Assembly: GCA_021234155.1 (NCBI GenBank)
Contig: JAJEKV010000520.1
Coordinates: 64,001-128,000, forward strand
Reading direction: 5' to 3'
Origin: Isoetes taiwanensis
Lineage: Eukaryota; Streptophyta; Lycopodiopsida; Isoetales; Isoetaceae
DNA length: 64,000 nt
The translations under genes and the position numbers were made by a program. The first letter of the stretch is position 1, and each line of letters starts with the position of its first letter. Below the pieces are notes generated by a model, which had not been told where the DNA came from, searched no databases, and saw only the letters and a program-made list of their open reading frames with translations. This document shows positions 1 through 64,000 of this stretch, piece by piece.

Positions 1-517
1 AATGTAAGGTAATTAGTCAGAAATTCTGAGAACTGATGGATCATGAAGAAACCTAGGAATACCTTTTTTGCTAAGGGCCTGCTTTTTCGACTTTGAGGGA
101 ACCGTATTTGCCTTTGAAACCACAGGGGATGAAAAAGAAGGGAAATTCGAAGCACCTGGTCACATATGGGATGAACCTGCAGCCAAATTTGCAATAATGG
201 AGCACAGGAAATTCCGTTTCAAGAATAAAAATTGTGGCATAGGATGCCGACCATCGAAATGCAATGCTGCTTCTCAAATCCGCTCTGCCATGCTCATTGT
301 CTTATGGAGTGGAATCTCCTAAGAGAATCAGAGATAATAGTCCGGCCGAACCAAGCTTAGAAGATCCGGCCGACCCAGCAGTCGGTTCCATTCTCATTCT
401 CTGCTTTCGAAACAATCGAAGGAAACAGGCCCCTTTTTTTCTTTTCTTTTTTTCCTCCAATGGAATGGACCTTGGGAGTGCCACCTCGTGGGGTGCCTTG
501 CCGCCTTCTCGCGCCGT
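1..517. other. Left-edge sequence, no gene recognised
   Basis: I find no recognisable domain on either strand. Short open frames exist (for example 68-322 on plus), but they overlap frames on the other strand and show no family motif or splice signals. The segment ends at the fold-back element. Confidence 0.4.
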
Positions 518-679
518 AAATATCGGACACTGACATGTTATACCCATGGGCATATCCGTGGTATATCCGTGTGTTTGACATGTTATAGCCACGCCCAAAA
601 AAAATACACGGCGTTTTTGTGGACTTAGCCGATTTTTTGCCATTTAAGGCTGGGTATAACATGTCAGTGTCCGATATTT
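518..679. repeat. Fold-back (MITE-like) element with 29-bp perfect terminal inverted repeats
   Basis: Positions 518-546 and 651-679 are exact reverse complements (29 bp), giving a 162-bp element with a 104-bp interior. The interior repeats part of the arm in direct orientation near 577 (GACATGTTATA). No coding potential and no clear target-site duplication are visible, so the superfamily cannot be named. A hairpin RNA precursor is an alternative. The inverted repeat is seen directly; the transposon origin is inferred. Confidence 0.7.
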
Positions 680-779
680 CTGGCAGGCCAGCTTTCTTTT
701 AAAGTTTTTTGACACGTCCTAAAAAAATTAAAGACATGTCATGTCACAATTAAATGTGTTCCTTTAGGGGCTTTAATTT

Positions 780-1020
780 TATTGGCGGCCAAGATTAAAT
801 CTTTTAAATCAGGGGCCTAAATCAAAAGCCCCAAATAAGGGGGCTGCGGGGGGGGCATCCGAGGTGGCTTCGTTTTGGCCGTCGATCTTAAAGAGCGGTC
901 AAGGCGGTGACACCACACCATTATAAGGGGGTGCTTATGATGAATTGAGGTGGCTACCCTAGGACCGTCGGATCTCAAATCAACTGGGCCGGCGGGAGGG
1001 AGGGAGGGGGGCGACACCTC
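780..1020 (+). repeat. GGGGCTTTT/AAAAGCCCC repeat module, copy 1
   Basis: This stretch holds phrases such as CAAGATTAAATC and AAAAGCCCCAAATAAGG, a GC-rich part with GGTGGC and GACCGTCGGATC, then GACACCTCGG leading into an AT-rich box. Diverged copies recur at 9090-9360 in the same orientation, and at about 21560-21860, 28230-28560, 46318-46540 and 54505-54735 in the opposite orientation. It has no coding potential. It looks like the outer part of a dispersed repeat family that I cannot classify. Confidence 0.6.
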
Positions 1021-1039
1021 GGCGTCTATGTATAAGGGG

Positions 1040-1110
1040 GCAGCTTATATAATTGTATATATATAACAGATATATATATACAAGTGATTGTACTATGAGG
1101 GAGTGTACAA
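1040..1110 (+). repeat. AT-rich box with TACAA-N4-TTGTA dyad, copy 1
   Basis: A run of alternating TA/ATAT ends in the 14-bp dyad TACAA-GTGA-TTGTA at 1079-1092, followed by CTATGAGGGAGTG. Related boxes lie at 3110-3150, 9530-9590, 28177-28210, 54438-54480 and 62588-62630. The box always sits at a junction between different repeat parts, so it may mark an element end or recombination point. Confidence 0.6.
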
Positions 1111-1125
1111 ATTTTGAGTCATTCA

Positions 1126-1892
1126 GTGAAGATTCTATAAAGATTCTCTAAGATTTTCAAGGCTTAGAAAAAAATTTCCTAGATTCTCGAAGATTTTTCG
1201 AAGATTCTCTTAGATTCTTCTACATTCTCTTGAGATTCTCACAGATTCTTTAAGATTCTCCTGAGTTTCCCCTAGATTCTCAAAGATTAACCAAATTTCC
1301 CTCTAGATTCTCCAAGATTCTATGTAGGTTCTCCTAAATTCCCATAGATTCTATGAAGATTCCCCTGCAAAACACCTCCCATGTGAAAGATTCCCCACGA
1401 TTCCACAAAGATTCTTAATATTCTACAAAGATTCCTCTAGATTCTCTAAGATTATATATGAATTTTATGTAGATTCCCCTAGATTCTTTTAGATATTATG
1501 TATATTCCTCTAGATTCCATTAGATCTAAGTACATTCCCCTAGATTCTCCAAGATTCCATTAAAGATCACGTAGATTCTGAAAGACTTTACGAAGATGTG
1601 CTTAGATTCTGCTAGATTTTCTAAGATTCTCTTAAGATTCCCATAGATTCCCTAATTTTGTTAAGATTCCTCTAGATTCCCCAAGTTTCTTCAAGATTTT
1701 ATCAAAATCCCCTAGATTCTCAAAGGTTTTATAGAGATTTGCTTAGATTCTTAAAGATTCTCTTGTGATTCCCATAGATTCCTCAAGATTCTATTGAGAT
1801 TCCTTTACAGTCTTTAAGATCCTATGAAAATTCTCTTAAATTTCCATAGATTCCATAAAATTCCAAGATTCCAAGAAGATTCTTAGTATTCG
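1126..1892 (+). repeat. Degenerate AGATTC minisatellite array, 10/10/11-bp subunits
   Basis: The block consists almost wholly of variants of AGATTCTCCT, AGATTCCCCA and AGATTCTATGT. Where order is well kept, successive AGATTC starts lie 10, 10 and 11 bp apart, a 31-bp higher unit. Each subunit starts with purine-rich AGA and continues mostly in pyrimidines. There is no open reading frame of note. The same array recurs at 2121-2570 and 9620-10285, and in reverse complement at 45475-46300. Confidence 0.85.
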
Positions 1893-2120
1893 ATCATATT
1901 CGCTTCAACTACGACGAACGATATCAAAGCACTACTCATTGGAAAGCTCTCGATGAGAGGAATCCAATGGCATAGGCCCCACCTTCATCCGACCCCTTTG
2001 CTGCAAGTTACGGGCCTTTGAATATAATTATTAAAAAGAAGCTTCCTCGAAATTCCTTTCATAAATGTTGGTGCCACCTCATTACTTTTTTATTAAATGA
2101 GGATGCCACCTCAACTCCTT
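1893..2120 (+). repeat. Post-array module, partial copy
   Basis: This starts at the end of the AGATTC array with TTCGATCATATTCGCTTCAA and continues through AAAGCACTACTCATTGGAAA and a passage with ACGGGCCTTTGAA. It breaks off at 2120, where a second AGATTC array begins. Positions 1531-2120 are repeated from 2151 onwards, so this is one half of a local duplication of about 620 bp. Confidence 0.65.
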
Positions 2121-2570
2121 TAATTCTCCTAGATTCCCCAAGATTCCAAGTACATTCCCCTAGATTCTCCAAGATTCCATTAAAGATCACGTAGATTCTG
2201 AAAGACTTTACGAAGATGTGCTTAGATTCTGCTAGATTTTCTAAGATTCTCTTAAGATTCCCATAGATTCCCTAATTTTGTTAAGATTCCTCTAGATTCC
2301 CCAAGTTTCTATGTAGATTCTCCTAGATCCCCTTAGATTCTATGAAGATTCCCTTAGATTCTTCAAGATTTTATCAAAATTCCCTAGATTCTCAAAGGTT
2401 TTATAGAGATTTGCTTAGATTCTTAAAGATTCTCTTGTGATTCCATAGATTCCTCAAGATTCTATTGAGATTCCTTTTTACAGATCTTTAAGATCCTATG
2501 AAAATTCCCTAGATTCTCTTAAATTTCCATAGATTCCATAAAATTCCAAGATTCCAAGAAGATTCTTAGT
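2121..2570 (+). repeat. AGATTC minisatellite array, duplicated block
   Basis: From 2151 this repeats the sequence from 1531 almost base for base. It differs by an extra block of about 52 bp near 2308-2360, equal to five 10/11-bp subunits. The size difference in whole subunits suggests gain or loss by slippage or unequal exchange in register with the repeat. Confidence 0.75.
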
Positions 2571-3110
2571 ATTTGATCATATTAAGCTTCAACCACGACG
2601 AGCGATATCAAAGCACTACTCATTGGAAAGCTCCCATGATGAGGAATCGATAGCATAGATAGCCCCCCTCTTTGCAGATTCACGGGCCTTTGAAGATAAT
2701 TATTAAAAAAAGCTTCGCCGAAATTCCTTTCATAAATGTTGGTGCCCCCTCATTACTTTTTATTAAATGAGGATGCCACCTCAACTCCTTTAATAAATAA
2801 ATTGCAACTTAATAAAAACTTAATGGCCAAGATTTCTCTTGCCCTTTTGATCAAGGGCGTAGATTGGCCACACCAAAGACACCTTTTAGGGACCTTCCTT
2901 GCACCTTCCATAAAAATGAAGGGCTACGATTTTGCCTTCCCCCCTTGATCCGATGGTTTAGAGGCATGGTGCATGCCCCATGCATGACCCCATGTAGATC
3001 CTAAGGCCATAGCTGTGCCACCTCATTGGCCCCCAAATAGACGGTCTAGATTGATTTGAATATGTAAACAATCCAAGGTACATCGTTTCCCATGGACACA
3101 TAGAATAATT
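2571..3110 (+). repeat. Post-array module, full copy
   Basis: This is colinear with 10286-10830. Shared landmarks are ATTAAATGAGGATGCCACCT, AACTTAATGGCCA, GACCTTCCTTGCACCTTC, the CATGCATGACCCCATGTAGA passage and ATGTAAACAATCCA just before an AT-rich box. It is non-coding as far as can be seen. The constant order array, module, AT box shows that these are parts of one larger composite repeat. Confidence 0.7.
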
Positions 3111-3560
3111 ATATATATATTATGATATATATATACAAGTTTTTGTACTATGAATGGGTATATGACCTATGGTTTACGAAGATGTGGAAGTAAAATCAAG
3201 GCTTATATAGATCAGTATCTAATATTATAGTGGAAAACATTGTCATATAGGTTTTATTCTAACGTATAATAATTTTAGAGAAGATTTCATGTAAATTTTG
3301 GCGTTCCTTCTATATGCTGATCATAATGTACACGAGAAATCCACTAATTTATTGTTGTCATGGGGTGAATTCATTCTTGTTTTTTAATCCACATCCTATT
3401 TGAGATTTGCTTTGCTTTCTCAATTACCTCAATTATCTTATCTTACAAAAGGGAGTATGTTCAATCACCATCTTGGAGATTCCACTAAACACTAATTATG
3501 TCATTTCTTAGCCAATTAGAAGATCCTCTTGAACTCTACATGGCCAAAAACCTATAGTTT
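3108..3560 (+). repeat. AT box plus body of the dispersed repeat
   Basis: The dyad TACAA-GTTT-TTGTA lies at 3134-3147, followed by CTATGAATGGGTATATGA. The next 400 bp match, in reverse complement and with divergence, the stretch running down from 28180 to about 27600. Shared phrases include ATAGATCAGTATCTAA, GGTGAATT followed by TTTAATCCACATC, and CTAATTATG followed by TTAGAAGAT. This gives two copies of the same body in opposite orientation about 24 kb apart. No family is recognised. Confidence 0.6.
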
Positions 3561-4276
3561 TTGTCACAAAGAAAAAATATGGCCACGTTGCAAAATGATT
3601 TTTAAGTAGCTCATTTCTGTATGGAAAATATTCTTGGTTTCTTCCTCCAAAAATAAAATAAAGTTTATTGTATATGACTAATAGCAAATGTTCTCAAATG
3701 GGTATGTGGAAGGCCTAATAGTGAATATATCTCTCAAGGAATACCTCCTGAGCCCGGCAAAGAAATAAGTGATATATATCTTTGTGAGAGTATAGTCGGA
3801 CAAAAGTTTTGAAATTGCCATATATTAAGCCATTTCTTTTATTAGCAAGTTCCTCCACTTGTTGAGCATATAATGTTAAGACACTAGGAACAACATCTAC
3901 ACTAGAAAATAATATCGCTTATTAGTTTTAAACCATTTAATCATTACATTTTTAAAACCACTTATCGGCACCAAATTCATTCGGTTGTTTGACAAATAAT
4001 GCTTGATTTAGAAGGCTTAATTTATCCTTTTTTTTTTTGTTTTTCCCATGAAGATGGATTGTGAGTGTTTTATGCTCACGCCGAGTTGACAAATAAAAGA
4101 ATAAGAATTGTGTTTGGTCATATTATGAGCTAAGAATCTAAACAAGCACAAAAATTTTACTACAACCAAATAAATTATGAAAATGTGTTTATTTTGACAC
4201 GAATAAAAAGTCACATTTTGTTGAAACCTTGAGCAAATGATATAGGATCCGTGAATCTCTTTCGACATCTTGTTGT

Positions 4277-4348
4277 CTTGCTAAATACAATTGCTTAGCA
4301 CAAAGGACATCTCTTGCTAAATACAATTGCTTAGCACAAAGGACATCC
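4277..4348 (+). repeat. 36-bp tandem repeat, two copies
   Basis: A 36-bp unit beginning CTTGCTAAATACAATTGCTT is present twice head to tail (4277-4312 and 4313-4348), differing at the last base. A third, diverged version without clear boundaries lies near 4360-4400. Confidence 0.8.
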
Positions 4349-7261
4349 AAAGATTCGTGGACTTGTTAAATACAATCGCTTGGAATAAAAGACATCTAGA
4401 CAAATTTTACTACATGTGGGAGAACGGAAGTATCAGACAGTGGCAAGCCCTGAATACGCTACTTTAAGGTTTCTGAATTTATGCAGTAAAACGAATACAG
4501 CAACGAATATATATAACAGTTAAAAGTCTATCATAGAAATGGTATTTTGATGCTTATTTCTAAGTGCAATCTCACGTATATTATCAACTTTCAGTTGCAT
4601 GTCAAAAAATGGAGTCTATCTGCACAAACAACCTACATGAATGATGTAGAGTACTTAAGCGCTCACTAGAAGAACGTGGCAATAGCCATGCAAACTGCAT
4701 TTAAGAACACATTTGTCCAACTTCAATAAATATTCAGACTTGTTTAAATTTACTACAAACATATGAGATCTACTAAAACTAGCAAGTGTCCAAGCAAAAC
4801 TAGCATCCGGCAAGACTAATGAGGTGAATATACATGTCTGCCATTTGTTGTAGCGGCCAGCAAAATTTCCAAATAAACAAAATGCAAGTCGTTCTCCAAA
4901 TTGCAATGCAACGAAACATTGTCTCTTGGACTACAAATGGTTGCGGCAAAATCACATGCAAGCCCAAATTGGATCTGTTGTATCAATTATATCAGGGCAT
5001 CTAACACTTTGAAAGTCCATTAAGTGTGCCTGGTAATGGAAAAATGGACTCTAAACTCGATAGTCAAGCCCAACGCCAGAAAGTCTTTCGACCTACATAT
5101 TCACTAACTGCATCCACTAAATTAGGGCCCAAAGCAAGCAACCACCGCAGTTTAAAACAGAGTCTCGAGATATGTGCAAACCTAGCATGAGACAAAGAAC
5201 CTAACAACATAATGCAAATTGCCGCCTAATTAATCTTCAAAATCCTACCTAGCGCCATAAGATACATTAAAAGCTGCTTTTGCACCAAGGCTAGGAAGAC
5301 ACTTTGCATTTGTGCAAGGCAAAGCCTAAACCAAATCAAAATCATTTTGAAAGCTTACCAAGTATAACCTCGCTAGCATCGCTCATCAAAAGAGATAATC
5401 AAAGATGGGTGTAGCGTAGTTTCGCCATCACCGCCAATGCAAAGACACAAAGACATGCAAAAACTTGAAAATTGAAGGCTTCACATCTCAACTTTAAAAG
5501 GCGGGCCACAAATACCGCATGGACATTATCGCCTCGGGATTTTCCGGTGTGGGTTTTCTTCAAGAACTGCTATTACAAGTAAAGGGTTTGATATTCATGG
5601 CATCCGTGAATTTTGCATATCACTCTTTTTACCATTCTCGCAATAAAGAGGCACAGAAGTTAAGTAATGCCACTAATTATAAGTAAATAAAAGTGTCTTT
5701 TGTTGCGCTCAAATGCAAACTTTGCATCAAAAAAATGTTACCAGCTTCAAAATGATCGGTGAGATCCTTATCTGCACATTCCCGACACGATTTAAACTCG
5801 AAGTCGCAAAACGATGGTTCACACAAGTCAAGACAAAAGGTGAAACCCTAATCTTAAGGGGAAAAGAGAGGATGGAATTTAAAGACTAGCAAGATTATCT
5901 TGAAGATGATTGTGAAATGAGGAGATCAAATCAATACAAAGAATCACAAATGTGCAACTTGGGATCAAGAAAAACTTTAGCTTCATGTGTCCAAAGACAA
6001 CATAAAATAAGAGGAAGGTACCACTCGCCTTTCAGGGGGCCCAACTACCTTAAGGCAGCTTTTATGAACTTCCAGCCCCTTTTAAATACCTTGCATGTGG
6101 ATATAGGAGCTCATTAAACTCGTAAGAAATGTGCTCAAACAAAAAGAAGCTGATTCAGAATTAAGGCAAACAGTGCTGACTTTTTTTTTGTTCCGGCACC
6201 ACTAAATAGTAATAGGAAAAGGGAGACAGAATGGTCCGCTTTCACTGGGGGCAATCAGAAAATGGCCAAAAAGGTTAGAGGAAAACAGAGATAGAAATGG
6301 AAATTCGGAATGGCGCCAAGAGAACTCACAACAACATGAGATGGATATAATTCCAAAGAGCCCAAGTATCCAAACATAGCATAAAGATCTTAAATAGAAC
6401 AATATTAAATTTTTATCTCCTACTAGAACATTACAATCTTATCTCCTACCACACAATCAAAGTACTTCAAAGGATTTGCTACATTCCCAACTTCATCACT
6501 TCTTTCTTTTTTAAAATTGCTGAATCGTAAAGCAGAATCTATTTAGAGGCAGAAATGAGACAACTATAAAGTTATAATAACTTTATATTGCATTTAAATG
6601 TCGCTTAAAGGAATGAAGAAATCCATGGTAGAATTAGAAACGAGGTAGTACAACAACGTCCCCTACATTGTCTGCATCTTAACAATTCCAAATTAGTGTT
6701 GGGTTTGAACAGGACTAATTAATCGGGATAGCTATCCTTGTATTATCATCTTTTACTTTTCACAAGACCGCTCAATTGCTTTGATCAAGAATCATACCGT
6801 TCGTAAAGTTGTTACCACTATTAAGACCCAGTCTCCATCAAAGTTGGCCTTAAAATATAGCCCATGATTTACCATAGCTGAACAGAACAGATGTTAAAAA
6901 ACTCTGAAGTAAGGTTCTAACAACAATTAAGACAGATGCATGTAAAGCCATGTAATGTCGAACCTGTAAGTTTGTAATATGCCCTTTGAACCACGGCATT
7001 ACCATCAACTAGTATCATTCTATCTTTTGTCGGGACTAAGTTGTTGTTTTCATCCTTAGCTCGGAATCAATTTCATCATATGGGAGGCTATGTGACGCGT
7101 GAGCACTTTGAAACCTAAAACAGATCAAGCATATTCATGTCCTTTAGAATTTACAAATCGTAAACTGCTTTATATATTGCTCACATTTGTAACCCTCCGG
7201 GTCGGCTCTAGATAATTGAGGGTTGCTCTATTCTCGATCATTATGCTTTGCCTCAGCCACC

Positions 7262-7845
7262 CTTTACAACATCGAGATGTCTAGACTTGCAAAATGCAAA
7301 ACCAAATAGCTACGCCTAATGAAATTAAAGCTATCCCAATAGGGAAAGCAATGGAACAATCCACAAATAGACGGCCACAAACCCCAGTAATAAGACATTC
7401 AATGCATAAAACCTGATAGAATTTAACATGACCATCAAAACCTAGACAATCAATGATTGGAATCATAAGGGCATTTGTAATAGCCGCTACCGGTGCAAGG
7501 GGACACATTCCAGAATATGGAAAAATAGCCACCTTTACAACATCGAGAGATGTCTAGACTTGCAAAATGCAAACCTGGCTGGTGCCGTTCGCAAAGTGCA
7601 AAACCAAATAGCTCGCCTAATGAAATTAAAGCTATGCCAATAGGGAAAAGGATGGAACAATCCACAAATAAGCAAAGATGGCCAATTTAACCCGCGGTAA
7701 TAAGACATTCAATGCACAAAACCTAATAGAATTTAACATGACTATCAAAACCTAGACAATCAATGATTGTAATCATAAGGACATTCAGAATACCGCCGCC
7801 ACGCAAGGGGGGACACATTCCAGAATATGCAAAAATAGCAAGGGA
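7262..7845. repeat. Tandem duplication of about 0.28 kb with a hydrophobic minus-strand frame
   Basis: The segment beginning CCCTTTACAACATCGAGATG is repeated from about 7532, with a short insertion near 7575-7600 in the second copy. On the minus strand both copies encode a similar hydrophobic frame (7281-7532 and 7450-7665) with phrases such as FPIGIALISLG. I do not recognise a family. It may be a membrane-protein exon fragment or chance coding in a duplicated stretch. Confidence 0.5.
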
Positions 7846-9089
7846 CACATTCCAAAGACCTTTTAATATTACATCAAAATTAAATGCCTTTACTTGCTCC
7901 TAAGAGATTATTAGATCGTGCAAATGTCATGTGATTTGATATTTACCAAATAGAATATAATGTTACATCATCTATCAGAGCTTTCAATGGAACATCAATG
8001 GACCTTGCAAAGAAAGAATGAAGTTAATTACCACAAAGATTCAATCGTGAACTAAAATTGTAGAAACTTTTGAATGTTTGCATATGCAAAATGGCCCCAT
8101 CCTACAACCTCGTTAAAAGCCCATTAGTTCCTTCTCCGTGAGTTAAATGAAACCGAATGGATATGGAAACTGAATGGACCTTGACAACGGATGCAAAAAT
8201 TATCATCCAAAATAATCATGCAAAATCGAACCGACCAACATCCAGCCAAGAAGACTAGAACCGAAAATGAATTTTCATAAAAGAAATTCGTGAATACGAT
8301 AAATAAGAAGAAAGATAAGGAAATCAGACATCAATTTTTAGTAGTTTTGTTGCCTTCAAGCTTTCTAAACGAAATGAGGGGCGGCGGCTTGACGGCTACG
8401 TGACACGGTGACCATTTAAAGGCATAGAAGGCCGGCTCCATATCTGAAAACCCGGAGTGATTGAAGACCTACACTAAACATATTCGAGATGCAACAGCCT
8501 TCACATTTCTAACACAATGAAGAACCCTCCCCGAATGAAGAGCTCAAAAATCCGCTTCTTTTTTTTTTTCCTTACTCTCCGAGAGGACCCTAGCTATGGC
8601 GGACCTCCTAATTGTGGCTCTAAATAACACTCTAGCAAATAATCGCACAAGGAAAAGAGAGGCAAGCCAAGTGTTCCGCGTTCTATTTTTCTCCTCACGC
8701 CAATTCACAATAATTAGCAATTAAATGCCTTGCCACACTGCCATCACCGCACCTCATAAAAAATTGCCATCTTCGATCCTTCCTTCCATTGTCAGCCTTT
8801 TTTCAGACTTTCTAGCCCCAACCTATTCCATAGGCGCAGGCGTGGGCAACAACCTTGTCGACACTTAGACCACTGGAACTCCTCCTATTTAATTCCCTTA
8901 TCAAGGTATACAAACCTATATCAAGTGGCTATGTCTCACCATTTATGGACCTAAAATAGACCTTTTAGATATGATAAATGCCTTTAACCTAAATTCACAA
9001 GGCTTTATCTCACCCATCGATCTCACACACCGCCAACCCAAGCAATGACACCTCAAGCTCCACCCACAATTGAATGATCTTTTTTCATT

Positions 9090-9360
9090 AACGGCCAAGA
9101 TCAAATCCCAAATTCGACGGGTAGAGATCAAAAGCCCCTAAATAAGGGCCTTTTGTATGAGCGGCCAAGATCAAACCCCCAAATCCAAGGGCTTAGATCA
9201 AAAGCCCCAAATAAAGGGGCCATTTATGATGGCATTTAATATCATTGACTTTTTGGATGACCTAGATCAAATCCCTAAATCCAACTACCACGTCAAAAAG
9301 CCCCAAATAAGGCAAGGCACCTTCCTTGCACCTTCCTAAAAGAAATCAAGGCCACGATTT
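9090..9360 (+). repeat. GGGGCTTTT/AAAAGCCCC repeat module, copy 2
   Basis: Three or four internal repeats of a phrase like GGCCAAGATCAAA...AAAAGCCCC(T)AAATAAGG follow one another between 9095 and 9320. This is the same module as 780-1020, better preserved internally. It leads into CATGCATGCCCC repeats and then an AT-rich box. Confidence 0.65.
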
Positions 9361-9393
9361 CTCACATGCCCGATCGGACGGCCCGGGGATGGG

Positions 9394-9430
9394 GTGCATG
9401 CCCCATGCATGCCCCATGCATGCCCCCCAT
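9394..9430. repeat. CATGCATGCCCC short tandem repeat with RY-type motifs
   Basis: GCATGCCCCAT is repeated about three times. Each unit contains CATGCA, the RY core known to be bound by plant B3-domain factors. Single versions of the phrase occur at comparable places in other copies (about 2965, 10690 and 21325), so it is a conserved part of the repeat family. A regulatory role is inference. Confidence 0.5.
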
Positions 9431-9524
9431 CAAATCCAGGGCTATTAATCGCTGACACCTAGAAAATCGACAGTCACGAGATGAATCTCTACCCACACTC
9501 AACCCCCCATAGGACCCATAAAAT

Positions 9525-9606
9525 AATTGTATATATATAAGAGATATATATATATATATATACAAGTGATTGTACTATGAGGGAGTGTGCAAATTTTGAG
9601 CCATCC
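9525..9606 (+). repeat. AT-rich box with TACAA-N4-TTGTA dyad, copy 2
   Basis: The dyad TACAA-GTGA-TTGTA lies at 9561-9574 after a long TA/ATAT run. It is followed by CTATGAGGGAGTGTGCAAATT, nearly identical to the box at 1079-1092. The same GGGG-module, AT-box, array order follows. Confidence 0.65.
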
Positions 9607-9619
9607 ACTTAACCCAAAT

Positions 9620-10285
9620 TTCTTCTAGATTCTCCAAAATTCTATGTAGATTCTCCTAAATTCCCATAGATTCTATGAAGATTCCCTGCAAAACACATCC
9701 AATTGAAAGATTTCATAAGATTCCACAAAGGTTCTTCTAGATTCTTAAGATTCTACAAAGATTCCTCTAGATTCTCTAAGATTGTATATAGATTTTATGT
9801 AGATTCCTTTAGATATTATGTATATTCCCCTAGATTCCATTAGATCTATGTACATTCCCCTAGATTCTCCAAGATACCATTAAAGATCATGTAGATTCTC
9901 AAAGACTTTATGAAGATGCACTTAGATTTTGCTAGATTTTCTAAGATTCTCTTAAGATTCCCATAGATTCCCTAATTCTATTGAGATTCCTCTAGATTCC
10001 CCAAGTTTCTATGTAGATTCTCCCAGATCCCCTTAAATTCTATGAAGATTACCCTAGATTCTTCAAGATTTTATCAAGATTCCCCTACATTCTCAAAGGT
10101 TTTATAAAGATTCGCTTAGATTCTTAAAGATTATTTGTGATTCCCATAGATTCCTCAAGATTCTATTGAGATTCCTTTACATTCTTTAAGATCCTATGAA
10201 GATTCCCCTAGATTCTCTTACGTTCCCATAGATTCTATAAAATTCCAAGATTCCACGAAGATTCTTAGTATTCGATCATATTCGC
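9620..10285 (+). repeat. AGATTC minisatellite array, third block
   Basis: The motifs and order match 1300-1890, including the passage with 10-, 11-, 10-, 10- and 11-bp spacings between successive AGATTC/AAATTC starts near 9625-9690. It ends at TTCGATCATATTCGCTTCAA, the same junction as at 1890. It is non-coding. Confidence 0.85.
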
Positions 10286-10870
10286 TTCAATTTGAAATGA
10301 GCGATATCAAACCACTACTCATTTGAAAGCTCGATGAGAGGAATCCATTGGCATGGGCCCCACCTTTATCCCGACCCCTTTTGCCAAATTTACGGGCCTT
10401 TGAAGACAATTACAAAAAGAAGCTTCCTCGAAAGTCCTTCCATAAATGTTGATGCCACCTCATTACTTTTTTTTTATTAAATGAGGATGCCACCTCAACA
10501 TCTTTAATAAAATAAATTGCAACTTGATAAAAACTTAATGGCCAGGATTTCTCCTCCCCTTTTTGATCCAAGGGCCGAGATTGGCCACACTAAAAAGCAC
10601 CTTTAGGGACCTTCCTTGCACCTTCTCTATAAGAATCAAGGGCTATGATTTTGCATTCCCCCCTTGATCCGACGATCTAGAGGCATGGTGTATGCCCCAT
10701 GCATGACCCCATGTAGATCTTAAGGCCATAGTTGTGCCACCTCATTGGCCCCCAAATAGACGACCTAGATTGATTTCAATATGTAAACAATCCATGGGTA
10801 CATCGTTTCCCATGGACACATAGAATAATTATATATATATATTATGACAAGTGGTTTGTTATATGCGAAG
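10286..10870 (+). repeat. Post-array module and degenerate AT box
   Basis: This is colinear with 2571-3150 through the CATGCATGACCCC passage and ATGTAAACAATCCA. The final AT box is degraded: after TATATATTATGA it reads ACAAGTGGTTTGTTATATG, so the dyad is incomplete. Beyond it the sequence is unrelated to 3160 onwards. Confidence 0.65.
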
Positions 10871-11952
10871 AGTGTGCAGTCCGAAATCTTAAGGGCCTTT
10901 CTATAGCAAGGTACATCGTGGGCAATATAAAGGCATCCATTTACGATGGCAAGTTTTGTACAGAACAAAAATAACCTGCAAGACAAAGGAAGCGTGATTA
11001 TTAAGACTCAACACGGCATATAAATTCCTAAAGAAAGGCAAAAGTATTAATCAGTACGTATATAAAGCCGTGCAAATACGTGACAAAAGCTAAATGGTAA
11101 AATTTTCTAGCAAAATCACGTAAGTACTTCTTCAACGTCTAATCAAGGCTGCGCTCTATATCTGCATGTCGGTAGCAAAATAGAAAAGCATATTAGTCTC
11201 TGAGAATGTATTTATTCTTGGCATCAAATTATAGGTTTATTGGATATTGGGCATTAACTCAACTTCTTTATTAGAGGTATACACATGATTGAAATGTTGC
11301 ATGATGTTCTCAAGGCTTATGTCATATAGTCATATGATTGTTCTTTTACACCATGATCCAATCATATTAAACTATGCAATTATGTCTTTTGTGAAGGGCA
11401 ATATAATCAATGTACTTGTGTAATTAGTTGCTTTTATTTAAACAATTTGTTTATGTGGTTATTCCAGAGCTGGTAAAAATAGGCGTCATTTGATGTTGTT
11501 TTTAGATAGCTCCACCATCACAAATACGAACATTAACTTATAGATAGAGCAATTGTTGTCTAGATGATCCAATTTTATGGCCATACGAGGGCTATTCAAA
11601 AAACATTTCAATATGCTTTACAGACTGTTAAAGCAGGAAGTGGAGTCATAAATCTAGTAAGTTGCATAAAGTAGAAATGGCATTAAAAAGTATGTTCAAT
11701 GCATAAACAAAAATACAATTTCCAGCCAACAAAAATATAAACTAGCTTCTAGCGAAATCATAGTAGTATATACAGAACATACAGGTGCCTCCTGTTCCAA
11801 AATGCCTCTAGGCTAGATAATCATTATAGCGATTATATATAGTTTACACCATCTTATATAGTAAATAAGACTACAGATGTGCAAAAAACAAAGTGTTTGG
11901 ACTGGAAATGTAGTACTTGGATGATACACAAAGGGATTCAATCTTGGTTGTT
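10871..11952. other. Sequence downstream of the Helitron genes, ends not identified
   Basis: No gene is recognised. The 3' end of the Helitron (a GC hairpin followed by CTRR) should lie on the minus strand somewhere in or near this stretch, but I could not identify it with confidence. Confidence 0.4.
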
Positions 11953-13952
11953 TCAGGAGGATTTTAAGTTTTGTATCTGTTGCAATAACATCTTAGACTC
12001 CGCTGCCCAATCTACTGAAGCAACCTGTCGAATAATTACTTTTCGTCTTTTTTCGCCCATGTATTCTGTCCAAAGCACGCTTACACGAAATATCTTAGGA
12101 ACCCACGTTGCCATTTTCAATATTGCTAGATATTTCTGTGCATCCTTATCCTGCAAACACATGTTGATCAGACTTGTTTTGCTGTAGTACCAATATTGGC
12201 TATTGCGAAATGCTCTTACTTGGTCTCTGATTTTTAGATAGCTGATCAGCGGTATGTTGTAAGATCTCTTCTGCTTGCTCATTGAAAATAGAGACAGCGA
12301 TTTTGCCCGTCGAGTCTATTAATTTTGCCTGGAGAATGTACCTGTGGAACACAAAGAGATTGTAGAACACCTTTAAATAAAAATTAGAAATTATGGTTGA
12401 CGATACCTTTTGCAACTTTTCGATGAAATTTCGGCATTTCTCACACCGAAATTCGAGTCTCTCATCTCGTCACCTTTTTATTGCGTCCTGCGGGCGATAC
12501 CACATAGGCCGGTGGGGTAGATAAAGCTTATGTACCCTCTTACATTGAAATAGGCCGCCTAAAAAAAAGTCATATGGATATTATCAAGAAACCATTTCGC
12601 CAGCACTATGGAATGAGTTGAGCACATCACTTGATTACCTTTCCATCACCAATAGAAGGTGACATAATCGCTGATATGCAAGTTCGGTTGGTGAACATGG
12701 AGTCACTTTTTGGCGCAGGATTGGATGGAGTAACAGTTGCTCCTACAAAAGTATATGTCTCATCTTTTCCATTGGTATCATACCTAGCGGGTACGCAGTT
12801 AGCATACATGGTCTACCAGCATCAAAACAACGACGTGTCGCAAAAGTTTATATGTTACCAGGTGCGCAGTTCGTGTGCCTCAGCAATATCCATGTTTACT
12901 TGTATCACAGTGTTGTTTGTTGTGGATAGAGATATGCCTATTGAATCAAATGTAAAATTGTTAGTGGTTGTTACATTCAAATCAAAGCTGATGATTTCTA
13001 AACCTTGAAAGCAATTAGGTCGAAGTCGTGTGATTATCACTACAGGGGCTTCACGAAGTGCATCACGTAGTCTTTCTCCCTCTCTCAATGCAAGCTCGCT
13101 CCATAGTGTTACGTTGACCTTTTTGCGGCTGGAAGTTTCTTACTGTTAGTATGCAAGACAATACCTCAATCTGAACTATTTTACCTCTGGTCGATAAGCG
13201 TGACAGTTCGCTTTGGGACTTCCTCACCACTTGATTTTCTTCGAATACTTGTAGTGGGTGACACATCAGAGACAATGCCAATGATATCTGTCAATAATCA
13301 CTGGTACGTGAGCTCTTTTCCGTAGAAATAGCAAAATGAATTTATATATGGGCGTTGGATTACCAACTAGAGTTCTGATGTTTACGCAAGATTCCAGCCG
13401 GTCTATTCTAGTAAAACTGTAGAGTAGCGAAGGAACATCATTTTGATTCGTATCATTGTCTGTTGCTTCTTCAACAATAGAGTTCACATTAATTATCATC
13501 TGATAGTCGTTATTCACGGTTGAATACCGTATGTTTGCAGGCCGCAGTGTACCATTAGAGATGTAATATACCTTCATTAGGATAACATTAGTATGACAAT
13601 AGTTGGCAATGGGCAGGTGTGTCAGAAGAAAATATTATTTAAAGGAACTTACTTTTGCAAGTTGAAGCCTCTCGAAGAATTTATCTGCGGCTCTGTCAAA
13701 CATAGTCGCTTGTATCTGCGTCCCCTGTTAACATCAGAAAAAAAGTTCATTAAGTATCTTCAGAATTTGTTTTCTATGTACAAAACAACTTACGTGTTGG
13801 TCTGTTAGTTCAACACTGAACAATTTTCCTTGTTTGTAAGCGTGAGTGTAGGATCTCACTGGTCCCTTTGATGTCACACGTGCTTTGATTGTCCAATTCA
13901 GCATGTAAGGATTCAGCTCAGCCAAAGGACAAATTCTCCTGCCAGTCTCCAT
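11953..13952 (-). CDS. RPA70-like replication protein A large subunit of the Helitron, ten exons
   Basis: This encodes a single-stranded-DNA-binding protein related to RPA1, presumably helping rolling-circle transposition. I read ten exons, all with GT-AG borders: 13952-13794, 13724-13653, 13571-13364, 13287-13185, 13128-13004, 12937-12859, 12783-12639, 12558-12407, 12341-12220 and 12150-11953. Order of domains: first OB fold (LNPYMLNWTIKARV, then KVYYISNGTLRPAN), second OB fold (DIIGIVSDVSP, VNVTLWSELAL, AEAHELRTWYDT), then the RPA C-terminal part with a Zn-binding CEKC and RYILQAKLIDSTG. It ends at TGA at 11953. Phases agree across exons 1-7. Exon 8 and the middle of exon 9 need frame corrections, the latter near a CAGCT site. 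A host RPA1 copy captured by the element is less likely, given the position next to RepHel. Confidence 0.8.
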
Positions 13953-14099
13953 CGTAACTTCTCAAGGTGATAAGATCTGTATATTTCTGCCAATGCTAGG
14001 GCCAAACAACTGGCCCCGAATTGTCATATTTATAAAAGCATTTTGATGCGTTGACTAATAAAGTAAAAAAGTAATTATACGACCTTACGTCTAGATCAG

Positions 14100-16982
14100 C
14101 GAACTTAATAGCGAACTTACTGTTTATGCGTGTTTGTTGTGCTAAAGGTCGAGTTGCAACAGGTCAGAACGTGTCACTCTAGTAGCTCTCTAAATACCAC
14201 ATTTTTCGTTGTTACGGTTGATGAGTTACTATTATGCAAAATCAAGCGCATCTTCTCTATCTTGGTATTCTTGTTAATCTTGGGTATAAAGCTGACCATC
14301 CATGAACACATTTGTCGCGTAGATCTAGGACAATCTTGTCCAATGTTAGTCAAAGGACAAGCGTGGAGCGTCGTCGAATCGCCTTGACCTTAATGGAAAA
14401 TTGCCGTCGATGAATAGTGAAGGCTTTGAGTTTTGAGGGCGATGATGATAGAAGTCACCCACGACATATAGGATGAATATAATGGAACCGAGTCATCTGT
14501 TCCAAGAAGGTAACGATTGACATATCTATCATGTAGCATTATGGATGATTACTCTTGCGTTTTTGACAAGTCCCTTCTCTTTGTCTAATAGCCTCATCAC
14601 TTGACATATCAGCGCCTTCTTTCGACTCAAGTACATGCTTTGGCGGTGTTGGATGATCGTAATTATGAAGAAAGTCATTTTCAGCAAAGCGCAGTGTGTG
14701 AATAACCTGATCGTTTTACGTGATAGAGTCATAAGCGAAGTATGCTTTTACTCGGGCGTAGCTAAAGCGGTCGAGGATGGATTTGTTGAAGTCATCAACA
14801 TGCGCGTTAAGCGGAGATAAAGCGCTCTTTTTTCAGCACATTGCGGGCCGTAGTAGCACATCGCAGTGAATAAAAAATCTTTGGCCGTCAACCCGGGAAT
14901 TTGTGGTCGAAGAGTAAGATTAACACTATCGGTTGCCATTTCTCTCCTATGGGCGTTACACATTCCACAAGTTCGGGGTCATTAGCATTCCTCCGGGTTA
15001 TTTAATCTCCGGACACTAAATGCATTCCATATATGTGATGATTTAACCGATGCATCTATTGTAGCCTTTGTCTTCGATCCATGAACTATAGGCTATACGC
15101 CTAAAGTCTCGGGCACGCTATAAAGCACTTCCATAGAAAGGAAGGTTGTTCTTGCAGATCCATTTAGAAGAATATGTTTCAGATTCTACAATGACCTTGT
15201 TTTCGCCATGGCAAACTTCGTCCCAAATGATAACCGATTCTACGAGGAGAATCGCCTTTATCGAAGGTCGTGTTAATCATTGAATGGACATCAATGTTAT
15301 TTTTACATCACGGGGATCGAAACAACGAATGGGCGTTACGCCACGAGGATACAACAATGCGACTAAGGGCATTTGTTGCACAAGGTAATACAATTGATTT
15401 GCGGCTTCTAATAAGAAAGCATATAGCATTTACGGGGAAAGTTTTACTGTTCCGCCTTTCCATAAATGAAAGTTGGAGCTTTGGGCCCTAGGCTGCGTGA
15501 TCATGGCAATGTAGTCATATATCTCGGCACATTGATTATTCATTCGCTCGCATATCATTTGCTTCTTCCAAATCTGAAGTGTGTTTGGGAATTTCAGTTC
15601 TTGTAGAACCAAGTCCGATCGAATGGTTATGGAAGGAAGACCAAACTTCGGCAACATTGGTACCATGTTGTAATAGCACATTTTCTATGCATATGAGTGC
15701 TTGCGCTTTCGGCAACCATTGCACTTTCGATTAAATTTGAAGTCAATGTCAATTGGGGCCGAAATTTGTTCCACAAGTCAAGCGGTACTGCGGTATATCA
15801 TCAAGGATTAGAAGTGTAAAGAGGAAACGTAGCTGGCTTGGCGTTTGAAAAGAAGAAATTGCTTCCTCCATTGTCAATATGGGTTCTGTCGTATCTCGAA
15901 GCAAACCCATTGCTGTGGCAGTTTCTTGGTATGTCTCATAGGTCTGACCATTGTATATCTTTAGATCCCCCCAACTTTCGTGGTGATATGCGGAGGGCGG
16001 TTAAGCGGAGATAAAAGATTTCTCCCTCATGTGGCATTACGAGCCTTATTCTGCAGACGATTTCTCGTTTGCTTCTCTTCCTCACTACATATTGCGTAAT
16101 CCCTGCACGCGACAATTCCAGGTAACCATCTGCAGAATCAACTACTTGTCGTAGAGGTGTTAGCGAATACTGCTCATAATAATCCACATATGTGATAGGC
16201 GAGAATTAAGGGCATCGGTCTAAGAAAATAGCGATCAAGGTATGAGTATTTGTTTGCCCTTCTATATCGGGACGCCGAGTTCTTTGCTCAAGATGCGGGG
16301 AAGGCATTTTACAGCTGGGTGCTTTTCTGATACATGGTATAAAAATATACGCCAGGCTGCCTCCGTAGATGATACATACCTAGCAGTTATGTAGTCATCT
16401 ATTTCATTCTGAGTCCGGTGCTGATTGTCAATACGAAATTGTACCTTGTCATATCCTTTATAGATGTATGTATATAAATACATGAAGACTTGAACGATTC
16501 TTTGCTATGTCTACATTGATGTGGCATTCAAGTTGGCTCAAAGAGGGCGGAGAATATGATACAAGCGTTCACATCCGCTTCCCCGGTCGTCTTCGATACT
16601 TGACATATCCACTAGAATCCACATAAGTTGCTTACATTTATAGGGGCGGATAGTTCAATGACATCTCCCATTTTTCAGGCATCGTGTAGAGTGCTCATGA
16701 ACCATAAATTTCGAACTAGTCGGGTGCCAATGCTTCATCGTGAGGAATCTCTGCTGATATCAACGAAGTCTATCATATCATGGGGTATCTCATACTTTGT
16801 CTTTAAGATCATGTGAGCGTGAGGAAGACCTCTCTTAGAAATTCAATTACATGCAACATATATGCAATTGGTCCAAAGTATGGCCAGTAATAGGTTCTTA
16901 AGGTGTTGCAATGTCGTGCATGGAATGCTCTTACAACTATAGTGGGAATCGGCGGATGTTTGGCGGGGTTGTAGCATGCTTT
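14100..16982 (-). pseudogene. Helitron RepHel, C-terminal Rep and PIF1-type helicase part, frame broken
   Basis: This continues the RepHel protein in several frames. Going down the minus strand: RGLPHAHMILK with the HuH metal-binding histidines at 16821-16813; the Rep tyrosine region LYTYIYKG at about 16483-16454; ARYVSSTEAAWRIF at about 16384-16343; PHEGEIFYLRL near 16037; a decayed Walker A region followed by RSRKSIVLPCATNAL near 15450-15345; DDFNKSILDRF near 14800; and DKEKGLVKNARVI near 14590-14540. These match the order of the Helitron Rep nickase and the SF1B PIF1 helicase. At least six frame changes are needed, so as read the gene cannot make a full protein. Some breaks may be sequencing errors. 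Confidence 0.75.
16813..16821 (-). other. HuH nickase motif (HAH codons)
   Basis: On the minus strand the codons CAC GCT CAC encode His-Ala-His inside GLPHAHMILK. In the HuH endonuclease family these histidines bind the metal needed for strand nicking. The motif is intact, although the frame is broken on both sides of it. Confidence 0.8.
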
Positions 16983-18842
16983 CTATCTCCAACCATTGTG
17001 GATTTTGTCGTTATCGTATTGACGAATAGTGTTGGTCGTCCCTTTGCCCTTGCGAGTGCAAAGAGCATCGCCATTTGGATTTGAACACCATAGTCTTGAA
17101 CCAAGAAAAAGCGGCGGCAATAATATGCGTGAATGTTCTTCGCCCTCATTCTCAGCAAATTCTGCATTCAGATCAGGATCATCTCTATTGTAGCCATTAG
17201 TTGCAAGGTAGTTCAACTTCTCTTCTTCGTACCTAGAATACATATCAACAAGATATTCACACGTAAGACGTCCTAATTGAAGGAATCTTGGCTCATGTAG
17301 GAGCCTGCATCTATACCAGTCAATTTGTGAGAAACCAAATCCATTTCCAGGCAACCCGCCTAGAGTACCATGCGGGAACAATAACGGATACTGCAACGAT
17401 TCGTATTGTGGATCTAGGATGCTGATATACACATCTCGTCGCTCATTGTGAAACCAGAAAACAACGCTTCTTGGGTTAAGTGTTACTGTATTATTACCAT
17501 GTATAATTGCTCCGACTTCGTCCGACACAATAGCACCATTCAATGATAGCATAGCTGTTTCTGCCCGCATTTCTCTCACTTTCCTTACCAGCCCACAATA
17601 TGGATTTATAGCATTTAATACAGTTCCTACTTGCAGGACCCAATCAATTGGAAGGGATTGTGATCTAGCAGTTGCATACCTATCTTCTTGGTCGTGTATA
17701 TACCAATGGATTGGCTGGTGTGCTTTTGTGATCGGCAGTATCTGATGATATGTTCGCCCCATCATAGCGACCGAAGATGGCGCATCCAAATGAACGAATT
17801 CCCCTTGGACACAAAGAGCAGTGAAGCAAAAAAGACGGTTCAACTTTCGACTATTCTTGCTCAAACCTCTCTGCGTAAAAAGTCGATCGAGAGCAGGAGG
17901 AAGCTTAGGCAATGCTGACAAGATTCGCTTGCCATTATTGCAGCAAAAACTATCATTCTCACTGCGCAGAAGCATCGTATGGCAGTATGGACATGTTTTG
18001 CTCCATACAAACCCATCGTTATTAGCAACCATACGAGACCGCATTTTTGTTATCTGTTGCTGCCAATGATCTCTTGCTATCATATGCAACTGTTCGTTTC
18101 CTACGTCAATGGCATTGGTTGATGAATCATTTGACTGCCAAGCATGACTTGCCACAACCTCAGTTGTTTCTGCAGGTTGAACTTCTGTAAATAGCCGACT
18201 TCCTTCGCCTATGCTCCGAGACCTTCTATTTTCTCTTATGTATTCTCTCCTTTCTTCCCGCAAGATATCCTTCCTCTCCTCAGGCAGTTCGTTATACCAC
18301 CTACGTTTAAGCTCATTGCGTCGTAGTCTTCTCAGGGTACGATCATCACATGCCTCATCAAGATCTTCTGTACCAAAGGTTGACGGACTGTAATTTTCAG
18401 TGCTAGTACAACCTCCATAATCTTCATCCTGGTAACTTGTAAGCCGTACTCGTTTATGCCTACCTGCATCACTACTACTTCCTAAGTTATCTTCATTACT
18501 GATCTCAATAGAGTTATCACGTAGTTCATTGGCACTGCTAGTCCCAATGTTTTCATTTATGGCAATACTATTCTCATGGTTTCGTTTGGTACATTTCTGT
18601 CCCTGCTTTTGCCCACATTGATCAGTCTTCTCCCTCGTTTGATGTACTGTCTGATGTACTGCATTTCCTTTATTTTTCCACTCACGAGTGTATTCTCTTT
18701 TGATATGTCTAAGTGCATTTTTTCTCTCATCTGAAAGCTTGGCGTACCATCTACGTTGATACTCATTGCGTTTCAACCTTTTAAATTCTTCTTGCGAGTA
18801 ATTTTTCTCAGGATCTATTTCTATCTTGCGTCGTGGCATCAC
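16983..18842 (-). CDS. Helitron RepHel N-terminal part (619 codons, open)
   Basis: This is the N-terminal third of a Helitron Rep-helicase. It starts MMPRRKIEID at 18842. Two basic copies of a motif like RNExxRRWYxxLxxERKxxLR appear near residues 25-50 and 175-200. A CPYC...CC Zn-finger-like cluster lies near residue 285. The Helitron_like_N domain follows: MMGRTYHQILP, LDPQYESLQYPLLFPHG, and a DWYRCRLL...RLTCEYLVDMYSR stretch near residues 515-550. The last 20 or so residues leave the family. The true continuation (ARAKGRPTLFVTIT-like, the Rep motif 1 region) is in another frame at 17167-16937, so one shift near 17050 ends the open frame early. Confidence 0.85.
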   Translation of the reverse strand: MMPRRKIEIDPEKNYSQEEFKRLKRNEYQRRWYAKLSDERKNALRHIKREYTREWKNKGNAVHQTVHQTREKTDQCGQKQGQKCTKRNHENSIAINENIGTSSANELRDNSIEISNEDNLGSSSDAGRHKRVRLTSYQDEDYGGCTSTENYSPSTFGTEDLDEACDDRTLRRLRRNELKRRWYNELPEERKDILREERREYIRENRRSRSIGEGSRLFTEVQPAETTEVVASHAWQSNDSSTNAIDVGNEQLHMIARDHWQQQITKMRSRMVANNDGFVWSKTCPYCHTMLLRSENDSFCCNNGKRILSALPKLPPALDRLFTQRGLSKNSRKLNRLFCFTALCVQGEFVHLDAPSSVAMMGRTYHQILPITKAHQPIHWYIHDQEDRYATARSQSLPIDWVLQVGTVLNAINPYCGLVRKVREMRAETAMLSLNGAIVSDEVGAIIHGNNTVTLNPRSVVFWFHNERRDVYISILDPQYESLQYPLLFPHGTLGGLPGNGFGFSQIDWYRCRLLHEPRFLQLGRLTCEYLVDMYSRYEEEKLNYLATNGYNRDDPDLNAEFAENEGEEHSRILLPPLFLGSRLWCSNPNGDALCTRKGKGTTNTIRQYDNDKIHNGWR

Positions 18843-20941
18843 ATGAAATTGGATTATCTATATTCTCAATATTGCAGATTTCACCTGGCTCACATAGTAG
18901 CATGCAAATCATATTAGGCTTCATATCACAAGACAAACAGTATTTGCTGCTACTCTTATCTCCCACACTTTAGATAGGCAAGATTGTCAATGTCTATCAC
19001 AAGAGCGCAGGAACCAGCTCTCCCACCTAAGACTGTTCAACCTAAACAACTAGGTACTCAATATCGTCATATTATGCTACTCAATGTATGAGATGAGCTA
19101 CCATGAAACGTCCCTGTTATTGCTGTTGCATTTTTTCCACGCACTAACAACAAATGAACGCTTTAGTCCCATGACAGCTATACAAAGTTACCCCAAATTA
19201 CATCATGGGCAAACAAATTGGAGATTTGTAAGAGTTGGAGTGTCTACGAGTTGCCAACTAATCTACGAAGCTGTTATGTCGGCCTGACTAATATCTAGTT
19301 ACTAAAAGAGAAATATATCTAACATCTACTTTCAAGGTAGCAAAACACAATACAGACTACGGCACAAATGCGCTGTCTAATTCATAATATAAGAATGAAG
19401 CTAGGCCCAACTAGTACCTGGATTCTACACCAGTCTCAAATCACAGATTTCCCTTCCCAGGGCAAAATTGATACAACCCGTATTTCCGTATTTCTGCCTT
19501 CCGTATTTCTGCCTGACACCCACACAAACCACTAAATTAATGGCAAAGGAGCAAGATAAACAGAAGCATGTTCTTATCTACAATTCAACACACAAATGTG
19601 GAATGCATATTCTTGCTTTCTTACATTAGCTCACTGCATCTGCAATCAATAGGTTTATCATAAGTCTGTGTTCAAATCGCTCCTATTAGAATGCCATCAT
19701 ACCTTGATCATGGAAAACTAATGGATTTGGATCATGAAAGATTGGGAATGTGGCGGTCTTTCCTCCACATCAACAAAACAACCAACACCAATAGCAGAAT
19801 CCACAACAACAGCAAATAGAAAATCAACGGTTCGGTTTTCATCACTACAAACTTATTTCAAGTAGAAGCTGTTTCACATCAGAACCAGATAAGAAGCCAA
19901 TAGTTTGAGAAAAAGCATTTTCTGGCTCATTAACGGGATTTTGTGCTCTCTCTTGTTATATACAAACCTTAAATGCATGTTGTTCTTAGAATCATTTGAG
20001 CAAGGTTCTATGTTGCACAGATCAGATACATAAACAGTCTCCTCCAATAATATAGTATTTGCAATCGCTACCTATTTTCATCCTGTCTATAAGAATGATT
20101 CTGCCATACATAAGCCGATAGAGGAAATCATGTTTATGTTTCCTTAAGAAAACATTGAACATACATGTACAATAGTGCTGTGCACAGAAAAGAAACCATG
20201 GAAACAAAGAATCACATTCTGCTTTCATTGTCTTCCTTTCATATAATGCATGGGCCAGTTGCTTGGTTGCTCCCATGTGTCTACGTGGTTTGTCTATATT
20301 TGTCACTGACACAGTTCTGGATGTTAATCCCAGCTTTGAAATTCCTGCAACTACAGCTATTCAACCAACTGAATCTTCAGGGCCTGCTATGGCATGGAGA
20401 TAAGTGTGCTTAAGTTACTGCTCGTTCAGATCTATACCTACATCTCAAAGTTTTCTTGCTGCACAACTCAATGCCAACCAATCCACAACTCTATTCTATA
20501 TCCTCTAGTCTTGCACAATAGTCACATAACTTCTAGATTAATTACAAAGGGTCCAGACGAAAAAAGAGGAAATAATATAGGCCAGCAAGACTCTCTTATT
20601 CCATAGTTTCATACTGATAGATTAAAATGAACCCCATATTCCTCAGAACAGCAAGCAGATTGTGCATGCAAGGTCTCCACAACTCGTTATCTAAGCACAA
20701 AGTTTACATGACAGTACTATCAAAACTTCAAAGCTCCACATTTCTTAAAAACGTCTTGCAAAGTTACTATGCGAATATAATAATTGAAGAAAAACGTTAC
20801 CGTAACAATAGACAATGTCTTCAACTCCAAAGCCCTTCCTAGTTTTTGTTTGCTCAGCAGATAACAATCGCTCAGCCTAAGCGCCAATTGCAAATCCTAA
20901 GTAATATACTCTCAACAAAAAATCAGCAGTTTTATACTTAC
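18843..20941. other. Upstream of RepHel, no gene recognised
   Basis: This is AT-rich DNA with only short frames. The 5' end of the Helitron (a TC-starting terminus on the minus strand) should lie here or beyond, but I could not single one out. The plus-strand frames at 20165-20413 and 20394-20606 show no family motif. Confidence 0.4.
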
Positions 20942-21073
20942 CCTGAAGTGACGGTCAGCGTCCAGAATGTTGTGCATGATCTGGCCGATCTGGCCGATAC
21001 CATCGTGTCCTCCAAAATAAACTCGCAGTCGTTCATTAAATCCAGGCAACTTCCTCTCCCATTCATCAAGCAT
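20942..21073 (-). CDS. Possible single first exon of unknown gene
   Basis: On the minus strand an ATG at 21073 opens a 44-codon frame beginning MLDEWERKLPGFNERLRVYF and ending in ILDADRHF. It runs directly into a consensus donor, G|GTAAGT, at 20941. The amino-acid mix looks protein-like and the donor is strong, but I do not recognise the family and could not find a matching second exon. It lies upstream of RepHel in the same orientation, so it might be a captured exon inside the Helitron. Confidence 0.3.
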
Positions 21074-21299
21074 AGCTGCCTCAGGGCATTACGTCACACG
21101 ACAGCAACATCGCCCAAATTTCACGACACCTCAACTCACCGTAAAAAATTAATGTATTTAACAATTATTTCATTTCAATTTAAATGTCAAAAAAACCGCA
21201 TTAGTCACATCCATGTAGAAATTTCCACGTTCTATTTAAGTTTCCCCCATAAATCTCACGCCCCTTCTAGGCACATTCCTTAACCCCATGATCAATGGC

Positions 21300-21860
21300 T
21301 AAGATTTAAGCTTCCCCTATCCAACGGTTTAGGCATGGGGTGCATGCCCATACATGGCCCAACTTTCCCCCATGAGGTGGCAACATTATAGCCCTTTATT
21401 TTTTAGATGAACGGATGGGATGAATCTCTATATATCTATGACCCCATGTTACGTACATGCCCCCCCATGGAATAAGAATATATATAAGTATGATATGATA
21501 TATATTATGATATCCTTATCCTTATATCAGTTATATATATACGATTATATAAGCTGCCCCCTTGTTTGTAACCCGAGGTGTCACCGTCTGGACGGTTCAG
21601 ATTGTGAGATCTGACGGCTGGGAGGAAGCCACGTCATCATCCCCAAACCCCACTTAAAGTGGGGCTTCTAATCTTAACCCTTGGAATTAGGCATTTCATC
21701 AGGGCCGTCAAAAATTTTCATCTAGGTTAGGTGCAATGATTGCAAATTGATGAGTTGGTGGTAACATTTAATGAGCCTTCATGACGTGGCAAGGTGGAAA
21801 AAAATCTAAGGGTGTAAGATACCACATTATTAGGGGGTAACCCTTAGATTATGACGTGGA
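21300..21860 (-). repeat. Repeat module with AT-rich box, copy 3 (reverse orientation)
   Basis: A CATGGGGTGCATGCCC phrase near 21320-21350 is followed by a TA-rich stretch with ATATCCTTATCCTTAT (21480-21545). Then come GCTGCCCCCTTGTTTGTAACC, CGAGGTGTCACCGTCTGGAC, and a part with CCCCACTTAAAGTGGGGCTTCTAATCTTA. Read in reverse this corresponds to 780-1060. The dyad is not preserved. Confidence 0.5.
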
Positions 21861-24800
21861 AAGGTGGAAAAAAAAAATCTATGGGTATAGGTTGCCACCT
21901 ATCTTGCCTGCAATTAATGCTAGGCAATGGGAAAAAAAGGCCCCGTTCTCCGCCCTGAAGCGAAGGCGGCGATGGACTGCAGCCGTCTCCTTCAATGCAT
22001 TCATTTGCACGAATCACATTCCGGAGTCGTTATCCCTCAGAGCTCAAAGGGTTCGGCCTCTAATTTCTCGGTCTCAGCTTCTGTTTTACTCTGTAAGGAT
22101 ACGTTCTGTACCCTTTCCCTCTGCCTTGCTGGTCACTCAAGCATCGACCGCAGGCGATCAGGGTCTACAACGACCTACGGCCTTCTGATCTAAAGGTTTC
22201 TTCATTTGTTGCTTCATTTGTTTTATCGGGATGTTATGGTATAGTAGCAAAACAATTCTGCATCTAACAGCCCTGAAGTCGCCATTATTGCATATGGCTT
22301 CCCGGTATTAAGGATTCCTTCCAATCATCAAATGCTTATATCTGGTGATACGGAAGCTTCTGTTACTGTTAAATATTATTTACTAATCTGGATACAGCGG
22401 AAGTTTCCAATCTGATCCTATCAGTGGGTCAGAAGTTTCGTACTGTCGATGGGTTTCAGAGAATCCAGGAGTCAAATCTTAAATGTTTATCTTATTCTGG
22501 GTCAGCTCTCTACCGTCGAAAACGGGCAGTTCCTGTTCGCATGTTTGAACAGAAGTCCCAGTTGTTCAGAAGTCTTCAGTTAGGTCGGTGACAAAAGGAA
22601 AAATTTTCTCCTCCTGGTTCTGCATCACTTTACCCTTTCTCAGAGATTCTTTGGGCAACGGCCATGATTGGGAAACACAGCTGTGGTAAGCTTTTATTTT
22701 AGTCACGCTTTTAATTATCTTTCTGTATTTTTGTGTCTCTGTATTGGCAGCCCTTTTGTCGCGGCTTTCATTATGGGCTTTCGATTTTGTCTACTGTTTG
22801 GCAATTCGCCCAACTACGGCACTCCCTGCGCATGATTTGATTCTGATCCGAGGTTGCATTTCCTGTATATTGTGCTAATGTTGGCGTTTAACCTTTTGCA
22901 GGCAAAAATCCTTCAGGTTCAACTGGTGGTAATTTGAAGGCCAAATGCACGTGGTTACATGCAGAACAGGCGATCGTGCACTATTTGTTTTATCAATAAA
23001 GAAATTTGTTTTCGTCAATAAAGGAGGTCAGATACACATACCTGTTATACAATGTTACTTGGGCAATAGGTTGTTTTATCTGCAGTGTATGGGCTGTGTT
23101 CTTATCTTCTTGATTGTTGCAGTCTATGTCAAAAAATCCAGCTTCAAGCTTTTTAGAATCCAGAAGCACAGGAAGACCACCTGCTATGTGTTTTCTCAAG
23201 CTAGTCTTTCTCAACCCAGTTAGTGCCAGAGTTTGCTTACCACCATAGAGAGGTGATTACAAGATCATTACTATCATCATGTGGTTTTGTAGGAGTATAG
23301 TCTTCCTACCAACACAAACTATTGTGCGTTTACTTGCAGGTTTGAAAAATGGTATAAAGACACTGTCTATTTGTATTCCAATGTCAATATTATGATCTCA
23401 TTCCCTCTAGGTTTTGTTTTGTAGTCCAATGTCTACATGATAATTTGAGCCTCCTCTCCAAGTATGTTTACTCCATTCATCAGAAAAGACAGCGGCGCTG
23501 TTCATATTTTGACTAGAAAGGGTCGCAACTATTCTGCAACTATTCTGCCAACGCTTGTTTTAGACTATGTGCTTCTAATCCATCCAGGTAATCCAATGTT
23601 ATGTTGTGATAGCTTATGGCTGAATTTAATTCATTTGAGTGTCTTTTTAGTCCTTGAATGTATTTAAAATATGAATGTAGCAAGATCTATATTTTTATTC
23701 AGGCACTCTGCTCATTATGCTGAATTTTTGTTCTGTTCTATAAGCCCTTTGGCAGAATATATATGTAGACATTTAGGTATTTGGCGAAAAATTTAGAGCC
23801 ATCAGCTTTTTGCTAGCTAAAAATTGTTAGCTCCAAACACAAGTGTTGACCTATGTCACGACAAATGTTTTTATCTTCTTATGCAAAATATTTGGTCTAT
23901 TTGCTGCATCAAATTATGGCATTTTCACTGCAGAAGTTATCAATGTTTGTTGCAGGTCTTATAAAGACAAAGTAAAGGAGGCATGAGCTCATATGCACTG
24001 CAACATTTTATGATTGAATTATGTGAGTCCTTTTTTTTTTAACTTGCGTATGGATAACACATTTCTTGAGCATGTCAATTACCACGTTATGACGACGAGG
24101 TACCAACTTAATATAGTATTTTTATGTTTGTCCTTTGAAGAACCGCTTCTACACTGCATGCTTTGAGCTACCTCAAATCATGGCTCAAATATTTAGGATA
24201 TAATAATAATTGGTCCATGTTTGACTCATGCACATAGCTTGACACATTGGAGATCTCTCCTTGCAGCTCATAACACATGTATTTGTGTTCTGATCTTTGT
24301 TGTAGCTCCAGCAAAATCAGAGAATGCATTTTGATCCCATATTTGCCAGGCCGGAGTTCAAGCGGGAAATGTTTGTTTAACATGGCATTCAGGTATGTCG
24401 CCTAATAATTAATGTTCGATTTGTATTGGGAGCTTAAGACAGTAATCATATAATATTTTTACTGTATTTATCAATCAGTCCCTCTTTTTTTGCCATACAT
24501 CATTTCTGTAAAATATGTTCCAACATGCTAGATTCTTATTGCTGCAAGTACTAGATGGCAAAAAATTGTGTAGGCATTTGCTTCCTTTTTTTACAAACAT
24601 ACAAGTTCTAATTCTGTTTTCCATTGTTTAGGTACACTTGGGAAGATTTAAGGAGCTGCATAAGCTGACATATCTAGGTAAGAAAACTTTTTTTGGATGT
24701 GATGATGTGTTGATTGCTAGTTTTGACACTGTTGAATTTTGCAGTAACCACCGTGCTGCAGCAAACTTTAGAAATGTTTTCATATCTTGAAGGCTGCTTA

Positions 24801-25025
24801 TTATTATAAGATGCTGCATGCAATACAATTCAAATTTTTAATGACATGTAATCCAAACATCTTTTAGATGGAACAAAGCTAGAATGGGTCCATGTCTTAG
24901 ATTTTGTTATTAGAAATAGAACTTGCAGCACCTAGAATTGGCATAGTGTACTCCGAGCATGTCTTTTTGCCTCTTAGTAATGCTTTCGGTGCTTTGATTA
25001 TTCTTCTTAATCTTTGATTTCATAT
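21861..25025. other. Gene-like but unassigned stretch
   Basis: The first 340 bp are richer in G+C and hold overlapping plus frames (21856-22188 and 21927-22193) without known motifs. Acceptor- and donor-like sites follow, for example CTGTGGTAAGC near 22680, TTTTGCAGGC near 22900, TTGCAGGTCTT near 23955 and TCTAGGTAAG near 24680. I could not assemble a protein from them. It could be the 5' part of a worn gene or a non-coding transcript. Confidence 0.35.
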
Positions 25026-26140
25026 TCTAGTAATACAATGACTTTGTTCTCTTCCTCATGTAAACAAAGGTAATTCAAGCCAACAAGATCTGTAATTGCT
25101 GCTTCAGCCTTAACCTGATCTGCAAAATAAGGGTCTGTAACAGTAGCACATTGGTCCGAGAAATGACTTGCTGTTCAAAGTAGTGCTCAGATTGCCATCA
25201 AGTCATGTTGTGGGCAAGCGGTGCTAGCCAGCCAAGTATTCGATCTAAAGCTGCTTGCCATTCAAATGCCAATGCTGGATCAAGTGCAGATTTATCTTTA
25301 GTGAGACCCTTTAACCGTGCCCGCAAAACTGCTCTTATATTTTGTGGTAACATGCGGTATAAATCATTCCGGGCATCTTGACCTATCAATTGTGGATACC
25401 TAACCATCTTTTCAATTAAGATTATAACATTTGAATAGTGGAGTGCAAGAGCAGCTCTTCCAAGAGTTGAGGAAGGTGCAGGCTGTGTAATGCTTTTGGG
25501 GTCAAAAAGGAGACTGTTCAAATGCCCATTGGCATGGCCATTACATAGTCGCCTCTGATATAAGTCTGCATTAGCTAGTGAAGAGTTCCTGCAATCACAG
25601 GGTTGGCCCATCCGTGCTCTTTCACAAGCCTGGCCATTACACATTGTACTAGATGAAGAAGTCGACAAGCTTCTCGTGTGTCTAGATATGTGTTTAAAGT
25701 TTGAGGACAGACGAGTCTTGGAACTCCTACTCCGAGCAATATATGGACCAAAGCTCAGGCTAGAGCGCGCCAATTGGTGTTCTTCTGAACTTAATTGCCC
25801 CATGGACATATTGCTGTTTCTAGGAGCTGCATGTCAAGATTTTACAGCTTTCACCATAGAATGATTGCTGTCACCATTTCGCTATGACGAATAAAATCGA
25901 GCAGAATCCATCAGATCAGCTAGGATTTCAAGTTCTTCGTACAGATTTGAAGTAGAACCAACATATCTCCATTTTTTTAATTTTGGTCTCTATTTCTTTT
26001 GAACTATACTCGAGAACACTGGCATCAATATTCTGCTTCAATACATCATTCAATACATGTTGAAATCCCTGCAAAGCAGCATCTGACATTTTTTCCCAAG
26101 CCTTGCAACAGCAGCAACCAGGGATGTAAAAAATGGTATT
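25026..26140 (-). pseudogene. DUF668-family (PSK-simulator-like) gene fragment, broken
   Basis: This matches the second half of plant DUF3475/DUF668 proteins. On the minus strand: DAALQGFQHVLNDVLKQNID and SSKEIETKIKKME (26090-25975), LYEELEILADL in a shifted frame (about 25945), then a 203-codon frame (25809-25198) with LGRAALALHYSNVIILIEKM, LIGQDARNDLYRMLPQNIR and ILGWLAPLAHNM. Four breaks are visible: a shift after KIKKME, a stop after ARFYSS near 25881, a TGA right after LAHNM where the family continues with RWQSE, and a one-base loss near 25130 before ADQVKAEAAITDLVGLNYL. The lack of introns suggests a retrocopy or captured fragment. Related proteins act near the plasma membrane in growth signalling. 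Confidence 0.8.
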
Positions 26141-26399
26141 GTAGAGTTCCACGATTCAAGCAAGAGGATGTGGTAATAAAGGTAATGTCATAAAAAAGGA
26201 ATCCAAAAAAGTGGGTGGCCAATATAACATGAATTGTGAAATAGACTTTGCCTCTAGGGAATTTGTAGACAATATACATCACAATATTTTCCATTTCAAT
26301 GAGGTATAAGGTATGGTAATTTATTTGACTGTAGTTTGTTGCTTCAAGCTTAATGTTTAGATATCTATGGTCAAAATATTGTCTAAGATTACTGCAAGC

Positions 26400-28200
26400 T
26401 TGGCTTGCAATTTTTTCGTACTCATCTCAAGTGGTGAGCTTTTGACTGCTAGACAACCTTCTAAGCGATTGAGGGATGGGATATTTAGTGTTTCAACAAG
26501 ACAATGGATTTAGCTTAAACCTTTGTGACTTTAGTCTAGATGCCTTCTCCCACTCGTATGACAGGACAATTGAGATAATTGAGAATGTGAATCTTCTAAC
26601 TGACTAAGTGATGGCATAATTAGTGTTTTAACAAGACAATGGATTTAGCTTAAACCTTCATGAAAGAAGATCGTGTTGACGAAATGTAGGAGCGTCTATG
26701 TAGAAGGAAGGAAGGAAGGAAGGAAGTATATTTTTACGTCGCACCACAAATTTAAAGGGATCTTAAAAGGATGTAGGAGTGTTGCACAATCTAGTGGATT
26801 TTGCATAGAATATTCTATGATCTAAGAAAACTCTTATACTTGTGATTTGTGAGATTCATAGCATCCAAAGGGATGCGTCCCTATTGTAAGAAACATTGAA
26901 TTCGACATATCTAAATGGAATTCCATGAGAAGATGTTTGCTAAAGAAATCATGAAAGTCGACTTATGCTAGATAAACTTTTTTGTAGATTGGAATTATTT
27001 GACATGATACTCATCAAGTTGTCAAAATTATTCTTTACACTGTACACTTATTGAGGATTCTTACCTTTTGATTAAAGATATTGGGCCTCCAATTAAGTCT
27101 ACCACTGCTCCTATGGTATGATGTGACTTTGTGTACCACAAACCAATCTTTGACTATGCAATTGATTTTAACTTCTTCATTTAGCTTGACTCTTTTAGTT
27201 TAATTCAAATTTAGGTTCACTTTTCAATTTGAACTAAGATCGCTTTGACCTTCAACTTCCTTGATCTCTTCACCGAGAACTCTAGTTGCATCTATTGTTA
27301 GGATTCAAGAAAAAAAGTCAATAGCAATAAATCCTCAAGTGTGATCTCCATTTAATGGGGATTTCAATGAGACACTTCATGTATTTGTTCCAGATTCATG
27401 TGGAAGCTAAGGTAAAACTAATGAGAGTTATTGGCTTTGTAGAACCAATTTATTGGTTTCCAAATGAGATAGTTTTTAAGCCCTCTAGAAATGTCTCAAA
27501 TGGCCGTGTGGAGTCTAAGAGAATTACCAATGCCAAGAACTTTGAAGTTTCCAAATGGAGGGCCGTTATCAACTAGGAAACAAGCTTCTAGCATGACACT
27601 TCCCACGGCATTGGATTGTTCTTATCCCGTGGATGGAGAAGTTCTAATGAACAATGGTGAGGTTCTCGACCGCCGAGAATCTTCTAAACCGTTGAGAGAC
27701 GCCATAATTAGCATTTTAACAAGAGAATTAGGAGTGGAATCGTGAATGCAACTCCCCAACTCCTATTCCAAGATGGTCATTGAATAGCTATCAAGCAAGT
27801 GATTCAAATTTCGCAGAGAAATATTTGAGAAGGTAAAATCTCAAATAAGATGTGGATTAAAGACACTACTAAATTCACCCTTAAATGAGTGGATTATGAT
27901 ATTTGCTATCGAACATTTAATTTGATTTGGACAATTAGAATTTTAGAATTCACCTATGATTATTTATTGTAGATTGTTAACTAATAGACAACTATATGTT
28001 CAGAGAAAGACTATGGAATTATACGAAACTTTATGGCAATGTTGATTGATGCAACTTCCACTGTGATATTGACTTTTTCTAACTTAATTCTTGACACTCA
28101 ACTTTAGATACTGATCTGTTTAAGCTTGGACTAGTTCTAGATCTTCATTAACCATAAGTGATATACCCATTCATAGTATAAAGACTTGTATATATATACA
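26400..28200 (-). repeat. Dispersed repeat body (reverse orientation), with internal repeats
   Basis: The stretch 27600-28180 is the reverse-complement relative of 3150-3560. A phrase like TTAGTGTTTTAACAAGACAATGGATTTAGCTTAAACCTT occurs near 26480 and 26620, and a diverged form near 27700. The body ends at 28177-28190 in the AT box. Open frames such as 27355-27576 and 27491-27745 show no family motif. Confidence 0.5.
26703..26726 (+). repeat. GGAA microsatellite
   Basis: GAAGGAAGG repeats run for about six GGAA units. It is a simple sequence repeat with no other sign of function. Confidence 0.9.
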
Positions 28201-28560
28201 ATTATATGAGTGCTGCCAACATTCGGTAGAGATTGATGTAGAGATTGATCTTGGCCGTCCATCTCTGAGATGGACGACCCAGACGGTGCCACCTCGTAAC
28301 ACCCCAAGCATCCCCCCTTATTTGGGGCTTTTAATCTGGGCCCTTAAAATTGGGGCATTTTATCTAGACCGTCGATTAAAATTATTTGGGGCTTTTCATA
28401 TGGGCCTTCGGATTAAAAGGGAAGGTCAAATCTTGGCCGTCAAATTTGGATAGGAAGTTGCATGGAAGGTGATAGAATTGGGGCTTTTAATCCAGATCAT
28501 TGCAATTAGGGCACCTTCATGAGGTGGCAATGCACATTAATTAAAAATCATCCAAAGGAT
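28177..28560 (-). repeat. AT box and GGGGCTTTT module, copy 4 (reverse orientation)
   Basis: A diverged dyad TATAA-AGAC-TTGTA at 28177-28190 and a TA run are followed by a hairpin at about 28253-28278 (GGCCGTCCATCT, CTG loop, AGATGGACG). Then come repeats of TTGGGGC(T)TTTTAATCT/CATATGGG. It is close kin to 46318-46540 and 54505-54735. Confidence 0.65.
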
Positions 28561-29137
28561 ATTTTCTACTTTTCTCTCGTTTTGATTCCTACCGGGCTTG
28601 TGGTGGCTATGGCGGAGAGTAGGATATGACGACGACGCTTGTGAATCCCCTCAGATAACCCTGTAATTGATTTGAAGCTCGACTTTAGAGTTTAGTTTCA
28701 ACATTTCGTTCCATTAGAATCTAATTAACGCAAATACTTTCGGTGCCAAGAGTTTCCGACATCACAAGGATGTGCCTTTGGCGCTTCCTTCACCAGTAAA
28801 ATCATTGCAGAGGCACAATCGAAGCTTCTATTGTTCCTGTGCACAACCGAAGTTGAAATTGAACCTTCAAAATGGGATTTTGCTTAACACATGCCTAATG
28901 GTCCTGTTTACATCATGTTTTAGACTCCGGTGGCATAAATTTGACCCATTTTTTAGGCTTAAGGTTTGTATTTTGGATTCTTCTGGGTTTTAAAGGTCTG
29001 TGGCGGATTGAAGACTTTGTAAGATTTTTGAGTTGGGCTCATGTAAGATGCAATCTCGAGTGGTCATAATCTTCGGTTTGGTCGATTATGATTCTTTGAA
29101 AAATTCTAGGAAGTTCAAGACGCAGAGTAAAATTCGG
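28561..29137. other. Unique sequence between repeat module and PPR array
   Basis: A plus-strand frame at 28772-28993 starts MPLALPSPVKSLQRHNRSFY and could be the transit-peptide-like start of the organellar PPR gene copied downstream: it is rich in Ser, Arg and hydrophobic residues and has few acidic ones. No PPR motif lies in it and no splice link was proved, so I leave it unassigned. Confidence 0.3.
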
Positions 29138-30439
29138 CAGCCATTGCTTCGCTAAAACGGCTATGGCTAAAAAGAAGCCGCTCCACAGGCTGAGGAATTC
29201 GAGTGAATATTGCAATGGTACTCCTAGCTAGCGTGTTTCCTATTTAGTTTACATTCTTAGAAACCCTTCTTCAATGCGCTTATTTCGCTAGAATTTGAGT
29301 TAGGTCATCCGTGATTTGCATACCCGTTATCTAAAAAACCGTGGTCGCCTCAGATCGCGAGGAACAAGAACCGGATCTCCGGATTTAGAGGATAAAAAGG
29401 CCAAATCCTTTCTTAAGCTGGCCGATTTGACATTATTTGATGTTCTTTACCTTTATTTGGTTGCCACTAATTTGAAATTGCGACACTGTACAAATCCGAT
29501 CTTGCTACCTCATGTAAAAGTGTATTGACGCATTTCATCTTTACGCATTATGGTCTGTTAAGCGCGATTTAATGAAAAAATTTCTATTTTGGAAGGTTAG
29601 ATGACTCAAAATGATCAAAGCATTCTTATTTGCACAAAGCTATCTTTTATAGGAAAGTATGCTGTTTGCGGTTCTCACCTAGATAGCAAGCATGATGCTG
29701 ATATAGTATATCTTTGTTTGACAACATATTTATTATCAGGCATTCAACGGATCGTGAGATTGCCATGATGGCACTTTTGGCTTATCTTTCATAGACCATA
29801 GCAGAGGTTGGTTCTAAGTGTAGAAGGCATTGAAACCATAGTTTCTAACGTCTATTTTTACAGCCCTGTAAATTGAGCGGAATCCTGAGCGTATTCTTTT
29901 GTGGGATTGTGATGTCCCATTACACTGCACAACATGACGTAAAAACCGTAATAACAAATAAGTATGTTGATCATTTGTTTTATGCTTGGGATATAATTTG
30001 TACTTTAGGAATTGTGTGGGCTTGAGGACTGATGCAATCATTTGCATGCTTTTGCAACATTTTCATTCATTGCAGAGACCTTTATATTCCTTTATGTTGG
30101 AATAGATGTGTTGGATGTTCAAAAATGGCGGCTAGCAAAACACAGGTAAATAATGTAAACATTATAATAGCCTTTTCGTGTAGCTATTGATTGTTGATAT
30201 TGATGAAGAGTTTTACCAGCACTAAGATATAAGTTGACCATCATCTTTTACTAGCAATGCTCATGTTTCAAAGAACTTTTAGTTTCGCTTTTTATTATGA
30301 AAAGATGGTTTGGCTCTTTTAATGTAAAACATTGCATCCGCTTTGGGTCGAAACACTTTGATGTAATTGGCCAACTCCTTCTGGGGAGATCGAAGACAAA
30401 CCTTTTCGCGATCAACTTCCATTTATCATTACTCGCTAG

Positions 30440-30860
30440 AAGCTTATAGTAGAGGAAACATGTTAGCTCAACGTAATGAGGAATTTCAGAATTTGCCAAA
30501 GTTCCATCCAAGCCAAACGCCTTCACTTTTAAGTGTTTGTTACAATCTCATGCAAGGGCTGGGGAAATTGACAGATCCATTGGTATTTATAACAACATGT
30601 TAGAGTGTGGCTTCCTACCTGACAATGCATTGTATAATGTGCTTCTGAATGCCCTTGGTAATGCAGGGAAAATAGATGAAACCTGCAGAGTTTTTCATGA
30701 GAAGTCAAAAAGAGGTTGCCCAGATGTCTATTCTTACACCATTATTATTCGAATACTGAGCAAGGCCGAAAACCGAAGTAGCCCGAGAGATTTTTGAGCA
30801 TATGTCGATACCGGTCGTACTCCCAATGTCATAACATATAACACACTCATTGAGTAAGAA
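30440..30860 (+). pseudogene. P-type PPR fragment, array copy A
   Basis: This encodes about three and a half 35-residue PPR helix-pair repeats: FTFKCLLQSHARAGEIDRSI (in a shifted frame), FLPDNALYNVLLNALGNAGK, CPDVYSYTIIIRILSKAG and then PNVITYNTLIE followed by a stop. PPR proteins bind organellar RNA. The frame shifts near 30510 and near 30765, where CTGG-containing sites differ from the other copies. No start or full gene is present. Confidence 0.75.
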
Positions 30861-32789
30861 GCAGTACATTTAACAATTTGTTTTACGGAATGGAGAGTGA
30901 AGATTTGCGGTTTTTAGCCCAGTTTTTGCATTCCAAATGTTTGAATGCTTAGTATGACGTATTCTTCTGCAGATTAGTTATTCCAGGGTTATGGAGCTAG
31001 GTGTATCTGCGATGGTGACTGAGGATATTCGGCTTCAATATGTCCGCTTGAAGCCAATCCCCAAGAACTCCGGTTTAGAGCTTTCTTGTATGCCACAATT
31101 GCAGATAAGGGCTTTCACATGCTTTTGCACCCAGTGATGTCAGCATGTTAGAAGAAGATTTGAGAGTACTAAAAGTCAGTTGCTTTCTTTTCCTACCTCC
31201 AGACTGAATGCTGTGTTAACTTTCATTTGAATTGTCTAAGTCTGCGTGCATAGATAAAAAATTAAAAGCTTGGAAAAAAAATGGTAAATGTATACATGCA
31301 TGCTTAATCTAAGAATCCCGTCCAGATAAATACAAGATCAATCATTTGAACCATTCACGAAAGCTGCATGGTCAAATAGATCAAATTTTCTATGTTTAAA
31401 GTAGTGCTTCCTACAGGAATTTTTTTATAGCCGATGGCTTAAGGGTTGCTTAGAGGAGTAGTTGAAAATGCTGCATCTTTAGTACAGCCATTGCTTCGCT
31501 AAAACGGCTATGGCTAAAAAGAAGCCGCTCCACAGGCTGAGGAATTCGAGTGAATATTGCAATGGTACTCCTAGCTAGCGTGTTTCCTATTTAGTTTACA
31601 TTCTTAGAAACCCTTCTTCAATGCGCTTATTTCGCTAGAATTTGAGTTAGGTCATCTGCATTTGCATACCCGTTATCTAAAAAAAACTGTGTCGTCTGTA
31701 TCAGGCGAGGAACAAGAACCGGATCTCCGGATTTAGAGGATAAAAAGGCCAAATCCTTTCTTAAGCTGGCCGATTTGACATTATTTGATGTTCTTTACCT
31801 TTATTTGGTTGCCACTAATTTGAAATTGCGACACTGTACAAATCCGATCTTGCTACCTCATGTAAAAGTGTATTGACGCATTTCATCTTTACAGACATGG
31901 CTGTTAAGTGCGTACGCAATGAAAAATTTCTATTTTGGAAGGTTAGATGACTCAAAATGATCAAAGCATTCTTATTTGCACAAAGCTATCTTTTATAGGA
32001 AAGTATGCTGTTTGCGGTTCTCACCTAGATAGCAAGCATGATGCTGATATAGTATATCTTTGTTTGACAACATATTTATTATCAGGCATTCAACGGATCG
32101 TGAGATTGCCATGATGGCACTTTTGGCTTATCTTTCATAGACCATAGCAGAGGTTGGTTCTAAGTGTAGAAGGCATTGAAACCATAGTTTCTAACGTCTA
32201 TTTTTACAGCCCTGTAAATTGAGCGGAATCCTGAGCGTATTCTTTTGTGGGATTGTGATGTCCCATTACACCTGGCACAACATGACAGAAAACTCCAGAA
32301 TAACAGCGAAGTATGTTGATCATTTGTTTTGCGTTTGGGATATAATTTGTACTTTAGGAATTGTGTGGGCTTGAGGACTGATGCAATCATTGCAGGCATG
32401 CTTTTGCAACATTTTCATTCATTGCAGAGACCTTTATATTCCTTTATGTTGGAATAGATGTGTTGGATGTTCAAAAATGGCGGCTAGCAAAACACAGGTA
32501 AATAATGTAAACATTATAATAGCCTTTTCGTGTAGCTATTGATTGTTGATATTGATGAAGAATTTTACCAGCACTAAGATATAAGTTGACCATCATCTTT
32601 TACTAGCAATGCTCATGTTTCAAAGAACTTTTAGTTTCGTTTTTATTATGAAAAGATGGTTTGGCTCTTTTAATGGAAACATTGCATCTGCTTTGGGCGT
32701 AAAACACTTTGATGTAATTGGCCAACTCCTTCCGGAGATCGAAGACAAACCTTTTCGCGATCAACTTCCATTTATCAAGACTCGCTAGA

Positions 32790-33215
32790 AGCTTATAGTA
32801 GAGGAAACATGTTAGCTCAATGAGTAATGAGGAATTTCAGAATTTGCCAAAGTTCCATCTGAAGCCAAACGCCTTCACTTTTAAGTGTTTGTTACAATCT
32901 CATGCAAGGGCTGGGGAAATTGACAGATCCATTGGTATTTATAACAACATGTTAGAGTGTGGCTTCCTACCTGACAATGCATTGTATAATGTGCTTCTGA
33001 ATGCCCTTGGTAATGCAGGAAAATAGATGAAACCCGGCAGAGTTTTTTCATGAGAAGTCAAAAAGAGGTTGCCCAGATGTCTATTCTTACACCATTATTA
33101 TTCGAATACTGAGCAAGGCTGGAAAACTGGAAGTAGCCCGAGAGATTTTTGAGCATATGTCGATAATCGGGGCTGTACTCCCAATGTCATAACATATAAC
33201 ACACTCATTGAGTAA
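32790..33215 (+). pseudogene. P-type PPR fragment, array copy B
   Basis: The same PPR repeats as in copy A. The frame is open from 32820 through NALGNAGK (33026). It then breaks where copies A and D read AACCTGCAGAG and this copy reads AACCCGGCAGAG. Downstream, ILSKAGKLEVAREIFEHMS is intact, and this copy keeps CTGG at both sites that are altered in copy A. Confidence 0.75.
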
Positions 33216-35589
33216 GAAGCAGTACATTTAACAATTTGTTTTACGGAATGGAGAGTGAAGATTTGCGGTTTTTAGCCCAGTTTTTGCATTCCAAATGTTT
33301 GAATGCTTAGTATGACGTATTCTTCTGCAGATTAGTTATTCCAGGGTTATGGAGCTAGGTGTATCTGCGATGGTGACTGAGGATATTCGGCTTCAATATG
33401 TCCGCTTGAAGCCAATCCCCAAGAACTCCGGTTTAGAGCTTTCTAGTATGCCACAATTGCAGATAAGGGCTTTCACATGCTTTTGCACCCAGTGATGTCA
33501 GCATGTTAGAAGAAGATTTGAGAGTACTAAAAGTCAGTTGCTTTCTTTTCCTACCTCCAGACTGAATGCTGTGTTAACTTTCATTTGAATTGTCTAAGTC
33601 TGCGTGCATAGATAAAAAATTAAAAGCTTGGAAAAAAAATGGTAAATGTATACATGCATGCTTAATCTAAGAATCCCGTCCAGATAAATACAAGATCAAT
33701 CATTTGAACCATTCACGAAAGCTGCATGGTCAAATAGATCAAATTTTCTATGTTTAAAGTAGTGCTTCCTACAGGAATTTTTTTATAGCTGATGGCGAAG
33801 GGTTGCTTAGAGGAGTAGTTGAAAATGCTGCATCTTTAGTACAGCCATTGCTTCGCCAAAACGGCTATGGCTAAAAAGAAGCCGCTCCACAGGCTGAGGA
33901 ATTCGAGTGAATATTGCAATGGTACTCCTAGCTAGCGTGTTTTCTATTTAGTTTACATTCTTAGAAACCCTTCTTCAATGCGCTTATTTCGCTAGAATTT
34001 GAGTTAGGTCATCTGCATTTGCATACCCGTTATCTAAAAAAAACCGCGGTCGCCTCAGACGGTGAGGAACAAGAACCGATCTCCGATTTAGAGGATAAAA
34101 AGGCCAAATCCTTTCTTAAGCTGGCCGATTTGACATTATTTGATGTTCTTTACCTTTATTTGGTTGCCACTAATTTGAAATTGCGACACTGTACAAATCC
34201 GATCTTGCTACCTCATGTAAAAGTGTATTGACGCATTTCATCTTTACAGACATGGCTGTTAAGTGCGTACGCAATGAAAAATTCGGCAGCCATTGCTTCG
34301 CTAAAACGGCTATGGCTAAAAAGAAGCCGCTCCACAGGCTGAGGAATTCGAGTGAATATTGCAATGGTACTCCTAGCTAGCGTGTTTCCTATTTAGTTTA
34401 CATTCTTAGAAACCCTTCTTCAATGCGCTTATTTCGCTAGAATTTGAGTTAGGTCATCTGCATTTGCATACCCGTTATCTAAAAAAAACTGTGTCGTCTG
34501 TATCAGGCGAGGAACAAGAACCGGATCTCCGGATTTAGAGGATAAAAAGGCCAAATCCTTTCCTGGCCGATTTGACATTATTTGATGTTCTTTACCTTTA
34601 TTTGGTTGCCACTAATTTGAAATTGCGACACTGTACAAATCCGATCTTGCTACCTCATGTAAAAGTGTATTGACGCATTTCATCTTTACAGACATGGCTG
34701 TTAAGTGCGTACGCAATGAAAAATTTCTATTTTGGAAGGTTAGATGACTCAAAATGATCAAAGCATTCTTATTTGCACAAAGCTATCTTTTATAGGAAAG
34801 TATGCTGTTTGCGGTTCTCACCTAGATAGCAAGCATGATGCTGATATAGTATATCTTTGTTTGACAACATATTTATTATCAGGCATTCAACGGATCGTGA
34901 GATTGCCATGATGGCACTTTTGGCTTATCTTTCATAGACCATAGCAGAGGTTGGTTCTAAGTGTAGAAGGCATTGAAACCATAGTTTCTAACGCCTATTT
35001 TACAAAACCAGAATTGAGCGGAATCGGAAATTATTCTTTTGTGGGATTGTGATGTCCCATTACACCGGCACAACATGACGTAAAAACTCCCGTAATAACA
35101 AGTAAGTATGTTGATCATTTGTTTTATGCGTTTGGGATATAATTTGTACTTTAGGAATTGTGTGGGCTTGAGGATGATGCAATCATTGCGGGCATGCTTT
35201 TGCAACATTTTCATTCATTGCGAGAGACCTTTATATTCCTTTATGTTGGAATAGATGTGTTGATGTTCAAAAATGGCGGCTAGCAAAACACGGGTAAATA
35301 ATGTAAACATTATAATAGCCTTTTCGTAGCTATTGATTGTTGATATTGATGAAGAGTTTTACCAAAGACTAAGATATAAGTTGACCATCATCTTTTACTA
35401 GCAATGCTCATGTTTCAAAAGAACTTTTTAGTTTCGTTTTTATTATGAAAAGATGGTTTGGCTCTTTTTAACGTAAACATTGCATCCGCTTTGGGTCAAA
35501 CACTTTGATGTAATTGGCCAACTCCTGAGGAGATCGAAGACAAACCTTTTCGCGATCAACTTCCATTTATCAGTACTCTGCTAGAAGCT

Positions 35590-36012
35590 TATAGTAGAGG
35601 AAACATGTTAGCTCAACAGAATGAGGAATTTCAGAATTTGCCAAAGTTCCATCTGAAGCCAAACACCTTCACTTTTAAGTGTTTGTTACAATCTCATGCA
35701 AGGGCTGGGGAAATTGACAGATCCATTGGTATTTATAACAACATGTTAGAGTGTGGCTTCCTACCTGACAATGCATTGTATAATGTGCTTCTGAATGCCC
35801 TTGGTAATGCAGGGAAAATAGATGAAACCTGCAGAGTTTTTCATGAGAAGTCAAAAAGAGGTTGCCCAGATGTCTATTCTTACACCATTATTATTCGAAT
35901 CATCGAAAGCAAGGCTGGAAAACCGAAGTAGCCCGAGAGATTTTTGAGCATATCGATACTCTTTGGCTGTACTCCCAATGTCATAACATATAACACACTC
36001 ATTGAGTAAGAA
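35590..36012 (+). pseudogene. P-type PPR fragment, array copy D
   Basis: The best preserved copy. From 35605 to 35931 it reads MLAQQNEEFQNLPKFHLKPN through three PPR motifs, with YNVLLNALGNAGKIDETCRV intact. It breaks only near 35900, at a site that in copy B is ACTGAGC. The stretch upstream (near 35490-35600) reads protein-like in another frame (DVIGQLL, EIEDKPFRDQLPFI), suggesting the true exon starts earlier. Confidence 0.8.
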
Positions 36013-36625
36013 GCAGTACATTTAACAATTTGTTTTACGGAATGGAGAGTGAAGATTTGCGGTTTTTAGCCCAGTTTTTGCATTCCAAATGTTTGAATGC
36101 TTAGTATGACGTATTCTTCTTCAGATTAGTTATTCGGGGTTATGGAGCTAGGTGTATCTACTGCGATGGTGACTGAGGATATTCGGCTTCAATATGTCCG
36201 CTTGAAGCCAATCCCCAAGAACTCCGGTTTAGAGCTTTCTAGTATGCCACAATTGCAGATAAGGGCTTTCACATGCTTTTGCACCCAGTGATGTCAGCAT
36301 GTTAGAAGAAGATTTGAGAGTACTAAAAGTCGGGTTGCTTTCTTTTCCTACCTCCGTGACCAATGTTTGTGTTAACTTTCATTTGAATTGTCTAAGTCTG
36401 CGTGCATAGATAAAAAAATTAAAAGCTTGGAAAAAAAATGGTAAATGTATACATGCATGCTTAATCTAAGAATCCCGGATCGGATAAATACAAGATCAAT
36501 CATTTGAACCATTCACGAAAGCTGCATGGTCAAATAGATCAAATTTTCTATGTTTAAAGTAGTGCTTCCTACAGAATTTTTTATAGCCGATGGCTTAAGG
36601 GTTGCTTAGAGGAGTAGTTGAAAAT

Positions 36626-37035
36626 GGAAACATGTTAGCTCAACAGAATGAGGAATTTCAGAATTTGCCAAAGTTCCATCTGAAGCCAAACGCCTTCACT
36701 TTTAAGTGTTTGTTACAATCTCATGCAAGGGCTGGGGAAATTGACAGATCCATTGGTATTTATAACAACATGTTAGAGTGTGGCTTCCTACCTGACAATG
36801 CATTGTATAATGTGCTCGAATGCCCTTGGTAATGCAGGGGAAAATAGATGAAACCCGGCAGAAGTTTTTCATGAGAAGTCAAAAAGAGGTTGCCCGGATG
36901 TCTATTCTTACACCATTATTATTGAATACCGAAAGCAAGGCTGGAAAACCTGAAGTAGCCCGAGAGAGATTTTTTGAGCATATCCGATAATGGCTGTACT
37001 CCCAATGTCATAACATATAACACACTCATTGAGTA
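36626..37035 (+). pseudogene. P-type PPR fragment, array copy E (5'-truncated unit)
   Basis: This begins abruptly at GGAAACATGTTAGC right after a unit end, so everything 5' of the PPR exon is missing. PPR motifs match the other copies to YNVL (about 36815). Frames then break at sites reading CTCGAATG instead of CTTCTGAATG and ACCCGGCAGAAG instead of ACCTGCAGAG. Confidence 0.75.
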
Positions 37036-37665
37036 AGAAGCATTACATTTAACAATTTGTTTTCTGAATGGAGAGTGAAGATTTCATGCGGTTTTTAGTT
37101 TTTTGCATTCCAAATGTTTGAATGCTTAGTATGACGTATTCTTCTGCAGATTAGTTATTCCAGGGTTATGGAGCTAGGTGTATCTGCGATGGTGACTGAG
37201 GATATTCGGCTTCAATATGTCCGCTTGAAGCCAATCCCCAAGAACTCCGGTTTAGAGCTTTCTAGTATGCCACAATTGCAGATAAGGGCTTTCACATGCT
37301 TTTGCACCCAGTGATGTCAGCATGTTAGAAGAAGATTTGAGAGTACTAAAAGTCAGTTGCTTTCTTTTCCTACCTCCAGACTGAATGCTGTGTTAACTTT
37401 CATTTGAATTGCCTAAGTCTGCGTGCATAGATAAAAAATTAAAAGCTTGGAAAAAAAAATGGTAAATGTATACATGCATGCTTAATCTAAGAATCCCGTC
37501 CAGATAAATACAAGATCAATCATTTGAACCATTCACGAAAGCTGCATGGTCAAATAGATCAAATTTTCTATGTTTAAAGTAGTGCTTCCTACAGGAATTT
37601 TTTTATAGCTGATGGCGAAGGGTTGCTTAGAGGAGTAGTTGAAAATGTTTGCATCTTTAGTACAT

Positions 37666-39639
37666 AAAATCCTCGAACTTATATAAACTTGAGGTACCAT
37701 TCTTGTCTTTGGTGCACCGGTGAAGGCACATGATACTCATTCTTGTGATCACCTTGCGTGCACATGCTATCATTGAGAATTTCGGACATGCAAGTGAGCA
37801 AATGGCAACAAGTGTTGACATGGATAAGACTATCTCACCTAAACGTTAGCAATGTCGACACCCTCCTTTCGAGATTCTCAGGTCATACTACACGATGCGG
37901 ATGCATCACAATTCTTGAAGAAACAATATAAGCTACCAAAGTCTATTGATGTTATTCGTAACATTTCTAAACGCCAAAGTGTTTGCAGCCTCCTGATTCC
38001 TCTTGTGGAGGACATCCGATGTAAGTAATTCATGTATAATGAGTTCACTCTTGCTCCTCGCCATTCCGTGAGAGTATGTCTTTTTTATCAAGTGCAAGGA
38101 ATAATAGTCGGTCAATAGCACATCATTAATTTTGCACTTGGGAGCGTGTTCAATTTTGCTTTTGGAACTTTGTGTATATATAGTTATCTTTGTGGAGTAT
38201 GGCATATGTGACATAATTTATTTTTAGAATATGTGGGCATTGGCTTTCCCCAGAAGTTCTTATTGATTAATACGTATGGCAAATTTGTGTTCGCCTTGCA
38301 AACTTTCAAGGCCAATCAAAGTAAAAGCTTATGAATATACCAAATGTGTTTCTAGTGCTCATCATCACAATCATAATCAAATTGGGTGGCTGCTCAGATT
38401 TGAGCACTTTGAGTAATAATTACCTTGAGTGGTGAAGGTAGTTACTCGCATGATCGAATACCAAAAAGTGGATGAGCAAGGTGCTTCTCGGTCGGGCTTC
38501 TAGGGCGTCTTCGCGGGTAAATCTACTCAAACTTCTTACGATATTTTTTATTTTGCGAGAAGTGGTGCCGGTTAAGCAGGGCTTACGCCGTTTAAAATGG
38601 TATTGATGACTTTAGATACTTTGGTAAGCCCTTGATCTTCATCTCGGAGCTTTATTCATGTTAGGGTGTAAGTTATTTAGTTACGCTTTTTCTCGTGCGA
38701 GAAAGGTGGATGATAGAGAAATTCTTGCAATCTAAGGTGAATTATTCACCTACAAGTAATAACAGATTATTGGGATCACGCTGTGGTATAGTATCCCGCT
38801 TTTGAGTTGATGTTTGAGAAATTGGATCAGCTAAATTTGTTTTGAAACGTGGGCGGTGCACAAAAATTTGGAGAACGGCTTGGTAGCATTTCTAGTCCAA
38901 AAATGTGCCGGTGATGAGGTGACCAGTGCTTACACTCTTCCAAAACCTGTTAAATTGAGAGAATGTTTGATCTAAAATTTTGCATTCAATTGTTCCATGC
39001 CAAACTCTATAAAGTCTAGTAATGGGCATTGACTTTTTAGCAAGACATGCTCAAAGAGTTCTCTTCAAGTACCCAAAAGGTATAATTAGAAAGAAAGATT
39101 TATTAACGCTTCACGAAGACCAGAAGGGTCTATGAGACCATAACATAAAGCAATTCAAGACCTTCGGGAGGAAAACCCTCCTGTTATCTAAAGTATGGAA
39201 ACAAAAATATTAAGTTTAACAATTGAAAATCAAAAAAATCTGCTCGATAGGATTTGATGGAGACAGATCCATTCGTTCCTCGTGGGTCTTTGCCGCAAAA
39301 TACTTCATAATACCCCTTCTTGGCACGCTTTCTTTGCTTGGTGCTTGGCCTCTTCGGAAAGACTTTTTATGTTTCATGGTCTGCGATCGTTTTATCTTCT
39401 TAGGCAAGTGCCAAAGTTACCCCTTTAGGGTCGGGGATACTTCCTCTTACGTGGTGAGTCTACTAACCTCTTATCATCGTTTGTCTCGGATGAAAAGAAA
39501 TCGTTATTTACATTTGTTTGAGGCCCATTGGATTCTTTTGTTTGAGAATATTTCTCCTTTCTAGAGATAGTTCATATACAAAGTGAGATACACATTTCTG
39601 ATCGTAATACTCTACAAGTATCGTAGAGATGTGGGATCT
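37666..39639. other. Unassigned sequence after the PPR array
   Basis: No domain is recognised. A minus-strand frame at 39407-39216 (basic, RSQTMKHKKSFRRGQAPSKE) lies downstream of the LINE remnant in the same orientation and could be more of that element, but it has no diagnostic motif. Confidence 0.35.
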
Positions 39640-40215
39640 CTAAAAGACAATGATATACGCCTCTAATAATGTAATAGGTTGGGCGGGTAAAAATAAAATG
39701 TTCTTGACTTCGACCATGTTTAGATCGCACATTGGGCACTTCCGATCCCTCACGACTAATCTTTTTAGCCCTACCAACCTCAATCTCCGGTGGTGAGATG
39801 ACACTCTAAACCGCCCCATAGAGTATCTCACTTTGTTCGGCAGATCCATATCTAAATATCCAGGTCTTATAATGAACCCATCCGCTGATATATTTAGGAA
39901 GTTATCCTTATAGAATTTCTTTTTAGCAGGCAGCTCTTTGATGGGATTCACCCATGTATTTGAAACATACAGATACTCCAAGTCATGGCGTATAAGCTGA
40001 TTGATTTCTTGCTGAGTAAAATTCAGATTGTCATCCATTATACTGTAGTGAAAAGGTGGGATATTTCCCATAGAGAAACCCATCTCCTCAAACAAATTAG
40101 ATGTCCTTGTGAACCAACAGCGCTTACCTTGGTCTGCCAATGTTTTAGACGACACATATGCCAGCCAGGGAAGTCTTCTTTGACCTTCTTGTGACCTTCT
40201 AATCAGGTATAATTA
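39640..40215 (-). mobile_element. LINE-like non-LTR retrotransposon, reverse-transcriptase C-terminal remnant
   Basis: A 171-codon minus-strand frame (40155-39640), extendable upstream in frame to LPWLAYV, reads like the region after the polymerase domain of plant LINEs. It has ADQGKRCWFTRTSNLFEEMG, QQEINQLIRHDLEYLYVSNT, NKVRYSMGRFRVSSHH and a Zn-knuckle-like CPMCDLNMVE that in the family is followed by EHFIF-C-P-Y. The final part is in more than one frame. The catalytic YADD region is not in the window, so this is a fragment. Confidence 0.6.
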
Positions 40216-40442
40216 GTTACCTGATTAGCATGCACCATAATATCATGATATCTTAGGTATTCTCTACTTGCAGGGCTTTATGAAGGCGGCCGCATGCAGA
40301 AACCATTCCATGCATCAGGAAAAGGAAAATGGGTTGAATGGGAAAAGGAGAGATTATTTTCTTGAAGTTCCAGTCTCTCTGCAAGTTGCTGGAGGGCATA
40401 CAGAATCATTATACCCTTACCTCGTTGTATGTCCTCCTTTAA

Positions 40443-40757
40443 ATGCTGTATGCACAACATCGATGTCTTTGCTCAGAAGTTTTGTTTGCTATTTTGCTAG
40501 GTAAATATCGGTTCTGGATTGAGCATGCTAAAAGTGAGTTCTTCCAGCGATATCAATCGCGCCAGGTAGTACAAGCCTTGGAGGGGTTTGTGGGTGCACT
40601 TTTAAAGAAAATAATTGTGCACCGGATGCTTAATTTACCATTGCGTGATGCCATCCGAATGCAAGATACATTTCTAGCACTCGCCATGAAGCCCTTTTTT
40701 CAAGGTACGGACCTCACGGCATCTTTCGAAGATGAGGAAATTTTCGTAATTCCATAA
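40443..40757 (+). CDS. Possible exon(s) of unknown protein
   Basis: An open frame ends in a stop after FEDEEIFVIP. Residues from about 20 on (KYRFWIEHAKSEFFQRYQSR, then VVQALEGFVGALLKKIIVHR) look helical and protein-like. They follow an acceptor-like TTTTGCTAG at about 40490-40500. An upstream part, 40268-40360, reads QKPFHASGKGKWVEWEKERL in another frame and ends near a possible donor. I do not recognise the family. It may be the last exons of a host gene or a fragment. Confidence 0.35.
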   Translation: MLYAQHRCLCSEVLFAILLGKYRFWIEHAKSEFFQRYQSRQVVQALEGFVGALLKKIIVHRMLNLPLRDAIRMQDTFLALAMKPFFQGTDLTASFEDEEIFVIP

Positions 40758-41701
40758 TACCAACAGTATTCTCATTTAGTAGGTACTCTAGATAGCCATG
40801 TGGAAGTGCTGTTAGATCTTAGGCCTCAAGGAACTCTGCATGTGATCGAGATTTGTCACAATGCACAGGAGGATATGTGTTATGTCGGTGGGGCAGAAGC
40901 AAGTTTTTGTACAACTGGTAAAACCGGGCCAATCATTGGGCAAAGCTAGCTATTGCTAGTATGAGCAAGTTCGCGATAATTCAAGCCAAACATTTTTATG
41001 TATGTGTTGGTGATCATTATGCCACTGGACTTTTGTCACTATGAATACTACGGTATTCCGCTTCAAGCATTCCATTTGCCCCTATACTTGCAAAGAATTG
41101 GGATTTTCGTGCCCCTCAATATAAGTGTTTGTTCTTAAATGGATCATTATTGCAGCTGCTGCTCTTAGGAACCTTATGTAGATAGAAAGCCATTTGGCTA
41201 TCTTCCGGTAGTTAAAACTTCTAATTCAAACGCCCAATTCAAACTTCAAAATCCATCACACATGCTATTAATTTGAAGCTTTGTATTGTTTTGCGGGGCT
41301 TTGTCCAATGTCAAGGCGAGAAAGGAAAATAGATGTTTTCATTTGGGGATGTCTTTTGAAACGTTGGATCCAATGTTGACACTTGTGTAATCGACGCCAT
41401 ACTTAGACTCATACTTAGACTCAGGTAATTTTTATGTAGAGTTAACATAATAGCTGGATATGAAGACTCTGGTTCTTAATAGCATTACGCATGCTGGTTT
41501 ATTATTTGGCAATCTATTGGTTATGGGAACAACTATAGGCGTTTAAACAGGTTCACACTAATAAGAACTGGAAATAGAATCATGCATGCAGATAAATGGA
41601 AGATACATGCAAAACAAGAACCTGGTTATCCTAGTGACAAAGAAGTGAGGTGCTTTTGAAGCATTTGCATTTGAAATATTCATGCAAAATGATGCAGGCA
41701 G

Positions 41702-41785
41702 GATAAGTTGAACAAAATGGCTGGAATTGTTCCTGATTACATACTTATTGATGGGAATCGGATTCCTGATAGATTCAGAAAATGA
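41702..41785 (+). pseudogene. Possible RNase HII-like exon fragment
   Basis: After an acceptor-like TGCAGGCAG the plus strand reads DKLNKMAGIVPDYILIDGNR IPDRFRK and then TGA. The core PDYILIDGNRIP resembles the conserved ILVDGNRLP strand of type 2 ribonuclease H, where the aspartate is catalytic. Only this short piece is visible, and the following SILAKVTRD motif was not found. A short chance match cannot be excluded. Confidence 0.3.
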
Positions 41786-42078
41786 TGAATTGCATGCTAT
41801 CCGCACCTTGGAATGACAGGGCAGAATGCAGCAATGCATGCATGAAAGGTCTTTGTTTTCTTATCGAATCCTTGTTTGACTTGTTTGATCCAGATTGTAT
41901 TTGCTCTATGTTGGCTAAAATTGAAACAACTCGATGTGTTTTAAGTCTTGACAGTGTTTCTTTGACTTGGATAGCTTTGTTGCAGTTTACAGAGAACTCT
42001 AGGTGCATTCGAGTGGACAAAATTACTATCTTTGTGCCCGGTTCAGTTTTTACTTGTGGTTGATTCCTGTAAAAACAG

Positions 42079-42158
42079 GATGAATCTTCATATGTTCGTA
42101 AAACAGCTATGTGTGTTCCAAAGTTGGATGACATTAATGACGAATTGGCTGAAGACAG
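42079..42158 (+). other. Possible internal exon, unknown protein
   Basis: The acceptor AAAAACAG and donor CAG|GTAGGA bound an 80-bp open stretch reading DESSYVRKTAMCVPKLDDIN DELAEDR. It lies about 290 bp after the RNase HII-like piece and in the same orientation, so both may belong to one worn gene. The family is unknown. Confidence 0.3.
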
Positions 42159-42954
42159 GTAGGATTTGATTTCTGACAGCAGTTCAATGGTTGTAGCAAA
42201 TACTGTTGCAGGGATACAGGAAACAAGTAGCAAGTTTGTATTCGAGCAAAAATTATAGTTTATTCAAGCACTTGGCCACATTGAATGTGCACAGAGTACG
42301 ACATCTTTTCATTCTTTGGACATTCTAGGAGAAATGTTTGGCCGTTTGTTTGAAATTGTTGGTTTCAACAAAATTTCAATGAGGTTCGACAAAGTTGCCC
42401 AGTATAGATAGACATCTTAACTTCACATCGTCCCTAAATACAGGAGAAATGTTTGGTCGTTCGTTTAAAGTTGTTGGCTTTAACAAGGTTTCAACAAGGT
42501 TGCCCAGTACAGATGCACTTAACTTTACATGGTCCCTAAATACAATCAACTATGATAAACTTTGTACAATTCTTGGGGAGCCAAAGAAGTACTCAAGAAG
42601 CCTAGTGGAATTCTATTAAAATCATAGGGGATCCTCATAGAAAGGGAATTTAAAGGAAAATATTCATAAGATCTTAAGAAAGCTTTGAAGATCATGATAA
42701 AGCTAATTGGATCTTAATGTGAGGGAATGTTCACATCTCAAATGTCAGGCCTCAAATTTGAATCTTGATGCGTGAGATTTATTTGTTTGTATACCAACAT
42801 ATAGAGTCTAATTGACAAGCTTGAAGAACCTACAAGTGATGGATAAAAAAGATGCCTCTATAATTTCTAGCAATAGTTCTACCCAGCTTTTTCTTTCTTT
42901 TTACAGACAGTGAACATGATTCAGAAGCTATAATTTGTAAGGAAGGAAGGAACT

Positions 42955-43445
42955 TTTAATGTCCACGGAACCCAATCGGGTTATGGGACCACAAGTACAA
43001 AACGGGACCGAAGTCCCTAACCAGAACAAGGATGGCCCAGATTAAAAACCACCTGGGAAAAAACTGTTGCCAGGATGACTACGCATCCAAAAATCCATGC
43101 TATTGCAAGAAGCAATAAGCATACCTCCAACAGACAAGACTTCACCAAACGCCGGAACAGTAACCTCTTCACAACCGGGCCGGGAAAACCGACGCCTAAC
43201 GCCAATCGCCTGCACGCCGCAGGGAAGGGCGGCGCCGAGAAACCGCCAGTGGAAATCGCCTGTCCTGGAGGTGCCTCCTCACTAAAAGCGCCCACCGATC
43301 CGGTGCATGCTCTGCACATACGCCGTGCACGCTCCGCAGTGCAGCAGCGCCACCCATCATCGCACCTCCCAGCGCCATCCATCACTACGCCTGGACAACC
43401 ACAAAGGCCAAAGGCCAGTGCAGCGGCCGAGGGTATATGAGGAAT
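42955..43445. other. GC-rich island of unknown origin
   Basis: Base use changes sharply here: GC-rich with many CG dinucleotides, against AT-rich flanks. Both strands are open (43075-43440 plus, 43017-43487 minus), as expected for GC-rich DNA, and neither shows a known domain. The opening phrase TTTTAATGTCCACGGAACCC does not match other repeats in the window. It may be the 5' part of a retroelement or a captured promoter/first exon. Confidence 0.4.
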
Positions 43446-45474
43446 TGAGGTGGAACAAGCCCTTTGATGAATATAATTGGGATACAAATTTTGGTTTCTT
43501 CATGGTGGAGATTTAGATTCTATGCAAACTTTTCGTTTGAAATAATTGGCTTGAAGTTTCAGATTAATCATGTAGTTGGAAAACAAAATGCATTTGGTAA
43601 TGGAAGGATTTGGCTATAGCTATGGTTGGGCATGAGCAGATTGGCTTCAATTCCTTTCAATAGAAGGGTCCTTCATTTACCAAAGGCGGTGTTTTGGATA
43701 TGTAGCATCCTCCTTGGAATTTTGTTGTAGGCATTGTTTGAAAGCTCAAACAATTGGAGCAAGAGCATCCGAAGTTTAAACTGTGGATGCCTTATGTATT
43801 AGTTGTTTGGTTTGAAAAATGCATGCATTTTTTGGGTGGTTCTTTGAATGAAAAGAAAAACAGTTAAACATTAAACTTTGGTATTAATTGTTTATTTGTG
43901 ACATAGCATGCTCATTATGTTGGCTTCTCTAAACATTTGGAAGGCTCTTGCTTTGCTACTTATTGGAATAAGTGTGAACCAACTCCATGCAACACTTATC
44001 GAACTATAATAATAGTTCCATCGGCATAGGGTGTTCTTGAAAGACAAGAGGCAAGAAACTCCTTGGCTACATCAAGGAGTTTTGTGATTTGAGTTGTGAT
44101 GTTGAGATGTCATGTTTATGGTTATAGCTTCTTTTAGCATAATCTATAGGTCTTGATATTAACCGCATTGCTCGTGAGTAAACAAAAATATTATGTTAAA
44201 ATTGAAGAATGTATCATTGTTTACATCTTAGTGATAAAATGACGTTAAAACATTTTAAGGTGGCCACATTCAAGCCGCCGTTTAATTTTAAGATTTGATC
44301 TCATCCATTGAATAAAAGTCATTGAAATAAATGAGGAAATTAAATGCCGACATGTTCGATGTCTCTCGTTGTTCGGAGGGGACCAAGCCGCAATGGCCGA
44401 AGCTCTACAATCGATTTCTCAAGTTATCTAATGCCGAATTTGTTTCTCGCATCCCGCCCCGCTTCAAGGCCATCTAGGTCCGCTAACATATAATGAAGAT
44501 TGTGTAACATTTGTCTCCAACATATTTCCAACATTTTTGCCCAACATATGTCCAATATATGCCTAACCATTGTCCAACATATATTTGAGATATGCCCAAC
44601 ATATATTAAAGACTTGCAAATGGTCGTTTTGTATTTGCCAAATGCAGTATTCTGTCACAGACAATTCTATGTGGAACTATTGAGAGTTGAAGGAATTTAA
44701 GGCATAAAGGTACTTATTCCATCGAAGGATGGAGACGCTTCCATAGATGTTGGCACATCAAGATATACAGTAAATATTGTCTATAGGGAAATCCTCTAAG
44801 AGTGAGTCTAATACATAGAACGTCTATTTCTTTTTTCTTTTTGTTCTCATTTATTAGATGGCAAACAACACTATGCCCTACGAATTGGCATTTTAGTGGC
44901 CGAGATCTCACCGTGTTGAAATATGCAATGGAGTGGATTTAGAGTCTACAAATTATTGCATTTTGAGGCGGTATTTAATTCGATTATAATGAACCCACTT
45001 TGAGATGAGTTGTCTCACGGTTGTGAGATATCATGCGATTCGGATCAAAGACTCACCGATGCATTTGCTCAACTCAATACACGATAATAGTTTTTTAATA
45101 AATGATAGAAAAAATGACGCTAGTAGTAAAAAAAATGACGCATTAGTGGTAGAAGATAAAGTGCAAGATAGAGGGGCCAAAGAACAACATGCATAAAAAT
45201 CTGATTAGTATAAAACTTTTATAATTTGCAATCTTGTGTTTTTTTTATTTAGATGCTTTGCCCTTTGTTAACAAATACATGGCACACGTTGGGATAACAA
45301 ATATGGTTCAATGAGGGCAATATCTGTCAAATTAACAATGCTTCAACCTTGTTTGGAAACCATTAAATGGGTTGTTTGGAAATAGTTATCTCATTTTGCT
45401 AAAAACTTTTATCATTTCGCCAAATTAGAGTGCAGTATCGATAGGCAATTTATATCTTTGAGAACCTAGAGGAA
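43446..45474. other. Intergenic sequence
   Basis: No gene is recognised. Near 44505-44600 the phrase CCAACATAT or close variants recurs about six times at irregular intervals. A small doubled AAAAATGACGC lies at 45110-45140. Confidence 0.4.
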
Positions 45475-46300
45475 TCTTCATAGAATCTAAGGGTATCCAA
45501 GATAATCTACATAGAATCGTGGAGAATCTAGGTGAATCTTGGGGCAATCTTTTAGGAATCTAGGGGAATCTCGAAAAGGATCTAAGGGAATCAAGGGAAT
45601 CTTCATAGAATATTTGAGCATCTATGGAAATCTTCTTAGGATCTTAGAGAGTCTATGAGAATCTACATAGAATCTTGGGGAATTTATGTGAATCTTTAGA
45701 GAATCTTTAGAGAATCTTTGGGAATCTAGGAGAATCTTGATGGAATCTTGAAGATCCTAAAGGGACTTCATAGGATCTAAAGGAATCTTCACAAAATCTT
45801 TAATAATCGAGGGGAATCTTGATGAAATTTTGGAGAACCTAAAGGAATCTTCATAGAATCTAAGGAAATGGAAGAGTATCTACATAGAATCATGGGGAAT
45901 CTAGGTGAATCTTAAAACAACCTTTTGAAAGCTAGGGGAATCTATGGGAATCTCATGAAAATCTTTGAGAATTTTGGAGAATTCAAAGGAATCTTCATAA
46001 AATCTTTGAGAATATAGGGGAATCTTTACAAAATTTGAATGAATCCTTGAAATTTTGAATGAATTTACATAGAATCTTGGGGAATCTAGAGGCATCTTGG
46101 AATAATTCTCAAAAAATTTAGGGGAATCTTTATAGAATCTTAAGAATCTAGGGAAATCTTTGTGCAATCTTAGAAAATCTAGGAGAAAATCCAAGAGGAT
46201 CTAGCAGAATATTTGACACTAGGTGTGCTTGCAGGGGAATCTTCATAGAATCTAATGAAATCTAGGAGAATCTACCTAGCATCTTGGGCAATCTGGAGGA
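45475..46300 (-). repeat. AGATTC minisatellite array in reverse orientation (GAATCT)
   Basis: This is the reverse complement of the arrays at 1126-1892 and 9620-10285. GAATCT starts follow each other at 10, 10 and 11 bp in the best parts (for example 45475-45545). It ends next to the GGGG-type module of the first 8.2-kb unit, without an AT box between. It is non-coding. Confidence 0.85.
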
Positions 46301-46317
46301 ACCAACATGGTGTAGAG

Positions 46318-46540
46318 ATTGATCTCGGCCGTCCATCTTTGAGATGGACGGCCCGTGACGGCAAGCTACCCACGTAATACCCCAAGCATCCCCCCTTATT
46401 TGGGGCTTTTAACTGGCCCTTGAAATTGGGGCATTTTATCTAGACCATCGATTAACATTTTTGGGGCTTTTCATATGGGTCGTTTCGGATTTGAGCCCCT
46501 TTATTTGGGGCTTTTCATATTGGCCGCCGGATTTGAGGAT
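46318..46540 (-). repeat. GGGGCTTTT module with 12-bp hairpin, copy 5
   Basis: GGCCGTCCATCT (46327-46338), loop TTG, and AGATGGACGGCC (46342-46353) form a perfect 12-bp inverted repeat. It is followed by several TTTGGGGCTTTT phrases. It marks the left edge of the 8.2-kb unit. Confidence 0.7.
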
Positions 46541-47784
46541 AATCTAAACCGCTCGAGCAAGAGCTTTGTTGGTTATGGCGACGACAGGGCCGTCCCGCCG
46601 GTTGTCCCCGGACGTTGGATCCAAACTAGTGAAGGTCGGGCAACCGATTTTCTCGAAAGAAAGAGCCATTTTTCTTTGCATTCTTGGATTTTGGCTTCAA
46701 CTCTACGAATGCCTTTGTGGCAAAATTGAGTTTTGCAAATATTTGGTATGCAAAGGGCTTCCCGCATGCATCTAAATAATCCTCGCCCATTTCGCTCCTC
46801 GAGAGTTTCATTAGAATTCTTCGATGCCTAGATCTCCTAGATCAGGTCGGAATCGCAGTTATTAGCCCAGGAAAGTTGCACCCAAAACCAAGGGCCACCT
46901 TTTGGTTTTGTAAGCAACGGTATTATAGGCAAGAAGCTAGGCTTCTAGATTATTCTCTCGTGGCCTTTTTAATGTATTCCATACGGGAACTACTCATCCG
47001 GCTAGATTATGCATTTCTAAGTAGCATGGGCTTGGTTGTGACACATGAATGGTGCAGATTGTGCGTGTTGCGCCGAATCGAAGCTGTTAAATGTATTTAA
47101 TTGCTTGGCATTTCAAATCAAAATAAGGTATGGTTGTTCTTGGCTAGGTTTTGTTTCTCGAATGAGTTGCAATAACTTGCGTGTTGTGTGTAGATTTTCT
47201 TTGTGTGAAGTAGTGGAGTGCTCTTTCATTTATATACCGCTATCACGATCTAGTGATGAATCCATCAATTAGTGCTTTCCTTTAGGGCCCAAAATTATCA
47301 TCCCAAAGACAGACTTCCCTCTCGCTGCTTGTGCATGCTCATCGATTGTCACCCATGTGTTCAAACTAGAAGCTAAAGCAAATCCTTTGGACCGTGCAAC
47401 TAGAATTGTGAGGTAAAATCTGAAATTGCATGTTACGGTCCAAGTCGCCTAATATAATGTGCAAGCTCTGTCGGTAGGAGCCAAGACTTTATCGAATTTG
47501 GAAACCAAAGATCGGCGATTCGAAAGCATTAACTAATGTCTATCTTTTCATGGCTTCGTAACCAACTCAAAGCTTGTCGTGATTTGATAGCTACAATCAC
47601 ATTTTATGGTAAGAGAAATAATTTGGACTAGCAAAGCAAATATCAAACTTCGCCATAGATGTTCACAATTGCATGCACATTTTCTTTTTTAAGTGCATTT
47701 AAGTTCTTAAGCATCTTTGCATTAGAAATTGAGACCGCATCTCCTTTCAAGGAAAACGATAAGTTCTACTTGCCAGCCAAAAAG

Positions 47785-49180
47785 CAAGCCTGGGATTTAG
47801 AAACATTCCGGTTTATTTGACATGTTTACATAATGAATTTGAAAAATATGCACCTAATGACTTTGGTAGATCATTCTTTGAGCTTTTCAACGATGCTCAT
47901 ATTTGAGAAAGAGTTTGTTTGCTCAAGTTATGGCTCTCTTTCTACATCGCTGTAAAATTAGAACAAGAAATGCATTTTGCCATGTTTGGCCCATTTACGA
48001 GGGAATCTGAAATTTGTGTCCCTAGGAATATTCTTAGGTCTTCCCTTGATCTTTTCAATGGATACTCTTTGCTGTGAAGATAGAGCTTGCATTTGAAAGT
48101 TATGTTAGATTTCTTACAGCCACCAACAAGCTTCAAAATGGTGAAAGGTAAAGTTGCGGCTTTTTCCACAATAATATACTATTGCCATCTTTTGTTGAAT
48201 GATTCAAATTTCCTCCGCTTTTTCAAGCGTGTTATTTGTCCTTTATTTGTTTGTTTTTTGGCGGAGAAAATTTCTCCTTTCCAAGAATGCCACAATCAGT
48301 CCATCCGCACATAGGTGAATGCCTTTTCCATCTCACTATTTGTAGGTTTGTTTGTAATGCTTCCACAAAGTAGCAAATCCTTATATGTAGGCAAGTGAAT
48401 GTACAAAAGAAGCTGATTAATTTGTTGTTTGTTGGAGATGGAATAAGCAAAATGATCATTACGCGAAGCTTTAAGCAGAATGTCCAACAAAGTGGGGTGA
48501 CAAGATTCAACTCAGCCACGAGTAAGTAGCTCACAACCAAGCTTTTTCCAAATTTCAAGCGCAAGATCTCTCCCGACAGTTCCATTTTAGTGACTTTTTT
48601 TTTGGCGCGGTGATATCAGCTTTTGAATTTTTGGGAATGAACTTCTTGTAAAGGTGATATCAGCTTTGAATTTCTTGTGCACCTAGCAATATGTTTAGGT
48701 CTTCCCTTCATCTTTTCAAGGGATACTCTTGTGCAAAGATAGAGTTTGCATTTGAAACTTATGTTTAAGTTCTTATCATGAGCGAAAAAGCAAGCCTTGG
48801 ATTTAGAAACATTCTGGTTTATTTGACATGTTTACATAATGAATTTGAAAAATATGCACCTAACGACTTTGGTAGATCATTCTTTGAGCTTTTCAACGCA
48901 TGCTCATATTTGAGAAACAGAGTTTGTTTGCTCAAGTTATGGCTCTCTTTCTACACTGCTGTAAAATTAGAACAGAAATGCATTTTGCCATGTTTGGCCC
49001 ATTTACAGTAGGAATCTGAAATTTGTGTCCCTAGCAATATTCTTAGGTCTTCCCTTGAACTTTTCAATGGATACTCTTTTGCTGTGAAGATAGAGCTTGC
49101 ATTTGAAAGTTATGTTAGATTTTTACAGCCAGGTCAACAAGCTTCAAAATGGTGAAAGGTAAAGTTGCGGCTTTTCCACA
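47785..49180 (+). repeat. Internal 0.4-kb direct repeat, two copies in unit 1
   Basis: A segment starting AAGCAAGCCTTGGATTTAGA, with CCTAACGACTTTGGTAGATC and AGTTATGTTAGATTT, occurs at about 47785-48150 and 48785-49180. The counterparts in unit 2 are 55975-56370 and 57007-57400. The frame TCLHNEFEKYAPNDFGRSFF is open in three of the four copies, but no family is recognised. Confidence 0.7.
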
Positions 49181-49902
49181 ATAATAGGTACCAGCTAAGA
49201 GTTGCAGTTAAGAGACGATGGTTCAGTTCATAATATGCCAGCAAAGGTAAGCATATTTGGGCCAATGGGTATGTAGTCCTGGCCATGATCCTCTTACTAT
49301 TGCCGCCTTTTGTTGAATGATTCAAATTGCCTCCGCTTTTTTTTTTTTGTCCTTTATTTGTCCTTTATTTGTTTGTTTTTGGCGTGCACACAATCAGTCC
49401 ATCTGCATATAGGTGAATGCCTTTTCCATCTCACTATTTGTAGGTGTATATATTTGTTTAGCGTGTTTGCAACACATGCAAGCAAAGATGATCCGAGCAC
49501 ATGTAAGTGGGCGCACAAGTAATTATTGGATTAGGCAACTATTGTTAAATTTAATCGTGTTATTACATGAAATACAATCATTGAAAGCTATACTACACGC
49601 GGTTAAGGGAATGAAGGGTTTAAATTTCTTTATCATATGAAACTCAAAGGCTTGGTAATTGACAAAGCAAGCTTTTCAACCTCATGGATGCATGAAGATA
49701 CGTGCTCATTATTTCTAAAAATTATAACCATTATAGTTGCTCATTCTTTGTGATGACTACTTGGCTATTTCAAAAATTGTGATCCAATCCAACACAAATG
49801 GTGATGGTGTCTATTTTTCAAAGAATTTGTGATCCAACACAACCAAAAGAATTTCCATGGAAATATGATCAAGGAAGGTCTTGTTGCTTGACTATACAAA
49901 GT

Positions 49903-50040
49903 GGGGGTTTACAAAGATGGAGCTAGCGAGCATGTTTAGTTTGAGACAAAGCGATATTGCAGCTTTTCCCCAAGGGAATGTCTTGCACTTGGGATTGTCT
50001 AGAAGTCGCTAAAAAAATACTACCCAATGCACCCTTAATG
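49903..50040 (+). pseudogene. Cupin_3 (DUF861) C-terminal fragment, unit 1
   Basis: Same fragment as in unit 2, more broken. VYKDGASEHV is followed at once by a stop (TAG where unit 2 has CAG). The stretch equivalent to FPKGMSCTWDCLEVAKK is present in a shifted frame with one more shift near the end. See the unit 2 copy for the family reasoning. Confidence 0.65.
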
Positions 50041-50189
50041 AAAAGCATTCAGGTTTGGCCAAGTAGAGTGTGCATATATTTTGGCCGAGACAAAGGCATC
50101 ACCTTTGCTCACATTTCTTACTGTGTAGAAACTTTTAAAACCAAGTTTGTATTACAAGATCGACATGATTTATTAGGCATGCAAGGTGT

Positions 50190-50905
50190 ATCCATGCATG
50201 GACTATCGCAGATGGTTTAGAATCTGATATCACCTTAGGGAATGGTCTTGTGGATTTATATGCATAGTGTGAGAGCTTGAGGAGGCACAAAGAGTCTTCA
50301 ACAGACCGCCAAATCGTGATATAGTATCATGGAATGCAATGATTGAGGGATATGCCGAAACCAACAAAAGCTGCATCGCCTTTGAATATTATGATGCATT
50401 GCAAATTGAAGGAGCGGAGCCAAGCAAAGTTACGCTTTTAAGTCTCTTGAAGGTGTGTGGCATACCGGGCACCGCAGTAACAAAGCGTACATTCCATGAA
50501 AATATTGTTGAGAGTGAGCTCCAAACCGACGCTGTGGGGAACATCCTTATGTTTATGGTTGTTAAACCGGGCACTTGTGGGAGGCATATAAAGTCTTCAA
50601 TTGTATGCCAAAGCACGACGTAATTTCATGGACAACAATGATTGGAGGATATGGCCGGTTTGGCAGGTCGGGAGTTCCGCAGATTTGTTTGAGGAAATGC
50701 AATATAATGCCATTAAAGGTATGATGTGGCATTTGTTGGCATTCTTAATGATTCAAAGAATGTTGGATTAGTGGAGGAGGGTATGTGGTATTTCGAAGTA
50801 TGAAACAATGGCATGGCATCCAAGTGAATGCAATGCATATGGATTGCATGGTGGATCTTCTTGGTCGTAAGGTGATTCCTTAGAGGCGAAAATTTGTCTG
50901 ATGCT
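50190..50905 (+). pseudogene. PLS-class PPR fragment, unit 1
   Basis: The same PPR motifs as in 58380-59095, but with more shifts. Parts of the reading are WNAMIEGYAETNKSCIAFEY (50332 onwards), FHENIVESELQTDAVGNILM and MEGG-type remnants of the following repeat. At several places where unit 2 has CTG or CAG this copy has CG or CCGG, for example ATACCGGGCACCGCAG against ATACTGGCACTGCAG. Confidence 0.7.
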
Positions 50906-51404
50906 CTTCATAACTAGGTCTAATACCTAGTTTGATGATATGAAAATACTTATGATATAAGTTTGTTTGGAACTTGATCGACATTTCTAGATCTTTTGGA
51001 CATGTATATTGCTCAAAATCAAAGGGCTTTTCAAAACTAAGCCCTAGATGTGCGGTACTTGTGAACGATATTAATGAGAGCTATGTCCAAGAACCGAAGT
51101 TCATTTATATACTATCTACATCTACTTCAAGACTCCTCTTTTCCTTCTAATTCTCAAATTTCATCACGTTTAGTTGGTTTAGTTGGTTTTTGTGGGCTCG
51201 GACCATTGATCTTCTTTTTGGCCTCCGAACCTAATTTAGAATTGCCCGCAAATTAATGCCATTACATTATATCAAGTATTTGAGGGGATCAACTATGCCA
51301 TCATGTTGTTGTAGTTATATTTCGCTCTAGGTTGTTTGTATGCGATTTTAACTTTCGTGTTTTATAGCAAGGGTGCATTATCGATTTTTCGCATCGTTAC
51401 GATG

Positions 51405-51745
51405 CGCCAAGTATGAAGTCGAGTTGGAGAAGAGGACAGCTTTTGAAAGGTGAGTTTTTGCATGCAAGTTCTTCAAAGATTAGGCATAAAAAGCTACAGT
51501 TACATCTAGATTTAGCGCAGAATGGCATATTGTAGCAAACATTGGAATTCAGGCTTGAAGTTCATGCAACGAAAAAGGCTATGTTGCATATGATTATAAT
51601 TCTAATGTGTTATTGTCACAGAGAGCAAGCCAGCTCAAGTTTAAACAAGGCCGTTGCATCTATGAAGAAAGGTGAAACCGCAACCATTTGGATTGCTCGA
51701 ATATATCCTCTTGCCATTGCCCTGTGCATAGTATTTTTTTTGCCT
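51405..51745 (+). pseudogene. FKBP-type isomerase exon fragments, unit 1
   Basis: KYEVELEKRTAFER with donor GTGAG (to about 51450) and LNKAVASMKKGETATIWIA (to about 51690) repeat the two FKBP exons of unit 2. The acceptor of the first exon is lost: where unit 2 has ATGCAG|TCAAG, this copy reads ATGCGCCAAG. The second exon also lacks the CAG|G acceptor seen in unit 2. Confidence 0.6.
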
Positions 51746-53599
51746 TGCAATGTCAAACTTGATCAATTGGTCGAGCTTTTTACTAGATGCATGTGGAATT
51801 GAATTTTAGTTGCAAAGATAATTTTAAATTGTTGCAAAGGCAAACAGATCTAGCAGAGGAGTTATATGGGGATGCATATGTGTCGTGGCAACCGCCAAGC
51901 TCCATGCTTCAAGGCATCTACTCACCGCCTTTGCCATAGCCATTTAAGGCAAAACTTGATATCAAGATTGCTATTCGGATAAAAGGGCAACAAAATCATG
52001 ATACATTCATAGCTCCTCAGATATCCTTTTGAAAAAATTGAATGCAAATAAATGCTTACCAATGCACATGTAAGATCAGATTTGCCAAATTTGCCATCAA
52101 ATATCCCCGGCGCCGAAAAATTAGAGGTGCATCAGCCAATTTTAGCACAAGAATTGAATGTCTACTTTCTTAAACGGAATCGTGGTTTTCAAATTTTTCA
52201 TGGTTCTTGAAACTATTAGCTTAGATATTGCAATACCCAAACGCATGTAGTTATTATTCATTGCAGATCTAAAACTTAAGCGGCACATGCTTCATGCATT
52301 ATGCTCAAAGATGTTGGTTGCATTACTTAGCTAAGATAAATTTCGGGAGGCTCTTGCATGTAACAATGCATCGGGTCAGAGCATTAAGCCAACTTTTCAT
52401 GTCATCCGGGCAGCCTTGGGAATACTAGTTCCTCGGTCTAAGGTGAGAGATATTCTCAATATCAATTTTAACCTCAACATGGAATAAGAATATGAAATTC
52501 ATTTTGTTTATAGATTCAACCACTTCTATGGTCGGCATGTATGATGCGACAGAAGTGCATTTATAGTTTTTTTGAGATCAAATGGTCTTCCGGGTCAGAT
52601 AATACATCCATCATCTCTTCTAACCCGTAATTTAGTGGACTCAATTGAATGGAGAGCAATTTCGGTTGATAATCCGGCTGGCCGTGCACGGGCTTTGAAC
52701 AACATTTTCAACAAAGATTGATCTTATGGGTGGAGATGTGTTTATCATAAAAATGGGGCGAGAGCTGGTTACACAGTCTTGGGCTTCCTATTTGAACCAT
52801 GAAGCTCCTTACCGGAGGGGATGTTTAAACAACATTTCTAAAATCTTTATGTCGACTTATTTTATTTGATATACATGTGGTTGTGCAAGTGTGTTGAGTA
52901 TGCATTTTAATCGTCGTCTTTCCTTGCATTTATGACAAAGATGCTGCAACTCAATATATGTTTAGCATTCATAATGACATGTTCTTGAACTTTAGTTTAT
53001 GATAATCATGAACGAAATAAATCATGTTAAAAACTTGGTTTTTTTAGTGTTCTTTATTAAACACAACCTTTCAATAGATCTGGAATATGAGATTAGAGTA
53101 AGCATAACGGATTTTAACGTGCCATAACTTATGCCCACAACACAAGTCGAGGGCTTATCAAAACATTTGGCAACAAAGATTGAACATGACCGCATAATGA
53201 GTGGTGCAACCGCGGAAGCATTTAATCTCGACACGACAAAGATGCTGCAACTTAATGTATGTTTAGCCTTTGTAATGACAAGTTCTTGAACTTTAGTTTA
53301 TGATAATCATGAAGGAAATGAAGCATATTAAAAGCTTGGGTTTTTCAGTGTTCTTTCAATAAAGTCAATCTTTCAATACATCTGGAATGTGTATTAGCGT
53401 AGGCATAACCCTTTCTAACACGTGCCGTAATTTATGCCCATAACACAAGTCGATGGTGATAAATATAGAGGGAAATTTAAAAAATCCCCCTATGTTCTAT
53501 CTTATTTATCAAAATATCCATGTATTTTACAATATTGTCAAAATGCCCTAAAATGGGCTATGACGCTACGAGAGAAGAGCAAAATGGCTTATTCTTATG

Positions 53600-53930
53600 G
53601 GAAGCTTAACAGAATCTAGGTGAATGGTAATAAAATTTAAGGGAAAGAAATTAAAACGAATGGAGTTGGGAGTTTAACTGTAGTGTTGATTGTGGTTTGA
53701 TCGAAGGTTGACCAAGGTAGAAGAAACCAAGGGAAAACCAAGGGGATCTTAGAGAATCGTTCACAGTCGGTTTGTTTTGCAAGGGAATCTTCATAGAATC
53801 TAAGAGAAACTACGTAGAATCTTGGAGAATCTAGAATCTTGGGAATCTAGAGAAATGTCAAGAGAATCTTAGGGAATCTGTGGGAAGCTCAAGAGAATAT
53901 TTGAAAATCTAGGAGAATCTAATGTTTGCT
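53600..53930 (-). repeat. Short GAATCT array inside unit 1
   Basis: GAATCTAGG-type subunits, in the orientation of 45475-46300, lie here between unrelated sequence. The counterpart in unit 2 (61750-62060) has about 50 bp more of the array. This links the 8.2-kb units to the minisatellite family. Confidence 0.7.
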
Positions 53931-54379
53931 ATGTTTTTTTGTTAATTTGATGCAATCCAAAATGGAATTCGACGAGGGAACAGTCTAACAAAGATATGTA
54001 TCTCCTTTTACTTCTTTGTGAAACTCTGAGGTATTCCTTCTTAATGCCATGCTATTGTGAAGTTTTGCACATACCTCACTTGGGAATGTTCGATACTAGT
54101 CATGTGCACTTCTCAAATAAATTTTTTATTTTTGAAGGAAGAAAGCATCAATATTTTCCCATATAGAGATTGGTTAAAAAAAAATTAAATAAATGTGTGA
54201 GAACATCATAGGATCCCCACACATAATATGAAAAAATTTCGCTTGCACTCTGTTGCTAGACCATAAATTACACTTTTTTAAAATTAAAAGATTAGATTGT
54301 CAAACAATTATATTTTATGACAGAGACTATAAAACTATATGGCAATGTTTTTTACTACAATATTGGGTACTGATCTATT

Positions 54380-54735
54380 TAAGCCTAGATTTTTCTTCCC
54401 CATCTTCATAACCCATAGCTCAAACACCCATTTATAGTACAAATACTTGTATATCCTTATCCTTATCCTTATATATATACAATTATATGGAGGTCTGGAT
54501 CATGGTGTAGAGATTGATCTCGGCCATCCATCTCTGAGATGGACGGCCCAGACCGTGCCACCTCGTAACACCCCAAGCATCCCCCTTATTTGGGGCTTTT
54601 AATCTCGGCCCTTGAAATTGGGGCATTTTATCTAGACCGTCGATTAAAATTATTTGGGGCTTTTCATATGGGTCGTCGGATTTGAGCCCCCTTTATTTGG
54701 GGCTTTTCATATTGGCCGTCGGATTTGAGGATAAT
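54380..54735 (-). repeat. AT box and GGGGCTTTT module at the junction of units 1 and 2, copy 6
   Basis: The dyad TACAA-ATAC-TTGTA lies at 54438-54451, followed by three TCCTTA units and a TA run. A hairpin lies at 54522-54548 (12-bp arms with one mismatch), then TTTGGGGCTTTT phrases. Upstream, ACTGATCTATTTAAGC matches the flank of the box at 28177. Confidence 0.7.
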
Positions 54736-55974
54736 CTAAACTGTTCGAGCAGTAGCTTTGTTGGGTATGGCGACAGAGGCGGCTGTCCTGGACGTTGGAT
54801 CCAAACTAGTGAAGGCTGGCAACCGATTTTCTCAGAAAGAGCCGATTTTTCTTTGCATTCTTGGATTTTGGCTTCAACTCTACGAATGCCTTTATGGCAA
54901 AATTGGAGTTTTGCAAATATTTGGTATGCAAAGGGCTTCTGGCATGCATCTAAATCCGTTTGCCGGAATCCTCCCCGCCCATTTCGTTCCTCAGGAGTTT
55001 CATTAGAATTCTTCTGATGCCTACATCTCCTAGATCAGGTCGGAACTGCAGCTAATAGCAGCTAATAGCCTGTGTTGCACATAAAAACCAAGGGCCAGCC
55101 TTTTGGTTCTGTAAGCAACGGGTATTATAGGCAAGAAGCTAGGCTTCTAGATTATTCTCTCTGTGGCCTTTTTTAATGTATTCCATACTGGGAACTACTC
55201 ATCTGGCTAGATTATGCATTTCTAAGTAGCATGGGCTTGGTTGTGACACATGAATGGTGCAGATTGTGCAGGTTGGCAGCGGAATCGAAAGCACAACAGA
55301 CGAATTGCTTGGCATTTCGAAACCAAAATAAGGTATGGTTGTTCTTGGCTAGGTTTTGTTTCTGAATGAGTTGCAATAACTTGCAGGTTGTGTGTAGATT
55401 TTCTTTGTGTGAAGTAGTGGAGTGCTCTTTCATTTATATACCGTTATCACGATCTAGTGATGAATCCATCAATTAGTGCTTTCCTTTAGGGCCTAAAATT
55501 ATCATCCCAGCGCAGACCCCTCTCTGCTGCTTGTGCATGCTCATCAGTGTCACCGATGTGTTCAAACTAGAAGCTAAGCAAATCCTTTGGACTATGCAAC
55601 TATGAGGTAAAATCTGAAATTGCATGTTAGACATGTCCAAGCTGCCTAATATAATGTGCAAGCCTGTCGGTAGGAGCCAGCACTTTATCGAATTTGGAAA
55701 CCAGCACTGGCGATTCTAAGGATTAACCAATGTCTATCTTTCATGGCTTCGTGTAACCAACTCAAAGCTTGCTGCATTTGATAGCTACAGTCACATTTTA
55801 TGGTAAGAGAAATAATTCGGACTAGCAGTTATCGAAACTTCTGCCATAGATGTTCACAATTGCATGCACATTTTCTTTTTTTAAGTGCATTTAAGTTCTT
55901 AAGCATCTTTGCATTAGAAATTGAGACCGCATCTCCTTTCAAGGAAAACGATAAGTTCTTACTGCCAGCCAAAA

Positions 55975-57400
55975 AGCAAGCCTTGGATTTAGAAACATTC
56001 TGGTTCATTTGACATGTTTACATAATGAATTTGAAAAATATGCACCTAACGACTTTGGTAGATCATTCTTTGAGCTTTTCAACGCATGCTCATATTTGAG
56101 AAACAGAGTTTGTTTGCTCAAGTTATGGCTCTCTTTCTACACTGCTGTAAAATTAGAACAGCAAATGCATTTTGCCATGTTTGGCCCATTTACAGTAGGA
56201 ATCTGAAATTTGTGTCCCTAGCAATATTCTTAGGTCTTCCCTTGATCTTTTCAATGGATACTCTTGCTGTGAAGATAGAGCTTGCATTTGAAAGTTATGT
56301 TAGATTTCTTACAGCCAGTAACCAAGCTTCAAAATGGTGAAAGGTAAAGTTGCGGCTTTTTCCACAATAATAGGTACCAGCTAATCCTCTTACTATTGCC
56401 ATCTTTTGTTGAATGATTCAAATTGCCTCTGGCTTTTTCGCAGGTTATTTGTCATTTATTTGTTTGTTTTTTGGCGTGGAGAAAATTTCTCCTTTCCAAG
56501 AATGCCACAATCAGTCCATCTGCACATAGGTGAATGCCTTTTCCATCTCACTATTTGTAGGTTTGTTTGTAATGTTTCCACAAAGTGGCAAATCCTTATA
56601 TGTAGGCAAGTGAATGTACAAAAGAAGCTGATTAATTTGTTGTTTGTTGGAGATGGAATAGGCAAAATGATCATTACATTGAAGTTTTAAGCAGGAATGT
56701 CCAACAAAGTGGGGTGACAAGATTCAACTCAGCCACGAGTAAGTAGCTCACAACTAAGCTTTTTCCAAGTTTCAAGCGCAAGATCTCTCCTGACAGTTCC
56801 ATTTTAGTGACCTTTTTTTTTGCTTCTGCGGTGATATCAGCTTGGAATTTCTTGGGAATGAACTTCTTGTGCGGTGTTATCAGCTTTGAATTTCTTGTGC
56901 ACCTAGCAATATGTTTAGGTCTTCCCTTCATCTTTCCAAGGGATACTCTTGCTGCAAAGATAGAGTTTGCATTTGAAAGTTATGTTTAAGTTCTTACTGC
57001 CAGCCAGAAAGCAAGCCTTGGATTTAGAAACATTCTGGTTTATTTGACATGTTTACATAATGAATTTGAAAAATATGCACCTAACGACTTTGGTAGATCA
57101 TTATTTGAGCTTTTCAACGCATGCTCATATTTGAGAAACAGAGTTTGTTTGCTCAAGTTATGGCTCTCTTTCTACACTGCTGTAAAATTAGAACAGCAAA
57201 TGCATTTTGCCATGTCTGGCCCATTTACAGTAGGAATCTGAAATTTGTGTCCCTAGCAATATTCTTAGGTCTTCCCTTGATCTTTTCAATGGATACTCTT
57301 GCTGTGAAGATAGAGCTTGCATTTGAAAGTTATGTTAGATTTCTTACAGCCAGTCAACAGGCTTCAAAATGGTGAAAGGTAAAGTTGTGGCTTTTCCACA
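55975..57400 (+). repeat. Internal 0.4-kb direct repeat, two copies in unit 2
   Basis: Copies at about 55975-56370 and 57007-57400 match each other and the unit 1 copies. A stretch with GAATGCCTTTTCCATCTCAC also recurs (56530, 57585, and 48310 and 49415 in unit 1). The nested order shows the 0.4-kb duplication happened before the 8.2-kb duplication. Confidence 0.7.
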
Positions 57401-58049
57401 ATAATAGGTACCAGCTAAGAGTTGCAGTTAAGAGACAGAAGTTCAGTTCATAATATGCCAGCAAGGTAAGCATATTTGGGCCAATGGGTATGTAGTCCTG
57501 GCCATGATCCTCTTACTATTGCCATCGGCGTGGAGAAAATTTCTCCTTTCCAAGAATGCCACAATCAGTCCATCTGCACATCGGTGAATGCCTTTTCCAT
57601 CTCACTATTTGTAGGTGTATATATTTGTTCAGCATGTTTGCAACACATGCAAGCAGCATGATCTGGAGCACATGTAAGTGGCAGACAAGTAATTATTGGA
57701 TTAGGCAACTATTGTTAAATTTACTCTGTGTTATTACATGAAATACAATCATTGAAAGCTATACTACACGCGGTTAAGGGAATGAAGGGTTTAAATTTCT
57801 TTATCATATGAAACTCAAAGGCTTGGTAATTGACAAAGCAAGCTTTCTCAACCTCATGGATGCATGTGCCACACTGTATGCACGTAAGAAGATACGTGCT
57901 CATTATTTCGAAAATTATAACCATTATAGTTGCTCATTCTTTGTGATGATTACTTGGCCATTTCGAAAATTGTGATCCAATCCAACACAGCGGCTGATGG
58001 TGTCTATTTTTTCAGTAAATTTGTGATCCAACACAACCAGTAAATTTCC

Positions 58050-58228
58050 ATGGAAATATGATCAAGGAAGGTCTTGTTGCTTGACTATACAAAGTGGGGG
58101 TTTACAAAGATGGAGCTAGCGAGCATGTTCAGTTTGAGACAGGCGATATTGCAGTTTTCCCCAAGGGAATGTCTTGCACTTGGGATTGTCTAGAAGCTGC
58201 GAAAAAATACTACCCTGTGCACCCTTAA
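58050..58228 (+). pseudogene. Cupin_3 (DUF861, EutQ-like) C-terminal fragment, unit 2
   Basis: From 58091 the frame reads KVGVYKDGASEHVQFETGDI, then AVFPKGMSCTWDCLEAAKKY YPVHP and TAA. This matches the end of small plant cupin_3 proteins: the G-D-hydrophobic-hydrophobic-FPKG-x-x-C-x-W signature and a K-x-Y close to the C-terminus. About 20 bp upstream, FPWKYDQ in another frame is the preceding family motif, separated by a shift. The first half of the protein is not seen. Function in plants is poorly known; the fold is a single beta barrel. Confidence 0.75.
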
Positions 58229-58379
58229 TGAAAAGCATTCAGGTTTGGCCAAGTAGAGTGTGCATATATTTTGGTCGAGACAGTGCATCACCTTTGCTCA
58301 CATTTCTTACAGGTAGAAACTTTTAAAAACCAAGTTTGTACTACAAGATCGGCATGATTTATTAGGCATGCAAGGTGTA

Positions 58380-59095
58380 TCCATGCATGGACTATCGCAG
58401 ATGGTTTAGAATCTGATATCACCTTAGGGAATGGTCTTGTGGATTTATATGCATAGTGTGAGAGCTTGGAGGAGGCTTCAACAGACTGCCAAATCGTGAT
58501 ATAGTATCATGGAATGCAATGATTGAGGGATATGCTGAAACCAACAAAAGCGGCATCGCCTTTGAATATTATGATGCATTGCAAATTGAAGGAGCGGAGC
58601 CAAGCAAAGTTACGTTTTTAAGTCTCTTGAAGGTGTGTGGCATACTGGCACTGCAGAACAAAGCAGACATTCCATGAAAATATTGTTGAGAGTGAGCTCC
58701 AAACTGACGTTGTGGGGAACAGCCTTATGTTTATGTATGTTAAATCTGGGCACTTGTGGGAGGCATATAAAGTCTTCAATTGTATGCCAAAGCACGACGT
58801 AATTTCATGGACAACAATGATTGGAGGATATGGCCAGTTTGGCGAGGCTGGGAGTTCTGCGTATTTGTTTGAGGAAATGCAATATAATGCCATTAAAGCA
58901 GATGATGTAGCATTTGTTGGCATTCTTACTGCATTCAGTAATCCTGGATTAGTGGAGGAGGGTATGTGGTATTTCAGAAGTATGAAACAATGGCATGGCA
59001 TCGAAGTGAATGCAATGCATATGGATTGCATGGTGGATCTTCTTGGTCGTGCAGGATTCCTTAGAGGCAGAAAATTTGCTGTATGCTCTTCATAA
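58380..59095 (+). pseudogene. PLS-class PPR fragment, unit 2
   Basis: At least three PPR motifs of the PLS class, typical of RNA-editing factors: IHAWTIADGLESDITLGNGL VDLYA, then after a stop and shifts WNAMIEGYAETNKSGIAFEY. An open run of 152 codons (58637-59095) follows, with VVGNSLMFMYVKSGHLWEAY, MPKHDVISWTTMIGGYGQFG and MDCMVDLLGRAGFL. A TAG replaces the usual AAG in DLYAKC, and two shifts lie in 58480-58660. No E or DYW domain follows, so it is a fragment. The style is common in seed-free plants. Confidence 0.8.
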
Positions 59096-59603
59096 CTAGG
59101 TCTAATACCTAGTTTGATGATATGAAAATACTTATGATATAAGTTTGCTTGGAACTTGATCGACATTTCCGAGATCTTTTTGGACATGTATATTGCTCAA
59201 ATCAGTAGTCAGTTTTCAAAACTAAGCCCTAGATGTGCGGTACTTGTGAACGATATTCGCTGAGAGCTATGTCCAAGAATTGAAGTTCATTTATATACTA
59301 TCTACATCTACTTCAGTACTCCTCTTTTTCCTTCTAATTCTTAAATTTCATCACGTTTAGTTAATTTAGTTGGTTTTTTGTGGGCTCTGGACGATTGATC
59401 TTCTTTTGGCCTCTGAACCTAATTTAGAATTGCCTACAAATTAATGCCATTACATTATATCGAAGTATTTGAGGGGATCAACTATGCCATCATGCTGTTG
59501 TAGTTATATTTCGTTCTAGGTTGTTTGTACGTTCTATGCTCATTTTAACTCAGGTTTTATAGCAAGGGTGCATTACTGATTTTTCGTTACTGTTACAATG
59601 CAG

Positions 59604-59927
59604 TCAAGTATGAAGCTGAGTTGGAGAAGAGGACAGCTTTTGAAAGGTGAGTTTTTGCATGCAGTTCCTTTAGCATTAGGCATAAAAAGCTACAGTTACA
59701 TCTAGATTTAGCGCAGAATGGCATATTGTAGCAAACATTGGAATTTAGGCTTGAAGTTCATGCACGAAAAGGCTATGTTGCATATGATTATAATTCTAAT
59801 GCAGGTTATTGTCACAGAGCAAGCCAGCTCAAGTTTAAACAAGGCCGTTGCATCTATGAAGAAAGGTGAAACCGCAACCATTTGGATTGCTCCGGAATAT
59901 ATCCTCTTGCCATTGCCCCAGGCATAG
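59604..59927 (+). pseudogene. FKBP-type peptidyl-prolyl isomerase exon fragments, unit 2
   Basis: Exon 59604-59646 lies between acceptor ATGCAG and donor GTGAG and reads KYEAELEKRTAFER, close to the VKYEAKLEDGTVFE strand of the third FKBP domain of plant ROF-type proteins. A second exon from 59805 (after ATGCAG) reads LNKAVASMKKGETATIWIAP EY, the family's GLDKAVxTMKKGE...PPEY segment, and ends at a stop at 59927. The intervening exon coding for about 12 residues and the TPR part are not found. Confidence 0.7.
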
Positions 59928-61082
59928 TATTTTTTTTTGCCTTGCAATGTCAAACTTGATCAATTGGCTGAGCTTTACTAGATGCATGTGGAATTGAATT
60001 CTTAGTTGCAGCATAATTTTGAATTGTTGCAAAGGCAACAGATCTAGCAGAGGAGTTATATGGGGATGCATATGTGTAAGGGCAACTGCTCAAGCTCCAT
60101 GCTTCAAGGCATCTACTCACTGTCTTTGCCATAGCCATTTAAGGCAAAACTTGATATCAGTATTGTTATTCAGATAAAAGGGCAACAAAATCATGATACA
60201 TTCATAGCTCCCTGTATATCCTTTTGGAAAAAATTGAATGCCCTGTATTTGCCAAATTTGCCATCAAATATCCTGGCGCTTGAAAATTAGAGGTGCATCA
60301 GACCAATTTTTAGCACAAGAATTGAATGTCTACTTTGCAGCAGAACTCAGGGTTTTCAAATTTTTCATGGTTCTTGAAACTATTAGCTTAGATATTGCAA
60401 TACCCAAACGCATGTAGTTATTAATCATTGCAGATCGAAACTTAATTGGCACATGCTTCATGCAGATTATGCTCAGTATGTTGGTTGCATTACTTAGCGG
60501 TATAAATTTCGGGCTCTTGCATATAACAATGCATCTGCTGTAGCATTAAGCCAACTGTTCATGTCATCCCGCAGTCTTGGGAATTCTAGTTCCTGGTCTA
60601 AGGTAAGAGATATTCTCAATATCAATTTTAACCTCGACATGGAATAAGAATATGAAATTCATTTTGTTTGCGGATTCAACCACTTCTATGGCTGGCATCT
60701 ACGATGCGGACAGGAAGTGCATTTATAGGTTTTTTGAGATCAAATGGTCTTCTGGCTGTATAATACATCCATCATCTCTTCTAACTCCTGTAATTTAGTG
60801 GACTCAATTGAATGGAGAGCAATTTTGGTTGATACTGGTGCTGGCAAGGCATTAGTTTCTTTGAACAACATTTTCAACAGTATTGATCTTATGGGTGGAG
60901 ATGTGTTTATCATAAAAGCTGGTTACACAGTCTTGGGCTTCCTATTTGAACCATGAAGCTCCTTACCGGAGGGCATGTTTAAACAACATTTCTAAAATCT
61001 TTATGTCAGACTTATTTTATTTGATATACATGTGGTTGTGCAAGTGTGTTGAGTATGCATTTTAATCTTTCCTTGCATTTAT

Positions 61083-61600
61083 GACAAAGATGCTGCAACT
61101 CAATATATGTTTAGCATTCATAATGACATGTTCTTGAACTTTAGTTTATGATAATCATGAACGAAATAAATCATATTAAAAACTTGGTTTTTTTGGTGTT
61201 CTTTATTAAACACAACCTTTCAATAGATCTCGAATATGAGATTACAGTAAGCATAACGGATTTTAACGTGCCATAACTTATGCCCACAACATAAGTTGAG
61301 GGCGATCAAAACATTTGGCAGCAAGATTGAACATGACCGCATAATGAGTGGTGCAACTGTGAAGCATTTAATACTGACACGACAAAGATGCTGCAACTTA
61401 ATGTATGTTTAGCCTTTGTAATGACAAGTTCTTGAACTTTAGTTTATGATAATCATGAAGGAAATGAATCATATTAAAAGCTTGGGTTTTTCAGTGTTCT
61501 TTCAATAAAGTCAATCTTTCAATACATCTGGAATGTGTATTAGCGTAGGCATAACCCTTTCTAACACGTGCCGTAATTTATGCCCATAACACAAGTCGAT
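61083..61600 (+). repeat. 0.3-kb tandem repeat near the unit end
   Basis: GACAAAGATGCTGCAACT begins at 61083 and again at 61381. The two copies share CTTTAGTTTATGATAATCAT and end in an AATATAGAGGG stretch. Unit 1 has the same pair at 52934 and 53235. It is non-coding. Confidence 0.7.
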
Positions 61601-61749
61601 GGTGATAAATATAGAGGGAAATTTAAAAAATCCCGATATGTTCTATCTTATTTATCAAAATATCCATGTATTTTACAATATTGTCAAAATGCCCTAAAAT
61701 GGGCTATGAAGCTATGAGAGAAGAGCAAAATGGCTTATTCTTATGGGAA

Positions 61750-62060
61750 GCTTAACAGAATCTAGGTGAATGGTAATAAAATTTAAGGGAAAGTGTGGTT
61801 TGATCGAAGGTTGACCAAGGTAGAAGAAACCAAGGGAAAACCAAGGGGATCTTAGAGAATCGTTCACAGTCGGTTTGTTTTGCAAGGGAATCTTCATAGA
61901 ATCTAAGAGAAACTACGTAGAATCTTGGAGAATCTAGAATCTTGAGAATCTAGGGAAATGTCAAGAGAATCTTAGGGAATCTGTGGGAAGCTCAAGAATA
62001 TTTGAAAATCTAGGAGAATCTAAGGGAATCTTTATGGAAATCTAGGGGAATCTTTGGGAA
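61750..62060 (-). repeat. Short GAATCT array inside unit 2
   Basis: Subunits such as GAATCTAGGA and GAATCTTTAT lie at 10- to 11-bp spacing. Compared with unit 1 there is an added block near 62010-62060, while the stretch near 61790 lacks about 50 bp present in unit 1. Confidence 0.7.
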
Positions 62061-62727
62061 TAGTTTATTTATTGTTTGCTATGTTTTTTTGTTAATTTGA
62101 TGCAATCCAAAATGGAATTCGACGAGGGAACAGTCTAACAAAGATATGTATCTCCTTTTACTTCTTTGTGAAACTCTGAGGTATTCCTTCTTAATGCCAT
62201 GCTATTGTGAAGTTTTGCACATACCTCACTTGGGAACATTCGATACTAGTCATGTGCACTTCTGAAATAAATTTTTTATTTTTGAAGGAAGAAAGCATCA
62301 ATATTTTCCCATATAGAGATTGGTTAAAAAAAAATTAAATAAATGTGTGAGAACATCATAGGATCCCCACACATAATATGAAAAAATTTCGCTTGCACTC
62401 TGTTGCTAGACCATAAATTACACTTTTTTAAAATTAAAAGATTAGATTGTCAAACAATTATATTTTATGACAGAGACTATAAAACTATATGGCAATGTTT
62501 TTTACTACAATATTGGGTACTCATCTATTTAAGCCTAGATTTTTCTTCCCCATCTTCATAACCCATAGCTCAAACACCCATTTATAGTACAAATACTTGT
62601 ATATATATATATCTGAATATATATATAATTATTAGGAGTGGCTTCGGAAGGTTTTTTTTATATCTATACCGCCGGATCTCGGTAGTCCATTTGCTCCCAC
62701 GCGACCTCGACCGCCGGATATGGTGGC

Positions 62728-62821
62728 TTCCAGAAGGTTCTTGGCGGAGATATGGTAGCTTCCAGAATGTCTTGAGAATTCTAGAAGCTGACAAGAAATT
62801 GTGGAACATTCTTGAATGTTC
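62728..62821 (+). promoter_or_regulatory. Cluster of heat-shock elements
   Basis: A three-unit element TTC-ca-GAA-gg-TTC lies at 62728-62740. TTC-ca-GAA lies at 62760-62767 and TTC-ta-GAA at 62779-62786. A perfect four-unit element GAA-ca-TTC-tt-GAA-tg-TTC lies at 62804-62821. Heat-shock factors bind such alternating GAA/TTC units. A TATATAT lies about 10 bp downstream. The sites are seen directly; promoter activity is inferred, and no clear gene follows. Confidence 0.55.
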
Positions 62822-62828
62822 TAACCAT

Positions 62829-62836
62829 GGTATATA
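62829..62836 (+). promoter_or_regulatory. TATA-like motif after the heat-shock elements
   Basis: GGTATATATCC lies just downstream of the four-unit heat-shock element, the usual order in plant heat-shock promoters. TA-rich sequence is common in this window, so the support comes only from position. Confidence 0.35.
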
Positions 62837-62839
62837 TCC

Positions 62840-63725
62840 AGGTGATCAAGCGTTGCAATTGTTTTGGAATTCCAGTTTGCTTCTTGGCCGGGCACATTGG
62901 TTATGTATGCATGGCGATCTTTGTCGGGTTCATTTATTGGCGCTTAATTTATTATCACCGGAGCCATTTGGAGCACTTTATGGTTTACATTTTCGATTCC
63001 TATTATTGCTTACCAAGATCTCTATTCTCTTTCGAAGCTATCGAACAATAATAGATGTGTTGGGCATGGCGCCGAGGTTATCTGCTTTGTTTCGCTCATA
63101 TTTCGGGTTCAATCTATTGGTCGAGACAGGGGCTGACATGGGGAAATAGCGTAGGAGGCGATGTGAAGCTCCCGGCTATGGCTAGATCGGAAGAGAAAAT
63201 AGGGCAGCCGAAGATGGCAAGGAATTTGCGAGAGAAATGGCCGCTTCCTTACTCCTCGTAATGTGCCCGCTTCAATCGCCCACTTCCCCTTTGCCGGGCA
63301 AAATGCGCAGATGGAGAATTCAAGCTTAGCCATAGCAATGTCGTCATCGTTAGGTGGGCAATAATGCTAATGGTAACTTGAAAACATGTCCGTTTCCTCC
63401 TGCTCAATGCAGAGTCAAGAATCTTTCGTGTTCTTTCACCAGATTTGCCGTAGCTCTGCCATTACCGACTTTGAAGCTCATCGCCGTTTGGATAATCGGA
63501 TTCAATTGGACGCTTTGATGGAGCTTTGACGTCTCATTTTGGTATCTGGGTTTAATCGGCCACTTTGATGGAGCTTTTGGTATTACGGAAGCTTTAAATG
63601 CATTTGAATTGGTAGAAGAGAGAAGAAATCTCACGGCTTTGCGGTGAGCTTCCGTGGGAAAGCGGGGGCATCTGCACTGTGTTTAATTTTTTGCCAAGCG
63701 GGAGCCTTTTTGCTCGTGCTTCTAC
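62840..63725. other. Sequence downstream of the heat-shock elements, no gene assigned
   Basis: Two overlapping plus frames (62691-63149 and 62812-63051, the latter hydrophobic) show no known motif. Minus-strand frames are also unassigned. The stretch is somewhat richer in G+C than the window average. Confidence 0.35.
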
Positions 63726-63741
63726 TCTATAATACTCCGTA

Positions 63742-63846
63742 ATGGCTATGGCATACTGGAGATGCGCCCTCTTTCTGATAAGAGCTCGATTTCTTTTTTT
63801 TTTTTTTTTTGTATTGTGGTGTCCACTGTACAAAACTCAAGCTCAG
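63742..63846 (+). CDS. Possible first exon with signal peptide, gene runs off the window
   Basis: An ATG at 63742, 15 bp after a TATAATAC motif, opens 35 codons: MAMAYWRCALFLIRARFLF, a run of phenylalanines encoded by 17 T residues (63794-63810), then VLWCPLYKTQAQ. It ends at a consensus donor, CAG|GTAAGC. The layout (short start, long hydrophobic core, polar end) fits a secretory signal peptide in a first exon. The poly-T run alone would give the hydrophobic core, so chance is possible. Confidence 0.35.
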
Positions 63847-64000
63847 GTAAGCACATATTGTACCAATTATTTTATGCCTGCCATCGATTCCAGGGTCTGT
63901 GGCAGATTTATGCTGGATAAGATCATTCTGGATCCATTCAGAAGTGGTGGTTAGTGCTACATGCGAATTTGCTAAAATAGTACTGGAGCTACAAATGGCG

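What the first reader, a model, noticed from the sequence alone, without database searches (positions are those of the whole stretch)
46305..62600. Tandem 8.2-kb element that carries pieces of at least three unrelated host genes
Each unit contains a cupin_3 C-terminus, a PLS PPR segment and FKBP exons with their splice borders, plus a 0.4-kb internal duplication and non-coding repeat modules at the edges. Unrelated gene pieces side by side in one repeated block is the mark of gene-fragment capture. The unit edges coincide with the GGGG-type module and the AT box, which also occur elsewhere in the window without cargo. This may be a capturing, non-autonomous element family of undescribed type.
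Basis: partly seen in the sequence, partly recalled or inferred. Interest (0 to 1): 0.8.

Follow-up and report, generated by a model that had tools for sequence, protein, structure and literature searches.

The report
Gene-fragment-carrying Helitrons inserted end to end
The repeated 8.2-kb block is two copies of what is most likely a rolling-circle jumping gene (a Helitron) that carries pieces of three plant genes; they landed next to each other separately, and relatives with the same ends and a replication enzyme occur elsewhere in this quillwort genome, so the gene capture is a known phenomenon with unusual ends and an unusual taste for TA repeats.

Summary
The block is real: unit A about 46301-54449, unit B 54454-62599, about 91% identical. 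Near-full copies lie elsewhere. A and B are not a tandem duplication: B shares a structural change and a supported clade with copies on other contigs; A groups with another. They are two insertions placed head to tail.

Edges: 5' A|TC...TATACAATTAT plus the GGGG module; 3' ...ATAGTACAAAxACTTG|T, usually inside (TA)n. Elements with the same 3' end carry other cargo, including an in-frame SHMT-ArgRS chimera. RepHel transposase frames lie within such ends: two 12-kb loci have both ends, a third has Helitron_like_N and PIF1 behind the 5' module. So this is a non-autonomous, gene-capturing, non-canonical Helitron (CTTG instead of CTRR, no clear 3' hairpin, (TA)n sites), not a new transposon type.

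PPR and FKBP pieces are confirmed; the FKBP piece matches an FKBP-TPR locus across an intron. "Cupin" is not supported: that piece matches a 304-aa ORF without a Pfam match.

The parts
46301..54449 (+). Unit A: non-autonomous Helitron copy, 5'-truncated by about 30 bases, 3' end CTTG at 54446-54449
54454..62599 (+). Unit B: non-autonomous Helitron copy, 5' TC at 54454 behind TATA, 3' end CTTG at 62596-62599
46306..46545 (+). 5' terminal GGGG module of unit A (45 rows listed, 40 of 898 candidates scored)
54454..54740 (+). 5' end of unit B: TCCTTATCCTTATCCTTATATATATACAATTATATGG plus GGGG module
54450..54453 (+). TATA between the 3' end of A and the 5' end of B (head-to-tail junction)
47775..48176 (+). 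0.4-kb internal duplication, first copy in A
48781..49186 (+). 0.4-kb internal duplication, second copy in A
50273..50623 (+). PPR fragment in A (one open stretch; the longer match is broken by stops)
   Evidence: PPR_2 1.4e-07
58462..59095 (+). PPR fragment in B (two overlapping frames)
   Evidence: PPR 2.4e-14 and PPR_2 2e-09; no match outside element copies above 51% identity among the 150 scored of 12,285 candidates
51132..52138 (+). FKBP-derived segment in A, with the same outer edges in two other loci (C957, C919)
59316..59979 (+). FKBP-derived segment in B (part matched by C1049; 59526-59900 aligns to the multi-exon FKBP-TPR locus C912, 326 of 460 columns)
52210..52817 (+).
   Evidence: no Pfam match
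60377..60971 (+). Third gene fragment in B
53743..53921 (+). AGAATCT minisatellite, 3' subterminal in A
61846..62061 (+). AGAATCT minisatellite, 3' subterminal in B
54180..54449 (+). Conserved 3' end of A (40 rows listed, 40 of 271 candidates scored)
62330..62599 (+). Conserved 3' end of B
   Evidence: row C242:126330-126602
28191..46300 (+). Probable upstream element of the same family: 5' end at 28191, repeated PPR-bearing unit 29120-37664, minisatellite 45454-46300; no 3' end at the junction with A (extent inferred)
10848..18857 (-). Helitron: RepHel N-terminal frame 16983-18857 and RPA-like frames 12469-11953; CTTG at 10848-10851 as possible 3' end (not secure: 11675-10886 belongs to a repeat found without RepHel at other places); 5' end not found
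9563..10847 (-). Short minisatellite-bearing element that starts TCATAATATATA directly behind a CTTG
1081..3125 (-). Related copy of the short element; homology to the previous one starts exactly at TC

Best explanation
Units A and B are two copies of one non-autonomous Helitron that carries fragments of a PPR gene, an FKBP-TPR gene and a third gene without a known domain. A RepHel protein encoded by related elements with the same ends would nick at the 5' TC, peel off a strand to the 3' CTTG and insert it between A and T, most often inside a (TA)n repeat. Host DNA was taken up at the DNA level, and the chimeric unit was then copied to many places. Each copy has TA-rich ends, so later copies insert at the ends of earlier ones, which gives the chains seen here. 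Shown: copies, cargo, ends, (TA)n flanks, RepHel within such ends at two loci and behind the 5' end at others, separate ancestry of A and B. Inferred: rolling-circle mechanism, use of RepHel in trans, intron content of the FKBP piece, mode and order of capture.
For: Dispersed copies with the same cargo order. Same 3' ends with different cargo: of six upstream stretches fetched, one holds SHMT (8.9e-09) and ArgRS (1.7e-27) in one frame and one an ABC transporter piece (1.1e-07). C1037: GGGG 5' module 2.6 kb upstream, on the same strand, of frames with Helitron_like_N (3.1e-32) and PIF1 (1.5e-50). Of ten other RepHel loci, chosen by long open frame or N-terminal match, the sense strand within 4.3 kb upstream holds the GAGATTGATCTCGGCC motif at <=4 edits in 5 (antisense in 1); by eye two more (L076, L083) have the 5' end. 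Of three with downstream DNA fetched, two have the 3' end, so that C1030 (1,569-codon frame) and C1060 (1,491) have both ends about 12.3 kb apart. T follows CTTG in 20 of 20 right ends of one set (17 TA, 14 TATATA) and in 18 of 18 further exact motif matches in the fetched DNA and window (18 TA, 15 TATATA). Eight of nine other copies of the repeat left of the C1037 element run uninterrupted through its (TA)n. B is nearer to C1025 (98.3%) and C1108 (97.9%) than to A (95.5%), and an 84-bp stretch of A is replaced by ~36 unaligned bases in B, C1025 and C1087.
Against: The 3' end is CTTG, not CTRR, and six tested 3' ends (five distinct, one cut six bases short) show no hairpin better than shuffled DNA. 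No site with both flanks matched to an empty site was obtained: the attempt at C941/C1091 failed on the left flank. Of the ten RepHel loci, L078, L080 and L084 lack the 5' module, and L079, L081 and L082 have the module without the TATACAATTAT start (L082's lies inside other RepHel-like sequence, by eye); one of three lacks the 3' end. The C1037 element's 3' end was not found in about 18 kb. The query behind the 20 right ends ran three bases past CTTG, so the T/TA count is partly selected; one search's motif stops at CTTG, but many of its loci also come from element searches. The 5' base is uncertain in TA-rich DNA: by eye 14 of 20 left ends show A|TC, six do not. (TA)n might partly result from Helitron activity: maize HelA2 excision leaves TA repeats (PMC10095026, passages). 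Transposition was not observed.
Confidence: 0.84

Rival explanations
1. A TIR transposon that targets (TA)n microsatellites (Mutator-like, as MuTAnT or Micron) captured the gene pieces (a Pack-MULE), and Helitrons merely lie nearby.
For: Insertion in (TA)n in both orientations; short inverted match at the two ends (TATATACAA); MuTAnT in Medicago shows this targeting by a MULE (passages read); RepHel loci without these ends exist.
Against: RepHel frames lie within both ends at C1030 and C1060 and behind the full 5' end on the sense strand at C1037, C1026 and C1052. The right flank is T in 20 of 20 but TA in only 17 of 20, so a TA duplication is not kept. The inverted match is only about nine bases, mostly the TA target.
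Confidence: 0.08
2. A plain local tandem duplication of a degenerate gene cluster.
For: Two direct copies with only TATA between them.
Against: Copies elsewhere; A and B fall in different subclades.
Confidence: 0.02
3. A and B were laid down together as one rolling-circle concatemer.
For: Head-to-tail order; tandem repeats by rolling-circle replication have been postulated for bat Helitrons (passages of PMC2267711).
Against: A concatemer predicts A and B as nearest relatives; they are not (95.5% against 98.3% for B-C1025). Unit A's probable assembly errors inflate its distance, but would not make B share a structural change with C1025 and C1087.
Confidence: 0.05

Closest known systems
Maize gene-capturing non-autonomous Helitrons (e.g. 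PMC2575219, PMC2267711)
   Same: Several gene fragments between fixed ends, adjacent head-to-tail copies explained by consecutive insertion (passages of PMC2267711 read; PMC2575219 seen as listing and abstract start only)
   Different: Ends here are CTTG without a clear 3' hairpin instead of CTRR with hairpin; (TA)n flanks dominate; both neighbours here carry the same cargo; host is a lycophyte
Mothra and its RPA-bearing sister family, rice (PMC4683698)
   Same: Non-autonomous and RepHel elements linked by their ends, repeat arrays inside, RPA-like gene (passages read)
   Different: Mothra ends in CTAG with a 16-bp hairpin; its Helitron RPA was said to occur only in monocots and dicots, whereas RPA-like frames follow RepHel here in a lycophyte
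Non-canonical Helitrons of Fusarium oxysporum (Helitron2 type, PMC5148889)
   Same: RepHel elements without CTRR, inverted sequence at the two ends (passages read)
   Different: Different end sequences (ATTTT, CTCCTGT) and insertion sites; phylogenetic placement not tested here
MuTAnT, Micron, TAFT (PMC4486113)
   Same: Insertion into (TA)n microsatellites (passages read)
   Different: MuTAnT is a Mutator-like element with long TIRs and a mudrA-like transposase; Micron and TAFT are known to me here only through that paper's passages

Membership tests
Helitron (order) | Autonomous members encode RepHel (Rep plus PIF1-like helicase) | tested here: met
   C1037 frames behind the 5' module: Helitron_like_N 3.1e-32, PIF1 1.5e-50; RepHel-matching frames of 1,569 and 1,491 codons within both ends at C1030 and C1060. 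Pfam was run on the C1037 frames, not on C1030 or C1060
Helitron (order) | 5' end TC with host A before it | tested here: inconclusive
   By eye 14 of 20 left ends show A|TC; six do not; two short copies share homology from TC on; the border is ambiguous in TA-rich DNA
Helitron (order) | Insertion between A and T without target-site duplication | tested here: inconclusive
   T follows in 20 of 20 and 18 of 18 right ends, with the selection named under evidence against; left flank of C1037 matches an interrupted (TA)n; no site with both flanks was obtained
Canonical Helitron1 | 3' CTRR | tested here: not met
   CTTG in 19 of 20 right ends, ATTG in one
Canonical Helitron1 | Hairpin 10-12 bases before the 3' end | tested here: not met
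   Six 60-base ends (five distinct) fold no better than shuffles, z from -0.87 to +1.08; one was cut six bases short; one (L086) has a 5-bp GC stem about 38 bases upstream
Mutator-like / TIR transposon | TIRs with a target-site duplication of fixed length | tested here: not met
   Only ~9 inverted bases that include the TA target; right flank TA in 17 of 20 only; longer duplications inside (TA)n cannot be excluded without two-flank empty sites
Mutator-like / TIR transposon | DDE transposase within the ends | not tested
   No genome-wide family search for MULE transposases was run
Helitron2 / Helentron | Phylogenetic placement of RepHel, asymmetric TIRs, endonuclease domain | not tested
   No reference RepHel sequences were at hand

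The most novel reading that the evidence does not exclude
In Isoetes a Helitron lineage with altered ends (CTTG, no hairpin) has come to target (TA)n and the TA-rich ends of its own copies; it builds long head-to-tail chains and has been a main engine of exon shuffling, largely unseen because the published repeat library dropped repeats that resemble plant proteins. Its RepHel is accompanied by an RPA-like gene in a lycophyte, which would move the origin of Helitron RPA far before the flowering plants or require a second gain.
Probability: 0.4. Interest if true: 0.62.

Novelty: new variant of a known kind. Interest (0 to 1): 0.42.

Why it matters
It gives a lycophyte case of Helitron gene capture with a candidate autonomous partner, and suggests that finders that rely on CTRR plus a hairpin could miss this lineage. 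The Isoetes taiwanensis genome paper removed repeats with plant-protein similarity from its repeat library and does not contain the word Helitron in its main text (passages and word count; supplements not seen), so captured fragments may sit among its gene models, PPR genes above all (inference).

Tried and rejected
Tandem duplication was rejected by copy ancestry. A TIR or MULE reading was considered first because of the (TA)n sites and the short inverted match at the ends; it was set aside when RepHel frames were found within such ends. For the Helitron in the window (frame 16983-18857) the 3' end stays open: C1063 and C1084 copies match down to 11619 and 11533, a different repeat covers 11675-10886, and the CTTG at 10848 recurs as ATATAACAAACCACTTG|TATATA in the C1084 stretch. 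Both-flank empty site for the C941 element: right flank found twice in C1091, left flank did not match. Search for a close PPR donor: nothing outside element copies above 51% identity among 150 scored of 12,285 candidates. The FKBP-like loci C957, C919 and C188 share long flanks with each other and look like another repeat rather than the parent gene. Rfam at gathering threshold found nothing in the window. A PDB search with the third gene gave nothing useful. iqtree2 printed no tree; supports are FastTree local values on alignment columns 1050-6440. The chance control for the 5' motif upstream of RepHel is only the opposite strand (5 against 1 of 10).
Full report
Source. The window is G000:C242:64001-128000 of a 1,658,258,908-base assembly in 1,110 contigs. 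The Isoetes taiwanensis paper gives 1,658.30 Mb in 204 scaffolds plus 909 contigs from Nanopore, Illumina and Bionano data (PMC8566536, passages). I take the genome to be that species; the fit of size is the only basis.

Observation. A self-comparison shows two direct copies, 46306-49304 with 54501-57523 and 49389-54492 with 57560-62638, at 91.0 and 90.6% identity. The internal duplication is there (47775-48176 and 48781-49186, 94.9%). PPR repeats are clear. The FKBP piece is weak by Pfam on its own (E 0.0075 for typed exons, 0.044 for a single frame, both below the curated cut-off), but it aligns to C912 over 460 columns with 326 identities; C912 reads by eye as a multi-exon FKBP-TPR locus, and a related frame without that intron at C1062 (262 aa) matches FKBP_C at 8.9e-18 with TPR repeats. 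That the aligned stretch spans an intron is inferred from the C1062 frame. The 'cupin' is not supported: the unit-B frame there has no Pfam match at E<=10, and the DNA matches a 304-aa ORF at C1050 (85-93% in three blocks with gaps) that has no Pfam match at E<=1. Not every frame of the units was scanned.

Edges. I took the left module to the genome (45 rows, 40 of 898 candidates scored) and the right end likewise (40 rows, 40 of 271 scored), then read flanks of 20 left rows and of 20 right rows, besides the ends of the near-full copies. Right ends stop at ATAGTACAAAxACTTG; the next base is T in 20 of 20, TA in 17, TATATA in 14. The query ran three bases past CTTG, so this is partly selected; with a motif that stops at CTTG, the other fetched DNA and the window give 18 of 18 T, 18 TA, 15 TATATA after removal of identical rows. 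Left ends carry TATACAATTAT before the GGGG module; by eye 14 of 20 begin with A|TC (TCCTTAT or TCACTC types), three follow another element's CTTG without that start (L022, L031, L039), one is only (TA)n (L034) and two are truncated (L023, L035). Neighbouring elements also lie head to head (L034, L038, L040) and tail to tail (L053). Two short elements on the minus strand of the window, with different left neighbours, share homology from exactly TC on (10847 and 3125).

Cargo differs between elements with the same 3' end. Of six 9-kb stretches upstream of diverged 3' ends, one (L063) has SHMT and ArgRS joined in one open frame (8.9e-09 and 1.7e-27), one (L066) an ABC transporter piece (1.1e-07), and one (L065) a PAN-like piece just below its cut-off (1.2e-05, 25.7 of 27 bits). 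In the other three I identified no cargo by Pfam: no L061 frame was scanned, one L062 frame gave only a weak integrase-core match (0.038), and one L064 frame, which by eye resembles the SHMT-ArgRS copy, gave nothing significant. Only in L063 and L066 was a 5' end also seen within the stretch, so for L065 the piece may lie outside the element.

Transposase. RepHel frames are common in the genome: 93 rows from 71 scored of 2,657 candidates for the window's own RepHel frame, 12 loci with open frames of at least 1,400 codons and no stop in the match. One RepHel locus, C1037, has the GGGG 5' end 2.6 kb upstream on the same strand, with Helitron_like_N 3.1e-32 and PIF1 1.5e-50; it was found by comparing two hit lists, so it is a chosen case. 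For ten more RepHel loci I fetched 4.3 kb upstream: the GAGATTGATCTCGGCCGTCC motif at <=4 edits is on the sense strand in five (L075, L077, L079, L081, L082) and on the antisense strand in one (L076). By eye the full start with TATACAATTA is in L075, L077 and L083 and nearly so in L076; L079, L081 and L082 have the module without it, and L082's lies inside other RepHel-like sequence; L078, L080 and L084 have neither. Of three downstream stretches two have the 3' end (L085, L086), one not (L087). So C1030 and C1060 have both ends about 12.3 kb apart around frames of 1,569 and 1,491 codons. A locus at C1028 had RepHel on the opposite strand of a GGGG module and counts neither way.

Insertion sites. 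The repeat to the left of the C1037 element has many copies (40 rows, 40 of 395 scored); of nine fetched, eight run on through the (TA)n without interruption and one carries another insertion there. So a TA run was there before. The right side of the C1037 element was not found, and the attempt at a two-flank empty site at C941/C1091 failed. Maize HelA2 is reported to leave TA repeats on excision (PMC10095026, passages), so some TA may stem from the elements themselves.

A and B. Substitution-only identity is 95.5% for A-B, 98.3% for B-C1025, 97.9% for B-C1108, 96.7% for A-C1037 (eight copies compared: A, B, C1108, C1025, C1045, C1093, C1037 and C1087; other copies seen, such as C56, C1058, C899, C1039 and C168, were left out). 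FastTree puts B with C1025 and C1087 (1.000) and A with C1045 (0.983); an 84-bp stretch of A is absent in B, C1025 and C1087 only, where about 36 unaligned bases stand instead. So the two neighbours are separate insertions. A has many short gaps at CAG/CTG, which I read as uncorrected base-calling errors at methylated CHG sites; that reading is inference.

What it works like and what it is. It works like a Helitron that captures genes: the replicase of relatives, cargo at the DNA level, A|T insertion. By the strict canonical definition (CTRR, hairpin; passages in PMC5148889 and PMC4683698) it fails two tests: CTTG in 19 of 20 ends and no hairpin better than shuffles in six ends, five of them distinct. 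I therefore call it a non-canonical Helitron lineage. Two Helitrons inserted one behind the other are described for maize (PMC2267711, passages), and (TA)n targeting for other transposons (PMC4486113, passages); the latter's reference list also names a Helitron-like family that disrupts (GAAA)n in moths. My searches for Helitron with Isoetes, with Selaginella and gene capture, with CTRR, microsatellite and TA repeats, with RPA and lycophyte and with fern, lycophyte and captured listed no paper on this lineage among the titles and abstract starts shown (listings were capped at 12 to 15 rows where more papers matched); the Isoetes sinensis genome paper (listed) was not read, and most subscription journals are not held.

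Noticed in passing
window 11953-12469 and 12855-13139 (-); L087:1801-2142: RPA-like frames lie downstream of RepHel in Isoetes Helitrons (Rep_fac-A_C 1.9e-10 and 8.8e-07 in the window; 7.7e-06, below cut-off, in L087; 12855-13139 only REPA_OB_2 0.026); the pair from two loci is 43% identical over 69 aa. Passages of PMC4683698 say that Helitron RPA occurs only in monocots and dicots.
   Followed up: partly
L063:1592-2293 (-): One open frame joins a serine hydroxymethyltransferase piece to an arginyl-tRNA synthetase piece inside an element of this family.
   Followed up: partly
window 29120-37664 (+): A PPR-bearing unit, 2.3-2.8 kb, repeated three times plus a part copy, 94-97% identical, inside what looks like the next upstream element.
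   Followed up: no
window 46301: Unit A starts without its first ~30 bases and is fused directly to the minisatellite of the upstream element, so two ends are missing at one junction.
   Followed up: no
unit A, 46306-54492: Excess of 1-2-base gaps at CAG/CTG relative to other copies, probably assembly errors at methylated CHG sites.
   Followed up: partly
window 1-10850 (-): A chain of elements of this superfamily head to tail on the minus strand (5' ends near 10847, 9540, 3125 and 1063; 3' ends at 10848, 9563, 3136 and 1081), behind a Helitron.
   Followed up: partly
45454-46300, 53743-53921, 1130-2565 and 9620-10264: The AGAATCT minisatellite is 3' subterminal in the units and also lies near some RepHel loci; its role is unknown. 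From memory, VANDAL transposons carry arrays of short motifs bound by their anti-silencing protein, which could be an analogue.
   Followed up: no
L092 (C5:227850-228420); also right flanks in L008, L067, L085: TATACAAGAAATTTAAxxCGTCC beside (TA)n looks like the reverse complement of another Helitron 3' end (AAATTTCTTG|TATA), a further subfamily with CTTG (by eye).
   Followed up: no
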